A stretch of DNA of 52,606 nt, from the IMG/VR virus record IMGVR_UViG_3300010367_000142, positions 1-52,606 of that record; one strand, written 5' to 3'. Shown here in pieces: positions 1 to 52,606 of the stretch. A program made the position numbers and the translations under genes. Every line of letters begins with the position of its first letter. Within the stretch, counting starts at the first letter, position 1. The notes under the pieces were generated by a model, which saw only the letters and a program-made list of their open reading frames with translations, ran no database searches and had not been told where the DNA came from. Source of the DNA: a virus.

Positions 1-26
1 CCCGAACCCGACCCACGGAGACCACG

Positions 27-911
27 ATGACCGAACCGATCACCGATCAGCAGCTCGACCTCGACGAGATCGAAGCCCGCGCCGCCCACCTTCACGAGTA
101 CGGCGACCCCACGGACACCCGAACTGCCGGATGGGAGGAACTCGCCGGGACCGACGTCCCTGCCCTCGTCACCGAAGTCCGCCGCCAGCGCACCGAGCTG
201 GAGCGCCGCGCCGAAGACGTCGCCTTCCTGGAGCGGACCACACTGCCGGAGCTGCGCCGCGAGATCGAGCACCACAAGGACGGCAAGCAGCGGTGGCGGG
301 CGCGCGCCGAGAAGGCCGACGCCCGCGCCGCCGAGCTGGCCGCCGTCGAGATGTTCACCCCGCAGCAGTGCCCGGCCGGGAAGCATGCGGACTGGCTCGT
401 CGACAGCGAGTACGCCCACGCCTGCCCCTGGTGCCAGATCGGCAGGCTCCACGCCGAGTCGGCCGCCGTGCACACCTTCCTCGACGAGCAGGAGCTCGCT
501 GCCCGCGCGTTCGAACTCCCGACCCCGGCGTGGGTGGAGGCGGTACGTGCCGCCTCAGCGACCTCAGGCGTGCCTGTGGGCGCCTCGCAGCCCTCCAGCG
601 TCTCCGAATCCGCGCAGAGCCCTACGGGAGCGGCTACGGGGCACCTGGGGGATCTGCCGTCCACCGAGGACCTCGCCTCCGCCGACAACCCCACCCCCCT
701 CCGCTGGGGCCTCAACGACGTCCAGTGGTGCGACGACGGCACCCTGCTCGTCATGCTGTCCGGCCCCGACCGGGAGGCGTACTGGCTGGAGCTGGACCCC
801 GAGCGGGCCGCCGTACTCCGTGAAGACCTCGCCGGGCCGGCCGAAGACCCCGCGCCCGCCGAGGACTTCACCGGCACCCAGCCGTGCGGCCACGACGAAA
901 GGAACTTCTGA
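27..911 (+). CDS. Hypothetical phage protein with coiled coil and Cys pair
   Basis: 294 aa, first gene of the left operon; an ATG preceded by a GGAG six bases upstream. Residues about 45-110 are charged, rich in Glu/Arg/Ala and likely coiled-coil. Around residue 118-140 there are Cys and His residues (QQCPAGKHADW, then CPWCQIG) that could bind one zinc ion. The C-terminal third is Ala/Pro rich and ends in a compact segment with WCDDGTLLVMLSGPDREAYW. It overlaps the next gene by one base (TGATG). No family recognised; function unknown. Confidence 0.75.
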   Translation: MTEPITDQQLDLDEIEARAAHLHEYGDPTDTRTAGWEELAGTDVPALVTEVRRQRTELERRAEDVAFLERTTLPELRREIEHHKDGKQRWRARAEKADARAAELAAVEMFTPQQCPAGKHADWLVDSEYAHACPWCQIGRLHAESAAVHTFLDEQELAARAFELPTPAWVEAVRAASATSGVPVGASQPSSVSESAQSPTGAATGHLGDLPSTEDLASADNPTPLRWGLNDVQWCDDGTLLVMLSGPDREAYWLELDPERAAVLREDLAGPAEDPAPAEDFTGTQPCGHDERNF

Positions 912-1681
912 TGTCGAAAAGGATCGATCTCACCGGGCAACGCTTCGGGCGACTGACGGTGGTTGAGAAAGCCGAGCGCGCCACCGACGGCAGAGCACTG
1001 TGGCGCTGCACTTGCGAGTGCGGCGGCGAAAAAATCACACGGGCCCAACGCCTGAGCAGCGGGGCGACGCGTTCATGCGGCTGCCTGGGCCGAGAGAAGT
1101 CCGCTGAGCGGGCGCCCGACTTGAGCCGCGCGAACCGCACACATGGCATGACTGACACGCCGGAGTACGAGTCATGGAGCGCAATGGTGCAGAGGTGTAC
1201 CAACCAGCGAAACCCGGACTACTCCGGCTATGGCGGTCGCGGCATCACGGTGTGCGGCCGGTGGCGGACCTCGTTCGAGGCGTTCTACGCCGACATGGGG
1301 CCACGGCCGGCTGAGACTTCCCTGGACCGCATCGACGTGAATGGGAACTACGAGCCCGGCAACTGTCGATGGGCGACGCGGAAAGAGCAGCAGCGGAACA
1401 CGCGACGGAATCGGCTCGTCATGGCGTTCGGCGAGGAGCTGCCGCTGGCCGAGTGGGCAGAGCGCATCGGAATCGATTACGGCGCGCTGCAGGGGCGCCT
1501 CGACCGCGGTTGGTCGACTGAGCGGGCCCTGACCACCGGTGTTGACCCGGAGGTGCTCGCGGCGCTCGCCAAGGACTCCCCGCACCCGTGGGCCGACCGC
1601 CCGAACGTGTGGTGCCCCGGCATCGGCTACGACGACGACCAGGCCGCCGCCGACAGCAGCACCACCACCACCGCGCGTTGA
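911..1681 (+). CDS. HNH-like homing endonuclease with zinc ribbon
   Basis: 256 aa. The N-terminus (DLTGQRFGRLTV, then WRCTCECG and SCGCLG) is the four-Cys DNA-binding ribbon seen in many phage free-standing endonucleases. Residues about 85-175 carry GYGGRGITVC, SLDRIDVNGNYEPGNCRWAT and KEQQRN, the degenerate HNH-type core in which the first His is replaced. The tail looks helical (EWAERIGIDYGALQGRLDRGW) and resembles an HTH used for sequence-specific binding. Start chosen at the ATG overlapping the previous stop; an upstream in-frame start would extend into the neighbour. Probably a selfish nuclease or an accessory of DNA packaging; the role is inferred from the family. Confidence 0.8.
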   Translation: MSKRIDLTGQRFGRLTVVEKAERATDGRALWRCTCECGGEKITRAQRLSSGATRSCGCLGREKSAERAPDLSRANRTHGMTDTPEYESWSAMVQRCTNQRNPDYSGYGGRGITVCGRWRTSFEAFYADMGPRPAETSLDRIDVNGNYEPGNCRWATRKEQQRNTRRNRLVMAFGEELPLAEWAERIGIDYGALQGRLDRGWSTERALTTGVDPEVLAALAKDSPHPWADRPNVWCPGIGYDDDQAAADSSTTTTAR

Positions 1682-1704
1682 ACCCCGCCAACAGGAGGCA
1701 CACC

Positions 1705-1992
1705 GTGAACGCCAGCACGAACATCCACCTCACCCTCGTCATCAACCGGCCCACGCCCGGCGAGTGGTTCGGCCGCCAAGACGTCCTCGAAGCCCTCGAA
1801 GCCGCGGGCTGGACCGGCGACACCGACATGCCGCTCAGCATCCTGCGGCACCCGTCCGGCGCCGTATGGGCCGTCCTCAACGAGTCCGACGACTCCGGCC
1901 TCGAATGCCCGAACGGGGCCGTCATCGAATTCCCCGGCAGCACACCGACCGTCGTCATCGTCGCCGCATGCCTCGCCGCTGCCGCCGTCTGA
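1705..1992 (+). CDS. Hypothetical small protein
   Basis: 95 aa from a GTG with a strong AGGAGG four bases upstream of the start region. It has a beta-rich, neutral composition, a GRQDVLEALEAAGWTGDTDMP segment resembling a short helix plus turn, and ends with VIVAACLAAAAV, a hydrophobic stretch of about 12 residues too short to be a sure membrane helix. It sits in a same-strand series of small genes. No family recognised. Confidence 0.7.
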   Translation: MNASTNIHLTLVINRPTPGEWFGRQDVLEALEAAGWTGDTDMPLSILRHPSGAVWAVLNESDDSGLECPNGAVIEFPGSTPTVVIVAACLAAAAV

Positions 1993-2028
1993 TCGTCCGC
2001 TGCCAGCACTCGCCACCCAGGAGACCCC

Positions 2029-2439
2029 GTGATCCGCGAGGACCGTTTCCTCATCAGCCGCAAGCCCTACGCCGTCGACCTGACCAGCCTTCGCGGCAGC
2101 CGCACCGACACCCCGAAGGGCCGCAACGAGTACTACTTCGGCGGCCGTATCGACGCTGTGTGGTTCCGCCGCCGCCAGGGCGTCACCGTCGCCTGCATCG
2201 GCGAACTCTGGGACCTCCAGCACCCCGAGCCGGCCGACGCCGTCCAGTTCCTGGAGCAGCACGCCGACGGCCGCTACGGGGGCGACTGCCACGGCCGCTG
2301 GGACGGCGACTCGTACTGGGGCAACGTCACGTTGGAGCAGCAGGAGCAGCACCTTGCGATCCTCCGACCGATGCTCGCCAACTACCCGGCGCTGCCCGGC
2401 GGCTACTCGGGTTGGTGGACGTTCCAGACCGGCCGCTGA
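2029..2439 (+). CDS. Hypothetical protein, aromatic rich
   Basis: 136 aa, GTG start with CAGGAGA upstream. Composition is Trp/Tyr/Gly rich (EYYFGGRIDAVWFRRR, RWDGDSYWGNVT, YSGWWTFQTGR) and looks like a folded alpha/beta domain. The small-protein context and tight spacing suggest an early accessory protein of the phage. No known motif identified. Confidence 0.7.
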   Translation: MIREDRFLISRKPYAVDLTSLRGSRTDTPKGRNEYYFGGRIDAVWFRRRQGVTVACIGELWDLQHPEPADAVQFLEQHADGRYGGDCHGRWDGDSYWGNVTLEQQEQHLAILRPMLANYPALPGGYSGWWTFQTGR

Positions 2440-2495
2440 CCCCGTTGTCAGTGCCAGCCCCTACCGTCCCAACACCACACAAACCAGGAGGAATT

Positions 2496-2861
2496 GTGAC
2501 CGCTAAGCCCCGCTGGAAGTCCCGCATCCGCTGGGACGACAACGACCGCACCACCCACGACGGCCGCACCTACGAGCTGGAGACCCACAGCTACCACCGT
2601 GGCAAAGCGGGCTGGTCCGAGACGGACGACTACCACGTCCACGAAGTGGCCGGCAGTGGCCAGGCCGACCCGCGCCCGCTGTACGGGCCGCTCGGCACGA
2701 ACCGGCGCCGCGCCGTCCGCCTGGCCGAGCTGCGGCTCCTCGGCTGGACGCCGACGCAGGCCATGGACCGCGAGCCCGGGACCGGCCGCGACCGCTGGCG
2801 CTCCCCGGCCGGCGAGCTGCACGCCCTGAACGACGTGCTGTCCGGCGCCGTCCCTCACTGA
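2496..2861 (+). CDS. Hypothetical protein
   Basis: 121 aa, GTG start behind an unusually strong CAGGAGGAATT ribosome site. The protein is hydrophilic with many Arg, Asp and Trp residues (RWKSRIRWDDNDRTTHDGR) and has RAVRLAELRLLGWTPTQAMDRE, a helical segment. The open frame continues far upstream without stops, but the Shine-Dalgarno and the low-complexity upstream translation argue for this start. No family recognised. Confidence 0.7.
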   Translation: MTAKPRWKSRIRWDDNDRTTHDGRTYELETHSYHRGKAGWSETDDYHVHEVAGSGQADPRPLYGPLGTNRRRAVRLAELRLLGWTPTQAMDREPGTGRDRWRSPAGELHALNDVLSGAVPH

Positions 2862-2935
2862 CCCCGCGACCGGCCGCCGCGCAGTCGAAGTGCGCGGCGG
2901 CCGGCACCCCTCGAACCTTCCACACCAGGAGCGAC

Positions 2936-4009
2936 ATGACCACCGACCCGCAGCGCTACCGTCACCGATCCGAAGAGGTCGAAGCCGTCCAGTGGACCGG
3001 CGACAACGCCGACGTCCTGCGCGCCTTCGCCGGACCCGACTTCGACGAGATCGACCTCGACGACCGCACCGAGGACCCTGACGAGACCGCCGCTGTGCGC
3101 GAGTCCGAGCACGGAACCTGGCGCGGCCTGAAGCCCGGGGACTGGGTGGTGCGGCTCGACGGGGGCCTGTACGAGTTCGCCGCCGCCGACTTCGCGAAGC
3201 AGTACGAGCCGACGCCTGCCGCGCCTGAGGCCGCGCCGCCCACCGGACAGACCGGGCTCCGCGACCGGATCGCCGAGGCCATCGCCGACGCGCTCAAGCC
3301 GCGCTATGGCGGCCCGCAGCACAACACCCCTGGAGGGCTGCCGCTAACCGCGACCGCCGAGGAGCTTCGCCTTCACCGCGCACAGCCGCTCGCTAACGCG
3401 GTCCTGTCGGTCCTGTTCGGCCCGATCCCCGCCGGCACCGACACCGCGACGTGGACGGCAATCCGGGCAATCCAGCTCATGAACGAGGCGGGACGGGAAC
3501 GGGATGCGAGCACCGGGGCTTCCGCGCTCACCGACAAACTGCTGCGCGTCCGCGATCTGCACCGCGAGACGTGCATCGCCGCGAAGGGCGACCTCTCACC
3601 GACTGCGTTCTGCTGCGGGATGTGCCAGGTGCTCGACGCGCCCGCCGCTGCCGTACTGCCTGCGCCCGTGGACCGGGCCGCCGTGTTCGCCGGGGTCCGC
3701 CCGCAGACGCTGACCGCGATCGCCTCCCACCTCGACGCCCGCGCCGTCGCCATCCTCCGGCCGGACAGCGAGACCTACGGCGAGTGGCAGGCCGTCGTTG
3801 CCGAGCTGCGCCAACTCGCCGCCGGGACGCCCCAGCCCGAAACGCAGGCCGCTGCCGTGCTGCTGTCCAGCCCGTGCGACGCGTGCCGCCACACCCTCAA
3901 CTGGCACCGGAACGACATTGGGTGCGTGGTCGCCCGCTGCGTCTGCTCCCGCTTCCAGCCGCCCGCCGACGACGCGCCCGCCGTCACGCTGCCCGGCAAG
4001 GAGGCGTGA
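2936..4009 (+). CDS. Phage protein with PGDW-type N-terminal domain and two Cys clusters
   Basis: 357 aa, ATG after CAGGAGCGAC. Residues 1-90 match the small phage domain with a start like KPVEVEAVQW and a core PGDWVV.LDGG.YEF...DFAKQYEP; the same domain forms the whole protein at 38917. The middle is helical (LRDRIAEAIADALKPRY is an amphipathic segment common to Streptomyces phage proteins). Two Cys clusters follow: CCGMC near residue 222 and CDACRHTLNWHRNDIGCVV near 315, with CVCSRF after it, so zinc binding is likely. It seems to be a mosaic of reused modules. Function unknown. Confidence 0.75.
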   Translation: MTTDPQRYRHRSEEVEAVQWTGDNADVLRAFAGPDFDEIDLDDRTEDPDETAAVRESEHGTWRGLKPGDWVVRLDGGLYEFAAADFAKQYEPTPAAPEAAPPTGQTGLRDRIAEAIADALKPRYGGPQHNTPGGLPLTATAEELRLHRAQPLANAVLSVLFGPIPAGTDTATWTAIRAIQLMNEAGRERDASTGASALTDKLLRVRDLHRETCIAAKGDLSPTAFCCGMCQVLDAPAAAVLPAPVDRAAVFAGVRPQTLTAIASHLDARAVAILRPDSETYGEWQAVVAELRQLAAGTPQPETQAAAVLLSSPCDACRHTLNWHRNDIGCVVARCVCSRFQPPADDAPAVTLPGKEA

Positions 4010-4010
4010 C

Positions 4011-4328
4011 GTGGTCTGGCTGTACGTCGCCGCCGCTCTGGCCGTGGGGTTCGCCCTCGGCCGGGCCCGGCTCGGACACCGCGCCTCCCAGTGGGCGGCA
4101 TGGCAGTCCGTCGGCACGCTCCCCGCCCGGCGCACCGTCCGCTTCTGGGCGATGTTCACGGTGCTGTCCGCCGAGAACATCGGCTGGCTGATCGCCCACC
4201 CCGTCAAGGGCTGGCACGCCTGGCAGCACCGCAACGACCCGCCACCGCCGAGGAGTCCGGCGCCCGTGCGCGACCCCGACTGGGCGGCGAAGCGCCTGCC
4301 CGACCACACCATCGACAAGGAGAACTGA
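4011..4328 (+). CDS. Small membrane-anchored hypothetical protein
   Basis: 105 aa, GTG start one base after the previous stop, with AAGGAGG upstream. Residues 1-20 (VVWLYVAAALAVGFALGRA) form one predicted transmembrane helix, and a second weaker hydrophobic stretch FWAMFTVLSAENIGWLIAH lies near 45-65. The C-terminus is Pro-rich and charged. No family recognised; probably inner-membrane located. Confidence 0.65.
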   Translation: MVWLYVAAALAVGFALGRARLGHRASQWAAWQSVGTLPARRTVRFWAMFTVLSAENIGWLIAHPVKGWHAWQHRNDPPPPRSPAPVRDPDWAAKRLPDHTIDKEN

Positions 4329-4330
4329 CC

Positions 4331-4621
4331 GTGGATGAGACCTCCACCATCTGCATCTGGTGCCCCGACCGGCCGAAGATCCCCAGCGGTCAGTTCAACG
4401 AGCACGTCGACCGCATGCACCCGTCGATCTCCGACGCCCGCCAGTCCGCGCACTGCTGGTCGCGCGCCGAGGTCGGCACGCCTGACGCCGTGATCCGCGA
4501 GATCGCCTGCGGACGGGGACGGCACCGGTGGGGCAAGCACCGCAACGACGACGTCCGGTGGAGCTGCCCGCGCCGCTGCGGCTGCATCCGTCACGCCCGC
4601 AAGCAAGCCAAGGAGGCCTGA
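4331..4621 (+). CDS. Zinc-finger-like hypothetical protein
   Basis: 96 aa, GTG start. CIWCPDRPKIPSGQFNEHVDRMH near the N-terminus has C-x2-C and H-x4-H spacing like a C2H2 finger, and the C-terminus carries C.RRCGC. The remainder is basic (RGRHRWGKHRNDD). Likely a small nucleic-acid-binding protein, but this is inferred only from the Cys/His spacing. Confidence 0.65.
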   Translation: MDETSTICIWCPDRPKIPSGQFNEHVDRMHPSISDARQSAHCWSRAEVGTPDAVIREIACGRGRHRWGKHRNDDVRWSCPRRCGCIRHARKQAKEA

Positions 4622-4623
4622 CC

Positions 4624-4863
4624 GTGCCCACGCACACCAGCGAGACGATCACCCGCACCATCCGCCGCTGGATCATCCCCGCCGCCGAACCCTGGGGCGC
4701 CTGCATCGGCGACATCAGCGCCGCCAGCGCCGACGCCTGCCGCGTCTACCGGGAAGTACACGGGCTGACTGCGGGCGCGCCGCTGCCCGATGACGCACTC
4801 CGCTTCCACATCGGCGACGACGAGATCGTCATCAGCTTCGAGACCGAGGAGCCCGCGCCGTGA
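4624..4863 (+). CDS. Hypothetical protein
   Basis: 79 aa, GTG start two bases after the previous stop, behind AAGGAGG. The C-terminus (FHIGDDEIVISFETEE) is acidic beta-strand-like. It overlaps the next start by four bases (GTGA), so translation is likely coupled. No recognisable family. Confidence 0.6.
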   Translation: MPTHTSETITRTIRRWIIPAAEPWGACIGDISAASADACRVYREVHGLTAGAPLPDDALRFHIGDDEIVISFETEEPAP

Positions 4864-5162
4864 TCGACCGCCCTGCCCCGGCGGCTTCGGTCGTGGAATT
4901 CCTCGCCCTGCGTCTCGCCCTCAATGACGGCTGGCTCGCCGACACCGACGGCTGGGGACGCTCCGATCCGTCGATGCGGAAGTCCTACCTCGACCTCGCC
5001 CGCACCGCCCTCGCCGTCACCGGCGGCCCGACCGAGGCGCAGCAGCAGGTGGCCGCCCTGGACGCCGAAGTCCGTGAGCTGACACGGCAACGGGACCGGT
5101 ACCGGGAGGCGTGGCTGAGCGCCGGCCGAGGGCGACGCCGTGCCCGCAGGAGCACCCCGTGA
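4860..5162 (+). CDS. Hypothetical helical protein
   Basis: 100 aa. Start GTG overlaps the previous stop by four bases. Mostly helical, with a coiled-coil segment (EAQQQVAALDAEVRELTRQRDRYREAW) in the second half and a basic C-terminus. Resembles small coiled-coil proteins often found in Streptomyces phage early regions; function unknown. Confidence 0.6.
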   Translation: MIDRPAPAASVVEFLALRLALNDGWLADTDGWGRSDPSMRKSYLDLARTALAVTGGPTEAQQQVAALDAEVRELTRQRDRYREAWLSAGRGRRRARRSTP

Positions 5163-5464
5163 TCGCCGAAGCCGTGGATGCCGCGATGACTGTCGGCTGG
5201 GCGCTCCTCGTGTGGGTGGTGCTGACGGCCGTGGCCGCGACGGCCGCCCTGTACACGCTCGTCGTGGGCGTGTGGGTGGCCGGCCGACTCGCATGGCGGA
5301 TGGTGCGGCTTGCTCGTGCCCACCGAACCCCTCCGTCGGACTTGCCGATTCCCGCATCCATAGCGGCCCGTAGACGGCCGCAACCCTCCTGGGCGGTCCC
5401 GAGCGACCCCGAAGCCCTGAACGCCAGCCCTAGCCCCGAATCCGAGACGAGGAACATCGCATGA
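5159..5464 (+). CDS. Small membrane protein
   Basis: 101 aa from the GTG that overlaps the previous stop. Two hydrophobic segments are separated only slightly: ALLVWVVLTAVAATAALY and TLVVGVWVAGRLAWRMVRL, so one long or two short transmembrane helices at residues about 12-50. The basic cluster after them (RLARAHR) suggests a cytoplasmic C-terminus, which is Pro/Ser rich. It might act at the host membrane (exclusion or lysis-related), but nothing in the sequence decides this. Confidence 0.6.
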   Translation: MIAEAVDAAMTVGWALLVWVVLTAVAATAALYTLVVGVWVAGRLAWRMVRLARAHRTPPSDLPIPASIAARRRPQPSWAVPSDPEALNASPSPESETRNIA

Positions 5465-5712
5465 TCACCCACGGCGCATGCGGCCAGACCTGGACCGGCC
5501 TCCGCCGCGCCCACTGCCCGGCATGCTGCACCACCTTCAACTCCGACAGCGCCGCCGAAAAGCACCGCATCGGCAAGCCCGGCATCGACCGCCGCTGCGC
5601 CGACCCCGCCTCGGTCGGACTCGTCGCCGTCGAGCAGCCGTGGGGCATCTGCTGGCAGGCGCCCGGCAGCGACCTTCGGTTCACCAACGACGCGGCCCCC
5701 GAAGCCGCCTGA
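5461..5712 (+). CDS. FDXHR-type putative zinc-binding phage protein
   Basis: 83 aa, ATG start overlapping the previous stop. It has ACGQTWTGLRRAHCPACCTTF, then EKHRIG and C near residue 43. The pattern C-G-x-x-W-x-G-x4-A-H-C-x2-C-x2-T-F...HR matches the small FDXHR family of phage zinc proteins, with the FD of the name replaced by FN here. Family members occur widely in actinophages; molecular role unknown. Confidence 0.75.
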   Translation: MITHGACGQTWTGLRRAHCPACCTTFNSDSAAEKHRIGKPGIDRRCADPASVGLVAVEQPWGICWQAPGSDLRFTNDAAPEAA

Positions 5713-5770
5713 CCGCCCCGAGTGCCGGGCCCGCACCGGCCCGGCGCCGCACGACACACCGGAGGAACCG

Positions 5771-5947
5771 ATGCCCGTCCGCGCCCCCCTCCCGCCCCTC
5801 CCCGACCTTGATGCCCTCGCCACCAGCCAGCACCCGGCCCTTGCGCAGGTCGCCGCCGACCTGACCGGCCGACCCGCCAACTGCGCCGCCTTCTACGAGG
5901 ACTCGCCCTACGTGGCCCTCACCGCACACGCAAAGGCGCAGCGATGA
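5771..5947 (+). CDS. Hypothetical 58-aa protein
   Basis: 58 aa, ATG preceded by CCGGAGGAACCG, a strong ribosome site. The N-terminus is Pro/Leu rich (MPVRAPLPPLPDLDALA) followed by NCAAFYEDSPYVALTAHAK. The stop overlaps the next ATG. The good ribosome site and the overlap support it as a real gene; no family recognised. Confidence 0.55.
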   Translation: MPVRAPLPPLPDLDALATSQHPALAQVAADLTGRPANCAAFYEDSPYVALTAHAKAQR

Positions 5948-6138
5948 GCACGGCCGCCGACGACGGCCAGCTGTGCGGCGTCCCGCACTACGACTACCCC
6001 GAGTCCCGCTGCACCGAGCCCGCCAGCCACTACCGGTGGCGCGTCGACTCGCACGCCGCACCGCTCATCATCGCCGGGCGCCAGTGCGGCGCCATCGCCT
6101 GGGATGAACCCATCCGCCCGACAGGAGACCAGCCGTGA
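5944..6138 (+). CDS. Hypothetical small protein with spaced Cys/His
   Basis: 64 aa, ATGA overlap with the upstream gene. LCGVPHYDYPESRCTEPASHYRW has Cys and His residues that could coordinate a metal; a third Cys follows at QCGAIAW. Overlaps the next start by four bases. Unknown function. Confidence 0.55.
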   Translation: MSTAADDGQLCGVPHYDYPESRCTEPASHYRWRVDSHAAPLIIAGRQCGAIAWDEPIRPTGDQP

Positions 6139-6389
6139 ACGACCAGCCCCACCTCACCCGCAACTCCGAAACCCTCCACATCACCGCCACCCAATGGGCC
6201 CGCCCCGCCACCGACCCCAACCGCATCACCCTCCTGCCCGGCGACTGGCTTATTCACGGCATCATCCGCGCCCCCGTCGCCACCTCGGATGACCCGGACG
6301 CGCTGCGCCTGCTGCTGGAGTACGCGCTCGCCACCCTCGACCACGCCGGCCAGGGTCCAGACGCCCACCTCGACGACATGGAGGCGTGA
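6135..6389 (+). CDS. Hypothetical protein
   Basis: 84 aa, GTG start overlapping the previous stop, with AGGAGAC upstream. Residues 50-75 (DPDALRLLLEYALATLDHAG) form an amphipathic helix. LLPGDWLIHGII in the middle resembles the PGDW turn of the phage domain at 2936 and 38917, though the similarity is short. Function unknown. Confidence 0.6.
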   Translation: MNDQPHLTRNSETLHITATQWARPATDPNRITLLPGDWLIHGIIRAPVATSDDPDALRLLLEYALATLDHAGQGPDAHLDDMEA

Positions 6390-6463
6390 TGGCCACCGCC
6401 CTCGACCCCGAGCCGGACGAGAAGGACGACGGGCCCTGGTGTCGCGCGAGGAGGCAGCCATGA
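6389..6463 (+). CDS. Possible 24-aa peptide
   Basis: A short frame that uses an ATG overlapping the previous stop and ends overlapping the next start (ATGA at both ends). The peptide is acidic then basic (DPEPDEKDDG, then RARRQ). It may simply couple translation between its neighbours. No family; low certainty that the product matters. Confidence 0.3.
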   Translation: MATALDPEPDEKDDGPWCRARRQP

Positions 6464-6639
6464 AGCAGCTCACCTTCGACGACTGCACCCCCGACTGGCC
6501 CGCACCCGAATCGCCGGTACGCCAGCACCCCGCCGACACCCGCTACCACCTCCGCCCCCAAGACGACCTGCGGGGCCAAGGCATCCCTGACAGCCGCCGC
6601 CGCATCATCACCGTTCCGATCAGCCAGGAGTACCTGTGA
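6460..6639 (+). CDS. Hypothetical 59-aa protein
   Basis: 59 aa, ATG start with GGAGG six bases upstream. Hydrophilic, with no recognisable motif (MKQLTFDDCTPDWPAPE; DSRRRIITVPISQEYL). The stop overlaps the start of the nucleotidyltransferase-like gene. Reasonable as a gene because of the ribosome site and the tight packing. Confidence 0.5.
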   Translation: MKQLTFDDCTPDWPAPESPVRQHPADTRYHLRPQDDLRGQGIPDSRRRIITVPISQEYL

Positions 6640-7007
6640 ACGACCAGCCTGTGAACGGCGTCGGCATGCCCGCCGCCCTCCACCTCGACGCGTTCGGCCG
6701 CGAGATCGACGCCGCCTTCGGACATCTGCCCTACCTCGTCGGCACCGCATCCGTCGGCAAAACCTGGCGGGACGTCGACGTGCGGCTCATCCTCCCCGAC
6801 GACGAGTTCGACCACCTGTTCCCGCCCGTCGAGCCTGGCCAGTTCCCCGACGGACTGTGGAGCCTGCTGTGCGCCGCAATCTCCGAGCTCGCCCGCCAGC
6901 GCACCGGGCTGCCCGTCGACTTCCAGATCCAGCGACAGACCTACGCCAACGACCGCTTCCCCGGGGTACGCCAAGCCCTCGGACTTCACGACAGGAACGG
7001 CCAGTGA
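6636..7007 (+). CDS. Nucleotidyltransferase-fold protein
   Basis: 123 aa, GTG start overlapping the previous stop; AGGAG upstream. VGTASVGKTWRDVDVRLIL has the G-x-x...D-x-D arrangement of the DNA polymerase beta-type nucleotidyltransferase fold (acidic pair in RDVDV), and PVDFQIQRQ supplies the third carboxylate position. The size fits the minimal stand-alone NTases common in actinophages. Substrate unknown: such proteins may adenylylate proteins or act like MNT antitoxins, but no HEPN partner is adjacent. Confidence 0.75.
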   Translation: MNDQPVNGVGMPAALHLDAFGREIDAAFGHLPYLVGTASVGKTWRDVDVRLILPDDEFDHLFPPVEPGQFPDGLWSLLCAAISELARQRTGLPVDFQIQRQTYANDRFPGVRQALGLHDRNGQ

Positions 7008-7300
7008 CCGACCGCCGCACAGTCGACACGATCAACGACGACCAGCTCAGCCAGCTGTACGACAACCTCGGCCGCGCCGAGACGGAGAACGCTGAACTCC
7101 GCGACGCCCTCGCCCACTGCCACGAACGCGAACCCCGGCAGCGCGCCGAAGCCGCCCTCGCCCGCGTCACCGACCTCCAGGCGCAGTGGCTCGCGGCCGG
7201 ACCCCCGCCCCTCGGCGTCCCGATCGCCCGCTGGTGGGATGCCCGCCTCGTCGAACTGCACAACGCCATCCGACCGGCCGCCGAGGAGCCCACCCCGTGA
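7004..7300 (+). CDS. Hypothetical helical protein
   Basis: 98 aa, GTG start overlapping the previous stop by four bases. Residues 12-55 form a coiled-coil-like segment (LSQLYDNLGRAETENAELRD, then ALAHCHEREPRQRAEAALAR), and the C-terminal half is WLAAGPPPLGVPIARWWDARL. No family recognised. Confidence 0.6.
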   Translation: MTDRRTVDTINDDQLSQLYDNLGRAETENAELRDALAHCHEREPRQRAEAALARVTDLQAQWLAAGPPPLGVPIARWWDARLVELHNAIRPAAEEPTP

Positions 7301-8334
7301 CCGACCAGCCGACCACCAAAGAGCAGACCCTCAAGCCCACCCTCGGCGAGGACATCACCGAACTGTTCAGCCGCGTCGCCAAGCTCAACGATCAGATGGC
7401 CGCCGTCCTCGCCCCTGAGTGGGGTGCACGGATGGGCATCATCCCCGAAGGGCACCCGCTCCACCCCGGCGTGAGTTGTTCGCCCGCCGCGCCGGAATCC
7501 GAACCGAACCACCCGCGAACAACCCTGGACAACCCCGCCACCAGCAGCGCCTGGACTCCACCCCCGCCCGGCGACCGGCGCGAACAACTCCCCGACGCGA
7601 TCCTCGCCCTGCTGCCCGCGAAGCCGTACCTGTCCACCGCCTGCGACACCGCCCAGCAGCTGGAGCAAGCGCCCGCCCCGATCCCGACGAGCAGCGGCGC
7701 CATCCCGAACGTGCCCTGGTACGCGGAACGGATGCACGCCCGCTGCCGCCTCCAGCACAAGTTCACTGGGATGCCGTGCAGTTGCCCGTGTCACCAGCCG
7801 GCCGAGCCGCCCGTGCACATCGGCGGCCAGGCCAACGCGGAGGACTGCCCCGCCTGCAAGGGCACCAACCCGGACTACCCGTTCATCTGCCCCGGGCCGG
7901 ACACCGCCGCGGTCGACGAGGTCGACGAGGCAGCCGGCGCGTGGACACCCGACCCGCCCATCGGATGCCTCACGGTCACCGCCGAACGCACACCGTCCCA
8001 ACTCCCCGAACTCCGCGACCAGCTCGCAGACGCGACAGTGCCGCTCCTGCTCGACACCCTGCCCAAGGTCATCGCCAGGTCGCGCGGGTATGAGGTGGCC
8101 GACGCCGTCATGACGCTCCTCTACCGTGAATGGCCGTGGCTTCGCGCCGAGGCCGAGGAGCGGGACCAGCCCGGTGCCACCCTCCCCGCTCTCACCCCAT
8201 GTACCTGCCGCCAAAGCGTCCACACCCGCGAACACGGGACACCAGTCGACGGCTGCCCGTGGTGTACGCCGAACCCTGACCGACAGACCGGACAGACTGA
8301 CGCCGCAACCGCGCCGACAGGAGACCTACTGTGA
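7297..8334 (+). CDS. Cys-rich hypothetical protein
   Basis: 345 aa, GTG start overlapping the previous stop. Low-complexity N-terminal half; Cys/His clusters appear at about 150-205 (CRLQHKFTGMPCSCPCHQP, CPACKGTNPDYPFICPG) and at the end (CTCRQSVHTREHGTPVDGCPWC). The spacing suits two or more structural zinc sites. The segment LTVTAERTPSQLPELRDQLADA resembles the amphipathic region of other large hypothetical phage proteins. Function unknown. Confidence 0.65.
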   Translation: MTDQPTTKEQTLKPTLGEDITELFSRVAKLNDQMAAVLAPEWGARMGIIPEGHPLHPGVSCSPAAPESEPNHPRTTLDNPATSSAWTPPPPGDRREQLPDAILALLPAKPYLSTACDTAQQLEQAPAPIPTSSGAIPNVPWYAERMHARCRLQHKFTGMPCSCPCHQPAEPPVHIGGQANAEDCPACKGTNPDYPFICPGPDTAAVDEVDEAAGAWTPDPPIGCLTVTAERTPSQLPELRDQLADATVPLLLDTLPKVIARSRGYEVADAVMTLLYREWPWLRAEAEERDQPGATLPALTPCTCRQSVHTREHGTPVDGCPWCTPNPDRQTGQTDAATAPTGDLL

Positions 8335-8780
8335 CCGTCCGCCACCATCCCAAGCCCCTGCCGGACGAGCACTGGCAAGGCGAAGAACTCGCCGCCGACG
8401 ACACCCACCGCTACCTGTGGCTGTGGCAGGGCTTCAACATCCGCCTGATCGCAGTCCCGCACGACGACGACCTGGGCTACGACCACGGCTGGTGCTACCC
8501 CCGTGACCCCGCAATCGTCCGGGCCGCGGTCGCTGGCTGGGACCCCGACACGCAAGACGAGCCCGCCGACTGGCACAAACGGCCCACCACGCCCGTGCGG
8601 CGAGCCCCACGCCGCGACGAGCAGCCGGACTACAACCGGCCCCGCTGCGTCCACGGCTGCTACCTGCACGACGGATGCCGCACCATCGGCTGCCCAGAAG
8701 CAGTCGGCCACGGCGGCCCCTCGGTACGTGAAGCAGCCGCCGCCGACCGACGCTGGGAACTGGAGAAGACGGGCGAATGA
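8331..8780 (+). CDS. Hypothetical protein, last gene of the left operon
   Basis: 149 aa, GTG start overlapping the previous stop, with AGGAG upstream. Aromatic N-terminal half (YLWLWQGFNIRLIAVPHDDD) then CVHGCYLHDGCRTIGCPEA, a tight Cys cluster likely to bind zinc. Followed by a strong inverted repeat that separates this operon from the opposing accessory genes. Unknown function. Confidence 0.65.
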   Translation: MTVRHHPKPLPDEHWQGEELAADDTHRYLWLWQGFNIRLIAVPHDDDLGYDHGWCYPRDPAIVRAAVAGWDPDTQDEPADWHKRPTTPVRRAPRRDEQPDYNRPRCVHGCYLHDGCRTIGCPEAVGHGGPSVREAAAADRRWELEKTGE

Positions 8781-8812
8781 CGCTGGTGGCGCGAGGGTCA
8801 ACAGCGCAACGA

Positions 8813-8841
8813 GGGCCCGGCCGAGACGATCGGCCGGGCCC
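8813..8841. terminator. Bidirectional terminator hairpin
   Basis: An 11-bp perfect stem (GGGCCCGGCCG / CGGCCGGGCCC) with a 7-base loop lies between convergent genes ending at 8780 (+) and 8846 (-). It can stop transcription from both sides. Confidence 0.8.
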
Positions 8842-8845
8842 TTCG

Positions 8846-9319
8846 TCAAGTGTTCTTCTTCCGGGACGGCCACACCTCGTGACCCGGATCCCACCAAATG
8901 ATGTGGAAGACGTTGCCGACCAGGAACCCCCACAGTCGGCCAGGCCCACCGATCCGCAACTTCCAGATCTTCGTCATGTCGGGAAGGCCGATCGCGGTCA
9001 ACCGCTCCAGCGCAGTCTTGTTCGGCAACTCCGCCACGTCGTGGCACTTGCCGGGCCACTCGCCCCGATGGAACAGCTCATTGATCGTCTGGTTCTCGAA
9101 CTTGACCATGTCGATGATCAGCGCCTGCACCCGCTCGTGGTCCAGAGGGGCCAAGCCCCACGGCCCCTCCCGGTCCAGATGCGTGAACCGCCAACAGATG
9201 CGCTCCTCGGAACTCGATGAGCTCGGCAGCAGCGATGACGGATCGCCAGTGCGCTTGCCGGCCGCAACACTGCCAGACGGCAGCGCAAGCTTCTTCTGCG
9301 CTTTCCCCCGCTTGTTCAC
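8846..9319 (-). CDS. Candidate PanT-type toxin, RelE-like C-terminus
   Basis: 157 aa, GTG start four bases after the antitoxin stop. The N-terminus is basic and Ser-rich. The core has WRFTHLDREGPWG, then LPNKTALERLTAIGLPDMTK and WKLRIGGPGRLWGFLVGNVF followed by HIIWWDPGHEVWPS. The order (small basic beta strands, R-x-W-G, W-W-D-P-x-H, C-terminal K/R) resembles actinobacterial RelE-like mRNA interferases, which end in similar WDP.H.V.P motifs. Gene order antitoxin then toxin fits Panacea systems. The toxic activity is inferred from context, not seen directly. Confidence 0.65.
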   Translation of the reverse strand: MNKRGKAQKKLALPSGSVAAGKRTGDPSSLLPSSSSSEERICWRFTHLDREGPWGLAPLDHERVQALIIDMVKFENQTINELFHRGEWPGKCHDVAELPNKTALERLTAIGLPDMTKIWKLRIGGPGRLWGFLVGNVFHIIWWDPGHEVWPSRKKNT

Positions 9320-9323
9320 TCAG

Positions 9324-9776
9324 TCAGTCCTCGCGGCCCACAAGCGCGCCGAAGAAGTCGGCGATCTCCTCATCCCGCAACTCCTCGTTGCTGCGCTGCA
9401 GATCCGCGACCCCGGCCCGTTCCCGGGCCGCAAGCCACGGGCCCGGCTGGTGGGTCATCGCCGACAGCTCGTGGGCGCTGTAGGTGCGAAAGTTTTCCAG
9501 CACCACGTTCACCGAATCGCGTTCGTCGTCGTCGAGCACCGTCGGGTCGCCGGCGATCTCGCCGCGGTCGAGGTTGAAGCGACCCCGGTGCAGCCCGTAC
9601 AACTCGTACACGACCGGCCCGTTCGCCCATGCCTCGAAGCGCTCCGGGAAAAGCGGCCGGTCCTCCCACGCCAAGTGGTAGCCGTAGGCGAAGTAGCAGA
9701 GCTTTTGCAGCTTCATCGCGGACATCGGCGCTTCCTTCGCCAGTATGTACGCGGCCACATCCCGCACGGATGCCAT
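9324..9776 (-). CDS. Panacea-domain (DUF4065/SocA-like) antitoxin
   Basis: 150 aa, ATG with AGGGG upstream. The Panacea pattern is clear: MKLQKLCYFAYGYHLAWEDR, PLFPERFEAWANGPVVYELY and a helical tail. Panacea antitoxins neutralise many unrelated toxins in phages and prophages (established for the family), by direct binding; some promote proteolysis like SocA. It lies four bases upstream of the candidate toxin, so the two form an operon. The short C-terminal acidic tail (DEEIADFFGALVGRED) may also aid binding. Confidence 0.85.
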   Translation of the reverse strand: MASVRDVAAYILAKEAPMSAMKLQKLCYFAYGYHLAWEDRPLFPERFEAWANGPVVYELYGLHRGRFNLDRGEIAGDPTVLDDDERDSVNVVLENFRTYSAHELSAMTHQPGPWLAARERAGVADLQRSNEELRDEEIADFFGALVGRED

Positions 9777-9811
9777 GATCAGTGTCCCCTCTTATGCCTG
9801 ACCACACCGTA

Positions 9812-9839
9812 GATGAGCCGCCCCCGGCTGCGACTCATC
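9812..9839 (-). promoter_or_regulatory. Inverted repeat upstream of the Panacea operon
   Basis: GATGAG and CTCATC lie at the ends of a 28-base imperfect palindrome containing AGCCG/CGGCT. On the minus strand a TACGGT, which fits the TAnnnT pattern, follows at once. The position, 36 bases before the ATG, suits an operator for autoregulation; no -35 match is obvious. Confidence 0.35.
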
Positions 9840-10010
9840 AGGTCTACGGGCATGCAGACACGTCCCCCAGAAGGCCCAGGGTATCGGGGCTTACGGCAGC
9901 TCGGAAGACAGCGGGTGAAGGTCTGGACGCACCGTGACGGATCGAACACATGTATGGACGGATGGGTTGTGTAACCGCCCTCCGTAGCCAGCCGTCCGTA
10001 CCCGCCGTAC

Positions 10011-10325
10011 CTAAAACTGCCCGGTGCAGACCAGGCAGAGGCGGGCCGTCTTCCACTCCGACAACGCACCCCTATACCGCTCCACGCCCGCATGCCCGAC
10101 CGCACCCCACACCAGACCACCCACCGCCACCAACAGCCCCAGCAGAACGGCACCCGACAGCAGGAACGCGATACCCGCAGCCACCGCGAGCAGCGACTGC
10201 CAGTAGACGCCAGACACCTCAGCCGGCGGGGCGTAACGCGCCTTCAACGGCGACTCCGCGGGAAGACCCTCCCAGAACAGGCTGAGGCTCTGAACGTTGA
10301 CGGACGAACAAACCTTGCACTCCAC
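10011..10325 (-). CDS. Zinc-ribbon membrane protein
   Basis: 104 aa if started at the GTG at 10325, which has CGGGAGTTG just upstream. The protein has CKVC at the N-terminus and CLVC at the C-terminus, a split zinc ribbon, with two membrane helices between them (SLLAVAAGIAFLLSGAVLLG and LLVAVGGLVWGAVGHAG). Proteins of this build are common in Streptomyces and end similarly (W...RLCLVC.GQF). An in-frame GTG at 10352 would add CGC residues. Role unknown. Confidence 0.6.
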   Translation of the reverse strand: MECKVCSSVNVQSLSLFWEGLPAESPLKARYAPPAEVSGVYWQSLLAVAAGIAFLLSGAVLLGLLVAVGGLVWGAVGHAGVERYRGALSEWKTARLCLVCTGQF

Positions 10326-10434
10326 AGCCAACTCCCGGCATCCGCACGACACTTGGCGGAAGACTCGCCAGCCGAGAGAGTGACGGCAAGGGGTACCGGG
10401 CAGTGTGTGAGCGAGGGCACAAGGCGGGCGCAAC

Positions 10435-10465
10435 AAGGGCCCCATCCGTTGCGGATAGGGCCCTT
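10435..10465. terminator. Terminator hairpin after hicB
   Basis: A 14-bp stem with a single C/A mismatch and a 3-base loop (AAGGGCCC...GGGCCCTT) lies just beyond the hicB stop in the minus direction. Its right arm runs into TT, and it also faces the upstream region of the zinc-ribbon gene. Confidence 0.75.
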
Positions 10466-10476
10466 GGCTCGGGCTG

Positions 10477-10908
10477 TTATGCGGAAGCCTTGCTTCTGAG
10501 CGCAATGCCCCGCCGCTTTTTTTGGCCGCCAACGCCACCTTGCAGAAGTTGAGAAACTCGCTGAAAGGAAACACCGAGTACGCGACCAGCGTCTCGTTGG
10601 CTCAGGTCGCGCGTGAGGACTGCTGCGGCTTTCTGCATAGCCTGGCGTTCGGCATCAGCCGCTACGCGAGCAGCCTTCTGCGCCTTCGCGACCTCAGCTA
10701 CCACTGCCTTCTCCTCGGCGGACAAGATCGGTACGACATCAACTGCCACACTGGCAGGATCGATGTCGAGCATCACGGCGATAGCCTCACGGGCCGCCTC
10801 GTCGGCGCGCTCCAAACGCTTCGCCTGGCTGAACACTCCGGGAAGATCGGGCACCTCAAGGGCCCACCACTCGCCGACGCGTCGCGCAGTAACGCGGTAG
10901 GCGCTCAC
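10477..10908 (-). CDS. hicB: HicB-family antitoxin with C-terminal HTH
   Basis: 143 aa. Residues 1-45 form a degraded RNase-H-like fold typical of HicB (YRVTARRVGEWWALEVPDLP, then GVFSQAKRLERADEAAREAI); the linker is helical (EEKAVVAEVAKAQKAARVAA); the C-terminus is an HTH (LSQRDAGRVLGVSFQRVSQL). The start is set at the GTG that overlaps the hicA stop as GTGA, with AAGGGG eight bases upstream. An in-frame GTG at 10917 also exists. HicB binds and inhibits HicA and binds its own operator (family knowledge). Confidence 0.85.
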   Translation of the reverse strand: MSAYRVTARRVGEWWALEVPDLPGVFSQAKRLERADEAAREAIAVMLDIDPASVAVDVVPILSAEEKAVVAEVAKAQKAARVAADAERQAMQKAAAVLTRDLSQRDAGRVLGVSFQRVSQLLQGGVGGQKKRRGIALRSKASA

Positions 10909-11117
10909 CGCCACCACCCCTTTCCGAGCTCATCTTCCAGGAACTTGCAGATCCCCTCGGCGGTCATCTCGTTGACTTCAGTGTGCTTGGGGATCGTCAC
11001 AGGGGTGCTGCCGCAGACCCACTGCTCGTGGCTGCCCTTCTGGCGCTGCTTAAGGAAGGGGATGCCCCTGGCTTTGGCTGCGTCTCTGATCTTCTTGATC
11101 AGGTCCCTGTGCTTCAC
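10905..11117 (-). CDS. hicA: HicA-family mRNA interferase toxin
   Basis: 70 aa. The dsRBD-like HicA fold is recognisable: DLIKKIRDAAKARGIPFLK, then QKGSHEQWVCG with the catalytic His of the GSHEQW motif, followed by VTIPKHTEVNEMTAEGICKF. HicA cleaves mRNA and is neutralised by HicB (family knowledge). GTG start; the TAGACT -10 box ends seven bases upstream, so the transcript is probably leaderless. Overlap with hicB by four bases couples translation. Gene order is toxin then antitoxin, usual for HicAB. Confidence 0.9.
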   Translation of the reverse strand: MKHRDLIKKIRDAAKARGIPFLKQRQKGSHEQWVCGSTPVTIPKHTEVNEMTAEGICKFLEDELGKGWWR

Positions 11118-11166
11118 GAGTGTAAGTCTATGCGCGCTAGACGAGTCAAGTCAAGCGCGACTAGAC
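11118..11166 (-). promoter_or_regulatory. hicAB promoter and operator
   Basis: On the minus strand TTGACT (11154-11149), an 18-base spacer and TAGACT (11130-11125) form a promoter. The start of transcription is expected near 11118, directly at the GTG of hicA. GTCTA/TAGAC flank a 7-base centre over the -10, and GCGCG(A)CTAGAC occurs again at 11155-11166, so a HicB operator probably overlaps both boxes. Confidence 0.65.
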
Positions 11167-11228
11167 GGCACCCTTGCGTGCGGCCTCACCAGCCCCCAGT
11201 GCCGCAACCGAAGGGCCGCAGGAGGGGC

Positions 11229-11618
11229 TCAGAGCAGGCGCACAAACGCACGCTCCCCGTTGTGAAAGAACGCGGTCAGGCCGGCATCGCTCTTGCCCTC
11301 CCGCGTCGACCACACCTCCAGCCGCTCCGTATCCGCAGGCTCCGCCGCACCAATCACCCCAGCCAGCCACGCATCCGGCGCACCATCCGCCGGCGCCGCC
11401 GTGTACCCCGGCGGGCCGGCGGTCACCGGCGCAGTCGGAGTGCTGTGCTTCGCACCATCCGCAAGCTGTCCGATCACCTGCCAGCGGCGCTCCTTACCGC
11501 CCACCGCAACCGACAGTGCATACGGATGCTTGCCACCGTCGATGATCTGCACTTGCTGCACGTCAGAGCTGTTCTTCAGGACATCGACCAGGAAGTCGCG
11601 ATACTCGGCGGGGCGCAT
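11229..11618 (-). CDS. Hypothetical mobile-element protein
   Basis: 129 aa from the ATG at 11618, which has AAAGGA nine bases upstream; the earlier ATG at 11636 has no ribosome site. An alpha/beta domain occupies residues 1-50 (RPAEYRDFLVDVLKNSSDVQ, then SVAVGGKERRWQVIGQLAD), a Pro/Ala linker follows, then WLAGVIGAAEPADTERLEVW. Unknown function. Confidence 0.6.
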   Translation of the reverse strand: MRPAEYRDFLVDVLKNSSDVQQVQIIDGGKHPYALSVAVGGKERRWQVIGQLADGAKHSTPTAPVTAGPPGYTAAPADGAPDAWLAGVIGAAEPADTERLEVWSTREGKSDAGLTAFFHNGERAFVRLL

Positions 11619-11782
11619 GTTGAAGGATCCTTTCATGGCGGCGGGCGCCAGTTTAGAGGCGGAGAGGTAGGCGAGTGACAGAAGGGCAGGAAGGCCCGGC
11701 GAGGCGCGCCAGGAGGCGATACAGAGACGCAGGAGCCCCGCCCGAACCCACTCCGGAACGGGGCACCACCGCACGCACCAGA

Positions 11783-12265
11783 TCAGGCAGCAGCCTCGAT
11801 CGCCGCCCGCGCAATCCGCGCAGCGCCCTTCATCCGCATCGCAAAGGCGATCAGCTCATCGGCCGTCTCATCCGCCATATCCGGAGTCAGATACGCGTCA
11901 TTCGAACCGTCCGTCACCGACACCGCCGCCACCCGCATCCGCGAATCATCACTCACCGGATCGGCATACAGCTGGCAGTACAACTCGAACGCCGAATACA
12001 AGTCGTCGCCCATCGTCGGCACCTGCACGTGATCGACGCCCCCGCGGTGGGTCACATCCTCGACGGCGGGCTGACGATCCGCGAGGTGGTCCAGAACGCA
12101 CCAGGTCGGGCATGGAAGGTAGGCCACCTGGACGCGGCCCGGCCGGCCAATCGACGCCGGGGCCAGGCGGAAACCCGGGGCGGCGGCGGGCAGTGTGGCG
12201 GACGCCGCAGACGCGGGGGAGTCGTCCGAACTAGCAACGTTGCAAGTGGCGGCTACAGTGGTCAT
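11783..12265 (-). CDS. DUF6907-like protein
   Basis: 160 aa, ATG with GAGAAGG upstream. After a Ser/Ala linker the domain contains CPTWCVLDHLADRQPAVEDV, then HRGGVDHVQVPTM and LYCQLYADPVSDDSRMRV. The C-P-x-W-C...DH start matches the Streptomyces DUF6907 family, which recurs next to plasmid and AICE genes. The DELIAFAMRMKGAARIARAA tail is helical. Biochemical role unknown. Confidence 0.7.
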   Translation of the reverse strand: MTTVAATCNVASSDDSPASAASATLPAAAPGFRLAPASIGRPGRVQVAYLPCPTWCVLDHLADRQPAVEDVTHRGGVDHVQVPTMGDDLYSAFELYCQLYADPVSDDSRMRVAAVSVTDGSNDAYLTPDMADETADELIAFAMRMKGAARIARAAIEAAA

Positions 12266-12855
12266 GAGACCTTCTCTCTGACGGGTGATGGTTTTGGATC
12301 AGCGGCGGGAACCGCTGGTTGAACTGGCCGGGCGTTGGTAGCGCCCGGCCGTTCGCGTTCTGGCGCCGACTGTAGAGCAGGCCGCGCACCATGTCCGACC
12401 TGCAGACTTTCCCGTCCATCACCCAAATGGGTGACGGCGCAACACTTTCGAATTCGGTGGCCCCCCACGACACCGGCCCACCCACCTGCAACGGTGAGCC
12501 GAAGCTACTTTGAGGAAAACAGCTTCGCCATTTCCTGGAACTGCCGTGCGACCCAACGAGGCGGCAAGCGAGTCGTCTGGAAAACGATGACGCCATGGCT
12601 GGAACAGGTGCGCCGGGCCCTGTAGTGACCCTCGGAATCCTTGCCTGACCGGAGCCGACCATCCAAATTCCTGTGCCGGTTGGCACAGCGACAACTGTCG
12701 TATCCGGCCTCATCAGGCACCCCCTCCCACCAGCGGAAACCGTGAACTTGACGACGCGATAGGATGCGCTACCCCTCGCGGTACAGCGGCCGGACGGTCA
12801 GACACAGACGGGAACGGCCGGAAGGTGGCGGACGGGGCTGTTCGTTTTACGGGGC
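12266..12855. other. 590-bp stretch without a convincing gene
   Basis: Holds the upstream region of the DUF6907-like gene, a hairpin at 12326-12350, and otherwise no open frame with a good start and ribosome site. A 71-residue minus-strand frame (12505-12720) and overlapping frames have poor starts and unusual composition. The stretch may be a degraded gene or a control region. Confidence 0.4.
12326..12350. terminator. Hairpin, possible terminator
   Basis: A 9-bp perfect stem GGCCGGGCG/CGCCCGGCC with a 7-base loop. No T run follows on either strand. It would end a transcript coming from the gene-poor stretch at its right. Confidence 0.45.
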
Positions 12856-13752
12856 CTAGAACTCGTACCGCGTCGTGAGCAGGTCGCCGTTCTTGACGAT
12901 CCTGTACAGCCCCAAGGGGTGTCGATCTTCCGAGTAGGTCACCCGCAGAGTGACCAGCAGGGGTACGACCCCAAAGACCTTTACCGCCTCGGCGTTGGCC
13001 GGAGCTGCAGTGACCCGGTCTGTCGTCTCGTGGACCGTGCTGTCGGCTCGGGCTTCGGGGTGCCGGTAGAAGTGCACGAGCTCCACCGGGCGGCCGTCGA
13101 TCACCCGGACCCATCTCTTCGCGTCGAGATCCGTTCCTGGCGGTACACCCAGGGCCGCGCAAGAACGCGGCGAGGGAGTCGCGCGGTGCGTCGACATCTG
13201 CTCGATAGATCCCTCTGTGCCCTCGCTGCCTGCCACCTCATGGCGGAGGCCGGCAGGGGTGACCGCGACGACACCGAAGCCCTGTCGGCCGACAGCGAAT
13301 CCCTGAGCCTTGAGGAGATTCAGGGCGCGCTGGATGGTGAGCGATGCGACCCCGTAGACCTCGATCAGCGTCCGAACCGTGGGGAATCGATCGCCTGACC
13401 GCATGGCTCCCGACTGGATGAACCCTTTCAGTTCGTGGGCGATGAACTCGTATGGGCTCCAGGTTCCGCCAGGGATCTCGTTCGGACCCCATGGGGTGAT
13501 CTCGTCGATGATCGACGACGGCTTGTTCTGGTGATTGTGCAGCGGCTTCTCGGCGCGGATCGCAGCGCGTTCCGCGTCGAGCGCTTCGGGCCGGCTGTCG
13601 AGCCACTCCGTCGTCTTGTCTGCAACGTCTGACCACCAGGGCTTGGATTCCGCATGCTGGCGCCAGCGGGCTTCCGTGTTGCCGCTGACCCCGACGTAGA
13701 GCAGCTGTCCGGCGGCATCGAAGAAGCGGTAGAGCGCGGTGCGCTCGGTCAT
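12856..13752 (-). CDS. GIY-YIG nuclease-GntR regulator fusion
   Basis: 298 aa from the ATG at 13752. Residues 1-75 are a GIY-YIG domain: Y8 in ALYRFF, Y19 in LLYVGVS, R29/R31 in ARWRQH, E61 in LDAERAAI and N73 in KPLHN, so all catalytic positions are kept. Residues about 100-165 form a winged HTH of the GntR type (ELKGFIQSGAMRSGDRFPTV, then ASLTIQRALNLLKAQGF), and the rest is a UTRA-like ligand domain. The opposing control region has TTCGAA palindromes. It could bind the operator and cut DNA, or use the GIY-YIG fold only as a sensor; function inferred. Confidence 0.8.
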   Translation of the reverse strand: MTERTALYRFFDAAGQLLYVGVSGNTEARWRQHAESKPWWSDVADKTTEWLDSRPEALDAERAAIRAEKPLHNHQNKPSSIIDEITPWGPNEIPGGTWSPYEFIAHELKGFIQSGAMRSGDRFPTVRTLIEVYGVASLTIQRALNLLKAQGFAVGRQGFGVVAVTPAGLRHEVAGSEGTEGSIEQMSTHRATPSPRSCAALGVPPGTDLDAKRWVRVIDGRPVELVHFYRHPEARADSTVHETTDRVTAAPANAEAVKVFGVVPLLVTLRVTYSEDRHPLGLYRIVKNGDLLTTRYEF

Positions 13753-13841
13753 AGGCGAGGTATCCCTTCTGGCATGTCTGGCTGCCTCACGCCCCCGGAG
13801 GATCGGGGTTGTGTGCGGCGCCACACCCACCGTGACGCAAG

Positions 13842-13853
13842 TCCTTCGAAGGA
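13842..13853. promoter_or_regulatory. TTCGAA operator site 1 (minus-strand promoter)
   Basis: Palindrome TCCTTCGAAGGA. On the minus strand TTGACT (13858-13853) and CACGGT 18 bases later flank it, so it lies in the spacer of the likely promoter of the GIY-YIG/GntR gene. Occupancy there would block RNA polymerase. Confidence 0.7.
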
Positions 13854-13910
13854 GTCAAGCCCTTCGCTCATTTCGCCCAGTTCGCATCACGGATCGACAG
13901 GTAGTTAACA

Positions 13911-13920
13911 TCTTCGAAGA
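13911..13920. promoter_or_regulatory. TTCGAA operator site 2 (variant)
   Basis: TCTTCGAAGA, a variant of the other sites, 20 bases before the GntR start. A TAACAT that fits the TAnnnT -10 pattern lies at 13907. The position suggests autoregulation of the second GntR gene. Confidence 0.5.
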
Positions 13921-13939
13921 AGTCGATCGAGGAGGACCA

Positions 13940-14692
13940 TTGGCACCACGCAAGGGGGAGCCCGGGAGGTTCCTGTACAAGGAGCTTGCGGCGGAGTTCC
14001 GCGCCCAGATCCAGTCCGGCGCGCTGGCCCCTGGTGACATGCTCCCAAGTGAGACTGTGCTCATGGAGGGGCGCGGGGTCGCTCGCTCGACCGTTCGCCA
14101 AGCCTACGATCTCCTCAAGGCCGAGGGGCTTGCCGCAAGCAAGCAGGGGAAGGGCGTCTACGCGCTGAACCCCAAGAAGATTGTCCGTAACGCACAGAAG
14201 CGCCTCTCTCGCGAGGTCTGGGAATCCGGACGATCCATCTGGAGTATCGACCTCGAGGGGCGCGAGCCGAACGCGCAAGTCGAGGTCGACGCCGACATCG
14301 AGGCGCCCGGGTATATCGCCGGCGTGCTCAGCGTCCAGCGAGTGTGTCGACGGCGGCGAGTTTTCTCCCTCGATGACCGCACGCTCATGGTGGCCACGTC
14401 CTACCTGCCTGCCGATCTCGCCCAGTTGGCCAGCATCGATCAAGTCGACACGGGCCCCGGCGGGATGTATGCCCGACTCTCCGATGCTGGTCGCGCTCCG
14501 GTTGATGCGAAGGAGCGCATCAGGGCGCGCGTCGCCATGCCCGACGAGGTCGACGTGCTGGAGCTCGGCGCCGGCGCATGCGTGATTGTTATCGAGCGGA
14601 CTGTCACCGACGCCGAGGAGCGAATCCTCGAGGTCAATGAGATGACGCTCGATGCCGCACGTTACGTCCTGGAGTACGACTTCAAGCTGTAG
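13940..14692 (+). CDS. GntR-family regulator (UTRA-type)
   Basis: 250 aa from a TTG, chosen because GGAGGA lies four bases upstream and the domain begins soon after; longer frames start in unrelated sequence. Residues about 10-75 are the winged HTH (YKELAAEFRAQIQSGALAPG, MLPSETVLMEGRGVARSTVR, QAYDLLKAEGL). The rest is a UTRA-like domain (LSVQRVCRRRRVFSLDDRTL; VIVIERTVTDAEERILEVNE). In Streptomyces integrating elements such regulators (KorSA, TraR types) repress xis and transfer genes. It is flanked by TTCGAA palindromes and followed by a terminator. Confidence 0.85.
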   Translation: MAPRKGEPGRFLYKELAAEFRAQIQSGALAPGDMLPSETVLMEGRGVARSTVRQAYDLLKAEGLAASKQGKGVYALNPKKIVRNAQKRLSREVWESGRSIWSIDLEGREPNAQVEVDADIEAPGYIAGVLSVQRVCRRRRVFSLDDRTLMVATSYLPADLAQLASIDQVDTGPGGMYARLSDAGRAPVDAKERIRARVAMPDEVDVLELGAGACVIVIERTVTDAEERILEVNEMTLDAARYVLEYDFKL

Positions 14693-14705
14693 CTGCCCCG
14701 CCAGT

Positions 14706-14740
14706 AGCCCCCTCTGACATCCGTCAGTGGGGGCTTTTTC
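14706..14740 (+). terminator. Rho-independent terminator after GntR
   Basis: AGCCCCC...GGGGGCT with an inner CTGAC/GTCAG stem, separated by a T/T mismatch, and a run of T directly after it. The best intrinsic terminator in the window. Confidence 0.9.
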
Positions 14741-14780
14741 GTGCACCCGAACCCCCGCGAACTCAGTTCACTTGGCGAGC

Positions 14781-14809
14781 TTGACAACTCCTTCGAAGGA
14801 CTGCATGGT
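14781..14809 (+). promoter_or_regulatory. Promoter of the xis/transfer operon
   Basis: TTGACA (14781-14786), a 17-base spacer, and CATGGT (14804-14809). The spacer contains the palindrome TCCTTCGAAGGA, so the GntR-type protein could block the promoter directly. It drives the excisionase-like gene 57 bases downstream. Confidence 0.75.
14789..14800. promoter_or_regulatory. TTCGAA operator site 3
   Basis: TCCTTCGAAGGA inside the spacer of the xis promoter. With its left flank (TGACAACT) it mirrors site 4, whose right flank is AGTTGTCA; the pair forms one large symmetric structure. Confidence 0.75.
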
Positions 14810-14822
14810 TGAACCCGTCGAC

Positions 14823-14836
14823 CTCCTTCGAAGGAG
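14823..14836. promoter_or_regulatory. TTCGAA operator site 4
   Basis: CTCCTTCGAAGGAG, 14 bp palindrome just downstream of the expected transcription start. Two sites about 34 bp centre to centre suggest cooperative binding of dimers. Confidence 0.75.
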
Positions 14837-14865
14837 TTGTCACCAACTAGCCATTGGAGCCCTGC

Positions 14866-15105
14866 GTGAACGCCGAAGCCCGAGACCCCGTCGCAGCGCC
14901 AGGTGACGAACTGCTGGAAGCCAAGCAGGTCGCCGCGCTCATGAAGGTCCATGTCGCCACCGTCTATCGCTTGGCCGATAGCGGCCGACTGAAGGCCATG
15001 CGACTGGGGTCGGGCGAGAAGAGGCGTCGCGGCTTCCGCTGCTGGGCCTCGGAGGTTCACGCATACATGCACGGCTCGCAAATCCCTACCGAGGAGGCGG
15101 CATGA
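14866..15105 (+). CDS. Excisionase-like (MerR/HTH_17) DNA-binding protein
   Basis: 79 aa; GTG start with GGAG six bases upstream. LLEAKQVAALMKVHVATVYR, then LADSGRLKAMRLG is the winged-helix fold of Xis/AlpA-type proteins, followed by a basic wing (GEKRRRGFRCWASEVHAYM). In Streptomyces integrating elements the gene sits beside the integrase and controls excision. No integrase is seen nearby, so it may act as a transcription or segregation factor. First gene of the transfer operon. Confidence 0.8.
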   Translation: MNAEARDPVAAPGDELLEAKQVAALMKVHVATVYRLADSGRLKAMRLGSGEKRRRGFRCWASEVHAYMHGSQIPTEEAA

Positions 15106-15413
15106 CCACCGCAATCTCCACTCAGACCCCCACGACCCACACCCCGACTCCGAACTCCCACTTTGCGGCGATGCGCCGCTACGAGGATGCTGCTCGCAGC
15201 GTCTCGGTCCGTCGCTCGGCTGGCAGTATCCCGGCCAGCGAGTTGGAGGCGGCGATGGCGACCCAGGAGAGCTACTACCTGCTGGCTGCCGCGTACCGTT
15301 GTGCGGCTCACCGTCGGGAGCGTGCCGAGAGGTTCGCGGCATCCCGTCCGGGCACGTTGCTCCGCGTCATCGGGCGCGGTGTGCGTGCCGTGCGATCGGC
15401 GGTGGCGGCATGA
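15102..15413 (+). CDS. Small transfer-region protein
   Basis: 103 aa, ATGA overlap with xis. The N-terminus is Thr/Pro rich; residues 25-90 are helical and basic (AAMRRYEDAARSVSVRRS, ESYYLLAAAYRCAAHRRERA). Similar helical proteins are common in plasmid and AICE spd regions. Function unknown. Confidence 0.6.
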   Translation: MTTAISTQTPTTHTPTPNSHFAAMRRYEDAARSVSVRRSAGSIPASELEAAMATQESYYLLAAAYRCAAHRRERAERFAASRPGTLLRVIGRGVRAVRSAVAA

Positions 15414-15808
15414 GCGCCCCGCTCCCCACGGATCTTCCCGTTGCCCCGCTCCCCGTGCCTGTGATCGCCGCGATGCACCGGATTGAGGCGCGTCTGGCGG
15501 TTGCGTCGGCTGGCGAGTCGCTGACCGTCAACGGCGTGACGTGTATGGCGGTGTCGCTGCGGGTGGCGGATCTGTTGGCCCGGCACGACCGGCTGCAGTC
15601 GCGTTGCCGGCGTCTGTCGGCGAAGGCGGTCACGTCGGAGGACTACAACCAGTTGTTCGACTGGCATGTGTTCCTCACCGACTGTCGCTGCCAGCTCGAG
15701 GCTGCTGGCGCGTTGCATCTGGTCGGCGAGCGCGAGAAGGCGAAGGAGCCGACGCTCCCGCAGCGCCCTCGTGGCCCGCACCCGCAGTGCGCGGAGGCGG
15801 TTGTCTGA
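15410..15808 (+). CDS. Small transfer-region protein
   Basis: 132 aa from the ATG overlapping the previous stop. The middle is helical (VIAAMHRIEARLAVASAGES, VADLLARHDRLQSRCRR) and it contains CRCQLEAAGAL. No known family; operon position suggests a transfer or spread accessory. Confidence 0.6.
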   Translation: MSAPLPTDLPVAPLPVPVIAAMHRIEARLAVASAGESLTVNGVTCMAVSLRVADLLARHDRLQSRCRRLSAKAVTSEDYNQLFDWHVFLTDCRCQLEAAGALHLVGEREKAKEPTLPQRPRGPHPQCAEAVV

Positions 15809-15978
15809 TGGCGCGCACTGTGTACGCCGAGGTCGATGCAGGTCATCCGCGCGGTTCGTGGCCGGCGGAGGAGAAGGCGGCCGAGCTGACCGCCTCCGGT
15901 GTCCCGGCGACGGTCGTGATGTCGATGGACGAGGGCAAGTTCCTCGTCGTCCCGAAGCCTGAGGGGCGGCCGTTGTGA
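15808..15978 (+). CDS. Hypothetical 56-aa protein
   Basis: 56 aa, ATG overlapping the previous stop. Contains HPRGSWPAEEKAAELTASGV and ATVVMSMDEGKFLVVPKP, a possible small alpha/beta fold. The next start overlaps its stop as GTGA. Function unknown. Confidence 0.55.
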   Translation: MARTVYAEVDAGHPRGSWPAEEKAAELTASGVPATVVMSMDEGKFLVVPKPEGRPL

Positions 15979-16055
15979 CGGATGCCGAGAAGGCTGAGTT
16001 GTCCCGCAAGGTCGCCGAGGCGAACAAGCGCTCCGAGGAGCGCCCCCGCGGCTAG
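15975..16055 (+). CDS. Possible 26-aa helical peptide
   Basis: Short frame with GTG overlapping the previous stop. The product is a single charged helix (DAEKAELSRKVAEANKR). A structured RNA region follows at once. Kept because of the overlap; certainty is low. Confidence 0.35.
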   Translation: MTDAEKAELSRKVAEANKRSEERPRG

Positions 16056-16062
16056 CCCACCA

Positions 16063-16116
16063 AAGCCGCCGCACTGGCGGGGATGACGTCCCCTGCGGCC
16101 TCCGTCAGTGCGGCTT
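16063..16116 (+). other. Long RNA hairpin between transfer genes
   Basis: Two nested stems: GGGGA/TCCCC with a 5-base loop, and an outer AAGCCG/CGGCTT with CACTG/CAGTG. The whole element spans 54 bases with a small bulge. It may terminate or attenuate the operon; no T run follows. Confidence 0.5.
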
Positions 16117-16171
16117 CCAACCCTGCACCACCCCCACTGCACCTACACCCCGAGAGGGTTTGTGATCCCCC

Positions 16172-16402
16172 ATGTCTCCATACCTGTTCAGCGCCGACTA
16201 TGCCGTCACCGAGTTCGGCCGTCAGGCCCGCGCCAACACGACGGTCGCTGAGGCGTCCGTCCTCAGCATCAGTGACTTGTTTGGCGAGTACGCCAGGGCT
16301 CGTGCGGCTGGTGATCTGGCTTTGATGTGGCAGATCCGGCAGCTCACCGACGGGCAGCTGCTCGCCGAGCTGGACGGCTTCGACTACCCGGCTGCCGCCT
16401 GA
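16172..16402 (+). CDS. Small transfer-region protein
   Basis: 76 aa, ATG with GAGAGGG upstream at a rather long distance. The helical pattern has YAVTEFGRQARANTTVAEA and LFGEYARARAAGDLALMWQ. Its A.A.GD... segment is a weak match to the A...GD mini-protein pattern at 17688 and 17908. Function unknown. Confidence 0.6.
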   Translation: MSPYLFSADYAVTEFGRQARANTTVAEASVLSISDLFGEYARARAAGDLALMWQIRQLTDGQLLAELDGFDYPAAA

Positions 16403-16782
16403 TGGCTGCCGTCGAGATCGTGTCGTTCGGGTTCCTGCACGGCCCGGCGCCGGAAGCAGACATCGTGCTGGACCTGCGGCGCGCATTCCGCGACCCGCAC
16501 ATCGACCCGCGTATGCGGGAGTTGACCGGCCGGGACCGGCGTGTGCGGCGGGCCGTGCTCCGTACCGCCGGGATCCGCGCCCTACTGAAGGCCACCGTGC
16601 AGCAGGTGCGGGCCTACACGAAAGGCCCGGGCGTCGAGCGGATCGTGATCGGGTCAGCGTGCGCCGGCGGGAGGCACCGCTCGGTTGTCGTCGCCGACAA
16701 GCTTGCCCGCCGACTCCGGCGCCGCGGCCACACCGTGACCGTCCACCACCGCGACCTGCACCGCCCCGTCGTCCAGCGCTGA
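16402..16782 (+). CDS. RapZ C-terminal-domain-like protein
   Basis: 126 aa, ATG start next to the previous stop. SFGFLHGPAPEADIVLDLR, DPHIDPRMRELTGRDRRVRR and IVIGSACAGGRHRSVVVAD match the C-terminal domain of RapZ/YvcJ, whose hallmark is the GRHRS (or GQHRS) loop after a parallel strand. Full-length RapZ has an N-terminal kinase-like domain; only the C-terminal part is present. In E. coli this domain binds RNA and GlcN6P; whether it does so here is unknown. Confidence 0.8.
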   Translation: MAAVEIVSFGFLHGPAPEADIVLDLRRAFRDPHIDPRMRELTGRDRRVRRAVLRTAGIRALLKATVQQVRAYTKGPGVERIVIGSACAGGRHRSVVVADKLARRLRRRGHTVTVHHRDLHRPVVQR

Positions 16783-16823
16783 CCGACTCGACTATTCCCC
16801 TCCATCAGAAGGAGTTACCCGAC

Positions 16824-17024
16824 ATGAGCACCCGCATCCTCACCCGCGCCGCCGAACTCACCGGCAACCGCAATGCCGCCGTCGATATCCAAGACGACAC
16901 CCGCCGCTCCTACGCCCGCTGCCAGCCGTGCGGTTGGACCCGGGACCACGGCACCGCCTACCGCGAGCAGCTCATCAAGTGGGCGCAGGAGCACGCCGAC
17001 CAGTGCACCGCCCTCCCCAGCTAG
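16824..17024 (+). CDS. Small Cys/His protein of the transfer module
   Basis: 66 aa, ATG with AAGGAG upstream. YARCQPCGWTRDH followed by AQEHADQC fits a C-x2-C...H...H-x3-C zinc finger. It is one of several separately translated mini genes, each with its own ribosome site. Function unknown; may bind DNA or a partner in transfer. Confidence 0.65.
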   Translation: MSTRILTRAAELTGNRNAAVDIQDDTRRSYARCQPCGWTRDHGTAYREQLIKWAQEHADQCTALPS

Positions 17025-17037
17025 ACCGACCGACTAG

Positions 17038-17082
17038 CCCCGGCCCGGCCACCACGGGCGTCCGCAGCAAAGCAGGCCGGGG
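17038..17082 (+). terminator. Hairpin between transfer mini genes
   Basis: CCCCGGCC/GGCCGGGG 8-bp stem with a long loop containing CCACGGGCGTCC. It may be an attenuator or processing site. Confidence 0.45.
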
Positions 17083-17119
17083 CACGCACCGCACCATCCC
17101 CCGATCTGAGAGGACCCGC

Positions 17120-17191
17120 ATGTCGCAGGACACGCCGAAGCCGACCCCCAAGCGCGACTACCCCATCCTCATCCCGAGCAAGCCGGTCTGA
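17120..17191 (+). CDS. Possible 23-aa peptide
   Basis: Short frame, ATG with GAGAGGACC nine bases upstream. Product is Pro/Lys rich (SQDTPKPTPKRDYPILIPS). The ribosome site is reasonable but the product is too short to judge. Confidence 0.35.
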   Translation: MSQDTPKPTPKRDYPILIPSKPV

Positions 17192-17218
17192 GCAGCCCGC
17201 AACCCCGAGGAGAACCGC

Positions 17219-17395
17219 ATGGCGAGTAACCGCCGTATCGACAAGACCACGCAGACGTTCGCCGGCACTTCGTACCGCGTCGCCGGTGATCCCGAGCCGG
17301 TCGCGTTCAAGACCAGCGCCGAGGCCGAGAAGCGGGCCGAGCGCCTGGACGCTGCCGAAGCGATCGCCGACGCGTACCGCAACCCCAACCGCTGA
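17219..17395 (+). CDS. Small transfer-region protein
   Basis: 58 aa, ATG with GAGGAGAACC. Contains GTSYRVAGDPEPVAFKTSAEA and AEKRAERLDAAEAIADAY, a helical tail. The pattern YRVAGD.P...FKTSAEAE resembles the product at 18160 (YRVAGDQPYKTHPTEAEAK), so the two are probably related. Function unknown. Confidence 0.65.
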   Translation: MASNRRIDKTTQTFAGTSYRVAGDPEPVAFKTSAEAEKRAERLDAAEAIADAYRNPNR

Positions 17396-17438
17396 CCGGC
17401 AACTGCCGGATCAGACACCCCAACCGGAAGAGCCAGCC

Positions 17439-17606
17439 ATGGGCCTGCTCAGCAAGAACGAGACCGGTATGCCCTGCCAGGCATGCGGCCACGACACCAC
17501 CCCGCAGGACCCCGCCGTCCGGATCAAGGGCGACAACGCCCGCATCCACAAGAGCCACACCACGACCCCCGGCAGCGGCTTCTTCGGAGCCAAGACCAAG
17601 CGCTGA
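17439..17606 (+). CDS. Small zinc-binding-like mini protein
   Basis: 55 aa, ATG with GGAAGAG upstream. MPCQACGHDTTPQDP gives one C-x2-C; RIKGDNARIHKSHTTTPG supplies His residues. Probably a single metal site. Function unknown. Confidence 0.6.
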   Translation: MGLLSKNETGMPCQACGHDTTPQDPAVRIKGDNARIHKSHTTTPGSGFFGAKTKR

Positions 17607-17648
17607 CCGGCTGCCCGATCCGTCCGTCTCGCACGGGCGGTGAGGGGA

Positions 17649-17666
17649 GCCGGGACAGCCCCGGCC
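17649..17666 (+). repeat. Junction hairpin repeat, copy 1
   Basis: GCCGGG/CCCGGC small stem within an intergenic stretch (17604-17687). Together with GCTGACCG, CCCGATCCG and GGCGGTGAGG it is repeated after the gene ending at 18072, so the intergenic region was duplicated with its genes. Confidence 0.55.
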
Positions 17667-17687
17667 ACCTGGATGAGGAGAAATCAC

Positions 17688-17864
17688 ATGGGCCGATTCA
17701 GCCCCGTAGCAAAGCGCCACATCGACGCCGCCACCGAGGCGAAGGCGCGCGGCGACCGTTCAGAGATGTTCAGCCAGCTCTCGCAGCTCGTCCTCAACGG
17801 CACCGATGAGGATGCAGCGCGGGTGATGTTCGCGGCAGTCAAGGCCGCGAACAAGGGTCGCTGA
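17688..17864 (+). CDS. Helical mini protein (A...RGD...type)
   Basis: 58 aa, ATG with GAGGAG seven bases upstream. AATEAKARGDRSEMFSQLSQ and EDAARVMFAAVKAAN form two amphipathic helices. It shares the A-K-x-R-G-D-R core and the second helix with the products at 23362 and 23550, and more loosely with that at 17908. Function unknown. Confidence 0.65.
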   Translation: MGRFSPVAKRHIDAATEAKARGDRSEMFSQLSQLVLNGTDEDAARVMFAAVKAANKGR

Positions 17865-17907
17865 CCGACTGCCCGCCGTATCACACACCATCTGAAAGGA
17901 GCCCGCG

Positions 17908-18072
17908 ATGGGCCAGTTCGACACCGTCGAGGGCAACCGGCAGGTCGCAGACCTCGCCGACCACCGTGCCGCTGAAGCCCTGGAGAAGGGCGACACCGAC
18001 AGGGCTTACGTCGCCAGTTCCTTCGCCGCCACCGCTCGTGACATCGCCGACCTGATCGAGCGCAAGGGCTGA
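17908..18072 (+). CDS. Helical mini protein (A...KGD...type)
   Basis: 54 aa, ATG with AAAGGAG. HRAAEALEKGDTDRAYVASS, then FAATARDIADLIERKG, a two-helix hairpin with the same build as its neighbour (helix, KGD turn, helix). Family membership is by pattern only. Unknown function. Confidence 0.6.
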   Translation: MGQFDTVEGNRQVADLADHRAAEALEKGDTDRAYVASSFAATARDIADLIERKG

Positions 18073-18159
18073 CCGTTCCCCGATCCGCCGGACCCTGCAC
18101 CCCTGGCGGTGAGGAGACCCGGCCAGCCCGGCCCCGTCCCGAACCTGAAGGAGCACCGC
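18070..18159 (+). repeat. Repeated gene-junction sequence, copy 2
   Basis: Starting at the stop codon region, GCTGACCG..., CCCGATCCG, GGCGGTGAGG and CAGCCCGGCC recur in the same order as in 17604-17687. It marks a past duplication of a mini-gene plus its spacer. Confidence 0.6.
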
Positions 18160-18315
18160 ATGTCGATCGAGAAGACCTACGAGCCCGGCGTCCGCCCCGG
18201 CACGCTGCGCGACGTGTACCGAGTCGCCGGCGACCAGCCGTACAAGACCCATCCCACCGAGGCCGAGGCGAAGGAGCGGGAAGCCGAACTCGCCGCCGAC
18301 ACCGACACCGACTGA
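18160..18315 (+). CDS. Small transfer-region protein
   Basis: 51 aa, ATG with GAAGGAG. YRVAGDQPYKTHPTEAEAK and an acidic, helical tail. Probable relative of the product at 17219. Last small gene before the membrane protein. Function unknown. Confidence 0.65.
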   Translation: MSIEKTYEPGVRPGTLRDVYRVAGDQPYKTHPTEAEAKEREAELAADTDTD

Positions 18316-18374
18316 CCGTCCACCACCCGCAAGATCCACCACCCCCGCGAAGATCCCGGAAGGACTGAACCGCC

Positions 18375-19772
18375 ATGACCGCCAGCCCGCCGACTGTGAA
18401 CGGCCACGCCCGGCCGCCGGCCCTGCAGGTCATGGGGGACTGGCAGCCCATAGACGCCACCCCCACCGAGCCCGAGACCGCCGAACCCCCCACCGCCGAG
18501 CCGCTCGACACCGAGTCGGACGTCGTCGCCCAGGCCAAGGCCGAGGCGATCCGTGCCGAAGCGTGGGCCAAGTCCGAGAAGCAGCGCATCGCCGCCGAAG
18601 CCGAAGCTGAGGAGCGCCGTATCAAGGCCGAGGCTGAGGCTGACGCCATCCGCATCCAGGCGGAGGAGAATGCCCGCAAGCTCCACCTCGCCAACAACCG
18701 CGCCGCCCGCAAGGAAGCCGAGGATCAGGCCGCATCCGACGCGCGGATCGCCGACCACAACCGGCGCCGCGACGAAGCCGATCGAGCCCGCCGGCAGGCA
18801 GTCCGTCAGGAGGCGGAGCAGCAGCAGACCGAGGTTAAGCAGGCGAAAGCCGTTCAGGAGTCCGGCAAGAGGTGGCGCAACGTCGCTCTCGCCTTCTACG
18901 CCTTGTGTGCCGCAGTTGCCCTCCCGGTTCAGATGGCCGCCTTCTACAACCCGGATGCCAAGTACCTGCTCGTCGCCCCGGTCTTCATCGAAGTGATCGC
19001 CTTGGTCGCCCTTGTCGGCGCGGCTGCCGCCGTCACGGCTGGCCGCCCGCACTGGCACTACCGGCTAGTCGCCTGGGCGGGCGCGCTCACGGCCGCGACC
19101 ATCAACATCGTTCACGGGCTCGCCGAGTATGACGCGGCGACCGCGTTCGGGACTGCGCTCGCTTCGATCGCCGGCCCTGGCATGTGGGACCTCCACGAGC
19201 ACGGACGCATCCGCAAGCGTGACGGCAAGTTGTCACGGCGGGAGCGGCAGGCCGCGAAGAAGGCGGCCAAGGCGGAGAAGAAGCGGAAGGCGTCCGAGGA
19301 GAAGCAGCGGGCCGTCGAGAATGCTGCCGCAGACAAGGCGGCCGAGGCGGAGCGGCAGCGGCTTTCGAAGCAGCGCCAGGAAGAGTTCAAGGACGTCTGG
19401 CCGGAGGCCGTGAAGATCGCCGCTGCTGTCGGATCGACCACCGATGACGACGCCGTGTGGGTGCGCGCCTACCGCAACATCAAGGGCTGCGATCCGGGCG
19501 AGTCCATCGAGTCCATCACCGCCCGCCGGGCAGCCGAGAAGCGCGTCCAGGCAGCCCTCACCGGCACCCCCGTGAACACCCTCAGCAAGACCACGAACGC
19601 GCAGCGTGCGATCCAAATTAAGAACCCTTCACGGCGGTCCTCGTACAAGCCTGTTCCGCCCGTCCGCCAGCCCGGCGACACGCCTTCGTATCACCCCGCT
19701 GCGCGTCGTGCTCACGGCGAGACGAAGCGCCGCACGAACGCCGCCAAGTCCTCCCGCCCGAACGACGTCTAA
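18375..19772 (+). CDS. DUF2637-like transfer membrane protein with long coiled coils
   Basis: 465 aa, ATG behind GGAAGGACTG. Residues about 45-160 are a long charged coiled coil (EAEERRIKAEAEADAIRIQ); 165-270 hold four close membrane helices (VALAFYALCAAVALPVQMAA; YLLVAPVFIEVIALVALVGA; LVAWAGALTAATINIVHGL and one more), the arrangement of the DUF2637/Spd-type proteins of Streptomyces plasmids; 280-345 form a second coiled coil; then a basic tail. It lies just upstream of traB. Likely a membrane partner of TraB in plasmid spread between hyphal compartments. Confidence 0.75.
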   Translation: MTASPPTVNGHARPPALQVMGDWQPIDATPTEPETAEPPTAEPLDTESDVVAQAKAEAIRAEAWAKSEKQRIAAEAEAEERRIKAEAEADAIRIQAEENARKLHLANNRAARKEAEDQAASDARIADHNRRRDEADRARRQAVRQEAEQQQTEVKQAKAVQESGKRWRNVALAFYALCAAVALPVQMAAFYNPDAKYLLVAPVFIEVIALVALVGAAAAVTAGRPHWHYRLVAWAGALTAATINIVHGLAEYDAATAFGTALASIAGPGMWDLHEHGRIRKRDGKLSRRERQAAKKAAKAEKKRKASEEKQRAVENAAADKAAEAERQRLSKQRQEEFKDVWPEAVKIAAAVGSTTDDDAVWVRAYRNIKGCDPGESIESITARRAAEKRVQAALTGTPVNTLSKTTNAQRAIQIKNPSRRSSYKPVPPVRQPGDTPSYHPAARRAHGETKRRTNAAKSSRPNDV

Positions 19773-19795
19773 CCCACTCTCAGGAGACCCCAGTC

Positions 19796-20389
19796 ATGAA
19801 CGAGTCCTTTCGTCGGATCGCCGTTTCGGGCAGTGCGGCTGTCGCCCTCCTCGGAGGCGTCGCCACCCTGGCTGTCGCGAACGCCGAGCCTGCTTCTGCG
19901 ACCGAGATTCAGTCCGCTGTCGACCGCGCTACGGGAGCCGCGGTGAAGTTGCCGGACGGCCGCACCCTCCACGTGCCCGGCATGGACGCCGCGGCCTACC
20001 GGGTCGACGCCGGCCACTACACGGCGGCCGTCACCCTCGCCTCCGCCAAGACCAGCATCGGCAGCACGGGCGACATCACCAACGGGCTCACCCCCGACAG
20101 CGGCTCCGCCCTCCAGAACCCCTTCAACACCGGGCAGGTGCCCGCCGGCTACGGCCAGCAGATCCAGACCCAGGCAGGCGGGGGCACCATCAGCCTGACC
20201 GTGGCCATCGGTGTCGCCCTCCTCGCCGTGGTCATCGTCATGGTCAAGAAGGGCCACGTGAAGTTCGCCCAGGCGTTCGCCTGTGTCGCTCTCGGCGTGT
20301 ACCTCGCCCCGACGTTCTTCGGCCCGCTGATCCAGCAGCTCGGCGGGTCCGCGGCGAGCGGCCTCGGCAACGTCTGGGCCGGTTTCTAA
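19796..20389 (+). CDS. SpdB-like transfer protein with signal sequence and two TM helices
   Basis: 197 aa, ATG with AGGAGAC. Residues 8-30 form a signal-like helix ending at AxA (LAVANAEPASA). Middle is hydrophilic and Gly/Thr rich. Two helices follow (TISLTVAIGVALLAVVIVMV and FAQAFACVALGVYLAPTFFG) with a short KKGH loop. The hairpin recalls pilin-like VirB2/TrbC topology, but Spd proteins of Streptomyces plasmids also look like this. Sits between the DUF2637-like gene and traB. Confidence 0.7.
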   Translation: MNESFRRIAVSGSAAVALLGGVATLAVANAEPASATEIQSAVDRATGAAVKLPDGRTLHVPGMDAAAYRVDAGHYTAAVTLASAKTSIGSTGDITNGLTPDSGSALQNPFNTGQVPAGYGQQIQTQAGGGTISLTVAIGVALLAVVIVMVKKGHVKFAQAFACVALGVYLAPTFFGPLIQQLGGSAASGLGNVWAGF

Positions 20390-20449
20390 GCCACCCCACC
20401 GCGGGGCCCACCTAGGGCCCCGCTCCTCTCCCGGAAAGGAATCGGCCCT

Positions 20450-22723
20450 GTGGCCACCGAGATCGAGCGCACTCCCGTCGAGCAGCAGGCAATCCCGCCC
20501 ATGCCCGTCGACCCACCCAAGACGCCCGAACCGTCGCGAGGCGACCGTGCCAGGGCTGCGTTCAAGGAGCAGAGCGGTCACGCTGGCGCCCGTATGAAGG
20601 ACTGGTTGGCCACCCGCGACCTCGAACTCCTCGACGTCGTACAGGCCGCCACTGAGGCCAAGCAGCGCAAGCACACGCAGCGCCTCGCGCAGCAGCAGCG
20701 GCTCGTCGCCGAAGCCCACGGCCGATTCGCCCACGCCAAGATGCAGGCCGACGCCAGTGAAGGCGGCAGCAGCGCGAACGCCCTGTCCGGTCTCGCTGGC
20801 CGGGTTGCCGCGGAGGAAGCCAAGCTGGCCGGGATGCAGGCGATACCGCTGCTGCCGCCCACCGACCGGGAGATCAACAACACCCGGCACGGGAAGAAGG
20901 CCACACGGGCCGGCATCGTCGCCGGAGGGGGCATCGGGTCCCTCTCCGTGCTCGGCACCGCCGTCGAGCAGGTCGCCAACGGCCAGCCCCTTCTCCTCGG
21001 GGTCGCAGTCACCGCGGCAGGCTATGGCTGGTACCTGCTGTCCCGCCCCTTCGTGGCAGGCCGCGACGGGCAGGCGGTCGAGGCCCCTTTCGCCTTGACC
21101 CCGGCCAGCCTGCCCGCCACATTTCAGGCGGGGACGGCCGGGGGAGCGGCGCCGATCGTCGGCGGGAACGTCGTCATGTCCGTCGAGCAACTTCCCGAAG
21201 GCGCCAAGCCGTTCCCCATCCGCAACGCGCAGACGCCTGACCAGCTCGCCCAGTGTGTGCTGCTGGCGGCGCGAGCCGAGAGCGTGCCGATCGTCGAGGT
21301 GTCGGACGTGCAGCGGCAGCCGTGGGGCTGGCAGTGCACCGTCCGCGTCTCCGACGGCACACCGGAGGCGATCATCGCCAAGGCGGGTGACCTGGAGACC
21401 CGATTCGATCTCCCCACCAACGGCGTCCGACCGCAGCCGATCAAAGCCCGCCGAGCATGCGCCATCCTGCGACTCATCGAAGGCAACCCGTTCGCCACCG
21501 CCCCTGGCCTGCCTTACCGGGCCCCCAAATCGCTTTCGGTCACCGACAAGTTCCGCGTCGGTACCTCGGTCGGCGGCGATCCGCTGGAGCTGTCCCTCGC
21601 CGGCGTTATGGGTCTGTGGGTGGCGGCCTCCGGTGGCGGCAAGACCGGCATCCTTCAGGCGCTGGCCGAAGGCGTAACGGCCTGCCGCGACAACATCACG
21701 ATCGACCTCGACCCGTTCGGTGACGGCCTCGAAGACCTCGGGGACGCAGTAAGGATCACAGCCCGTACCACCGAGCAGATCGAAGCGGTCCTGCTGTTCT
21801 TCCTGGTTATGGCAAAGGGCCGTGCGCGGCTGCGGGCCAAGCTCGGCATGGGGAAAAAGTGGCAGGCGAGCCCTGAACGCCCCGCTGTCACGATCTTCTT
21901 CGACGAGCTCCCGAAGGCCAGCGCGCTGGCCAAGCGCCTGTACTTCGACCTGCTGCTCGTCGGCCGCAAGGAGCTGATCGTCGAGCAGGCTGCCGCGCAG
22001 GGCGGCCAGAGCAGCTACCTCGGGGCCAACATCGCCCAGATGGTCGCCCTCGCGGCGGTCGGCCCCTGCAAGGTCGAGGACACCCGGTCGGTGTTCGGTG
22101 ACGGTTCCGTCAGGGAGGGCTACCTCCCCCACAAGCTGTCCCCGGCCACCGCCACAGACCCGAAGGATGCCGGCCACATCTTCATCCAGGGTGTGCCGGG
22201 CATGGCGGACGAGCCGATCGAGTACGCCATCCACGAAGTGCCGTCCGCGACTCTGCGGCAGCTCGGTCAAGAGCGCCTGGAATCCGGACTACTCGATCCA
22301 GACCAGGACAGCCTCGACGCCATGCGCGGCGTCGACCTGCCCGAGTACGTCGAGCCCGAGTACGACAAGGACGGAAACCTGAAGAAGCCGGCCCCCGTCG
22401 AACTCCTCACCTGGGAGCAGCTGCTCAAGCTGTGCGGCGCCGAGCCGCCCGCCAGTGCGGAGCTCACGGACGGTCCCGCGCGCGCCGCGGTTGAGGCTGC
22501 GGTGGCGCTCATGGAGAAAGTGAGCGTCGACCGGATGACAACGGAGACGCTGCTCGCGGCCGTCCAGGGCTACGACCCCAGCGTGTATGGCGAGATGGCT
22601 GTCGACGAGCTCAAGGCGCTGATGAGCCAGGCCGGTGTTGGTGGGCCCGTTCAGCTCGGGGCCATGGGTGACAAGAAGAATCCGCGCGGCTTCAAGCTTG
22701 ATCGACTCCGCGCCGCTCTCTGA
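20450..22723 (+). CDS. traB: TraB/FtsK-type DNA translocase
   Basis: 757 aa, GTG with GGAAAGGAA. N-terminal coiled coil (about 60-115) and two TM-like segments (155-200). The ATPase has Walker A AASGGGKTG at about 393-401, where the first Gly of the usual GxxxxGK is Ala, and Walker B VTIFFDEL at about 480-487. C-terminal 70 residues (MTTETLLAAVQGYDPSVYG, KNPRGFKLDRL) fit a winged HTH like FtsK-gamma/TraB. TraB forms hexameric pores and moves double-stranded plasmid DNA between mycelia (family knowledge); it is the only protein strictly needed for transfer in several Streptomyces plasmids. Confidence 0.9.
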   Translation: MATEIERTPVEQQAIPPMPVDPPKTPEPSRGDRARAAFKEQSGHAGARMKDWLATRDLELLDVVQAATEAKQRKHTQRLAQQQRLVAEAHGRFAHAKMQADASEGGSSANALSGLAGRVAAEEAKLAGMQAIPLLPPTDREINNTRHGKKATRAGIVAGGGIGSLSVLGTAVEQVANGQPLLLGVAVTAAGYGWYLLSRPFVAGRDGQAVEAPFALTPASLPATFQAGTAGGAAPIVGGNVVMSVEQLPEGAKPFPIRNAQTPDQLAQCVLLAARAESVPIVEVSDVQRQPWGWQCTVRVSDGTPEAIIAKAGDLETRFDLPTNGVRPQPIKARRACAILRLIEGNPFATAPGLPYRAPKSLSVTDKFRVGTSVGGDPLELSLAGVMGLWVAASGGGKTGILQALAEGVTACRDNITIDLDPFGDGLEDLGDAVRITARTTEQIEAVLLFFLVMAKGRARLRAKLGMGKKWQASPERPAVTIFFDELPKASALAKRLYFDLLLVGRKELIVEQAAAQGGQSSYLGANIAQMVALAAVGPCKVEDTRSVFGDGSVREGYLPHKLSPATATDPKDAGHIFIQGVPGMADEPIEYAIHEVPSATLRQLGQERLESGLLDPDQDSLDAMRGVDLPEYVEPEYDKDGNLKKPAPVELLTWEQLLKLCGAEPPASAELTDGPARAAVEAAVALMEKVSVDRMTTETLLAAVQGYDPSVYGEMAVDELKALMSQAGVGGPVQLGAMGDKKNPRGFKLDRLRAAL

Positions 22724-22935
22724 CTGATACATCCCGTTATGTCTGTCGGTCGGGGCCTGCTAGTGGCCTGGTTGGCAGAAGAATCAGCAGGTCGCAGCCG
22801 CTATCGGCTCTGGTCGCGCGTCGGTCGTAGCAGCAGCATAGCGGCGCTCGTAGCGGCTGTGACCTGCGGCGATACATCCAGACCAGCCCCGACCAGGGGC
22901 AATAAACCATCACAAATCGGAATGGAGATCCACTC
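22724..22935. repeat. 212-bp intergenic element with long inverted repeat
   Basis: Arms GCAGGTCGCAGCCGCTA (22787-22803) and TAGCGGCTGTGACCTGC (22851-22867) differ at one base over 17. GATACATCC occurs at both ends (about 22726 and 22871), TAGCGGC is repeated, and a 5-bp hairpin GCCCC/GGGGC lies at 22886-22900. It is placed right after traB, where Streptomyces plasmids often hold the clt transfer locus. No known TRS octamer (GACCCGGA) cluster is present here. Confidence 0.65.
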
Positions 22936-23340
22936 ATGTCCAAGTGCTGGCAGCCCAACCAGGCGAGCAAGTTCGCCAAGGAAGTCAAGCTCGGCAAGCC
23001 CTACTACACGGTCAACGACATGGCCACGAACCTCGCCCCCTGGGGAGACGCCCAGACCTACTCGGTCCACGTCTTCACCGAGCGCTCCAGTTTCACCGCC
23101 CGTCCGATGACCGACGGAGGCACCTCCGCCGTCGGCCTGTGCCAGCGGCAGGGCCCGGTCTACGACGCGCCGCCCCGCGGCCTCCGCAACATTGCCGGAC
23201 CCGCCCCCCAGGTCGCCGGCCCGCTCCCCGCCGGATACGAGGGCGTCCTCGACGAGGACGAGATCCGCGGCCTGGAGAAGCGCGTCCGTGACGGATCTGA
23301 TCCCCGCACCCGCCGCTCGCCCAGGTCCTGGCGCATCTGA
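22936..23340 (+). CDS. Hypothetical transfer-region protein
   Basis: 134 aa, ATG with GGAG eight bases upstream. The N-terminal half looks like a small beta domain (KLGKPYYTVNDMATNLAPWG, DAQTYSVHVFTERSSFTARP). C-terminal half Pro/Arg rich with DEDEIRGLEKRVRDGSDP. No family recognised. It follows the inverted-repeat element. Confidence 0.55.
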   Translation: MSKCWQPNQASKFAKEVKLGKPYYTVNDMATNLAPWGDAQTYSVHVFTERSSFTARPMTDGGTSAVGLCQRQGPVYDAPPRGLRNIAGPAPQVAGPLPAGYEGVLDEDEIRGLEKRVRDGSDPRTRRSPRSWRI

Positions 23341-23361
23341 CAACCGATCAAGGAGAACCCC

Positions 23362-23544
23362 GTGCAGTACACCCACCAGTCCGTGCAGGAGTACGTCGCA
23401 GCGAAGAAGCGCGGCGACCGCGCCGCCACCGACCGCATTCTCGCCGAGGTGACGGCCCGCTTCGACACCCGCACCACCGACGGCAGCGAAGCCCGCGAAC
23501 TCTTCGAAGCCACCATGAGCGTCCAGTTCAGCGAAGGGGAGTGA
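23362..23544 (+). CDS. Helical mini protein, paralogue of neighbour
   Basis: 60 aa, GTG with AAGGAG seven bases upstream. MQYTHQSVQEYVAAKKRGDR, then AATDRILAEVTARFDTRTTD and ARELFEATMSVQF. It matches the next gene over the first half (Y-x-H-Q-S-V...F/Y-V-A-A) and the gene at 17688 in its R-G-D-R core. Unknown function. Confidence 0.65.
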   Translation: MQYTHQSVQEYVAAKKRGDRAATDRILAEVTARFDTRTTDGSEARELFEATMSVQFSEGE

Positions 23545-23549
23545 CCGAG

Positions 23550-23726
23550 ATGGACTACAAGCATCAGTCGGTTCGCGACTTCGTTGCCGCGATGGGGAGC
23601 GGTGATCAGGCCGCTGCCGAACGGATCGCCCACGAGATCGTCGAGCGCAACAAGACCAGCGCCAACCCGGGCGAACTGTCCGAGCTCTCCTGGGCCAACG
23701 CGTCCACCCCGCTCGGCAACCAGTAG
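23550..23726 (+). CDS. Helical mini protein, paralogue of upstream gene
   Basis: 58 aa; ATG preferred over the overlapping GTG at 23541 because GGGGAG is eight bases upstream and the product then starts MDYKHQSV like its paralogue MQYTHQSV. Contains DFVAAMGSGDQAAAERIAHE, then IVERNKT, and ends in a Ser/Ala tail. Function unknown. Confidence 0.65.
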   Translation: MDYKHQSVRDFVAAMGSGDQAAAERIAHEIVERNKTSANPGELSELSWANASTPLGNQ

Positions 23727-23733
23727 CTCAGCC

Positions 23734-23774
23734 GGGGCGCCCCTTCCCGCCTGCCAGCAAAGCAGGGGCGCCCC
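23734..23774 (+). terminator. Terminator-like paired palindromes
   Basis: GGGGCGCCCC occurs twice, 21 bases apart, with CCTGC/GCAGG as an inner stem, so a long hairpin can form right after the mini-gene pair. Confidence 0.6.
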
Positions 23775-23814
23775 ATTCACCCGCCACGCGCCAACGCGCA
23801 GAAAGCCCACCCAC

Positions 23815-24336
23815 ATGACCACGACCACCCTGCCCGCAGCAAGCCCGCCCCGAGCGCCCGCGCCAACCCACCTCGACCTCGAAGCCCGACTTGCCCTCGT
23901 GGGCGCTCTCATGGCAGGCCGCCTCGACGAAGCGGCCGTCGCCTTCGAGGTGAACACCGCCCACATTTCCAGCGCCGACCCGATCCCCGAGAGGACCGCC
24001 CCGCTCCGACTCACCCCCGCGGCGACGCCCTGCCCGTACAACACGCCCATCGCGGCCACGCTTCACCGGGCGCGCATCCGGCTCGAGACCGACGGCTGGT
24101 GCCGCGACAACCTCTTCGACGAGTCCGGCGCGATCTGTCCTATCCGCGCCATCCGCCTCGAGGCCGCCAGCCGACGCGAAGCCGACGACGCGTGCGTGCT
24201 CCTCCTTGACGCCATCCGGCGCGACTTCGCCACCGCGGAGACGATCCCCAGCTGGAATGCGGCTCAGACCAGCGCCGCGCCCGTCCTGCTCTACCTCGGA
24301 CGCGCCGTCCAACTCGCCCATGCCCGCAACCTCTAG
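23815..24336 (+). CDS. DUF6197-like protein
   Basis: 173 aa. After a Pro/Thr linker, residues 80-173 contain TLHRARIRLETDGWCRDNLF, then CPIRAIRLEAA, EADDACVLLLDAIRRDF and ETIPSWNAAQTSAAPVLLYL. The G-W-C at the start, C at about 107 and I-P-x-W-N near the C-terminus match the DUF6197 pattern of actinobacterial plasmids and phages. Function unknown. Confidence 0.7.
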   Translation: MTTTTLPAASPPRAPAPTHLDLEARLALVGALMAGRLDEAAVAFEVNTAHISSADPIPERTAPLRLTPAATPCPYNTPIAATLHRARIRLETDGWCRDNLFDESGAICPIRAIRLEAASRREADDACVLLLDAIRRDFATAETIPSWNAAQTSAAPVLLYLGRAVQLAHARNL

Positions 24337-24361
24337 ACCCGACCAGAAGGAATTGATCCGC

Positions 24362-24586
24362 ATGGATTTCGACGAGAACGGCCGCGCCGTTTTCAGCGAC
24401 GAGGAGCGTGCCCAGATCGCTGGCGAGCAGGACCAAATCGCCGCGCGCCTATGGGAGGGCGTGACCCGTGTCGAAGCGAAGGGCGACATGCGGCAGGGCG
24501 GCAAGTTGCGGGCCCAGGCGTGCGAAGCCGAAGACCTCGCCAAAGCTGCTCGCGAATCCAGCGCCGCACTCGCCCGCATCTACTGA
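24362..24586 (+). CDS. Small helical hypothetical protein
   Basis: 74 aa, ATG with AAGGAATTG. Two helices: SDEERAQIAGEQDQIAARLW and KLRAQACEAEDLAKAARESS. No family recognised. Confidence 0.55.
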   Translation: MDFDENGRAVFSDEERAQIAGEQDQIAARLWEGVTRVEAKGDMRQGGKLRAQACEAEDLAKAARESSAALARIY

Positions 24587-24613
24587 TCCACCGCACCCGA
24601 AAGGACACCTCAA

Positions 24614-24916
24614 ATGGGAATCAGCATCAGCCACAGCGTTCCGTCCACCCGCTCCGCCACGACCATCGGCAACCTCGGCCAGCACCTCGCCCATACCCTC
24701 ACCGGCAGCGAATGGCGGCAGATCGCGCACCTCTTCGACGGCCACCTCCGTGCACCTGTGTACACGCCGCCCGCCGAAGCGGGACGCATCGGCAGCCTGC
24801 TCCACAAGGCCGCCAACAGCCGGGCCATGGACCGGGGATGGGGTGACCTCGCCACTCTCCTCGGCGACGCCGCCAACCGTGCGGCCCGCGCCGGCCAGAA
24901 CTGGGAATGGACCTGA
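24614..24916 (+). CDS. Hypothetical protein, end of the transfer-region run
   Basis: 100 aa, ATG with GAAAGGACACC. Contains NLGQHLAHTLTGSEWRQIAH and DRGWGDLATLLGDAANRAAR. Mostly helical. Ends four bases before a minus-strand gene end; a hairpin follows. Function unknown. Confidence 0.55.
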   Translation: MGISISHSVPSTRSATTIGNLGQHLAHTLTGSEWRQIAHLFDGHLRAPVYTPPAEAGRIGSLLHKAANSRAMDRGWGDLATLLGDAANRAARAGQNWEWT

Positions 24917-25114
24917 TCAACCGGACATGCCAAGGCCCTGATCCTCACGGACCGGGGCCTTGGCTACGAGTACAGCGCGTGCGACCCAGTCTGTGCCAGC
25001 CGCGTCCGTCGGTAGCGTCGCCGGGACCGCTTCAAGTAGCAGGCAGATGCGATCCAACTCCCGCTGGCAGGCGGCCTTGCTCGTCGCGCGAACCATGTAC
25101 GTCACCGTGGCCAT
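24917..25114 (-). CDS. 65-aa hypothetical protein downstream of a Phd-like gene
   Basis: 65 aa, ATG without a clear ribosome site. A helical core: MVRATSKAACQRELDRICLL then EAVPATLPTDAAGTDWV and ARAVLVAKAPV. It lies 53 bases downstream of the Phd-like antitoxin on the same strand and could be its partner or a passenger. It does not look like a known toxin (no Doc, RelE or PIN motif). Confidence 0.45.
   Translation of the reverse strand: MATVTYMVRATSKAACQRELDRICLLLEAVPATLPTDAAGTDWVARAVLVAKAPVREDQGLGMSG
24929..24964. terminator. Hairpin at convergent gene ends
   Basis: GCCAAGGCCC/GGGCCTTGGC, 10-bp perfect stem, in the 3' end of the minus-strand gene and just after the plus-strand gene stop. 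It suits a terminator for the plus-strand operon. Confidence 0.65.
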
Positions 25115-25167
25115 GAGTGGAGTCTGACGGGCCCAGCGGGGGAGTAGGGGCGGAACGGGGGAAGCCG

Positions 25168-25386
25168 CTACTCGGTGGCGCCATGTTCTTTGAGGATGGC
25201 CACTGCTGAGTCGACCCCGCCGACTTTCTGGATCAGTTCGCCCAAGTCGACTGGTACGACGGCGGCTTCGCGGGTTCCTCGGCTGGTGAGGAAGTAGACG
25301 CGCCTGAGTAGTTGCACGGCGTTGTGCAGCTTGCTGATGTTGGCGCGGGCGACCGCGATCGGCTGGTCTTCGAGGTTGGGGTCCAT
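25168..25386 (-). CDS. Phd/YefM-like antitoxin
   Basis: 72 aa, ATG. IAVARANISKLHNAVQLLRR, then FLTSRGTREAAVVPVDLGEL has the Phd/YefM plan: short strand, ARANIS helix, the strand with TSRGTREAAVVP, then an acidic C-terminal helix. The gene has no Doc or RelE toxin beside it; a 65-aa gene follows. The promoter region has two ATGTACAT palindromes likely to be bound by it. Confidence 0.7.
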   Translation of the reverse strand: MDPNLEDQPIAVARANISKLHNAVQLLRRVYFLTSRGTREAAVVPVDLGELIQKVGGVDSAVAILKEHGATE

Positions 25387-25409
25387 AGCGGCTAGATTAC
25401 CATCGGGGC

Positions 25410-25438
25410 TTGATGTACATGAGGGCGCAATGTACATT
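25410..25438 (+). promoter_or_regulatory. Divergent promoter with paired ATGTACAT operators
   Basis: Plus-strand TTGATG (25410), 17-base spacer and TACATT (25433-25438). Palindromes ATGTACAT at 25413-25420 and 25430-25437, 17 bp apart, cover the -35 and -10. The Phd-like protein is the probable repressor. The minus-strand gene likely starts from the TAATCT just upstream of its ATG. Confidence 0.65.
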
Positions 25439-25474
25439 GAAGTCATCGCCAGGGAGACCAGCAGGGGAGACGTC

Positions 25475-25936
25475 TTGAACACCTACGAACTCGCCACCAC
25501 CACCGTCATCGGCACCGCCCTCGTCCTCGCGCCGATCGACCCGCAGCCGATCCGCGACCTCAACACCCCCATCCCCGGGCCGAAGCCCGAGCCCGTCGTC
25601 TACGACCAGGAGCTGTCGGCCAAGGTGCGCACCGCGCTCGGGATGCCCCGATTCGGCCCAGCCAGGGACGACAACGAGAGCGAAACCCGCGTCTGCATGT
25701 GGGACCAGGTGGTGCTGAACACCGTGTATGAGCGGGTCGGCGGCACCGTCACCGCCCGCACCGTGGAGCGCTCCGTCCTCCACGGCTCAACCTGGCAGGC
25801 CACCGAGATCACAGTCACCGTCGACCTGCCCGGCATCGGCCACGTCGAAGTCTTCACCGACTGGTACGAGGAGACCGGCGGCCGACACCTGCCCCTGATG
25901 CAGGCCATCCCCGACGCGATCCTCATCGCCAGCTGA
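25475..25936 (+). CDS. Hypothetical protein
   Basis: 153 aa if the TTG at 25475 is used (AGGGGAG upstream, five bases apart); the ATG at 25430 lies within the promoter -10 box and would lack a leader. A beta-rich fold is likely: CMWDQVVLNTVYERVGGTVT, ATEITVTVDLPGIGHVEVFT. Function unknown. Confidence 0.6.
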   Translation: MNTYELATTTVIGTALVLAPIDPQPIRDLNTPIPGPKPEPVVYDQELSAKVRTALGMPRFGPARDDNESETRVCMWDQVVLNTVYERVGGTVTARTVERSVLHGSTWQATEITVTVDLPGIGHVEVFTDWYEETGGRHLPLMQAIPDAILIAS

Positions 25937-25948
25937 CCGCCAGCCCCA

Positions 25949-25973
25949 GGGCCGCCGCCCCCCACGGCGGCCC
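25949..25973 (+). terminator. Terminator hairpin
   Basis: GGGCCGCCG/CGGCGGCCC, 9-bp perfect stem with a 7-base loop, 13 bases after the stop of the previous gene. Confidence 0.65.
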
Positions 25974-26036
25974 GCCCCGCCACCCAACACCACGGCGCAG
26001 CAGACGAACCAGACCGGCACGAGTAGGGAGCCCGCC

Positions 26037-26399
26037 ATGCGCAACAACATGGCCAAGGAAGCGCGACTGCGCATGATGCGACTGGCGCGGCAGCGGGACA
26101 CGCTTAAGACCGTCGCGGGTGTCGAGCAGCGCACCTCCATGAATGACGCCCGCACCGCCCTATGCCTCGCCCTAGGCCGGGACCTCGACGACATCGACCC
26201 CACCTCCGGCCACGACCTCAGCCGCGACGCCTACGAGGACGTCCGGAAGTCCTGGCGGTGGAACATCCAGATGCACGGGTGGAACGAGTGGTACGAGCTG
26301 GGGCTTGATGAGGCGCTGGCCTGGTGGCGCGAGCGCCGCCCGGAATTCGTCGACGGAGACGACTGGCTGGCCGGAATCCTCAAGGAGGACCCGCAGTGA
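26037..26399 (+). CDS. Hypothetical protein
   Basis: 120 aa, ATG with AGGGAG upstream. Basic N-terminal helix (KEARLRMMRLARQRDTLK) then WRWNIQMHGWNEWYELGLDE with WWRERRPEF. Looks like a small alpha protein; its basic helix suggests nucleic-acid binding, but there is no clear motif. Confidence 0.6.
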   Translation: MRNNMAKEARLRMMRLARQRDTLKTVAGVEQRTSMNDARTALCLALGRDLDDIDPTSGHDLSRDAYEDVRKSWRWNIQMHGWNEWYELGLDEALAWWRERRPEFVDGDDWLAGILKEDPQ

Positions 26400-26467
26400 T
26401 CGCCCCGTCCGGCTACGGCCCCGCCCTCGCCCGCGTCCAGATGCTCGCGGATGCCCTCGCCGTCTAA
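26396..26467 (+). CDS. Possible 23-aa peptide
   Basis: Frame with GTG overlapping the previous stop (GTGA) and AAGGAGG upstream. Its product is hydrophobic-helical (GPALARVQMLADALAV). Existence is supported only by the overlap and ribosome site. Confidence 0.3.
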   Translation: MIAPSGYGPALARVQMLADALAV

Positions 26468-26477
26468 GGAGCCCACC

Positions 26478-26738
26478 ATGCCCGACACCCGCACCCGCGA
26501 CCTCGTCGCCAAAGAACACACCACCTGGGCGGCCTACGCCCCCGACAGCCTCACCTCCACCGTCCTGCGCGCCCTCCTCTGGGAAATCGACCACCCCGCC
26601 GAGGAAGACCAGACGCCCGCCACCTACGCGGCATGGCTGGACAAGGTCGAACCCCGCGACCCGGACGGTGAACTGGAACACCCCGCGTACGTCGCCGAGC
26701 TGAAACGCGACTGCGAAGAGACCCACGGCAAGCACTGA
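26478..26738 (+). CDS. Hypothetical helical protein
   Basis: 86 aa, ATG with AAGGAG. Contains LTSTVLRALLWEIDHPAEED and TYAAWLDKVEPRDPDGELE. Acidic and helical. No family recognised. Confidence 0.6.
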   Translation: MPDTRTRDLVAKEHTTWAAYAPDSLTSTVLRALLWEIDHPAEEDQTPATYAAWLDKVEPRDPDGELEHPAYVAELKRDCEETHGKH

Positions 26739-26771
26739 CCGCCCAGCCATCCGCTCCACCGAAGGAACCCC

Positions 26772-27242
26772 ATGGACTTCAACGACGCCCTCAACACCGT
26801 CCTCGCGGACCTCACCCCCCAGCCCTGGGACTACACCGGCCCCGACGGGACCACCCTCCGCGTCATCCCCGCCGGGCTCCGCGAGGACAAGGGCCGCGCC
26901 GAGGTACTCATCCGCATCACCCGCGCCGACGCCACCGGGCTCTACGACTACGGGATCACCGGCCCGGACAGTCGCGGCGTCGCCGAAGTCGGCGTCACCA
27001 CCACGGACCTGCCCAAGGTGATCGAGGCGCTCACCGAACGAGGATGGTGGGCCGACAACACGCTGATCTCCGGAGCCCTGCTGGTCGCGGCAGCTTCCGG
27101 AGGGGTGGCCGTGGGCGTCACGGAGGAGCACGGTGTCGGACAGCATGTCGACGTTGGGATGGTGCTTCCGGAATCCCAGCGCCTCCCGCTCGCGTCCGCG
27201 CTGCGCCGGGCGATGGATGTTGCGCGCGGGTGGGAGGACTGA
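26772..27242 (+). CDS. Hypothetical protein
   Basis: 156 aa, ATG with AAGGAACCCC. It has a predicted alpha/beta domain: LRVIPAGLREDKGRAEVLIR, VAEVGVTTTDLPKVIEALTE and a Gly-rich stretch (LVAAASGGVAVGVTEEHGVG). No family recognised. Confidence 0.6.
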   Translation: MDFNDALNTVLADLTPQPWDYTGPDGTTLRVIPAGLREDKGRAEVLIRITRADATGLYDYGITGPDSRGVAEVGVTTTDLPKVIEALTERGWWADNTLISGALLVAAASGGVAVGVTEEHGVGQHVDVGMVLPESQRLPLASALRRAMDVARGWED

Positions 27243-27255
27243 GCTTCACGACCCG

Positions 27256-27280
27256 GGGCCCGCGTCGACCATGCGGGCCC
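27256..27280 (+). terminator. Terminator hairpin
   Basis: GGGCCCGC/GCGGGCCC 8-bp stem, 9-base loop, 13 bases beyond the previous stop. Confidence 0.6.
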
Positions 27281-27314
27281 GCCAACCGACCGCCCGACAC
27301 GACAGGATTGCCAC

Positions 27315-27575
27315 ATGACCGACCCGCCCTCCCGCTCCGAACGGATGCGTCGGCGCCGAGCCAACCGGACCACCCACCCGGCCACCGCACAGGAGCGAAT
27401 GCGGGCAGTGCACGCCGACGCGTACACGAACTGGCCCGACGGAGACCCGATCTGCGCCACCTGCCACAACGGCGACTGCCCCCGCTACTGGCGGATACAG
27501 CAGCGGCTCGACCGGCAGGAAGCCAAACGGCGGGCCGAACTGCCGGCCGCCCTCTACGACGAGGAACCCTGGTAG
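27315..27575 (+). CDS. Small basic Cys protein
   Basis: 86 aa, ATG. N-terminal Arg cluster (SERMRRRRANRTTHPA) then PICATCHNGDCPRYW, a C-x2-C-x4-C site, and a helical tail RIQQRLDRQEAKRRAEL. Possibly nucleic-acid binding with one zinc ion. Function unknown. Confidence 0.6.
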   Translation: MTDPPSRSERMRRRRANRTTHPATAQERMRAVHADAYTNWPDGDPICATCHNGDCPRYWRIQQRLDRQEAKRRAELPAALYDEEPW

Positions 27576-27637
27576 CCGGCCCTGCCCAAGCATCCCGCTA
27601 CGACCGCCTGCACTGGAACCGAGACAAGGACTGACCC

Positions 27638-27994
27638 GTGAACCTGGACCGTGAGCCCGCCGCCATCGCCCGAAGCGCCGCCGAAGAAATCCGAGCCCTC
27701 AACCACCGCACCCTCGGAACCCACGCCTTCGAGGAGCCCTCCCAGATCTACAACACCATCAACGAGGTCAAGCAGGCCGTTTGGGGCATGCCGCAGGCCA
27801 TCGAACAGAGCTGGTGCGAACTGCGCACCATGAGGGACGCCGGCAATATCCGGATGGACAACGACACCGACGTGGCCGAAGGGGCGGAGAAGGCGCGGCA
27901 GGAGCTGAACGACGCGCGCCAACTGCTCGCACAGGCAGGCCAGGCCCTCGACCGCGCCACCCAGACCCTCTCCCACATGGGCGGCCAGTGGTGA
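27638..27994 (+). CDS. Hypothetical coiled-coil protein
   Basis: 118 aa, GTG. Largely helical; residues 70-110 are coiled coil (AEGAEKARQELNDARQLLAQ, ALDRATQTLSHMGG). Overlaps the next start as GTG/GTGA. It resembles small WXG-like or chaperone helical proteins only in composition. Unknown function. Confidence 0.6.
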   Translation: MNLDREPAAIARSAAEEIRALNHRTLGTHAFEEPSQIYNTINEVKQAVWGMPQAIEQSWCELRTMRDAGNIRMDNDTDVAEGAEKARQELNDARQLLAQAGQALDRATQTLSHMGGQW

Positions 27995-28380
27995 CCGCCG
28001 CCTGGCCGTTCGGCACCGACGCCGAAACGCAGATGCTCGTCTCCTACCTGCTGGAACACCGCAACTACTGGTTCGGCAACGAGGGCTACGCCCGGAAGAT
28101 GGACCAGCGCCCGCTCGACGTCGACAGCGGATGGAAAACGGTCACGTTCATCAAATACGGGTCGGATGACTGGGGTTACGGCCGCTCATCATGGACCTAC
28201 GGACCAACGTTCGTGCCGTCCCCGCCAAACAGCCGAGGCACCCAGTACGAGCACGCCAAGCATCCCGGCCCGCTACCGCTGGAGCGAGTGATGGACTTGG
28301 TGCACACCGTCGGCAGCGACGAGCCGATGCAGCACTGGTCCGACTGGAAGAAGGCGCACCCGGAGGTGTTCCCCACGTGA
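27991..28380 (+). CDS. Hypothetical aromatic-rich protein
   Basis: 129 aa, GTG start overlapping the previous stop. Aromatic and polar (EHRNYWFGNEGYARKMDQRP, KYGSDDWGYGRSSWTYGPTF) and ends with WKKAHPEVFPT. No motif identified. Confidence 0.6.
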   Translation: MTAAWPFGTDAETQMLVSYLLEHRNYWFGNEGYARKMDQRPLDVDSGWKTVTFIKYGSDDWGYGRSSWTYGPTFVPSPPNSRGTQYEHAKHPGPLPLERVMDLVHTVGSDEPMQHWSDWKKAHPEVFPT

Positions 28381-28472
28381 GCGCACACCCGCACCGGCAC
28401 GACACGACCGAGGTGCTGAAGGAAACGCTGGTCCGCGTGAGCGCCGGTGCCCAGCGGAACGAACTGCCGTGA
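28377..28472 (+). CDS. Possible 31-aa peptide
   Basis: Frame with GTG overlapping the previous stop; product SAHPHRHDTTEVLKETLVRV. His-rich N-terminus, helical tail. No strong evidence beyond the overlap. A hairpin follows. Confidence 0.3.
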   Translation: MSAHPHRHDTTEVLKETLVRVSAGAQRNELP

Positions 28473-28483
28473 CCATCCGCCCC

Positions 28484-28518
28484 TGTGGCCCTGCTTCGCT
28501 GTCCGGAGCGGGGCCACA
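28484..28518 (+). terminator. Terminator hairpin
   Basis: TGTGGCCC/GGGCCACA 8-bp stem with a long loop (GCTTCG...AGC) between the small-gene run and the lipoprotein gene. Confidence 0.55.
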
Positions 28519-28615
28519 GTCGTGTCCCCGATAGGCCCCAATCGCGGTACATGCCCCACCATCCCCGGCAGTTCGGCGATACGATCCCCGCCTCAACGAC
28601 ACCTCGGGGGACCCT

Positions 28616-29197
28616 ATGTACGCCCGCGCCAGAGCCGCCGCGCTCGCTATGATCGCCGCCCTCAGCCTCACCGCCTGCAGTGCCGGAAGCACCGTCACCA
28701 GCACACCCAAAGCATCAGTCAGCGCCAGCAAGGACGCCACCACGGACGCCCCGGCCGAGGAGACGCCGACCGCACCGAAGGCCGCCAAGGTCGGCGACAC
28801 CATCGCCCTCAAAGGCACCGAAGACGGCAGCAAACTGGACGTGACGGTGGTGAAGACCGTCGACCCCGCCAAGTCGGCCGACGAGTTCACCACCCCCGAA
28901 GACGGCAACCGGTGGATCGGCGTGCAGTTCCGGCTCGTCAACACCGGCACCATCGCCTACAGCGACAGCCCCGGCAACGGAACAAAGATCGCCGACAGTG
29001 AGGGCCAGCAGTTCACCTCCGTGCTCGCCGACATCAGCGCCGGCCCGTCCATGGCGAGCGGCGTCGACCTGAAGCCGGGCTCGAAAGCGCTGGGCTGGGT
29101 CGTCTTCGAAGTCCCGAAAGCGTCGAAGGGTGCGACGGTGCAGTTCACGATGGACAGTGGGTTCGCGGATCAGACCGGGGAGTGGAAGCTGTCGTAA
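28616..29197 (+). CDS. Lipoprotein, DUF4352-like
   Basis: 193 aa, ATG with GGGGGA upstream. N-terminal signal (RARAAALAMIAALSLTAC) ends in a lipobox LTAC, so Cys21 would be lipidated. Ser/Thr/Pro linker, then an Ig-like DUF4352 domain: VGDTIALKGTEDGSKLDVTV, RWIGVQFRLVNTGTIAYSDS, SKALGWVVFEVPK and GFADQTGEW. Outer surface of the cytoplasmic membrane. A phage or plasmid lipoprotein of this type could block superinfection or shape the lysogen surface; this is inference. Confidence 0.8.
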   Translation: MYARARAAALAMIAALSLTACSAGSTVTSTPKASVSASKDATTDAPAEETPTAPKAAKVGDTIALKGTEDGSKLDVTVVKTVDPAKSADEFTTPEDGNRWIGVQFRLVNTGTIAYSDSPGNGTKIADSEGQQFTSVLADISAGPSMASGVDLKPGSKALGWVVFEVPKASKGATVQFTMDSGFADQTGEWKLS

Positions 29198-29211
29198 CGC
29201 TCCTGCCGCTG

Positions 29212-29238
29212 GCCCGGTCACCCTTGTGGGCGGCCGGG
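29212..29238 (+). terminator. Terminator hairpin after the lipoprotein
   Basis: GCCCGG/CCGGGC and CCC/GGG stems with an internal loop, followed by TTTCG. Confidence 0.55.
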
Positions 29239-29261
29239 CTTTCGCGTGTGCGGGACGCTAC

Positions 29262-29308
29262 TGAGCCATTGGCCCGGTGTTGTCGGCTGATAGTGCACCA
29301 TTGGCTCA
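29262..29308 (+). promoter_or_regulatory. Inverted repeat before gene at 29346
   Basis: TGAGCCA (29262-29268) and TGGCTCA (29302-29308) form an inverted pair; CCATTGG is present in both flanks as a direct repeat. A promoter may lie within it (TTGGCC, 16 bases, TAGTGC). A candidate regulator-binding region; weak. Confidence 0.35.
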
Positions 29309-29345
29309 GAAACACCCTGCTTCCCGCACCGCACGAGGAGCCGCC

Positions 29346-30047
29346 GTGTACGACCACTCCACGCCGCTGGACGAATACTCCTGGCCTTCCTGCGCATCCT
29401 GTGGGCGGGAACTCTGGACCGCTGAGGCCGGACGGTTCGCCTGCCGGCCGTGCGAAGACAAGACGGCCGCCCGCATCGCCGAACTCCCCGCCCTGTTCCG
29501 GCAGCTGGACACGACCGCCGCCCTGATGCGTGGCGCACGACGGCCCGGCGCCGGGGGAGGGAGCAAGACGCCGCCGATCCCGCCTCGCCTGGAAGTCCTC
29601 GCGCTGGTCGGCCCGGGTGGTGTCGCGGCCCGGCTGTCGGCGATCGAGGATTCGTGGCGGGCGATGCTCGGCTGGACGGTCGCACCTTGGCGCGGCTCCC
29701 CGGCGCAGTCCGTGCCGCTGCTGGCCGCGTTCCTCGCCAACAACCTCCTGTGGGCGTGCGGCAGCTATGAGGAGGTTGGGCAGGACATCGACGACCTACG
29801 GCGCCTGCACAGCGAGTGCACGGCCTTGGTCCTCGACGAACGGCGTCCCGGCCGCGTCCAGATCGGGAACTGCCCCACCCTCCGCGCCGACAACCGGGTG
29901 TGCTGGACGCCGCTCACCGCCCGCGCCGACAGTCACCGCATCCACTGCCCGGCCTGCGACAGCCGGTGGGAGACCCTCGGGGAATGGCGGGAGTTGCGGG
30001 CCGGGCAGGAACGGGTGCTCGCCGAAGCGGCAGGAGTCGCGGCATGA
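29346..30047 (+). CDS. Zinc-ribbon hypothetical phage protein
   Basis: 233 aa, GTG with CGAGGAG five bases upstream. N-terminal CASCGRELWTAEAGRFACRP with C at the end forms a C-x2-C...C-x2-C ribbon; the helical middle has LSAIEDSWRAMLGWTV and AFLANNLLWACGSYEEVGQD; the C-terminus has HCPACDSRWETLGEWRELR, a second ribbon. Such paired-ribbon helical proteins are frequent in Streptomyces phages, probably DNA-binding; function not established. Confidence 0.7.
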   Translation: MYDHSTPLDEYSWPSCASCGRELWTAEAGRFACRPCEDKTAARIAELPALFRQLDTTAALMRGARRPGAGGGSKTPPIPPRLEVLALVGPGGVAARLSAIEDSWRAMLGWTVAPWRGSPAQSVPLLAAFLANNLLWACGSYEEVGQDIDDLRRLHSECTALVLDERRPGRVQIGNCPTLRADNRVCWTPLTARADSHRIHCPACDSRWETLGEWRELRAGQERVLAEAAGVAA

Positions 30048-30352
30048 GCGAAGCGACCCAAGCGACCGAGCTGCGGGACCGTCTCGCCGACGTCATCCGG
30101 GAGTTCCCGTTCGACAACTATGGCCTCGACGACGTCTCGTATCTCCTCGAAGACACCCCGGACACGCAGGAGTGGGTGCCCGCGCTCGCCGCCGCCATCC
30201 TTCCCCTGGTGCAGCACCTTGAGGCGGAGGTCGCCGCAGCCCGGAAGTACGCCGACGAGATGCGGGGCTTCTGCTCCCCGCACGGCGTGTCCGTGCACTA
30301 CGCGGAGCAACTCGTCGAGGCCATGGACCGGGCGAAGGGCGGCCAGCCGTGA
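30044..30352 (+). CDS. Hypothetical helical protein
   Basis: 102 aa, ATG overlapping the previous stop (ATGA). RDRLADVIREFPFDNYGLDD and LPLVQHLEAEVAAARKYADE. GTGA overlap with the next start. No family recognised. Confidence 0.6.
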   Translation: MSEATQATELRDRLADVIREFPFDNYGLDDVSYLLEDTPDTQEWVPALAAAILPLVQHLEAEVAAARKYADEMRGFCSPHGVSVHYAEQLVEAMDRAKGGQP

Positions 30353-30744
30353 GCGAGATCGCCGACTTCCTGCGCGCCCGGTACGCCGAGGTACGCGTCC
30401 GCGCGAGCGCAAGGGTGCGGATGATCCCCAGCGCGTTCGACGGGCACGACGTCGAGATCGTGTGCGACTTCGACGGCGAGCGACTGCTCGTCGACGGTCA
30501 CCCATTCCCCATGGACAAGTGGCGCAAGGCTGCGACCGAGCCCGCGCCTGACTCGGACGTCATCGCCGACCTCGACGCCAAGCTCGCCATCGTCAACCTC
30601 ATGGACGAGACGCTCAGGTGCGCGGAAGGCGATTCGGAAGTCGACCATTACGGCGCGCTCGGCAACGCTGAGGATGTCCTGCGCCTCCTTGCGCGCCCGT
30701 TCGCCGGGCGCGCGGATCACAAGGGTGAGGGGTGGGCGCCGTGA
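30349..30744 (+). CDS. DUF6221-like protein
   Basis: 131 aa, GTG overlapping the previous stop. MSEIADFLRARYAEVRVRAS matches the N-terminal start of the DUF6221 family, and DLDAKLAIVNLMDETL its helical core. A second family member lies at 38329. Common in actinophages and prophages; function unknown. Confidence 0.65.
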   Translation: MSEIADFLRARYAEVRVRASARVRMIPSAFDGHDVEIVCDFDGERLLVDGHPFPMDKWRKAATEPAPDSDVIADLDAKLAIVNLMDETLRCAEGDSEVDHYGALGNAEDVLRLLARPFAGRADHKGEGWAP

Positions 30745-31076
30745 GTATCGCGCTGCTCAACCTCGCCCACGCCTACGAGCGCGAAGCCTGCAACATGTGG
30801 ACGTCTGATCGAGACCGGCAGGCGCTCCGGGAATCCGCCGCCCTGTTCCGGCGCATGATCTGCAACCGTCACGCTGCCGACCCGGCCAGGCTGAAGCTGG
30901 CCCTCGCCATGCTCATCGACGTCGCCGAACGCTGGTGCCGCCAACACGGCTACCGGACCGTCGTCGGACACGGCGGCTACATCCTCCAGCGCGGCGAGGA
31001 ACCCGCGCTCGTCGCAGGATTCGGAGACACGCTGCTGTGGGACGGGGAGCGGGTCAGGGTGGCGGAGATGCCGTGA
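30741..31076 (+). CDS. Hypothetical helical protein
   Basis: 111 aa from the GTG overlapping the previous stop; a GTG nine bases upstream is also possible. NLAHAYEREACNMWTSDRDR, ESAALFRRMICNRHAADPAR and LLWDGERVRVAEMP. Helical first half, beta second half. Function unknown. Confidence 0.55.
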   Translation: MSIALLNLAHAYEREACNMWTSDRDRQALRESAALFRRMICNRHAADPARLKLALAMLIDVAERWCRQHGYRTVVGHGGYILQRGEEPALVAGFGDTLLWDGERVRVAEMP

Positions 31077-31393
31077 CCGCCCCGCCGAACATCCGCCTTA
31101 TCGACGGCCGTCGCATGCAGGGCAAGGACATCCCCGACGAGGCATTCCTCGACGCCGTCCGCCGCACCCCCGGCATCCCAGCCATGAACTGGCGCAACCG
31201 GTGGGAAGTCCACGTCACCATCGAACTCGAACTCGGGACGATCCCAGAGAACCTGCTCCTCGCGAAGGCCCGCAAGCTGACCGCCGCCGGGAAGCTGGGC
31301 GGGTGCCCATGCGGATGCCGAGGCGACTGGCATCCGGCCGACGAGCGCAAAGGCGGATCAACATGCTGCGAGATACCCCAACGCACCCCTTGA
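31073..31393 (+). CDS. Cys-rich hypothetical protein
   Basis: 106 aa, GTG overlapping the previous stop. The C-terminus contains GGCPCGCRGDWHPADERKGG then STCCEI, a Cys/His cluster. The central WRNRWEVHVTIELELGTIPE suggests a strand-helix domain. Unknown function. Confidence 0.6.
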   Translation: MTAPPNIRLIDGRRMQGKDIPDEAFLDAVRRTPGIPAMNWRNRWEVHVTIELELGTIPENLLLAKARKLTAAGKLGGCPCGCRGDWHPADERKGGSTCCEIPQRTP

Positions 31394-31413
31394 CAGCACT
31401 TCAATCACATGGG

Positions 31414-31443
31414 TTGCGCCCGTGACCAGGGCGAGCTTATGGT
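31414..31443 (+). promoter_or_regulatory. Candidate promoter before the HTH gene
   Basis: TTGCGC (31414-31419), 18-base spacer, TATGGT (31438-31443). A hairpin terminator follows, so a short transcript or an attenuated operon could result. Confidence 0.4.
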
Positions 31444-31468
31444 GTGGTTCAGTCGATCTAGCTGTCTG

Positions 31469-31495
31469 AAGGGCCGTCCTCACCGGACGGCCCTT
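31469..31495 (+). terminator. Strong terminator hairpin
   Basis: AAGGGCCGTCC/GGACGGCCCTT, 11-bp perfect stem with a 5-base loop and TTTCG after it. Ends the upstream small-gene run. Confidence 0.8.
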
Positions 31496-31518
31496 TCGCG
31501 CGTCTCGGGGGTGGTCGA

Positions 31519-31764
31519 ATGCCCGGCCTGCTCATACCTGTCGACCTCGCCGCCCACGTAGCGGGACATCCGGAAGCAACGATCCGGAGATGGGCCTGTG
31601 AAGGCCGACTCACTCGCTACCCGGACTCGTCCCGCCGCAAGAACGGCGTGCTGTACGACATCGACGAGATCCCCGAGGCGAAGCGTCACACGGACACGCT
31701 GAAGCTCATCGAGCCCGGCGCGACCCCGCCCGCCATCGGGACGGCGTCGCAACTCGCCGCCTGA
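31519..31764 (+). CDS. MerR/HTH_17-like DNA-binding protein
   Basis: 81 aa, ATG with GGGGGT nine bases upstream. LIPVDLAAHVAGHPEATIRR followed by WACEGRLTRYPDSSRRKNG and VLYDIDEIP is a small winged-HTH (phage early regulator or excisionase type). It stands alone after a promoter and terminator. Role unknown; may control the tail-fibre or structural genes. Confidence 0.7.
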   Translation: MPGLLIPVDLAAHVAGHPEATIRRWACEGRLTRYPDSSRRKNGVLYDIDEIPEAKRHTDTLKLIEPGATPPAIGTASQLAA

Positions 31765-31823
31765 AGACTCCTGCGCGGCGGTGCGCAGGCGGCCCTCGAA
31801 GCGCCACGCGCTCGGGCCACACC

Positions 31824-31856
31824 GTCCGCCCGGCCCTGTGAGGGGGCCGGGCGGAC
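31824..31856 (+). terminator. Strong terminator hairpin
   Basis: GTCCGCCCGGCCC/GGGCCGGGCGGAC, 13-bp perfect stem and 7-base loop, between the HTH gene and the DUF7352-like gene. Confidence 0.8.
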
Positions 31857-31876
31857 GAACAACCCTGGAAGGTGCC

Positions 31877-32137
31877 GTGTCGGACGCCGTCTACCGGTAC
31901 GAGGTCCCCGTCGACGGCCGCTGGCATCCGCTCCAACTGTCCGGGCGCATCGTTCACGTCGACTGCCGCAATCCGCGCGCCGTCGAAGTGTGGGCACTCC
32001 ACACCGACGGGCCTACCGTGACCCGCAGCTTCCGCGTCTACGGCACGGGCCACCCGCTCCCGCCCGGCATTGAGTACGTCGGCACCGCCATCGCGCCCGG
32101 CGGGCAACTCGTCTGGCACCTCATCGAAAGCCCATAG
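31877..32137 (+). CDS. DUF7352-like phage protein
   Basis: 86 aa, GTG with GGAAGG eight bases upstream. YRYEVPVDGRWHPLQLSGRI, VHVDCRNPRAVEVWALHTD and SFRVYGTGHPLPPGIEYVG, then HLIESP match a small family that recurs in actinophage genomes (sequence pattern Y.V.VDG.W...IVHV...R...VEVWA). All-beta; function unknown. Confidence 0.7.
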   Translation: MSDAVYRYEVPVDGRWHPLQLSGRIVHVDCRNPRAVEVWALHTDGPTVTRSFRVYGTGHPLPPGIEYVGTAIAPGGQLVWHLIESP

Positions 32138-32168
32138 CCCGGGGCCGGCCGCTCCGTGGGCCCCGATC

Positions 32169-32206
32169 GTCCCGCCGCCCGGAACCTACGCCCCGGACGG
32201 CGGGAC
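32169..32206 (+). terminator. Terminator hairpin
   Basis: GTCCCGCCG/CGGCGGGAC 9-bp perfect stem with a 20-base loop containing CCGG repeats. Confidence 0.55.
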
Positions 32207-32227
32207 TCAAACGCTGCGGAGGACGTC

Positions 32228-32350
32228 ATGCGCCGCGCCGTGATCGTCGCCCTGTTCGTCCTCGCCTGGACGATCGGCCCCGTCGTGAACGTCGGCGACG
32301 GACCTGTACCGCCGCCCGCGCCCGCGCCGACCGCGACCGTCAGCCGCTGA
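32228..32350 (+). CDS. 40-aa membrane peptide
   Basis: ATG with GCGGAGGACG upstream. One TM helix (RRAVIVALFVLAWTIGPVV) and a Pro-rich tail (GPVPPPAPAPTATVS). It precedes the tail-fibre gene by 15 bases. Could be a holin-like or spacer peptide; only composition supports it. Confidence 0.4.
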   Translation: MRRAVIVALFVLAWTIGPVVNVGDGPVPPPAPAPTATVSR

Positions 32351-32365
32351 GCCAGGGGGTGCGCC

Positions 32366-33982
32366 GTGGCCTTCCCCGTAGGCGCCCAGACGATCACGCT
32401 GACCGGCACGTTTCCCGTCCCCGTCGGCGGTACCGCCCGAGCCGGCCGTATCGTCCTCACCCCGTCCGCGACGCTCGTCGACGCAACACAGAAGGCCATC
32501 TACAGCGGCGGCGGCACCCTAACCCTCGACAACGCCGGCAAGTTCACCGTCGTCCTCCTGTGCACCAACGACACCGACGTACAACCGACAGGCTGGCGGT
32601 GGCGCGTCGACGAGCAGCCCTCCGGCGGACCGCGGCGCACCTACTGGATCGACCTGCCCTCCACGCTCGGCCCCACCGTCGACCTGTCGACGCTCGCACC
32701 CGTATCCGCACCCGACGGCACCGGCGGCGGCAGTCAGACCGCCACCCCCACCGGACCCGCAGGCGGAGCACTCACCGGCACCTACCCCAACCCGAACCTG
32801 TCGTCCGGAACCATCGCCAGCTTCGACCCGGCCGGCGCCGCCGCAACGGCACAGACCGCGGCAGCAGCCGACGCGACCACGAAGGCCAACGCAGCACAGA
32901 CAGCGGCAACGAGCGCCGCGGCCACGGACGCTACGGCGAAAGTCGCAGCACACACGGTCGCCTCCGATCCCCACGGAGACCGGGCCGCCGCATCGTCTGC
33001 ACTCGCCGCCCACGCAGCCGACAGCACCGACGTGCACGGCATCACGAACACGGCCGCGCTGGAAACTGCGGCCGGCGCCCAAGCCAAAGCCGACAGCGCA
33101 CAGACCGCCGCGACCACTGCGGCGGCCAGCGACGCGACGAGCAAGGTCACCGCGCACACCGGTGCGAGCGACCCCCACGGCGACAGGGCCTACGCCGACA
33201 CCCAGACCGCCACGCGAGTGCCCACCACCCGGCAGATCACCGCCGGAACTGGCCTCACCGGAGGCGGCACCCTCGCCGCAGACCGCACCCTCGCCGTTAC
33301 CTACGGCGCCACCGCCGGAACCGCGGCCGAGGGCAACGACGGGCGCCTCGCAGACGCGCGGACCCCGACCGGCGCTGCGGGCGGCGACCTGTCCGGCACC
33401 TACCCCAACCCGACCGTCGGCAAGGTCAACGGGGTTGCCGTCACCGGCACCCCCACCGCCGGCCAGGTCCCCACCGCCACCTCAGGAGCCGCGGCCTCCT
33501 GGCAGACACCATCCGGCGGCGGCACCACAATCCGCAGCGCCACAGTGCGGATCACCGACGGGGCTATCGCAGACCTACCTTCGGCACCGGCCTGGACGAT
33601 CGCAATGACGTCCGTCGGCACCCTGCTGCAATGCTCCATCGCTGCGGATCCAGCTGATCGACTCCGGCTGGAAGCGGACTTCATGCGCATCGGCACGCGC
33701 TTCCTCGACTGGGTGCTGCTCGACAACACGGGCACGCCGGACGAGTACGGGACGACCCGCACCAGCACTCCGCCAGCCGAGGGCTCGCCGTCGATGTATC
33801 CGAGCACCAGCTTCGGCTACGTGCAGGGCAGCAAGCAGTTCGTGGTGGCCGCCCGGCACATCAACGCAGGCATGGCGACGATTGCACTCGCCCAGCAAGG
33901 CACCTCATCGGGCAAGGTGTACGCGCACACGACGTACCCGTTCGAACTGACGCTGACGAACATCGGCCCCGAACCCGCCTGA
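32366..33982 (+). CDS. Putative tail fibre/receptor-binding protein
   Basis: 538 aa, GTG with GGGGG upstream. An N-terminal beta domain (1-115), then [18 protein letters not shown]; a long Ala/Thr-rich coiled stalk (150-280) with SDPHGDRA twice; a Gly/Thr repeat ([19 protein letters not shown]) and [18 protein letters not shown], the same pattern again; finally a beta C-terminal domain (about 395-538) with [19 protein letters not shown]. This layout (attachment, stalk, tip) is typical of phage fibre proteins. Location is unusual because it lies before the packaging genes. Confidence 0.75.
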
Positions 33983-34013
33983 CGGCGTAGACGACTTCAG
34001 GAGGGCAGCAGCC

Positions 34014-34400
34014 ATCGCAGACAACTTGGTCAACACAGCCGAGAATCTGACGCTCGATTGGATCACCGGCGTAGGGACGCCGACCCGGCCGACGACACCG
34101 CTCAAGGTGGCCCTCGTCACCGCGAACGGCAGCGACAGCGCGGCCGGCACCGAAGTGACCGGCGGATCGTATGCGCGGAAAACCCTCGCCGTCGCCGCCG
34201 CCGTATCCGGCGCCACCAGCAACAGCGCCGACCTCGTCTGGACCGGGATGCCCGCCGCAACCGTCGTCGGCGTGGAGATCTGGGACTCCGCAGGCACGCC
34301 CGTCCGCCTCTGGTACGGGGCGCTCGCCGTCAACCGCACGGTGGCGTCCGGGGATGAACTGAAGATCGTCGCCGGATCGTTGGCGATCTCGATTTCCTAG
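34014..34400 (+). CDS. Gp80-like phage structural/tail fibre protein, likely ATC start
   Basis: 128 aa from ATC (34014), with an AGGAGGG eight bases upstream; no ATG or GTG start exists here, and the first usual start, TTG at 34026, is 20 bases from the ribosome site. ADNLVNTAENLTLDWITGVG then TTPLKVALVTANGSDSAAGT, GGSYARKTLAVAAAVSG, TVVGVEIWDSAGTPVRLWY and GDELKIVAGSLAISIS match a phage small-fibre family whose members begin MADNL. All-beta; structural in virion or on the fibre. Confidence 0.7.
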   Translation: MADNLVNTAENLTLDWITGVGTPTRPTTPLKVALVTANGSDSAAGTEVTGGSYARKTLAVAAAVSGATSNSADLVWTGMPAATVVGVEIWDSAGTPVRLWYGALAVNRTVASGDELKIVAGSLAISIS

Positions 34401-34413
34401 TTGGGGAGGCCGA

Positions 34414-35256
34414 ATGCCCAGCCTCTCCACCCTTGTGGACAATTTTAACGACGGAACGATAGGGGCGAACTGGGGCAACAGCTACGGCGGCGTCACCGAA
34501 TCCGCAGGCAAAGCCCACGTCCCCTGCACCACCAACTACGCCGGCTACCAGACCGCCTACAGTTGGACCCTCGCCGGCGCCGCCTTCTACGTGGCCGTCA
34601 CCACCGTCCCAGCAGCGTCCACCGCCACCGAGGCCTACGCGTCCGTGTTCGTCAACGCGCCCGACATCGCCACCAGCGGCGTGCGCATCGGATTCGTCAT
34701 CAACGCCGTCACCGGGCTCCTCAAGTTCTCGAGTGAGACCGGCTACTTCGATGCGGGCGCCACCACCGTCACCTACTCGGCGGTCACCCACAAATTTCTG
34801 CGCCTCCGCGAAACCGGCGGCAACGTCCTATGGGACACCAGCCCCGACGGCACCACCTGGACCAACCGGCGAACCCTCGCCACCCCCGCATGGATCGCCG
34901 CAGCCGTCGACACCTGCGCGCTAGACCTGTCCGCACACCGCGACGCCGGCACCAACGACGAGGCCGCCTACGACCTGTTCAACACCCTCGCCGACGGCGC
35001 CGTCTTCACCGCCACCGCCACACTCACCGCCGAAAGCGCCCTCACCGCCAGCGCGGCAGCCGTCACCGTCGTCACCGCGGACCTCACCGCCGACAGCACC
35101 CTCACAGCCGCAGCAGCCCTCACCGCCATGGCCACCGCAACCCTCACCGCCGAATCCGACCTTGGCGCTGAAACGACAGGCGCCGCAGCAACCGACATCG
35201 ACACCCTCGTCGGCACACCCCGCAGCGGATGGGCGGTGAGCGGCCCATGGCGATGA
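34414..35256 (+). CDS. Lectin-like tail or decoration protein
   Basis: 280 aa, ATG with GGGGAGG. Residues 1-190 have a concanavalin-like beta sandwich composition (LVDNFNDGTIGANWGNSYGG, FYVAVTTVPAASTATEAYAS, RIGFVINAVTGLLKFSSETG, FLRLRETGGNVLWDTSPDG). C-terminal 90 residues are repeats of TLTAES/DLTADS type with alanine. It may bind a surface glycan. Overlaps the next start. Confidence 0.65.
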   Translation: MPSLSTLVDNFNDGTIGANWGNSYGGVTESAGKAHVPCTTNYAGYQTAYSWTLAGAAFYVAVTTVPAASTATEAYASVFVNAPDIATSGVRIGFVINAVTGLLKFSSETGYFDAGATTVTYSAVTHKFLRLRETGGNVLWDTSPDGTTWTNRRTLATPAWIAAAVDTCALDLSAHRDAGTNDEAAYDLFNTLADGAVFTATATLTAESALTASAAAVTVVTADLTADSTLTAAAALTAMATATLTAESDLGAETTGAAATDIDTLVGTPRSGWAVSGPWR

Positions 35257-35555
35257 AACTCGCCGCGACCAGCACCGAATACGTGCGCGTCACCGCCGAA
35301 TCCCGGGCAGCAGGATCCGTCATCACCCCCGCCGCAGCACCCAAGTTCGCGTTCCTGCCCGCCTCGACCAGCGACAACCCAACAGCCGAGGACTGGACCG
35401 ACGGCGAATGGAACGTCCCCTGGGCCCGCATCCTGGTCGGCCCCAACGGCGGCGCCCTCACCCTCGCAGCCGGCGAATACAGCGTGTGGCTCACCTGGAC
35501 AGCCGGAACAGAAACCCCCGTCTACCGCACCGGCGGAACCCTCACCGTCTACTGA
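35247..35555 (+). CDS. Small beta-rich structural protein
   Basis: 102 aa, ATG at 35247 overlapping the previous gene. KLAATSTEYVRVTAESRAAG, NVPWARILVGPNGGALTLAA and EYSVWLTWTAGTETPVYRTG; an Ig-like/beta domain. Similar small proteins occur beside fibres in actinophages. Function unknown. Confidence 0.6.
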   Translation: MAMKLAATSTEYVRVTAESRAAGSVITPAAAPKFAFLPASTSDNPTAEDWTDGEWNVPWARILVGPNGGALTLAAGEYSVWLTWTAGTETPVYRTGGTLTVY

Positions 35556-35570
35556 ACCGGAGCCTGCGCC

Positions 35571-36350
35571 ATGGCCGACGACCTGCTCGTCATCATCCCC
35601 ACCCGCGGACGCCCACAGGCGATCCCGGAGATCGTGCAGGCGTGGGACGACACCGGGGCGACCGCAGACCTCCTGTTCGCCGTCGACACCGACGACCCGG
35701 AGCTGGCCGGCTACAAGAAGCATGCCACCGCACTGAAGGACGACGGACGGGTGCGGTTCACGTTCGGCAAACGGCGCAGACTGTGCGGCACACTGAACAC
35801 GCAGGCAGTGAAGGCGGCCAAGGGCTACCGGTTCCTCGCGTTCATGGGCGACGACCACCGGCCACGCCCCGCCGCGACGCCATGGGACGAGCGGATCCGC
35901 GTCTGCCTCTCCGGCGGCTCCGGCATCGTCTACGGCAACGACCTCCTGCAAGGCGAAGCCATGGCCACCGCCGTAGCGATGACGTCCGACATCGTCGACA
36001 CGCTCGGCTACATGGCGCCACCGGCGCTCGTGCACCTCTGCCTCGACATCGTATGGCTCGACTGGGGGCGCGGCATGGGGCGGATCACCTACCTCGACGA
36101 CATGGTCATCGAGCACCTCCACCCGGCGGCGGGCAAGGCCGAGCTGGATGCCGGATATGAAGAGGCCAACAGCGAGCAGCAGGTGTCCAGTGACTCCGCC
36201 GCCTACTACGACTACCGCGACAACGGCGGCCTCGAAGCCGACCTGGCCAAGCTGCGGAAGCTCGTCGCCTACAGCCAGGGTGGAGTGCTGGAACCCGGCA
36301 CCACCATCGCCCGCAACGCCACCGGTGCAGCTGAGGAGGTGGTCGCGTGA
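35571..36350 (+). CDS. Glycosyltransferase, GT2-like
   Basis: 259 aa, ATG. LLVIIPTRGRPQAIPEIVQA, LLFAVDTDDPELAGYKKHAT, then GYRFLAFMGDDHRPRPA are the GT-A features: nucleotide loop, and an acidic DxD-like motif (GDDHRP) near residue 105. Probably moves a sugar from a nucleotide donor to a protein, DNA base or glycan. It starts a three-gene cassette with methyltransferase and epimerase genes. Host-surface or virion target unknown. Confidence 0.8.
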   Translation: MADDLLVIIPTRGRPQAIPEIVQAWDDTGATADLLFAVDTDDPELAGYKKHATALKDDGRVRFTFGKRRRLCGTLNTQAVKAAKGYRFLAFMGDDHRPRPAATPWDERIRVCLSGGSGIVYGNDLLQGEAMATAVAMTSDIVDTLGYMAPPALVHLCLDIVWLDWGRGMGRITYLDDMVIEHLHPAAGKAELDAGYEEANSEQQVSSDSAAYYDYRDNGGLEADLAKLRKLVAYSQGGVLEPGTTIARNATGAAEEVVA

Positions 36351-36940
36351 CTGCCGCCGACATCATCGAAGCCTGGGACCAGGCCGACCCCGCCGCGATC
36401 CACCCCACCCGCGGTATCGACGAAGACGCCTACTGGAACTCGGGCGTCAACCAGGCCGCGATCCTCGGCACCGTCATCCCCGACGGGGCGAAGGTGCTCG
36501 ACTTCGGGTGCGGGGACGGCCGCGTCGCCATCCCGCTCCGCGAACTCGGCTACGGCGTCACCGCCGTCGACGCCTCCCCGAACATGCTCGGCCGGCTCCA
36601 CCAGCACGACCCCGACATGCCCACCGTGCTCAGCTCCGGTGCTGGCCTGTACGGGCAGCTCGGCAAGAAGGTCGACGCCGTCGTCGCCCTCGCCATCCTC
36701 ATCCACCACAACTACGCCGACTGTCTCGACCTCCTGACGGAACTCCGGCAGGCCGTCAAACTCGGCGGCATCCTCATCCTCGACTGGCCCGTCAGCGACC
36801 AGCCTGTCGAAGGACAGGCCTGGCTGGACGTCACCACGTGGAGCCAGGAAGCCCACGACGACGCCTGCAACCGCATCGGCCTCAAGCAGGTCGATGCGCG
36901 GCTTCCGTGGGGCGTGTACAAGGCCGTGAAGGCGGGCTGA
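36347..36940 (+). CDS. SAM-dependent methyltransferase
   Basis: 197 aa, GTG overlapping the previous stop. Motif I VLDFGCGDGRVA at about 49-60, then YGVTAVDASPNMLGRL (motif II acidic residue) and KKVDAVVALAILIHH. Class I Rossmann fold. In this cassette it likely methylates a sugar or glycoconjugate rather than DNA, as no DPPY-type motif is present. Confidence 0.85.
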   Translation: MTAADIIEAWDQADPAAIHPTRGIDEDAYWNSGVNQAAILGTVIPDGAKVLDFGCGDGRVAIPLRELGYGVTAVDASPNMLGRLHQHDPDMPTVLSSGAGLYGQLGKKVDAVVALAILIHHNYADCLDLLTELRQAVKLGGILILDWPVSDQPVEGQAWLDVTTWSQEAHDDACNRIGLKQVDARLPWGVYKAVKAG

Positions 36941-37821
36941 TGCGCGTCCTGCTCACCGGAGCGTCCGGGTTCGTTGGACGCCACCTACACCGTGCTCTTG
37001 AAGCCCGGGGCGACGCGGTCGCGGCCATCGACCTGATTCCTGGCAACGACGTGCACGAGCGGGACGCACTCGACTACTTCCGCACCAGTGAAGTCCACTT
37101 CGACCTCGCCATCCATGCGGCGGCTATCGTCGGCGGGCGGGCCAGCATCGACGGCTCCCCGCTCGGCGTCGCCACCAACCTTGCACTCGATGCCTGGTAC
37201 TTCCGCTGGCTGATCCGCACCGGCACACCGCGCGCCGTGTTCTTCTCCAGCAGCGCCGCCTATCCGGTCGCGCTACAGCAGCCCGGCGACGTGCGGCGCC
37301 TGTACGAAGAGGACATCAACCTCCAGTACATGGAAGAGCCCGACGCCACCTACGGCTGGGCGAAACTGACGGGGGAGAAGCTCGCCGGGTACGCCGAAGT
37401 CGAAGGCTGCCGCATCCTCATCCCACGGCCATTCTCGGGCTATGGCGAGGACCAGGACGAGGCCTATCCCTTCCCGGCGTTCATCCGCCGGGCACGCGAA
37501 CGCCAGGACCCGTTCGAGATCTGGGGCGACGGCAGCAGCACGCGGGATTGGATCCACATCGACGACCTCGTCGGCGCCACCCTCGCACTCCTCGACGCCG
37601 ACGTCACCGGCCCCGTCAACCTCGGCTGGGGCAGAGCGACCAGCTTCGACGAGCTCGCCCGCATCGTGTGCACCGCCGCCGGATACCGGCCGGAGCTCAA
37701 GCACCGGGCCGACGCACCCCGAGGCGTCCACCACCGCGTCAGCGACCCCAGCCACATGCTCAACCACTACGTGCCCACGATCACGCTCGAAGAGGGCGTG
37801 CGGCGGGCGCTCGAAGCCTGA
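36940..37821 (+). CDS. NAD-dependent epimerase/reductase (extended SDR)
   Basis: 293 aa, ATG overlapping the previous stop (TGATG). TGASGFVGRH at 6-15 is the NAD-binding loop; Ser cluster FFSSSAAYP at about 105 and Y138-x3-K142 (YGWAK) supply the catalytic residues; RDWIHIDDLVGATLALLDA is typical of the C-terminal part of GDP-fucose synthase/UDP-sugar epimerases. Acts on nucleotide sugars, probably feeding the glycosyltransferases of the element. Confidence 0.85.
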   Translation: MRVLLTGASGFVGRHLHRALEARGDAVAAIDLIPGNDVHERDALDYFRTSEVHFDLAIHAAAIVGGRASIDGSPLGVATNLALDAWYFRWLIRTGTPRAVFFSSSAAYPVALQQPGDVRRLYEEDINLQYMEEPDATYGWAKLTGEKLAGYAEVEGCRILIPRPFSGYGEDQDEAYPFPAFIRRARERQDPFEIWGDGSSTRDWIHIDDLVGATLALLDADVTGPVNLGWGRATSFDELARIVCTAAGYRPELKHRADAPRGVHHRVSDPSHMLNHYVPTITLEEGVRRALEA

Positions 37822-37834
37822 TGGGAGGGCGGCT

Positions 37835-38032
37835 ATGCAGGCCAAGCCGGAAGACATCACCCTCCACGCCGAGCCCTACACCGACGGCAGCAGCGCCATC
37901 CTGTCCCTGCGCTGCCCGAAGTGCCTTGGCTACGAACTTGGCAACTGGGACCCGAAGTGCGACGACAACGCCACACCGACCGTCGCCGACATCCTTGCCG
38001 CCATCGCAGCCCACGAACACACCACCGCCTGA
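37835..38032 (+). CDS. Small Cys protein
   Basis: 65 aa, ATG with GGGAGG upstream. SLRCPKCLGYELGNWDPKC supplies three Cys; VADILAAIAAHEHTTA is an amphipathic helix. Looks like a small metal-binding phage protein. Unknown function. Confidence 0.6.
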   Translation: MQAKPEDITLHAEPYTDGSSAILSLRCPKCLGYELGNWDPKCDDNATPTVADILAAIAAHEHTTA

Positions 38033-38053
38033 ACCCACGGAAGGCCCGCGCCC

Positions 38054-38332
38054 ATGGCTTCCAACACCGACCTGCCCAAATGGGTATGGGACCTCACCAT
38101 CGCCATGCTCAACCACGAAGACGAACACGGCGCCGACGGCAACTGCCTCAACGCAGTCGTCAGCTCCATCCCCGTAGACGTCCGCGACCAGGCCGAAGCC
38201 ATCCGCGCCTACGTCCAAGCCGCAGGGCAGAGCACGACGAAAGACCACATCCAGTCGACGTGGAACAACCTGATGGACGGCTTCTCCCAGCTGAAGACTC
38301 CACAAGGAGCCAGCGCCAAGGAGACGCCATGA
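38054..38332 (+). CDS. Hypothetical helical protein
   Basis: 92 aa, ATG with GGAAGG. KWVWDLTIAMLNHEDEHGA, CLNAVVSSIPVDVRDQAEAI. Helical. The next ATG overlaps. No family recognised. Confidence 0.55.
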   Translation: MASNTDLPKWVWDLTIAMLNHEDEHGADGNCLNAVVSSIPVDVRDQAEAIRAYVQAAGQSTTKDHIQSTWNNLMDGFSQLKTPQGASAKETP

Positions 38333-38892
38333 TGGATCTCCACGCCTGGATCACCCGGCAAGTCGACGAGGCTGAAGCGGCAGCGCGCGCCCAATTGAAG
38401 GGACTCTGCGTCGCCTTCGAGCCGCACGACGGCGGGCCCGTCGTCACCGTCACCGTCACCGAAGCCACACGCACAGCCGAAGGGCTTCAGCTCGACGTCG
38501 CTCAGTACGGCGCCGAACCAGTCGACGACGCATGGGCGAACATCCCGCAAGTGACCGCCGTCCTGCGCCGCTGCGAGGCGGACCGCCGCATCCTCGCCCG
38601 GCACCAGCTCGACCCGTCCGAGACATGGGCGCCCTGCTGTGAGGGCTGCGGCCAATCCGGCTACAACGAGCTGCCCAACGTCGACAACCTCAACGAGTGC
38701 CCGGAACTGCTGGACCTCGCCCACGCCCACGGGCTGACGGAAGCGATCCTCGCCGGACTCGACCGGCCACAGACGCCCGAGTCGAAGCCGCGCACTGACA
38801 GGCGTCTCGGACTCGCCGACATCCTCGCCACCCGGCCCATCACCACCAGTGACGTGCCCGAAGCGCTACGCGGGCCCCGCTCGAAGCCGTAA
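38329..38892 (+). CDS. DUF6221-like protein, second copy
   Basis: 187 aa, ATG behind AAGGAGA. MMDLHAWITRQVDEAEAAAR is the family start, CEADRRILARHQLDPSET a typical core, and CCEGCGQSGYNELPNVDNLN then CPELLDLAHAHGLTEAI match longer family members. Two copies in one element; see also 30349. Function unknown. Confidence 0.7.
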   Translation: MMDLHAWITRQVDEAEAAARAQLKGLCVAFEPHDGGPVVTVTVTEATRTAEGLQLDVAQYGAEPVDDAWANIPQVTAVLRRCEADRRILARHQLDPSETWAPCCEGCGQSGYNELPNVDNLNECPELLDLAHAHGLTEAILAGLDRPQTPESKPRTDRRLGLADILATRPITTSDVPEALRGPRSKP

Positions 38893-38916
38893 CCCCACCC
38901 CACAGGAGCCCGCGCC

Positions 38917-39231
38917 ATGGCCCGCTACCGCAAGCTGCCCGTCGAGATCGAAGCCGCGCAATGGTGGGTCAACGGCGACCACCCAGAAGACGGACCGCCC
39001 GAGCGCGAGGGGCGAGTCGTTCGCTACTTCCGCCACCCAGACCCCCAGTACGCCGGAGACAAGCTGCACGAAGCATGCAGCCGCACCTGGCACGTACACG
39101 GCTGGATCGACACCCTCGAAGGCGGCCACACCGTCTGCCCCGGCGACTGGATCGTGACCGGAGTCCAAGGCGAGCGGTACCCGGTCAAGCCCGACATCTT
39201 TGCCGCCACCTACGAGGCGGTGACCGGCTGA
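38917..39231 (+). CDS. PGDW-domain phage protein
   Basis: 104 aa, ATG with AGGAG. YRKLPVEIEAAQWWVNGDHP, VVRYFRHPDPQYAGDKLHEA, CSRTWHVHGWIDTLEGGHTV and PGDWIVTGVQGERYPVKPDI are the common phage domain also fused at 2936. Its His/Cys may bind metal. Function unknown; widely spread in actinophages. Confidence 0.8.
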   Translation: MARYRKLPVEIEAAQWWVNGDHPEDGPPEREGRVVRYFRHPDPQYAGDKLHEACSRTWHVHGWIDTLEGGHTVCPGDWIVTGVQGERYPVKPDIFAATYEAVTG

Positions 39232-39905
39232 TGGCCCGCCTCCAGATCCTCGAACTCCCCACCACCGAGCGGCCCGACGGCACCGACGAGACCCCGTACA
39301 TCCTCGTCATCGACCAGGTCGGCGAAGAGACAGCCGCCGACATCGCTCGCTGGCCCGCCGACATCGCCACACGGACCGGCGCACGCCACGTCCTCTGCTT
39401 CAGCGAGACCGTCGACATCCCCGCCAACGACGTACCGCTCGACCCCGACGGATACCCGCTCAAGTTCCGCATCGAGCCCGACTTCGAGACGTTCCGCGAA
39501 CAGGTCCAGGAAGAAGTCCTCGCCGCACAAGGCAAAGTCACGCGCGCACTCAACGCCACAGACTGGGAAGCCGAACTCGCCCGCGTCCGGCAGGACCGCG
39601 ACGACGCCCGCAGCTGGGCCCGCCACGGCTATGAGATCGGACAGGAGCACTGCGGCTGGACCGACCACGGCATCGCACCCGAGTGGCTCACCGAAGGCTG
39701 GCCGACCAGCTTCGACTCCTGCGAGCACCTGAAGAAGGCGGCCGAGTACGACGAAGCCCTGCGCCGCGTCCGCGCCCTGCCCGAGCAGCCCCAAGTCATG
39801 GACGCCCAGCACCCGGACCCCGGCAGCTACCTGCACGGATACGGTGTCGCCATCCGTGAAGCCAAACGCGCCACCTGGAACCAGCTGGCCAGCGTGGAGG
39901 AGTAG
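39231..39905 (+). CDS. Hypothetical protein with coiled coil
   Basis: 224 aa, ATG overlapping the previous stop. YILVIDQVGEETAADIARWP, then FETFREQVQEEVLAAQGKVT (helix) and ARVRQDRDDARSWARHGYEI; the end has SYLHGYGVAIREAKRATW. No known family; may include a domain like gp of unknown function in Streptomyces phages. Confidence 0.6.
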   Translation: MARLQILELPTTERPDGTDETPYILVIDQVGEETAADIARWPADIATRTGARHVLCFSETVDIPANDVPLDPDGYPLKFRIEPDFETFREQVQEEVLAAQGKVTRALNATDWEAELARVRQDRDDARSWARHGYEIGQEHCGWTDHGIAPEWLTEGWPTSFDSCEHLKKAAEYDEALRRVRALPEQPQVMDAQHPDPGSYLHGYGVAIREAKRATWNQLASVEE

Positions 39906-39907
39906 CG

Positions 39908-40123
39908 ATGCCCGCCTACCTGGTTGTGCACACCGAACGGCGAGGCGACGACCAGCTCATCGAAGACCCCAACCTCACCGTCGAATTCATCGACGGCTGG
40001 GTCCTCTTCAAAGACCGCGACCTCATCAAGGACAACCGAGTCGCCATCGCCATCCCCGCCACACAAGTCCGGCGCGTTGAACGGGTGGACGAACCACCGG
40101 AAGAGCGTGCCGAGGGAGCGTGA
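39908..40123 (+). CDS. Small beta protein
   Basis: 71 aa, ATG with GGAGGAG. AYLVVHTERRGDDQLIEDPN, GWVLFKDRDLIKDNRVAIAI and PATQVRRVERV, a strand-rich small domain that resembles an Sm-like or Tudor-like fold in composition only. Overlaps next start as GTGA. Confidence 0.6.
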   Translation: MPAYLVVHTERRGDDQLIEDPNLTVEFIDGWVLFKDRDLIKDNRVAIAIPATQVRRVERVDEPPEERAEGA

Positions 40124-40383
40124 ACGCCATGGCCGCAGGACAGGAAGCCACGCCCTCAGACGTCGCAGGAGCCGAACGACTGCGCACCTACTGGACCACC
40201 GGGCCCGGCGGGGTCAAGATCGCATGGGGGACTCCGGGCGACTTCGACCGCTGCGTCGCCCTCGTCGAACGCCACATGCCCGGCAAAGCCGAGGGCTACT
40301 GCAACCTGCTGCACAAGCGAGCCACCGGCATGTACCCGGCCGAGCACGCCGAACAGATACGCGGCGGCAAGGGCAGCGACTGA
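40120..40383 (+). CDS. Conserved actinophage small protein
   Basis: 87 aa, GTG overlapping the previous stop. LRTYWTTGPGGVKIAWGTPG, DFDRCVALVERHMPGKAEGY and CNLLHKRATGMYPAEH are highly regular and match a short phage protein often found near packaging genes. Function unknown. Confidence 0.65.
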   Translation: MNAMAAGQEATPSDVAGAERLRTYWTTGPGGVKIAWGTPGDFDRCVALVERHMPGKAEGYCNLLHKRATGMYPAEHAEQIRGGKGSD

Positions 40384-40694
40384 TGGGCAGCCAAGGCCGG
40401 CGCACGGCGCCGCTCCCCAAGGGCTGGGCACGCATCCGCGCGCGCATCCTCAGGCGGGACGGGTGGCGCTGCCGGTGGCCGCTCGCGACCGGTGGCGTGT
40501 GCGAGGAGCCCGCCAACCAGGTGGACCACAAGGTGGGTGCCGCGCAGGGCGTGGACGACCACAGCGACGAGAACCTGTGGTCTCTATGCCAGTGGCACCA
40601 TGATCAGAAGACCGGGCGCGAGGCCTCGGCTGTGGCCCACGCCAAGCCGCCCAGGGCTCGGCCGGCCGAGCAGCATCCGGGCTTGATCAACTGA
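40383..40694 (+). CDS. HNH endonuclease
   Basis: 103 aa, ATG overlapping the previous stop. WARIRARILRRDGWRC, CEEPANQVDHKVGAAQGVD, DENLWSLCQWHHDQKTG provide C-x..C, DH, N and H-H of the HNH motif. HNH proteins beside terminase often assist DNA packaging of cos phages (family knowledge). It lies 0.9 kb before the terminase genes. Confidence 0.9.
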   Translation: MGSQGRRTAPLPKGWARIRARILRRDGWRCRWPLATGGVCEEPANQVDHKVGAAQGVDDHSDENLWSLCQWHHDQKTGREASAVAHAKPPRARPAEQHPGLIN

Positions 40695-40952
40695 GCCGGA
40701 CGGTCTGACGATCACTCACCCAAGATCACCCTGGGGGACCCCTCCAAGATCATTCCAATCGGAGGATCGGGCTCGTTAGCTTGGCGCGGTGCGCGTGACA
40801 CTGGGGATTTGATGATCAAGCCCTGACCTGCGGTTATGTCGGCGACGGGTCGCTGACCTGCAGTTCACCGCGCCGCATCCGGCGCGTCGCGAATCTGCGT
40901 TAGTGCAGGTCAGAGTGCGGATTGCCGTCACGCAGCCTGCTATCCTGGAGGC
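40695..40952. other. 258-bp noncoding stretch with repeats before the primase-like gene
   Basis: Contains CCAAGATCA twice (40720 and 40744), flanking CTGGGGGACCCCT, and CTGACCTGC twice (40823, 40853) plus the inverted GCAGGTCAG (40905). Located upstream of terminase, it may hold the packaging (cos/pac) site, a replication origin or operators. No tRNA is seen. Confidence 0.5.
40941..40952 (+). promoter_or_regulatory. -10 box of a leaderless transcript
   Basis: TATCCT (TAnnnT) ends six bases before the GTG of the primase-like gene; GGAGG in between sits too near for a normal ribosome site. No good -35. Confidence 0.45.
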
Positions 40953-41555
40953 GTGAAGACGAAGCGCTGCGAGCGATGCCCCGAACCCCTTGGTGCTCGG
41001 CACGCCCACAATGCGCGCTTCTGCTCGGGCCGTTGCCGCATGGCAGCTCACCGCGCCAATCGACGGCAGGCCGACCCTGTGCCCTCCGCGATGACCCGTC
41101 GGCCGCAATGGGTTCGGCACACGGATCGCAAGGTGCCGCTGTCTGTCGCCGGGCCCAAGGTCCGGCCCGCCTCGTCGACGGACCCGGGAACATGGAGCAG
41201 CTACAGCAAGGTCTGTCGCTCCTCGGCGGGGGCTGGTGTGGGCTTCGTGCTCAGTTGGGCAGACCGCCTCGTGTGCATCGACCTTGACCACGCGTTGCTC
41301 GATGGCGAGTTGCGGCCGTGGGCCCGACGCATCGTGGACCGACTGCCGAAGACGTACATCGAGGTGTCGCCGTCCGGTACTGGCCTGCATATCTGGGGCT
41401 TCGGTTCGCTGGAGCGGGGGCGTCGGATTCGCCGCGGAGACAGTTCGATCGAGGTCTACGACCGGGGCCGCTACATCACTGTGACTCGGCAACCGTTCCA
41501 GGGTGCGCCGTCGAAGCTTGCCGATCTGACGCGGGTGATCGCCGACTTGCTGTGA
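40953..41555 (+). CDS. Primase-polymerase (Prim-Pol)-like protein
   Basis: 200 aa, GTG. N-terminal zinc ribbon (CERCPEPLGARHAHNARFCS, then CRMAAHRA), then the Prim-Pol-like domain: GVGFVLSWADRLVCIDLDH (catalytic-type D-L-D), PKTYIEVSPSGTGLHIWGF (SPSG..H) and SIEVYDRGRYITVT (DRGR). Bifunctional primase-polymerases of phages and plasmids start replication and fill gaps. No helicase domain follows, so it would need host or other partners. Position beside terminase is common in actinophage genomes. Confidence 0.8.
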   Translation: MKTKRCERCPEPLGARHAHNARFCSGRCRMAAHRANRRQADPVPSAMTRRPQWVRHTDRKVPLSVAGPKVRPASSTDPGTWSSYSKVCRSSAGAGVGFVLSWADRLVCIDLDHALLDGELRPWARRIVDRLPKTYIEVSPSGTGLHIWGFGSLERGRRIRRGDSSIEVYDRGRYITVTRQPFQGAPSKLADLTRVIADLL

Positions 41556-41568
41556 GGGGGTCTCCCTG

Positions 41569-42027
41569 ATGGCTGGTCGCGGTATGGCTCCGAAGGCGAC
41601 GCGCTCGCGCGCTCGGGACTCCAAGGCGCGAGATGCGGAGTTGAACCGGGTCGAGGATGACGGCGAGGTCCGCGGGCCAGAGCTTCCCGAGGGGGTTCTG
41701 CCCGATCAGGAGTCGTGGCATCCCCGAACGGTGCAGTGGTGGGAGACGTGGCGACGTTCAGCTCAGTCGCAGGTCTTCATCGACACCGACTGGGACTTTC
41801 TCCTCGACACAGCCCTTCTCCATCACGTCATGTGGACCAAGGGGCGCTGGGAATTTGCGTCAGAAGTCCGCCTGCGGGCTGCGAAGTACGGGGCGACCCC
41901 GGAGGACCGGATGCGCCTCAAGTTGAAGATCGAGACTCCAGCGGACAGGCAGGCTCCGCCGGAGACGCCGCGGTCGACGTCGGACCGGCGCAAGAATCTG
42001 CGGATCGTGTCAGAGGACGCTGGCTAG
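41569..42027 (+). CDS. Terminase small subunit
   Basis: 152 aa, ATG with GGGGG. Basic N-terminus (PKATRSRARDSKARD), then EGVLPDQESWHPRTVQWWET and WDFLLDTALLHHVMWTKGRW, LRLKIETP near the end. The HPRTVQWWETW region and WTKGRW helical part are typical of actinophage small terminases. It precedes the large subunit with 8 bases between. Recognises the packaging site and regulates TerL. Confidence 0.8.
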   Translation: MAGRGMAPKATRSRARDSKARDAELNRVEDDGEVRGPELPEGVLPDQESWHPRTVQWWETWRRSAQSQVFIDTDWDFLLDTALLHHVMWTKGRWEFASEVRLRAAKYGATPEDRMRLKLKIETPADRQAPPETPRSTSDRRKNLRIVSEDAG

Positions 42028-42035
42028 GGGGTGCC

Positions 42036-43685
42036 ATGCCGTGGCGCGGACCCGAGTACGACGGCGAGTTCCCTTCTCTCGGCCATCAGATCGTCGAGCA
42101 CATCGAAGAGTTCCTCTGCCATGGTCCTGGCGATGTGGTGGGCGAGCCGATCGAACTGGACGACGAGTTCTACGCGTTCATCGTCAAGGCCTATCGGATT
42201 GATCCGGAGACGGGTCGGCGCATTTACCGGCGGGCGTTCCTGTCGCGGGCGAAGGGGCGCGCGAAGTCTGAGATTGCCGGGATGCTGGTGTGCGCGGAAG
42301 CCCTGTTCCCGGTGCGTTTCGATGGCTGGGATGCGGATGGTGAGCCCGTCGGCAGGGCGGTGAAGTCGCCCTTCATCCGCTGCCTTGCGACGGAGGAAGG
42401 CCAGTCCGGCAACACCTACGACAACGTGTCCACGATGCTGGAGTACATCGTCGAGCATCACGGTGACGACTTCCCAGGCATCGACATCGGGAAGTCGGCG
42501 CAGTCGTCGAGCCGGATCATCCTGCATCACCAGCGCGGCGAGATCACCCCGTCGACGGCTTCTTCGGCGGCAAAGGATGGGGGCAAGGAGACCTTCGCGG
42601 TCTTCGACGAAACCCACCTGTACGTGCTGCCGGAGCTGCGGCGCATGCACAGTACGGTGCGACGCAACCTGCGCAAGCGTAAGGAAGCCGAACCATGGTG
42701 CCTTGAGACGTCGACGATGTACGAGCCGGGCCAGGACTCGGTCGCCGAAGCAACTCACACGTACTTCAAGGCGATCAAGGAAGGGCGTGTTCGGGACGCC
42801 GACGCGGCCGGCCTGCTCTTCGATCACCGGCAGGCTACGGATGGCACGGACCTCGCAGACCGGGGTGCCCTGCTCGCTGGCTTGAAGGAGGCCTACGGGC
42901 CTGCCGCCTCCTGGATGGACCTGGACGGCATCATTGCTGAGATCTGGGATCCGCAAAGTGCCCCCTCGGACAGCAGGCGGTATTGGCTGAACCAGCCGGT
43001 CGCCGCCGAGGACGCGCTTCTGGACCCGGCGAGGTGGGCACAGTGCGCGTCGGCGTTGCACCTGGAAGACGGCGACGAGATCGTTCTCGGCTTCGACGGC
43101 GGCAAGACGGACGATGCGACCGCATTGATCGCGATGCGGGTCGCTGACCGACTGGCGCAGCCGCTGGGTATCTGGGAACGCCCGGAGGGCCCGTTGGGCA
43201 GGAACTGGGAGGTCGACCGCAAGCAGGTGTCCGACCTTGTGGCGCACACTTTCGGCCGCTATCAGGTCCGGGCGTTCTTCGCCGACGTGAAGCTGTGGGA
43301 GTCGTACATCGACGAGTGGGGCGAGACGTACCGCGACGAGCTTCTGGCGAAGGCGTCTCCGAAGTCGCTGATCGGCTACGACATGCGTGGCCATCAACAG
43401 GAGCTGACGAAGGCTACGGAGGCCCTGGTGCAGGCGATCGTCGACGGGAAGCTCCCGCATACCGACCATCCGATGCTGAACCGCCACGTGGGGAATGCCC
43501 GCCGTCGGCCGAACCGGTGGGGTGTGTCGTTCGGCAAGGAGTCGCGTGAGTCCCCGAAGAAGGTCGACGGTTTCGCAGCACTGCAGCTGGCCGACATGGC
43601 CCGGCGGGCGCTGCTGGCCTCCCCTGATTGGGCGAAGCGGCAGAAGAAGCGGCAGCGCACGGGCCGCGTGCATGGGTTCGCATAG
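42036..43685 (+). CDS. terL: Terminase large subunit
   Basis: 549 aa, ATG. ATPase part: variant Walker A SRAKGRAKSE at about 69-78, Walker B FAVFDETH at about 187-194, coupling motif CLETSTM. Nuclease part: FDGGKTDDATALIAMR near 352, FADVK near 416 and DGFAALQLADMARRAL at the end. The GK of the classical P-loop is replaced by AK, as in many actinophage terminases. Cleaves and pumps DNA into the capsid. Confidence 0.9.
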   Translation: MPWRGPEYDGEFPSLGHQIVEHIEEFLCHGPGDVVGEPIELDDEFYAFIVKAYRIDPETGRRIYRRAFLSRAKGRAKSEIAGMLVCAEALFPVRFDGWDADGEPVGRAVKSPFIRCLATEEGQSGNTYDNVSTMLEYIVEHHGDDFPGIDIGKSAQSSSRIILHHQRGEITPSTASSAAKDGGKETFAVFDETHLYVLPELRRMHSTVRRNLRKRKEAEPWCLETSTMYEPGQDSVAEATHTYFKAIKEGRVRDADAAGLLFDHRQATDGTDLADRGALLAGLKEAYGPAASWMDLDGIIAEIWDPQSAPSDSRRYWLNQPVAAEDALLDPARWAQCASALHLEDGDEIVLGFDGGKTDDATALIAMRVADRLAQPLGIWERPEGPLGRNWEVDRKQVSDLVAHTFGRYQVRAFFADVKLWESYIDEWGETYRDELLAKASPKSLIGYDMRGHQQELTKATEALVQAIVDGKLPHTDHPMLNRHVGNARRRPNRWGVSFGKESRESPKKVDGFAALQLADMARRALLASPDWAKRQKKRQRTGRVHGFA

Positions 43686-43703
43686 GGAGGGAGTGGGTGG
43701 CGC

Positions 43704-45095
43704 GTGGTGATGGGCCGGGATGATGCGGTGTCGACGGCGCGGCGCCTGCTGGAGTTGCGTGACGGTGAGCAGGGGCGCTTGGACCGGATTCAGCGCTACA
43801 TGTGCGGTAAGCACGACAGCGTGTATGTGCCGAAGGGCGCGCGGGCCGAGTATCGGTGGCTAATCGAGCGGGCGCGGGTGAACATTCTGCCGCTCGTTGT
43901 GACGGTCGTCGCGCAGAACATGTACGTCGACGGCTATCGGCCTGCGGGCTCGGACAAGAACGCTGAGCCGTGGGCGGTGTGGCAGGCGAACCGTATGGAC
44001 GCCCGTCAGCACGGCATTCACCGCTCGGTGCTCACCTACGGTGCCGCTTACGCGGTGGTGATGCCGGGCAAGCCGGTTCCGGTGATCACGCCGTTTTCGC
44101 CGCGGCGGATGACGGCCTTGTACGCGGATCCGGTGAACGACGAGTGGCCGGTGCTTGCGGTCGAGGACCGGCTGGAGAACACGGCTAAGGGGAAGCGCCG
44201 GGTGGTGCGGGTCTATGACGATCAGGCCCGGTACACCCTGGCGGGGAAGCCGGACGGGTCTCGACTGGAGACTGACGGCGAGAACTGGGTGATGGAGCAT
44301 CGGCTGGGCGTGTGCCCGGTGGTGCGCTACATCAACACCGAGGATCTTGACGGTGATGGTGTGGTCGGCGAGGTCGAGCCGCTCATCGAAGTCCAGGACC
44401 AGCTGAACATGACGACGTTCAACTTGCTGATGGCGCAGCAGTATGCGGCGTTCCGTCAGCGCTGGGTGACCGGCATGGCGCCTCCGTTGGACAAGGACGG
44501 CAATCCGGTTGAGCCGTTCCGGTCCCGCGTGGACGGTCTGTTCGTCGCCGAGGACGCCGACACCAAGTTCGGCGAGTTCGGGCAGACTGATCTGAAGGGC
44601 TATCTCGACTCCCGTGAGTCGACGGTCCGGAACATCGCGACGATCTCCCAGGTGCCGCCGTACCACCTGCTCGGCCAGATGGTGAATCTGTCTGCCGAGG
44701 CTCTGGCCGCAGCCCGGGACGGCTTGGACCGCAAGACGGATGAACGGGAATCGCTGTGCGGTGAGGGTCATGAGCAGACGCTCCGTCTGTGCGCCCTGGC
44801 CTCCGGTGACAAGACGGCGTGGGAGGACACGGCAGCCCAGGTGGTGTGGCGTGACACGTCCGCGCGGTCGCTGGCGCAGACCGTGGACGCGCTCGGCAAG
44901 CTCGTCACGATGCTGGGTGTGCCCCCGCAGGAACTGTGGGAGCGCGTGCCGGGTGTTACGCAGACCGATGTGGAGCGGTGGAAGTCGGCCGCCGAGCAGG
45001 GCGATGCGATGGGCCGCCTGAACGGCATCATCGAGAAGCAGATGTCGCAGTCTGGCGCGGGCTCGGTCGTACCGGTTCCTGACGTGGCGGCCTGA
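43704..45095 (+). CDS. Portal protein (SPP1 gp6-like)
   Basis: 463 aa, GTG with GGAGGGAG upstream. RIQRYMCGKHDSVYVPKGA, NILPLVVTVVAQNMYVDGYR, LTYGAAYAVVMPG, GVCPVVRYINTEDLDGDG, VEPLIEVQDQLNMTTFNLL and SQVPPYHLLGQMVNLSAEAL match phage portal proteins of the SPP1/HK97 group. Dodecameric ring through which DNA passes; binds TerL and connector. Confidence 0.9.
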   Translation: MVMGRDDAVSTARRLLELRDGEQGRLDRIQRYMCGKHDSVYVPKGARAEYRWLIERARVNILPLVVTVVAQNMYVDGYRPAGSDKNAEPWAVWQANRMDARQHGIHRSVLTYGAAYAVVMPGKPVPVITPFSPRRMTALYADPVNDEWPVLAVEDRLENTAKGKRRVVRVYDDQARYTLAGKPDGSRLETDGENWVMEHRLGVCPVVRYINTEDLDGDGVVGEVEPLIEVQDQLNMTTFNLLMAQQYAAFRQRWVTGMAPPLDKDGNPVEPFRSRVDGLFVAEDADTKFGEFGQTDLKGYLDSRESTVRNIATISQVPPYHLLGQMVNLSAEALAAARDGLDRKTDERESLCGEGHEQTLRLCALASGDKTAWEDTAAQVVWRDTSARSLAQTVDALGKLVTMLGVPPQELWERVPGVTQTDVERWKSAAEQGDAMGRLNGIIEKQMSQSGAGSVVPVPDVAA

Positions 45096-45880
45096 TGGTG
45101 GCCGATCCGGCGGCGCCGCAGAAGTACCGCAGCGTTCAGGCGCTGCTGGCGGCTCGGATGGCGCAGCATGTTCTGCGCGTGTGGCGGGATCTGATGAACC
45201 CGGCGAAGGTGGATGCCTCGTGGCCGGCGGTGCGGGCGGCGTTGATGCCGATCGTGCAGCAGGCCCGTGAGCAGTCCGCCGTGCTCGCCCGGGCCGCTTA
45301 CGTGGATGCGCGGCAGGATGCGGGCGTTCCGGATGACGGGTTCGTTCCGTCGGGGCCGCTGCAGTTGGCGATCGACCGCCTCGAGGCCACGCTCGACGTG
45401 ACTGGTCCGGTGGAGTTCAAGAAGGCGATCGCCGCCGGGAAGACACCGCAGCAGGCGCTGGATGCCGCAGCGGTGCGCATGGTGGGCTCCACCCAGTACC
45501 TGGCCCTCGAGGGCGGCCGGTCGGTGATGAAGCAGTCCACCGACGCCGATGAGCGAGCAACGGGCTGGTCGCGGGTCACGGACAGCAATCCGTGCCACTG
45601 GTGCGCCATGCTCGCCTCCCGCGGGCCCGTCTACAAGTCGGCGAAGACTGCCGGTGACCCGCGCCAGGGCGGCAACCGCTACCACGACCATTGCGCTTGC
45701 CAAGCGTGGCCGGCCTTCACGCTCGACGAGCCGTTCATCGGCATCGCCGAGGGTTTGTACGACGACTGGCTGCGCGTGACGCGAGGCCGCGGAGGCAAGC
45801 ACGCCGTCAACGCGTTCCGGCGCTGGTGGGAAGCCGAAGGCCGGGCCGACTACGCGGCCCCGGACCGCCCCACCACCTAG
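45095..45880 (+). CDS. MuF-like head morphogenesis protein
   Basis: 261 aa, ATG overlapping the portal stop. VLARAAYVDARQDAGVPDDG, VFKK-like helical region (PVEFKKAIAAGKTPQQALD), WSRVTDSNPCHWCAMLASR, and YHDHCACQAWPAF are the MuF/SPP1 gp7 hallmarks (C-x2-C...H-x-H-C). A minor capsid protein injected with DNA in some phages. No C-terminal toxin is fused. Confidence 0.85.
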   Translation: MVADPAAPQKYRSVQALLAARMAQHVLRVWRDLMNPAKVDASWPAVRAALMPIVQQAREQSAVLARAAYVDARQDAGVPDDGFVPSGPLQLAIDRLEATLDVTGPVEFKKAIAAGKTPQQALDAAAVRMVGSTQYLALEGGRSVMKQSTDADERATGWSRVTDSNPCHWCAMLASRGPVYKSAKTAGDPRQGGNRYHDHCACQAWPAFTLDEPFIGIAEGLYDDWLRVTRGRGGKHAVNAFRRWWEAEGRADYAAPDRPTT

Positions 45881-46023
45881 ATCTCCCCATGCTGGGGGCC
45901 GCCTGTGGGCGGCTTCCTGAATCAGCTCAACCCGAGGCGCGTGCCGGCACGGTGCGCGCCTTCGCCATGCCCACTCTGCGTCAGCCGTCAGGCGGGCGCA
46001 CGTCCCGACACGGGAGCACCCAC
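45881..46023 (+). other. 143-bp spacer with hairpins before the scaffold gene
   Basis: CCCC/GGGG and GCCGCC/GGGCGGC hairpins occur close to the MuF-like stop, followed by GGCGCG/TGCGCGCC. They may set relative amounts of head proteins. No convincing gene. Confidence 0.45.
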
Positions 46024-46665
46024 ATGTCCACGCCCACCCAGGAGCCCGCTGGCGCCACGCCGGCCGTTCCGACCCCTGCCGAGGCTGTCGCAGCCGGACA
46101 GATCCCCGCACAAGCCCCGACTCCTGCCACCGCGTCGCCTTCCTCTGCATCTCCCGTGCAGCCCGCCGAAAGCGGGAAGTCGGCGGAGCCGACGGACTGG
46201 GAGGCCGAAGCGGCGAAGTGGAAGTCGCTGGCCCGCCGCCACGAGGGCAAGCACCTCGACGCACTGGGCTTCAAGTCGAGAGACGAGATCGAGCAGCTGC
46301 GGCAGTCCGCGCAGAAATACTCGGAGTTCGAGGAGACGCAGAAAACCGAGATCCAGAAGGCGACCGAACGGGCGCAAACCTTCGAGCAGCAGCTCGCGGA
46401 CGAGCGCGCACAGAACGCCCGCCTGCTGGCGGCGGCGACACACAACATCCCGCCGGAACTCATCGAACTCCTCGGGTCCGGCACCGCCGAGCAGATCGGC
46501 GCGCGGGCCGAGGTGCTTGCCGAGCGACTCAAGGCAGCGGCCCCGCCACCGGCCCCCGCTTCTCAGCGGCCGGTGGAGTCCCTCACGCCCGGCGCGGCCC
46601 CTTCATCGGCGGCGCCCGTCACTGCGGACGACTGGATCCGCCGGATGGCCCGCAACAAGACCTGA
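46024..46665 (+). CDS. Scaffolding protein
   Basis: 213 aa, ATG with GGGAG. N-terminus Pro/Ala rich; residues 55-130 strongly helical and charged (WKSLARRHEGKHLDALGF, EFEETQKTEIQKATERAQT, FEQQLADERAQN); C-terminal VTADDWIRRMARNK binds capsid in related proteins. Located just before the capsid gene, as usual. Confidence 0.8.
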   Translation: MSTPTQEPAGATPAVPTPAEAVAAGQIPAQAPTPATASPSSASPVQPAESGKSAEPTDWEAEAAKWKSLARRHEGKHLDALGFKSRDEIEQLRQSAQKYSEFEETQKTEIQKATERAQTFEQQLADERAQNARLLAAATHNIPPELIELLGSGTAEQIGARAEVLAERLKAAAPPPAPASQRPVESLTPGAAPSSAAPVTADDWIRRMARNKT

Positions 46666-46736
46666 TCTGACATTCGCAGCACCGGAATCTCCCATGTCAC
46701 GGGGCCGGGGTCGCTGCTCTTCCGGAAGGAGCCCCC

Positions 46737-47687
46737 GTGGCCACGTACAACTCTCTGATCTCTCGGGATGCCAGCAACGATCCGCTGGTGCCCGAGCCGG
46801 TCTCCAAGGAGATCATCCAGGAGCTGCCGACCCAGTCGGCGGTGCTGCAACTCGCCCGCCAGGTCCCGATGTCGACGAAGACGCAGAGGCAGCCCGTCCT
46901 CGACGTCATGCCGATCGCCTACTTCGTGGGCGGCGACACCGGTCTGAAGCAGACGTCGGCGCAGGACTGGAAGAACGTCGACCTGATCGTCGAGGAGATG
47001 GCGACGATCGTCCCGATCCCCGAGGCGTACCTCGACGACGCACAGGTGCCGATCTGGGACGAGGTGAAGCCCCGGCTGGTGGAGGCGCTCGGCGCTCTCC
47101 TGGACGGGGCGGCCCTGTTCGGCACGAACAAGCCGTCCACGTGGCCGACTGCCGTCTACCAGTCGGCGGTCGCCGCGGGCAACGCGGTCATCGCGGGCAC
47201 GGGCGACGACTTCGCGCAGGACGTGTCGAACACGGCCGAGCTGGTCACCCGGGACGGCTTCGCAGTCAACGGGTTCGTGGCCCGTCCGGGCCTGAACTGG
47301 AAGCTCGTCGGCATGCGGTCGACCGAAGGCATCCCGATCTACCAGCCGAACCTGGACGGGCGCCCTGGCGGCAACCTGTACGGCTACCCGATGGCGGAGC
47401 TCTCCAACGGCGCCTGGGACATGTCCGAGGCCGAGCTGCTGATGGGCGACTGGAGCAAGGTCATCATCGGGAAGCGGACGGACATCAGCTTCAAGCTGTT
47501 CACCGAGGGTGTCATCTCCGACGACGACGGCAAGGTCATCCTCAACCTGATGCAGCAGGACAGCGTGGCGCTGCGCGTGGTGATGCGGGCGGCGTTCGCC
47601 ACGGCCAACCCGGCGACCCGCCTCAACACCAACGCGGCGACCCGGTCGCCGTTCGGTGTCGTTCAGGCGACCACGGCCGCATCCTGA
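46737..47687 (+). CDS. Major capsid protein (HK97 fold)
   Basis: 316 aa, GTG with AAGGAG six bases upstream. MATYNSLISRDASNDPLVPE then PQSAVLQLARQVPMS-type N-arm; VGGDTGLKQTSAQDWKNVDL, EEMATIVPIPEAYLDDAQVP, and ISDDDGKVILNLMQQDSVAL, RVVMRAAFATANPATRLN match the actinophage HK97-type capsid family. No separate protease gene was seen, so processing is uncertain. Confidence 0.9.
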   Translation: MATYNSLISRDASNDPLVPEPVSKEIIQELPTQSAVLQLARQVPMSTKTQRQPVLDVMPIAYFVGGDTGLKQTSAQDWKNVDLIVEEMATIVPIPEAYLDDAQVPIWDEVKPRLVEALGALLDGAALFGTNKPSTWPTAVYQSAVAAGNAVIAGTGDDFAQDVSNTAELVTRDGFAVNGFVARPGLNWKLVGMRSTEGIPIYQPNLDGRPGGNLYGYPMAELSNGAWDMSEAELLMGDWSKVIIGKRTDISFKLFTEGVISDDDGKVILNLMQQDSVALRVVMRAAFATANPATRLNTNAATRSPFGVVQATTAAS

Positions 47688-47694
47688 CCCGCAG

Positions 47695-47724
47695 GCGCCG
47701 GCTGGCCGTCGAGTTGGCCGGCGC
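47695..47724 (+). terminator. Hairpin after the capsid gene
   Basis: GCGCCGGC/GCCGGCGC stem of 8 bp with a 14-base loop (one inner GGCC/GGCC stem), just after the capsid stop. May lower expression of the following glycosyltransferase. Confidence 0.55.
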
Positions 47725-47744
47725 TGGGTAGATCGGAGTTCCTC

Positions 47745-48758
47745 TTGCGGGTTTTGGCGATGTTGCACGCCTATCCTCCGGCTCACAATGCGGGGGCCGA
47801 GTGGGCAGCGCACAGTCTGCTGCGGGAGCTCGCGGCGCGGGGCCATGAGGTCGACGTCCAGTTGTCGCATCCAGCTGCCGCGTCGGCTGGTTACGAGTTG
47901 GACGGGGTGCGCGTACATCCGCACCGAGGCAAGGCGGATCCGGGTCCTTGGATGAAGGGCGAGCGGCGCGCCGATGTGATCGTCACGCATCTGGAGAACA
48001 CGCCGCGCGCCTCGATCCTGGGCGAGCTGAACCGGATTCCGGTGGCGCATCTGCTGCACAACACCTTCGAGAAATCGAAGTCGTGGCTGGTGAAGGGCTC
48101 CCCGTCGCTGGTCGTCTACAACACGGCATGGATGAAAGCGGATGCGGAGGCGTGGTGGCGTGTTCACCGCGGGGATCGGCCGATGCCGTGGGGCATCACC
48201 GTGCACCCTCCGGTCGCTGTCGAGGACTACCAGGCTTCGCCGGGAGACCACATCACCCTGATCAATCTGACGGAAGAGAAGGGCGCCAAGGTCTTCTACG
48301 CGCTCGCGGAGCGCATTCCGCGCCGAAAGTTCCTCGGCGTGATCGGCGGCTACGGACAGCAGATCGTCCGCGACGATCTGCCGAACGTGGAGATCGTGCC
48401 GCACACGCCTGGGGACCGGATGGCGAAGGACGTCTACGCCCGCACCAGGGTCCTCCTGGCGCCGTCCTCATACGAGTCCTACGGGCGCGTCGCGGTCGAA
48501 GCAATGTGCTCCGGCATCCCCGTCGTTGCGCATCCGACCCCAGGGCTCATGGAGTCGCTGGGTGAGGTCGGCATCTTCGCCGACCGGGATGACGTGGATG
48601 CCTGGGAGGCGGCCGTGAAGCGGCTGTTTTCCCCGAAGGTCTTTCCGCAGGCGTCGAAGGCGGCTGCGGCGCGCGCTGCTGGCCTCGACCCGGCAGCCGA
48701 GCTCGACCTTTGGGTCGCGGCGATGGAGGGGGTGGCGAAGCGTGGATCCCCTCGCTAG
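47745..48758 (+). CDS. Glycosyltransferase family 4, copy 1
   Basis: 337 aa, TTG with GGAG six bases upstream. MRVLAMLHAYPPAHNAGAEW is the N-terminal GT-B loop; SYESYGRVAVEAMCSGIPVV contains the E-x7-E motif, and HPTPGLMESLGEVGIFA follows. Donor is a nucleotide sugar; acceptor unknown. It is wedged between capsid and connector genes and overlaps the next by 17 bases, so it belongs to the late operon. It is clearly related to the protein at 49371. Confidence 0.85.
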   Translation: MRVLAMLHAYPPAHNAGAEWAAHSLLRELAARGHEVDVQLSHPAAASAGYELDGVRVHPHRGKADPGPWMKGERRADVIVTHLENTPRASILGELNRIPVAHLLHNTFEKSKSWLVKGSPSLVVYNTAWMKADAEAWWRVHRGDRPMPWGITVHPPVAVEDYQASPGDHITLINLTEEKGAKVFYALAERIPRRKFLGVIGGYGQQIVRDDLPNVEIVPHTPGDRMAKDVYARTRVLLAPSSYESYGRVAVEAMCSGIPVVAHPTPGLMESLGEVGIFADRDDVDAWEAAVKRLFSPKVFPQASKAAAARAAGLDPAAELDLWVAAMEGVAKRGSPR

Positions 48759-49374
48759 CCCGACGGATCTCTCGGACCGTCTCGGCAGGCCGTTGACGGT
48801 GGCTGAGGAGGCCCGTGCGCAAGCGTTGCTTGTGGACGCGTCTGCGCTGGTGCGGGCGTACACGGGGCAGGACTTCACCCGCACCGATAACGAAACCGTT
48901 GTGATGCGGGCCCAGCAGGGCGAGATCCGACTGCCGAAACGGCCCGTCATCGACGTCACGGCCGTCGTAGCGGTCGGCGCCGGAGGGGCCCCGGATCTGC
49001 CGGTGACCGGATGGCAGTGGGACGGCATCGACATCGTCCGCACGGCAACCGACAGCCCGGCGATCAATCTGCCCGAGCTCTGGTACGAAGACGAGGCCGA
49101 GGCTTATCCGGGTACCTATCGGGTCACGTACAGCCACGGTGATCCTGCGGTACCCCCTGACGTGGTCGCGATCGTGGCGCGGATGGCTCTGCGCACGATG
49201 ACCGCGCCCACCATGGCGGGCGGCCTCACCGGCGAGACGATCGGCCCCTACAGCTATCGCACCGACGGCTCCGGAGTCGGAACCGCGGTCGTCATGACCG
49301 ACGACGACCGCAAGATGCTCGAACTCGCCGGGTATCGGCGCAAGACCGGCATGTCGATGGTGAGGTGGCGATGA
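48742..49374 (+). CDS. Head-tail adaptor protein
   Basis: 210 aa, GTG start overlapping the glycosyltransferase end. DPLASPTDLSDRLGRPLTVA, EARAQALLVDASALVRAYTG and TGMSMVRW: a helical N-terminal half, as in HK97 gp6-like adaptors, and a beta second half (RLPKRPVIDVTAVVAVG, YPGTYRVTYSHGD). It forms a ring on the portal. Confidence 0.8.
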   Translation: MDPLASPTDLSDRLGRPLTVAEEARAQALLVDASALVRAYTGQDFTRTDNETVVMRAQQGEIRLPKRPVIDVTAVVAVGAGGAPDLPVTGWQWDGIDIVRTATDSPAINLPELWYEDEAEAYPGTYRVTYSHGDPAVPPDVVAIVARMALRTMTAPTMAGGLTGETIGPYSYRTDGSGVGTAVVMTDDDRKMLELAGYRRKTGMSMVRWR

Positions 49375-50372
49375 CCCGTCCGCTGCGGATCGCGGTCCGC
49401 GTGCACGCGATGCCCCCAGAGCACAACGCCGGCGCCGAACACATGCTGGTGGGGATGCTGCGGCCTCTCGTCGAGCGAGGGCATGACGTGCAGGTGTGGC
49501 TTTCCCAGCTCGGCGAGGCGCGCGAGCCCTACGACTACCGGGACATCCCGGTCGTTCCGCTCGCTTCCCGTCTCGACTTCGGGAGCGCGGTGCGCCGGGC
49601 TGACGTGGTGCTGTCGCACCTGGAATCCGTCCCGACGACAGCCTCACTGTCCCGCGGCTACGGCAAGCCGATGGCCGTGATCTGCCACAACACCTTCCGA
49701 CCCACCTTCCGCGACATGGCCGCCGGTGGCACTGCGCTGGCGGTCTACAACAGCCAGTGGATGGAACGCGAGGCGGAACTGTTCTTCGCCGAATACCCGA
49801 AGGGTGTGCGCCCCGAGCGGTCGCTGATTGTGCGGCCCCCCGTGGTCGCTGCGGAGTATGCGACGAAACCGGGCAGCGCGGTGACGCTCATCAACTGCAA
49901 CCCGGAGAAGGGAGGCAAGGTTCTCGAAGCCCTCGCCCGCCGCATGCCTGAGCAGCGGTTCCTTGCCGTGACCGGTGCCTACGGTGAACAAGCCCTGCCG
50001 GACCTGCCGAACGTCGAGATCCTGGATCACGTTCGCGGTGAGGACATGCGGGAGAGGGTGTATGCGCGCACGAAAGTGCTGCTCATGCCCAGCTCCTACG
50101 AATCGTGGGGCCGAGTCGGCGTAGAGGCGATGGCCAGCGGCATCCCCGTCCTGGCCCACCCCACACCAGGGCTGTGCGAATCGCTCGCCGAGGCCGGCGT
50201 GTTCGCCAACAGAGACGACATCGACGGGTATGAGGCGTCGCTCCGGCGCCTCCTGATGCCCGGCGAATACCGTCTGGCGTCCAAGCGAGCGAAGGCCCGC
50301 AGTGCCGAACTCGACCCAGCCGGAGACCTCGCGGCATGGTGCGACACGGTTGAGGGGGTCGCGCGTGCGTGA
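49371..50372 (+). CDS. Glycosyltransferase family 4, copy 2
   Basis: 333 aa, ATG overlapping the previous stop (ATGA). LRIAVRVHAMPPEHNAGAEH at the start; SYESWGRVGVEAMASGIPVL with the E-x7-E motif; PTPGLCESLAEAGVFANRDD. Aligned with the copy at 47745 it shares YN..WM, KG.KV..ALA.R.P, DLPNVEI, VYART.VLL.PSSYES. A duplicate that kept the catalytic residues. Overlaps the following connector gene, so it is part of the late operon. Confidence 0.85.
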   Translation: MTRPLRIAVRVHAMPPEHNAGAEHMLVGMLRPLVERGHDVQVWLSQLGEAREPYDYRDIPVVPLASRLDFGSAVRRADVVLSHLESVPTTASLSRGYGKPMAVICHNTFRPTFRDMAAGGTALAVYNSQWMEREAELFFAEYPKGVRPERSLIVRPPVVAAEYATKPGSAVTLINCNPEKGGKVLEALARRMPEQRFLAVTGAYGEQALPDLPNVEILDHVRGEDMRERVYARTKVLLMPSSYESWGRVGVEAMASGIPVLAHPTPGLCESLAEAGVFANRDDIDGYEASLRRLLMPGEYRLASKRAKARSAELDPAGDLAAWCDTVEGVARA

Positions 50373-50718
50373 GCTTCCCTTCGGCGACACGGTCACGATC
50401 CTGCGCCCTGGGCCGCCGACGCGGGATGTCTACCAGAACGACGTCCCCGGAGCCCCGACCGAGATCATCATCCCGGGCTGTGCTGTGGCGCCGCGAGACA
50501 GTACCGGGGCGGGCGCCAACGAGATCGTCGACGCCCGCGACACCGTCATCAGCGGCCTCACCCTGTACGCCCCCTACGGCACAGACATCCGGGCCACAGA
50601 CCGGGTCCGGGTCGGCAGCGACCTGTACGAAGTCGAAGGCCACTCCGGGGCCTTCAGGTCGCCATTCACCGGCTCAACCGGGCCCGTGGTCGTCGCCCTG
50701 GAACTGGTAACCGGCTAG
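50365..50718 (+). CDS. Head closure/stopper protein
   Basis: 117 aa, GTG with GAGGGGG upstream. FGDTVTILRPGPPTRDVYQN, GCAVAPRDSTGAGANEIVD, GLTLYAPYGTDIRATDRVRV and YEVEGHSGAFRSPFTGSTGP are the compact beta barrel of gp16/gp7-type stopper proteins in actinophages. Sits between adaptor and neck genes. Confidence 0.75.
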   Translation: MRELPFGDTVTILRPGPPTRDVYQNDVPGAPTEIIIPGCAVAPRDSTGAGANEIVDARDTVISGLTLYAPYGTDIRATDRVRVGSDLYEVEGHSGAFRSPFTGSTGPVVVALELVTG

Positions 50719-50734
50719 CCCGACGGGAGGGGAC

Positions 50735-51061
50735 ATGGCCGCACGGTTCACGATGAACCGCAAAGGGATCGGCGAGATGCTGTGCATGCCGGGCATGCAG
50801 GCGGAGATGCTGCGTCGCGCCAACGTCATCAAGGGCATCGCCGTCGCGACTTCCCCTGTAGATGAGGGCAGTCCCCGTCCGGGGCACTACAAGGAGTCGT
50901 GGGAGACGGACAGTACGAGCCGCGGTGGGCGCCGCCGGGACCGTGCGGTCGGCTACGTCCGCAACACCGCCTACTACGCCCGCTGGGTGGAGTACGGGAC
51001 CGAGAGGGTCCCCGCCCACCACGTGCTTCTACGGGCGGCGCAACTCGGCGGGCGGAACTGA
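50735..51061 (+). CDS. Tail completion/neck protein (HK97 gp10-like)
   Basis: 108 aa, ATG. GMQAEMLRRANVIKGIAVAT, SPVDEGSPRPGHYKESWETD and AYYARWVEYGTERVPAHHVL (VE-x-GT plus HHVL) match HK97 gp10-like neck proteins. The next gene starts at its stop. Confidence 0.85.
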   Translation: MAARFTMNRKGIGEMLCMPGMQAEMLRRANVIKGIAVATSPVDEGSPRPGHYKESWETDSTSRGGRRRDRAVGYVRNTAYYARWVEYGTERVPAHHVLLRAAQLGGRN

Positions 51062-51453
51062 TGGCGGTTGTCGGCAGCGTGGACGTCGAGGTCGAACTCG
51101 TAGCCTGGCTGACGGACCGGCTGGACGAGCGAACTCTCACAGATCTTCCCGCGAACCTGGGCGATGTGCTGCCAGTGATCCAGGTCCAGCGGGTGGGTGG
51201 TGGCGACGACGGCATCCGACTGGACCGCGCGTTCGTCGATGTCGACGTGTACGCCGCCAACCGGCAAGCAGCGTCTCAACTCATGAGCCAGACACGCTCC
51301 TTGCTCCTCACCGGGCTGCGGGGCACCGTCACAGCTACGGCAGTGTTCACGTCCGCCCGTACCATCACGGCGCCCGGGTGGCGCGACTACGAGAACCCCA
51401 ACCTGCGCCGCTTCGGCGCCACGTTCGAAATCTTCTGCCACCCGGTCTCCTGA
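51061..51453 (+). CDS. Tail terminator protein
   Basis: 130 aa, ATG overlapping the neck stop. DVEVELVAWLTDRLDERTLT, VIQVQRVGGGDDGIRLDRAF, DVDVYAANRQAASQLMSQTR and RRFGATFEIFCHP match the tail terminator (gpU-like) fold that caps the tube next to the head. Confidence 0.8.
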   Translation: MAVVGSVDVEVELVAWLTDRLDERTLTDLPANLGDVLPVIQVQRVGGGDDGIRLDRAFVDVDVYAANRQAASQLMSQTRSLLLTGLRGTVTATAVFTSARTITAPGWRDYENPNLRRFGATFEIFCHPVS

Positions 51454-51463
51454 CCGCTTTCGG

Positions 51464-51503
51464 GCCCGCGCCGGACCCCTTCACCACCCGCCCGTGCGCG
51501 GGC
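51464..51503 (+). terminator. Hairpin before the tail tube gene
   Basis: GCCCGCGC/GCGCGGGC 8-bp perfect stem with a 24-base loop; lies in the 71-bp spacer upstream of the tail protein. Confidence 0.5.
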
Positions 51504-51524
51504 TCTTCCACGTCTGGAGACATC

Positions 51525-52109
51525 ATGGTCAACATCACCCGCGCAGCCGACCTTCTGGAGGTCGGCGCGAACGGCGCCGGATGGACTGCTCCGCTCGGCA
51601 CAGCGTCCCCTGGCGACCCGGCTGTTCAGCCGCTGTCGCCGTGGCTCCCGCTGGGCGCCATCTCGGACGACGGCCTCGTTCAGGGCTTCGAGGAGGACTC
51701 GCAGTCCTTCACTCCGTGGGGTTTGACTTCGCCGATCAGGACGTCGATCACGTCCAGCCTGCGGACGTTCAGTCTGACGGCGTGGGAGACGGCCCGGACG
51801 ACGGTGCGGAGCCTGCAGTACCGCATCGATGTCGCGGAGCTGGCGCCGGCGTCGGGTCTGACGTCGTTCGCGGAGACCGCGTCGCCGGTGCCGGACCGGC
51901 GGGCGTTCTGGCTCGCAGTCTTCGACGGAGATCTGCAGCTCGGCTTCTACCTCCCCGAGGCGGAGATCACGGAACGCAGCGACGTCACCCACAAACAAGA
52001 CGAAGTCGCCGGCTTCGAGTGGACGATCACCGCCTACCCGGATGAGTCCGGGAACACGGTGTACCACGCGGACCGCGTCCCGGAGACGGCCACCTACACA
52101 GGCTCCTGA
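51525..52109 (+). CDS. Major tail protein
   Basis: 194 aa, ATG with GGAGA six bases upstream. MVNITRAADLLEVGANGAGW, GAISDDGLVQGFEEDSQSFT, RTSITSSLRTFSLTAWETAR and FEWTITAYPDESGNTVYHAD have the tail tube layout of siphoviruses (repeated beta domain, polymerising N-terminal part). Lies in the normal order after the terminator. Confidence 0.85.
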   Translation: MVNITRAADLLEVGANGAGWTAPLGTASPGDPAVQPLSPWLPLGAISDDGLVQGFEEDSQSFTPWGLTSPIRTSITSSLRTFSLTAWETARTTVRSLQYRIDVAELAPASGLTSFAETASPVPDRRAFWLAVFDGDLQLGFYLPEAEITERSDVTHKQDEVAGFEWTITAYPDESGNTVYHADRVPETATYTGS

Positions 52110-52127
52110 GCTGGTGGGCGGGTCGCA

Positions 52128-52191
52128 GGCACCCTCTGGGTGCCGCCGTTGGCGCGGGCCCGACCCGTCCACCTTCATTTTTGCCCGCGCC
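52128..52191 (+). terminator. Two hairpins after the tail tube gene
   Basis: GGCACCC/GGGTGCC (7-bp, 3-base loop) and GGCGCGGGC/GCCCGCGCC (9-bp, 23-base loop including TTTTT). They probably reduce read-through from the abundant tube mRNA into the next gene. Confidence 0.6.
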
Positions 52192-52212
52192 GTGAGATAA
52201 GGAGCCCGCGCC

Positions 52213-52606
52213 GTGGCGACACCACGCAAGACCGCAACCAGCAGGAAGCCCCGTACCGCCGCGAGGGCCGCATCCCGGCCCGCGACCACGCGGCGGACGG
52301 CAGAGCCGGATCTGGAGCCGGACGACGAACTCGAGGTCACGGAGGCCGAGGCGCAGGAGATCGAGGCTGAGGGCCAGTACGTCACCGCGACGCTGTGCGG
52401 TGAGGACGTTCAGATCATCCCGCCGTCGGCGTGGCGCACGTCATGGAACCGCCTCCTGCAGCAGGGCGACTTCGACGCCTTCGCGGTAAAGGTGTTCCAC
52501 CCCGACGACTACGAGCTCTACATGGAACTCGACCCGACGATCACCGAGTTCGTCGAGTTCACCCAGGACGCCACGACCCGAGCCGGTGAGCGCCTGGGAA
52601 ACTCGC
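52213..52606 (+). CDS. Tail assembly chaperone-like protein, partial
   Basis: At least 131 aa, GTG with AAGGAG; the reading frame is open at the window end. Basic, Thr/Ala-rich N-terminus, then ELEVTEAEAQEIEAEGQ, and a domain with SAWRTSWNRLLQQGDFDAFA, FHPDDYELYMELDPTITEFV and FTQDATTRAGERL. This helical tail matches the first tail assembly chaperone (gpG-like) of actinophages; a programmed frameshift would be expected beyond the end. Confidence 0.7.
   Translation, partial: MATPRKTATSRKPRTAARAASRPATTRRTAEPDLEPDDELEVTEAEAQEIEAEGQYVTATLCGEDVQIIPPSAWRTSWNRLLQQGDFDAFAVKVFHPDDYELYMELDPTITEFVEFTQDATTRAGERLGNS

Follow-up and report, generated by a model that had tools for sequence, protein, structure and literature searches.

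The window analysed here is an entire IMG/VR record of 52,606 bp, without end repeats and with its final gene truncated, and it combines, on one element, genes for phage morphogenesis with a transfer module of plasmid type. Based on PHROGs, the phage genes span 41.6-52.1 kb, all on the + strand: a probable terminase small subunit (41569..42027; phrog_1897, 4e-11, with a better match to phrog_226, labelled minor tail protein), the terminase large subunit (TerL, 42036..43685; phrog_9, 2.9e-74), the portal protein (43704..45095; phrog_104, 5e-120), a head maturation protease or MuF-like protein (45095..45880; phrog_193, 1.3e-46), the major capsid protein (46737..47687; phrog_10, 1.5e-46) and the major tail protein (51525..52109; phrog_117, 9.7e-37). 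Terminase, portal, capsid and tail genes, already named in a preliminary description of this DNA, are thus present in the window as well as in its relatives, which places them in the Caudoviricetes. Integrase, tape measure and lysis genes were not found in the window record; relatives have all three. By megablast, the structural region aligned to phages, and the module to plasmids, in just short pieces at 75-80% identity.

The transfer module (13.9-24.9 kb, + strand) is headed by a GntR-UTRA regulator (13940..14692; Pfam GntR 5e-17, UTRA 8e-19; phrog_10724, 5e-45), which is likely the repressor of the module; a GntR gene heads the same module in pFP1, pSLUN2, and S. nojiriensis and Kitasatospora plasmids. 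Divergent from it on the - strand lies a gene encoding a GIY-YIG nuclease domain fused to a GntR-UTRA regulator (12856..13752; Pfam; phrog_16880 endonuclease, 1e-21). The excisionase-like gene of the preliminary description holds up as an excisionase/BldC-like HTH protein (14866..15105; TIGR01764 2.6e-8, over cut-off; HTH_17 3e-8), and is followed by a companion gene for a RapZ C-terminal-domain protein (16402..16782; PF22740, 5e-30), conserved at 67-84% in those relatives that have it and also included in the pFP1 annotation. The ORF list then gives a run of five small ORFs (17219..18315, 51-58 aa) previously taken for spd-like genes: no homology was found for them, Spd included, and they are mostly without homologues in the relatives.

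The next gene, g39 (18375..19772), encodes a membrane protein with two strong TM segments. It gave no DUF2637 match in a direct Pfam scan and no match among deposited phages, and the profile-profile comparison with plasmid DUF2637 proteins (hhalign) reached a probability of 98.6% (E 1.2e-15), in agreement with its earlier assignment as DUF2637-like. The following g40 (19796..20389) is a small exported or membrane protein by hydropathy, kept in relatives and located directly 5' of the translocase gene g41, the same placement as the plasmid membrane-protein gene. Of the earlier label "SpdB-like", the small membrane protein at this position stands and the SpdB name lacks sequence support, as homology to the plasmid protein at that place was rejected (profile probability 1.2%). 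Beyond g41 and a non-coding gap lie a conserved gene, g42 (22936..23340), and g45, encoding a DUF6197 protein (23815..24336; PF19698, 1.5e-15), both present in 13/13 IMG/VR relatives compared, and then g47, encoding a DUF7739 protein (24614..24916; PF24881, 2.7e-31). Evolutionarily, g40 and g42 are fast-evolving (pN/pS near 1 in several comparisons).

The translocase g41 (20450..22723, + strand, 757 aa) matches PHROG 12531 "FtsK/SpoIIIE-like" (E 4e-64), and its pN/pS is 0.30-0.55. The P-loop (AASGGGKT, residues 392-399) is intact and invariant across 19 aligned proteins, so that g41 has the FtsK-type motor of a Streptomyces TraB-type system, as first proposed. The g41 profile matches the FtsK/TraB-type protein of pFP1 (6e-75) and the FtsK of an S. 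nojiriensis linear plasmid (2e-135). The Pfam FtsK model PF01580 had no match to g41 or elsewhere in the window, the pJV1 TraB was not significant against the g41 profile (E 0.18), and g41 does not belong to the classical RC-plasmid family of TraB sequences. Phylogenetically, the prophage proteins form one clade (support 100/100), which the linear-plasmid FtsK adjoins with moderate support (88/88). A PDB sequence search with g41 returned no meaningful match. The AlphaFold model of the full protein had a pLDDT of 50, and no fold search was made from it; that of the C-terminal domain is helical and poor (pLDDT 70), and gave no significant Foldseek match, the best including the winged-helix proteins Rex and Fur (E > 1).

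What is new here is the 212-nt non-coding gap 3' of g41 (22724..22935, + strand; 211-225 nt in most relatives, with fixed register), which looks like a clt site, i.e., the site where TraB reportedly loads onto TRS repeats of 8 bp (PMC4170104, PMC3583192). Its left anchor GCAGGTC (22787..22793, + strand) is invariant in 17/17 aligned gaps and occupies the corresponding position in pFP1, pSLUN2 and Kitasatospora plasmids; gap comparison identified the right anchor TGACCTGC (22860..22867, + strand) as an inverted copy of the left one, and this inverted pair is common to the window gap and plasmids such as pFP1. A repeat scan of the gap placed TAGCAG (22757..22762) and TAGCGG (22798..22803) on the - strand, followed on the + strand by TAGCAG (22828..22833), TAGCGG 11 bp later (22839..22844) and TAGCGG after another 12 bp (22851..22856). 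Across elements, the gap holds helically phased 8-mers (Poisson down to 1e-16) whose sequence varies from one element to the next, and in 15/19 records array density is highest in the gap within the same record. The window's own array is weak in unbiased discovery (matched by 20/100 shuffles), and was recognised via the motif and register of its relatives. An alternative motif, CTGGTCGG, was discarded for this array, its density in the gap being no higher than elsewhere.

As an independent check we used 17 FtsK genes from genomes not involved in finding the pattern. The anchor pair occurred just 3' of the FtsK gene in nine of these 17 (4/4 prophage-type and 5/13 more distant), and the array exceeded all 100 shuffles in 12/17. 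Genome-wide, the anchor pattern is not rare (a handful per genome, slightly above a reversed-pattern control), and is therefore informative only by its position after FtsK genes. Reading the gap as an RNA structure was rejected, with a covariation term of only -0.75 kcal/mol and anchor pairs that hardly vary; a DNA site is therefore preferred, though not proven by this. Repeats and translocase also vary together (partial Mantel r 0.22, p 0.002): a "VQLGA" g41 C-terminus goes with TAGCRG in the window and in the distant element G205, and a T/P-LG C-terminus with GAKCRG in 21 other elements, a residue-motif link that was noticed after the fact and includes just two VQLGA elements. This covariation supports a putative reading of DNA by the C-terminal domain. 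Judged from sequence, the gap thus resembles the clt of TraB systems, with short element-specific repeats, the window copy being weak taken alone.

Other genomes carrying the translocase together with phage genes, for which the preliminary description had suggested a search, exist: g41 is 56-80% identical in 18 relatives, where various types of phage genes lie downstream of it. As prophages, relatives sit in the chromosome, measure 65-94 kb and have integrases and att repeats. In three of them, att repeats bound units of 64.8-93.6 kb in large host contigs (S. acidicola, 89,881 bp; NBC_01549, 93,596 bp; S. rishiriensis, 64,840 bp), and three more lie inside contigs of 7.3-10.5 Mb. The integrase and att-flanked chromosomal integration were seen in relatives only, the window being a fragment without its ends. 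Relatives also pair an integrase with a TraB-like gene, a combination shared with AICEs; this integrase is terminal in the prophage as a whole, and none was found beside the module. For that reason, and because synteny is conserved, independent insertion of an AICE into a prophage, an objection raised at the outset, is rejected. The other initial objection, that phage and transfer genes belong to separate replicons, likewise failed in the relatives: many independent prophages show synteny between the module and phage genes. DnaB-like helicase sequences were seen by eye in two genomes, G002 and G007.

At the sequence level the analysis shows gene content, synteny, integration of the relatives, a common ancestry linking the translocase to plasmid proteins, purifying selection, cis-site architecture and co-variation of the cis site with the g41 C-terminus. 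We consider it probable that the window represents part of a temperate, tailed phage of Streptomyces whose genome has a theta/linear-plasmid-type conjugation module as a stable component, the working proposed below included. The element may have two routes of spread, as virions and by hypha-to-hypha DNA transfer; we infer this dual spread from sequence, and the presence of a clt-like site raises its likelihood. The wider claim, for which we see even chances, is that a widespread integrated lineage of temperate Streptomyces phages is dual-mode, spreading by virions and by TraB-type dsDNA conjugation, with member-specific clt repeats co-evolving with a C-terminal reader of the translocase around plasmid-shared anchors. 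The steps of excision, loading, pumping and transfer between mycelia that we infer would run as follows: the GntR protein would hold the module off in the lysogen; integrase and Xis would excise the prophage to circular dsDNA; the C-terminal domain of g41 would bind the clt-like site (22724-22935), reading the phased TAGCRG repeats; and an ATP-driven g41 hexamer, membrane-anchored with the DUF2637 protein and g40, would pump double-stranded phage DNA across septa or into a neighbouring hypha.

The strongest competitor, unlikely in our view, is that the translocase serves the phage inside one mycelium, moving DNA of the prophage or of the replicating phage across septa or into spores without transfer between individuals. 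In Streptomyces, plasmids spread from compartment to compartment in a step distinct from, and later than, transfer (PMC4170104), and an FtsK-like motor occurs in 89 deposited Streptomyces phage records at about 36% identity. The three Stanwilliamsviridae phages inspected closely have neither gap nor anchors after FtsK, and g39 is unmatched in deposited phages; the plasmid-type context is therefore not required for a phage to use such a motor. The temperate lineage, however, retains that context, with DUF2637, GntR and the clt-like site. We give still less credence to the array being an operator or regulatory region of the operon downstream (from g42 on), or else a replication origin, with no cis site for the translocase there. 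The gap does precede g42, its repeats are palindromic, and Streptomyces plasmids are known to carry palindromic sites of SpdA-type proteins (PMC4170104), but the repeat sequence is element-specific and tracks the C-terminus of the adjoining translocase, and FtsK genes of plasmids that otherwise differ are again followed by this gap and its anchors.

The preliminary description had offered a phage-plasmid as a possibility. An autonomous element of the pZL12 type, kept extrachromosomally, now appears very improbable: pZL12 does unite phage, FtsK-like and par genes on a 90-kb circle, and some relatives have a tyrosine recombinase and lysis genes in common with it, yet the relatives include att-flanked copies in large host contigs and others within the 7.3-10.5 Mb contigs, and a ParA search of 12 records, several of which are fragments, found none. 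Scarcely credible, finally, is the chance capture of a plasmid or AICE fragment that is now in decay, for which the fast evolution of g40 and g42 could speak, but against which stand monophyletic retention of the module across different structural modules, the constraint and intact P-loop of g41, and a co-varying cis site. If the conjugative reading is true, prophages would be a further vehicle of conjugation in Streptomyces, allowing movement without host lysis, and constant anchors, together with variable repeats that correspond to a few C-terminal residues, would constitute a testable code pairing translocases with the elements on which they load.

Among known systems, the closest precedent is the plasmid-phage pZL12 (phage ZL12, GQ919031; 90.4 kb), whose replication, transfer and plasmid/lytic phage cycle are the subject of Zhong et al. 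(2010), according to its title. In both pZL12 and the window, a GntR regulator and an FtsK-like gene share one element with phage structural genes, and lysis genes and a recombinase are common to pZL12 and some relatives of the window. In contrast to the integrated relatives, pZL12 is a circular plasmid with ParA/ParB, its sequence lacks the anchor pair, and its FtsK (pZL12.71c) is distant, matching the g41 profile at 5e-6 over a 59-residue stretch only. The Stanwilliamsviridae phages Wofford, Coruscant and Daubenski have a homologous motor domain (about 36-38% identity), but those inspected lack the 3' gap and the anchors, and g39 is without a match among deposited phages. RC-plasmid TraB proteins (pSVH1, pIJ101, pJV1) share the FtsK-type motor and use plasmid-specific loading-site repeats of ~8 bp (PMC4170104, PMC3583192), whereas g41 has no significant match to pJV1 TraB. 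AICEs of the pSAM2 type are alike in being integrated, with a tyrosine integrase, excisionase-like gene, TraB-type translocase and GntR control; those in a recent survey, defined by Int, Rep and TraB, measure 11.9-36.2 kb, and even for pSAM2 no clt is described according to this 2022 study (PMC9513070), while the relatives of the window reach 65-94 kb with head and tail genes. The theta plasmids pFP1 and pSLUN2 differ in being circular, in their MobF relaxase typing and in their 8-mer, and pFP1 further in having ParA and an annotation without phage structural genes, but they share with the window the order of GntR, small ORFs, DUF2637, FtsK/TraB-type gene and non-coding gap, and within that gap the GCAGGTC...GACCTGC anchors and phased 8-mers.

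The element is a temperate phage that carries a conjugation module. The complete record (G000, 52,606 bp) is without end repeats; a codon-usage gene finder called 95 genes in it, of which almost all are on the + strand. PHROGs matches at 41.6–52.1 kb comprise TerL, portal, head protease, major capsid, connector proteins and major tail, and the main parts of the transfer module named in the preliminary description were recovered at 13.9–24.9 kb (a GntR-UTRA regulator, an HTH_17 excisionase-like protein, a DUF2637 protein, a small membrane protein and an FtsK-like translocase); its “SpdB” and “small spd” labels had no sequence backing. A single protein at 12856–13752 (−) joins a GIY-YIG nuclease domain to a GntR-UTRA regulator, an unusual combination; this fusion is divergent from the second GntR regulator, and at least part of it has homologues in some relatives. 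The stand-alone RapZ C-terminal-domain gene (16402–16782) also occurs in the module of several prophages, and a RapZ gene is likewise included in the annotation of plasmid pFP1.

Searches with the translocase gene g41 (20450–22723, +) matched 15 IMG/VR contigs and 8 loci in Streptomyces genomes, with a homologue in 24 of 199 Streptomyces genomes (six of the 24 prophage-type by score). Among deposited phages, 89 Streptomyces records matched g41 (best ~34–38% identity), and none matched the DUF2637 membrane protein gene g39 (18375–19772, +). Gene-by-gene comparison with relatives (G001, G003, G007, G009, G010, G015 and the S. acidicola prophage) revealed the same order and relative orientation, from module through variable cargo to head and tail genes. 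Phage genes also lay downstream of the module in further chromosomal cases, namely TerL, portal, capsid and tape measure in G137 and G063, and G002-type TerL and portal in G160. The relatives' head genes are of several types (the window TerL shares 51% identity with its NBC_01549 counterpart but only ~34% with most others), whereas the window major tail protein is 81–84% identical to main-group members, and the module is therefore kept while head modules swap. The window region 42036–52109 is itself mosaic, with a less common TerL/portal/capsid type joined to these main-group-like tail genes. Amid the tail and head genes are glycosyltransferase-like, methyltransferase-like and epimerase-like genes (35571–37821, 47952–48758, 49371–50372), possibly for sugar decoration of virion or DNA; gene g90 is 68–80% identical in relatives, vs. 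22–34% for neighbouring head genes.

It had also been suggested that the element might be a phage-plasmid. The S. acidicola contig (NZ_VMNX01000001.1, 18869–198631, loci L076–L086) carries two identical prophage units in tandem, each 89,881 bp long and 89,881 bp from the other. An integrase adjoins the junction, the insertion lies close to the 3′ end of a gene, and the flanks on either side are unique sequence; this is either a tandem prophage (dilysogen) or an assembly of integrated and circular copies. In NBC_01549, copies of a 36-bp direct repeat adjoining a tyrosine integrase lie 93,596 bp apart, and in S. rishiriensis those of a 75-bp repeat, at an acyl-CoA dehydrogenase-like gene, are separated by 64,840 bp. 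The contigs around the module reach 8.4 Mb (G137), 7.3 Mb (G063) and 10.5 Mb (G160). Because these relatives are integrated and ParA was not found in the 12 records searched, the phage-plasmid label is not supported for the relatives, to which this evidence refers, the window record being without its own ends.

Directly 3′ of g41 lies a non-coding gap (22724–22935, 212 nt; 211–225 nt in most relatives), a candidate clt-like DNA loading site. Fifteen of 20 gaps scanned (including two duplicates, RISH and S8352, of G010 and G011) contain 3–9 exact CTG[AC][TG]CAG octamers (Poisson down to 1e-16) at fixed offsets, mostly spaced by 10–12 bp or multiples; this exact array was absent from the other five (window, G003, G004, G007 and S. 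griseoflavus). GCAGGTC is present in all 17 aligned gaps; an inverted TGACCTGC follows, usually after 78–79 nt, and differs by single bases in a few of them. An 11-bp deletion, roughly a helical turn, leaves these anchors 67 nt apart in the window.

The pattern was then evaluated on 17 FtsK genes from the 199-genome search, none used in finding it. The anchor pair was present in nine, including all four prophage-type genes (G160, G137, G063, G205; 52–62 nt past the stop, 78–79 nt between) as well as G189, G157, G035, G080 and G130 (78–100 nt between). Arrays in 12 of the 17 were unequalled by any of 100 dinucleotide shuffles, with element-specific octamers.

Across 38 elements, array-motif similarity correlated with similarity of the C-terminal 90 translocase residues once motor-domain identity was corrected for (partial r 0.22, permutation p 0.002). 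Among 23 closer elements, “VQLGA” near the C-terminus is confined to the window and the distant G205, which carry five and seven TAGC[AG]G sites, respectively, and no GAGC[AG]G. In the other 21, where T or P precedes LG, GAGC[AG]G occurs 2–11 times, GATC[AG]G is often present as well, and TAGC[AG]G never exceeds one copy. A Fisher test on this residue-motif table gave 1 in 253, for related rows and a pattern noticed post hoc, and the link is thus a lead with strong internal consistency rather than proof. The five window sites (0.12 expected, p 1.6e-7 for a post hoc motif) lie near the canonical array positions when the deletion is taken into account, and we read the window array as predicted to be recognised by g41.

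Judged from sequence, g41 evidently shares descent with theta- and linear-plasmid translocases. A profile of 19 prophage proteins matched the S. nojiriensis linear-plasmid FtsK (2e-135), pFP1 (6e-75) and pSLUN2 (1e-71), and weakly pZL12.71c (5e-6); g41 falls outside the classical RC-plasmid TraB sequence family, pJV1 TraB being unmatched (0.18). The 19 proteins formed a single clade (100/100) with linear-plasmid FtsK proteins as nearest group (moderate support, 88/88), long branches making deeper placement unsure. Purifying selection acts on g41 (pN/pS 0.30–0.55). The traB of pFP1/pFP11 is reportedly the functional transfer gene. We infer that the pFP1 protein compared is TraB, since it is encoded by the FtsK-like gene of the pFP1 module. 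Both conjugation loci have been characterised, according to a reference title in PMC3583192.

The window module is judged, as a prediction, to work like a TraB/clt system. In three Stanwilliamsviridae phages inspected (L106, L121, L122), the FtsK-like motor gene lies in a tRNA-rich region and has no gap on its 3′ side; the anchor pair was absent from these and from pZL12. An integrated lineage of this kind, how widely it occurs and its anchor-plus-array site, with reader residues to match, appear to be new, the lineage and site being undescribed in the open-licence papers searched. Theta plasmids pFP1 and pSLUN2 and a Kitasatospora plasmid carry the same anchor pair just 3′ of their FtsK genes, 99–100 nt apart, but with octamers that differ from those of the prophages. 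The window element is a variant of the combination of phage and conjugation that pZL12, an extrachromosomal plasmid-phage, had already shown.
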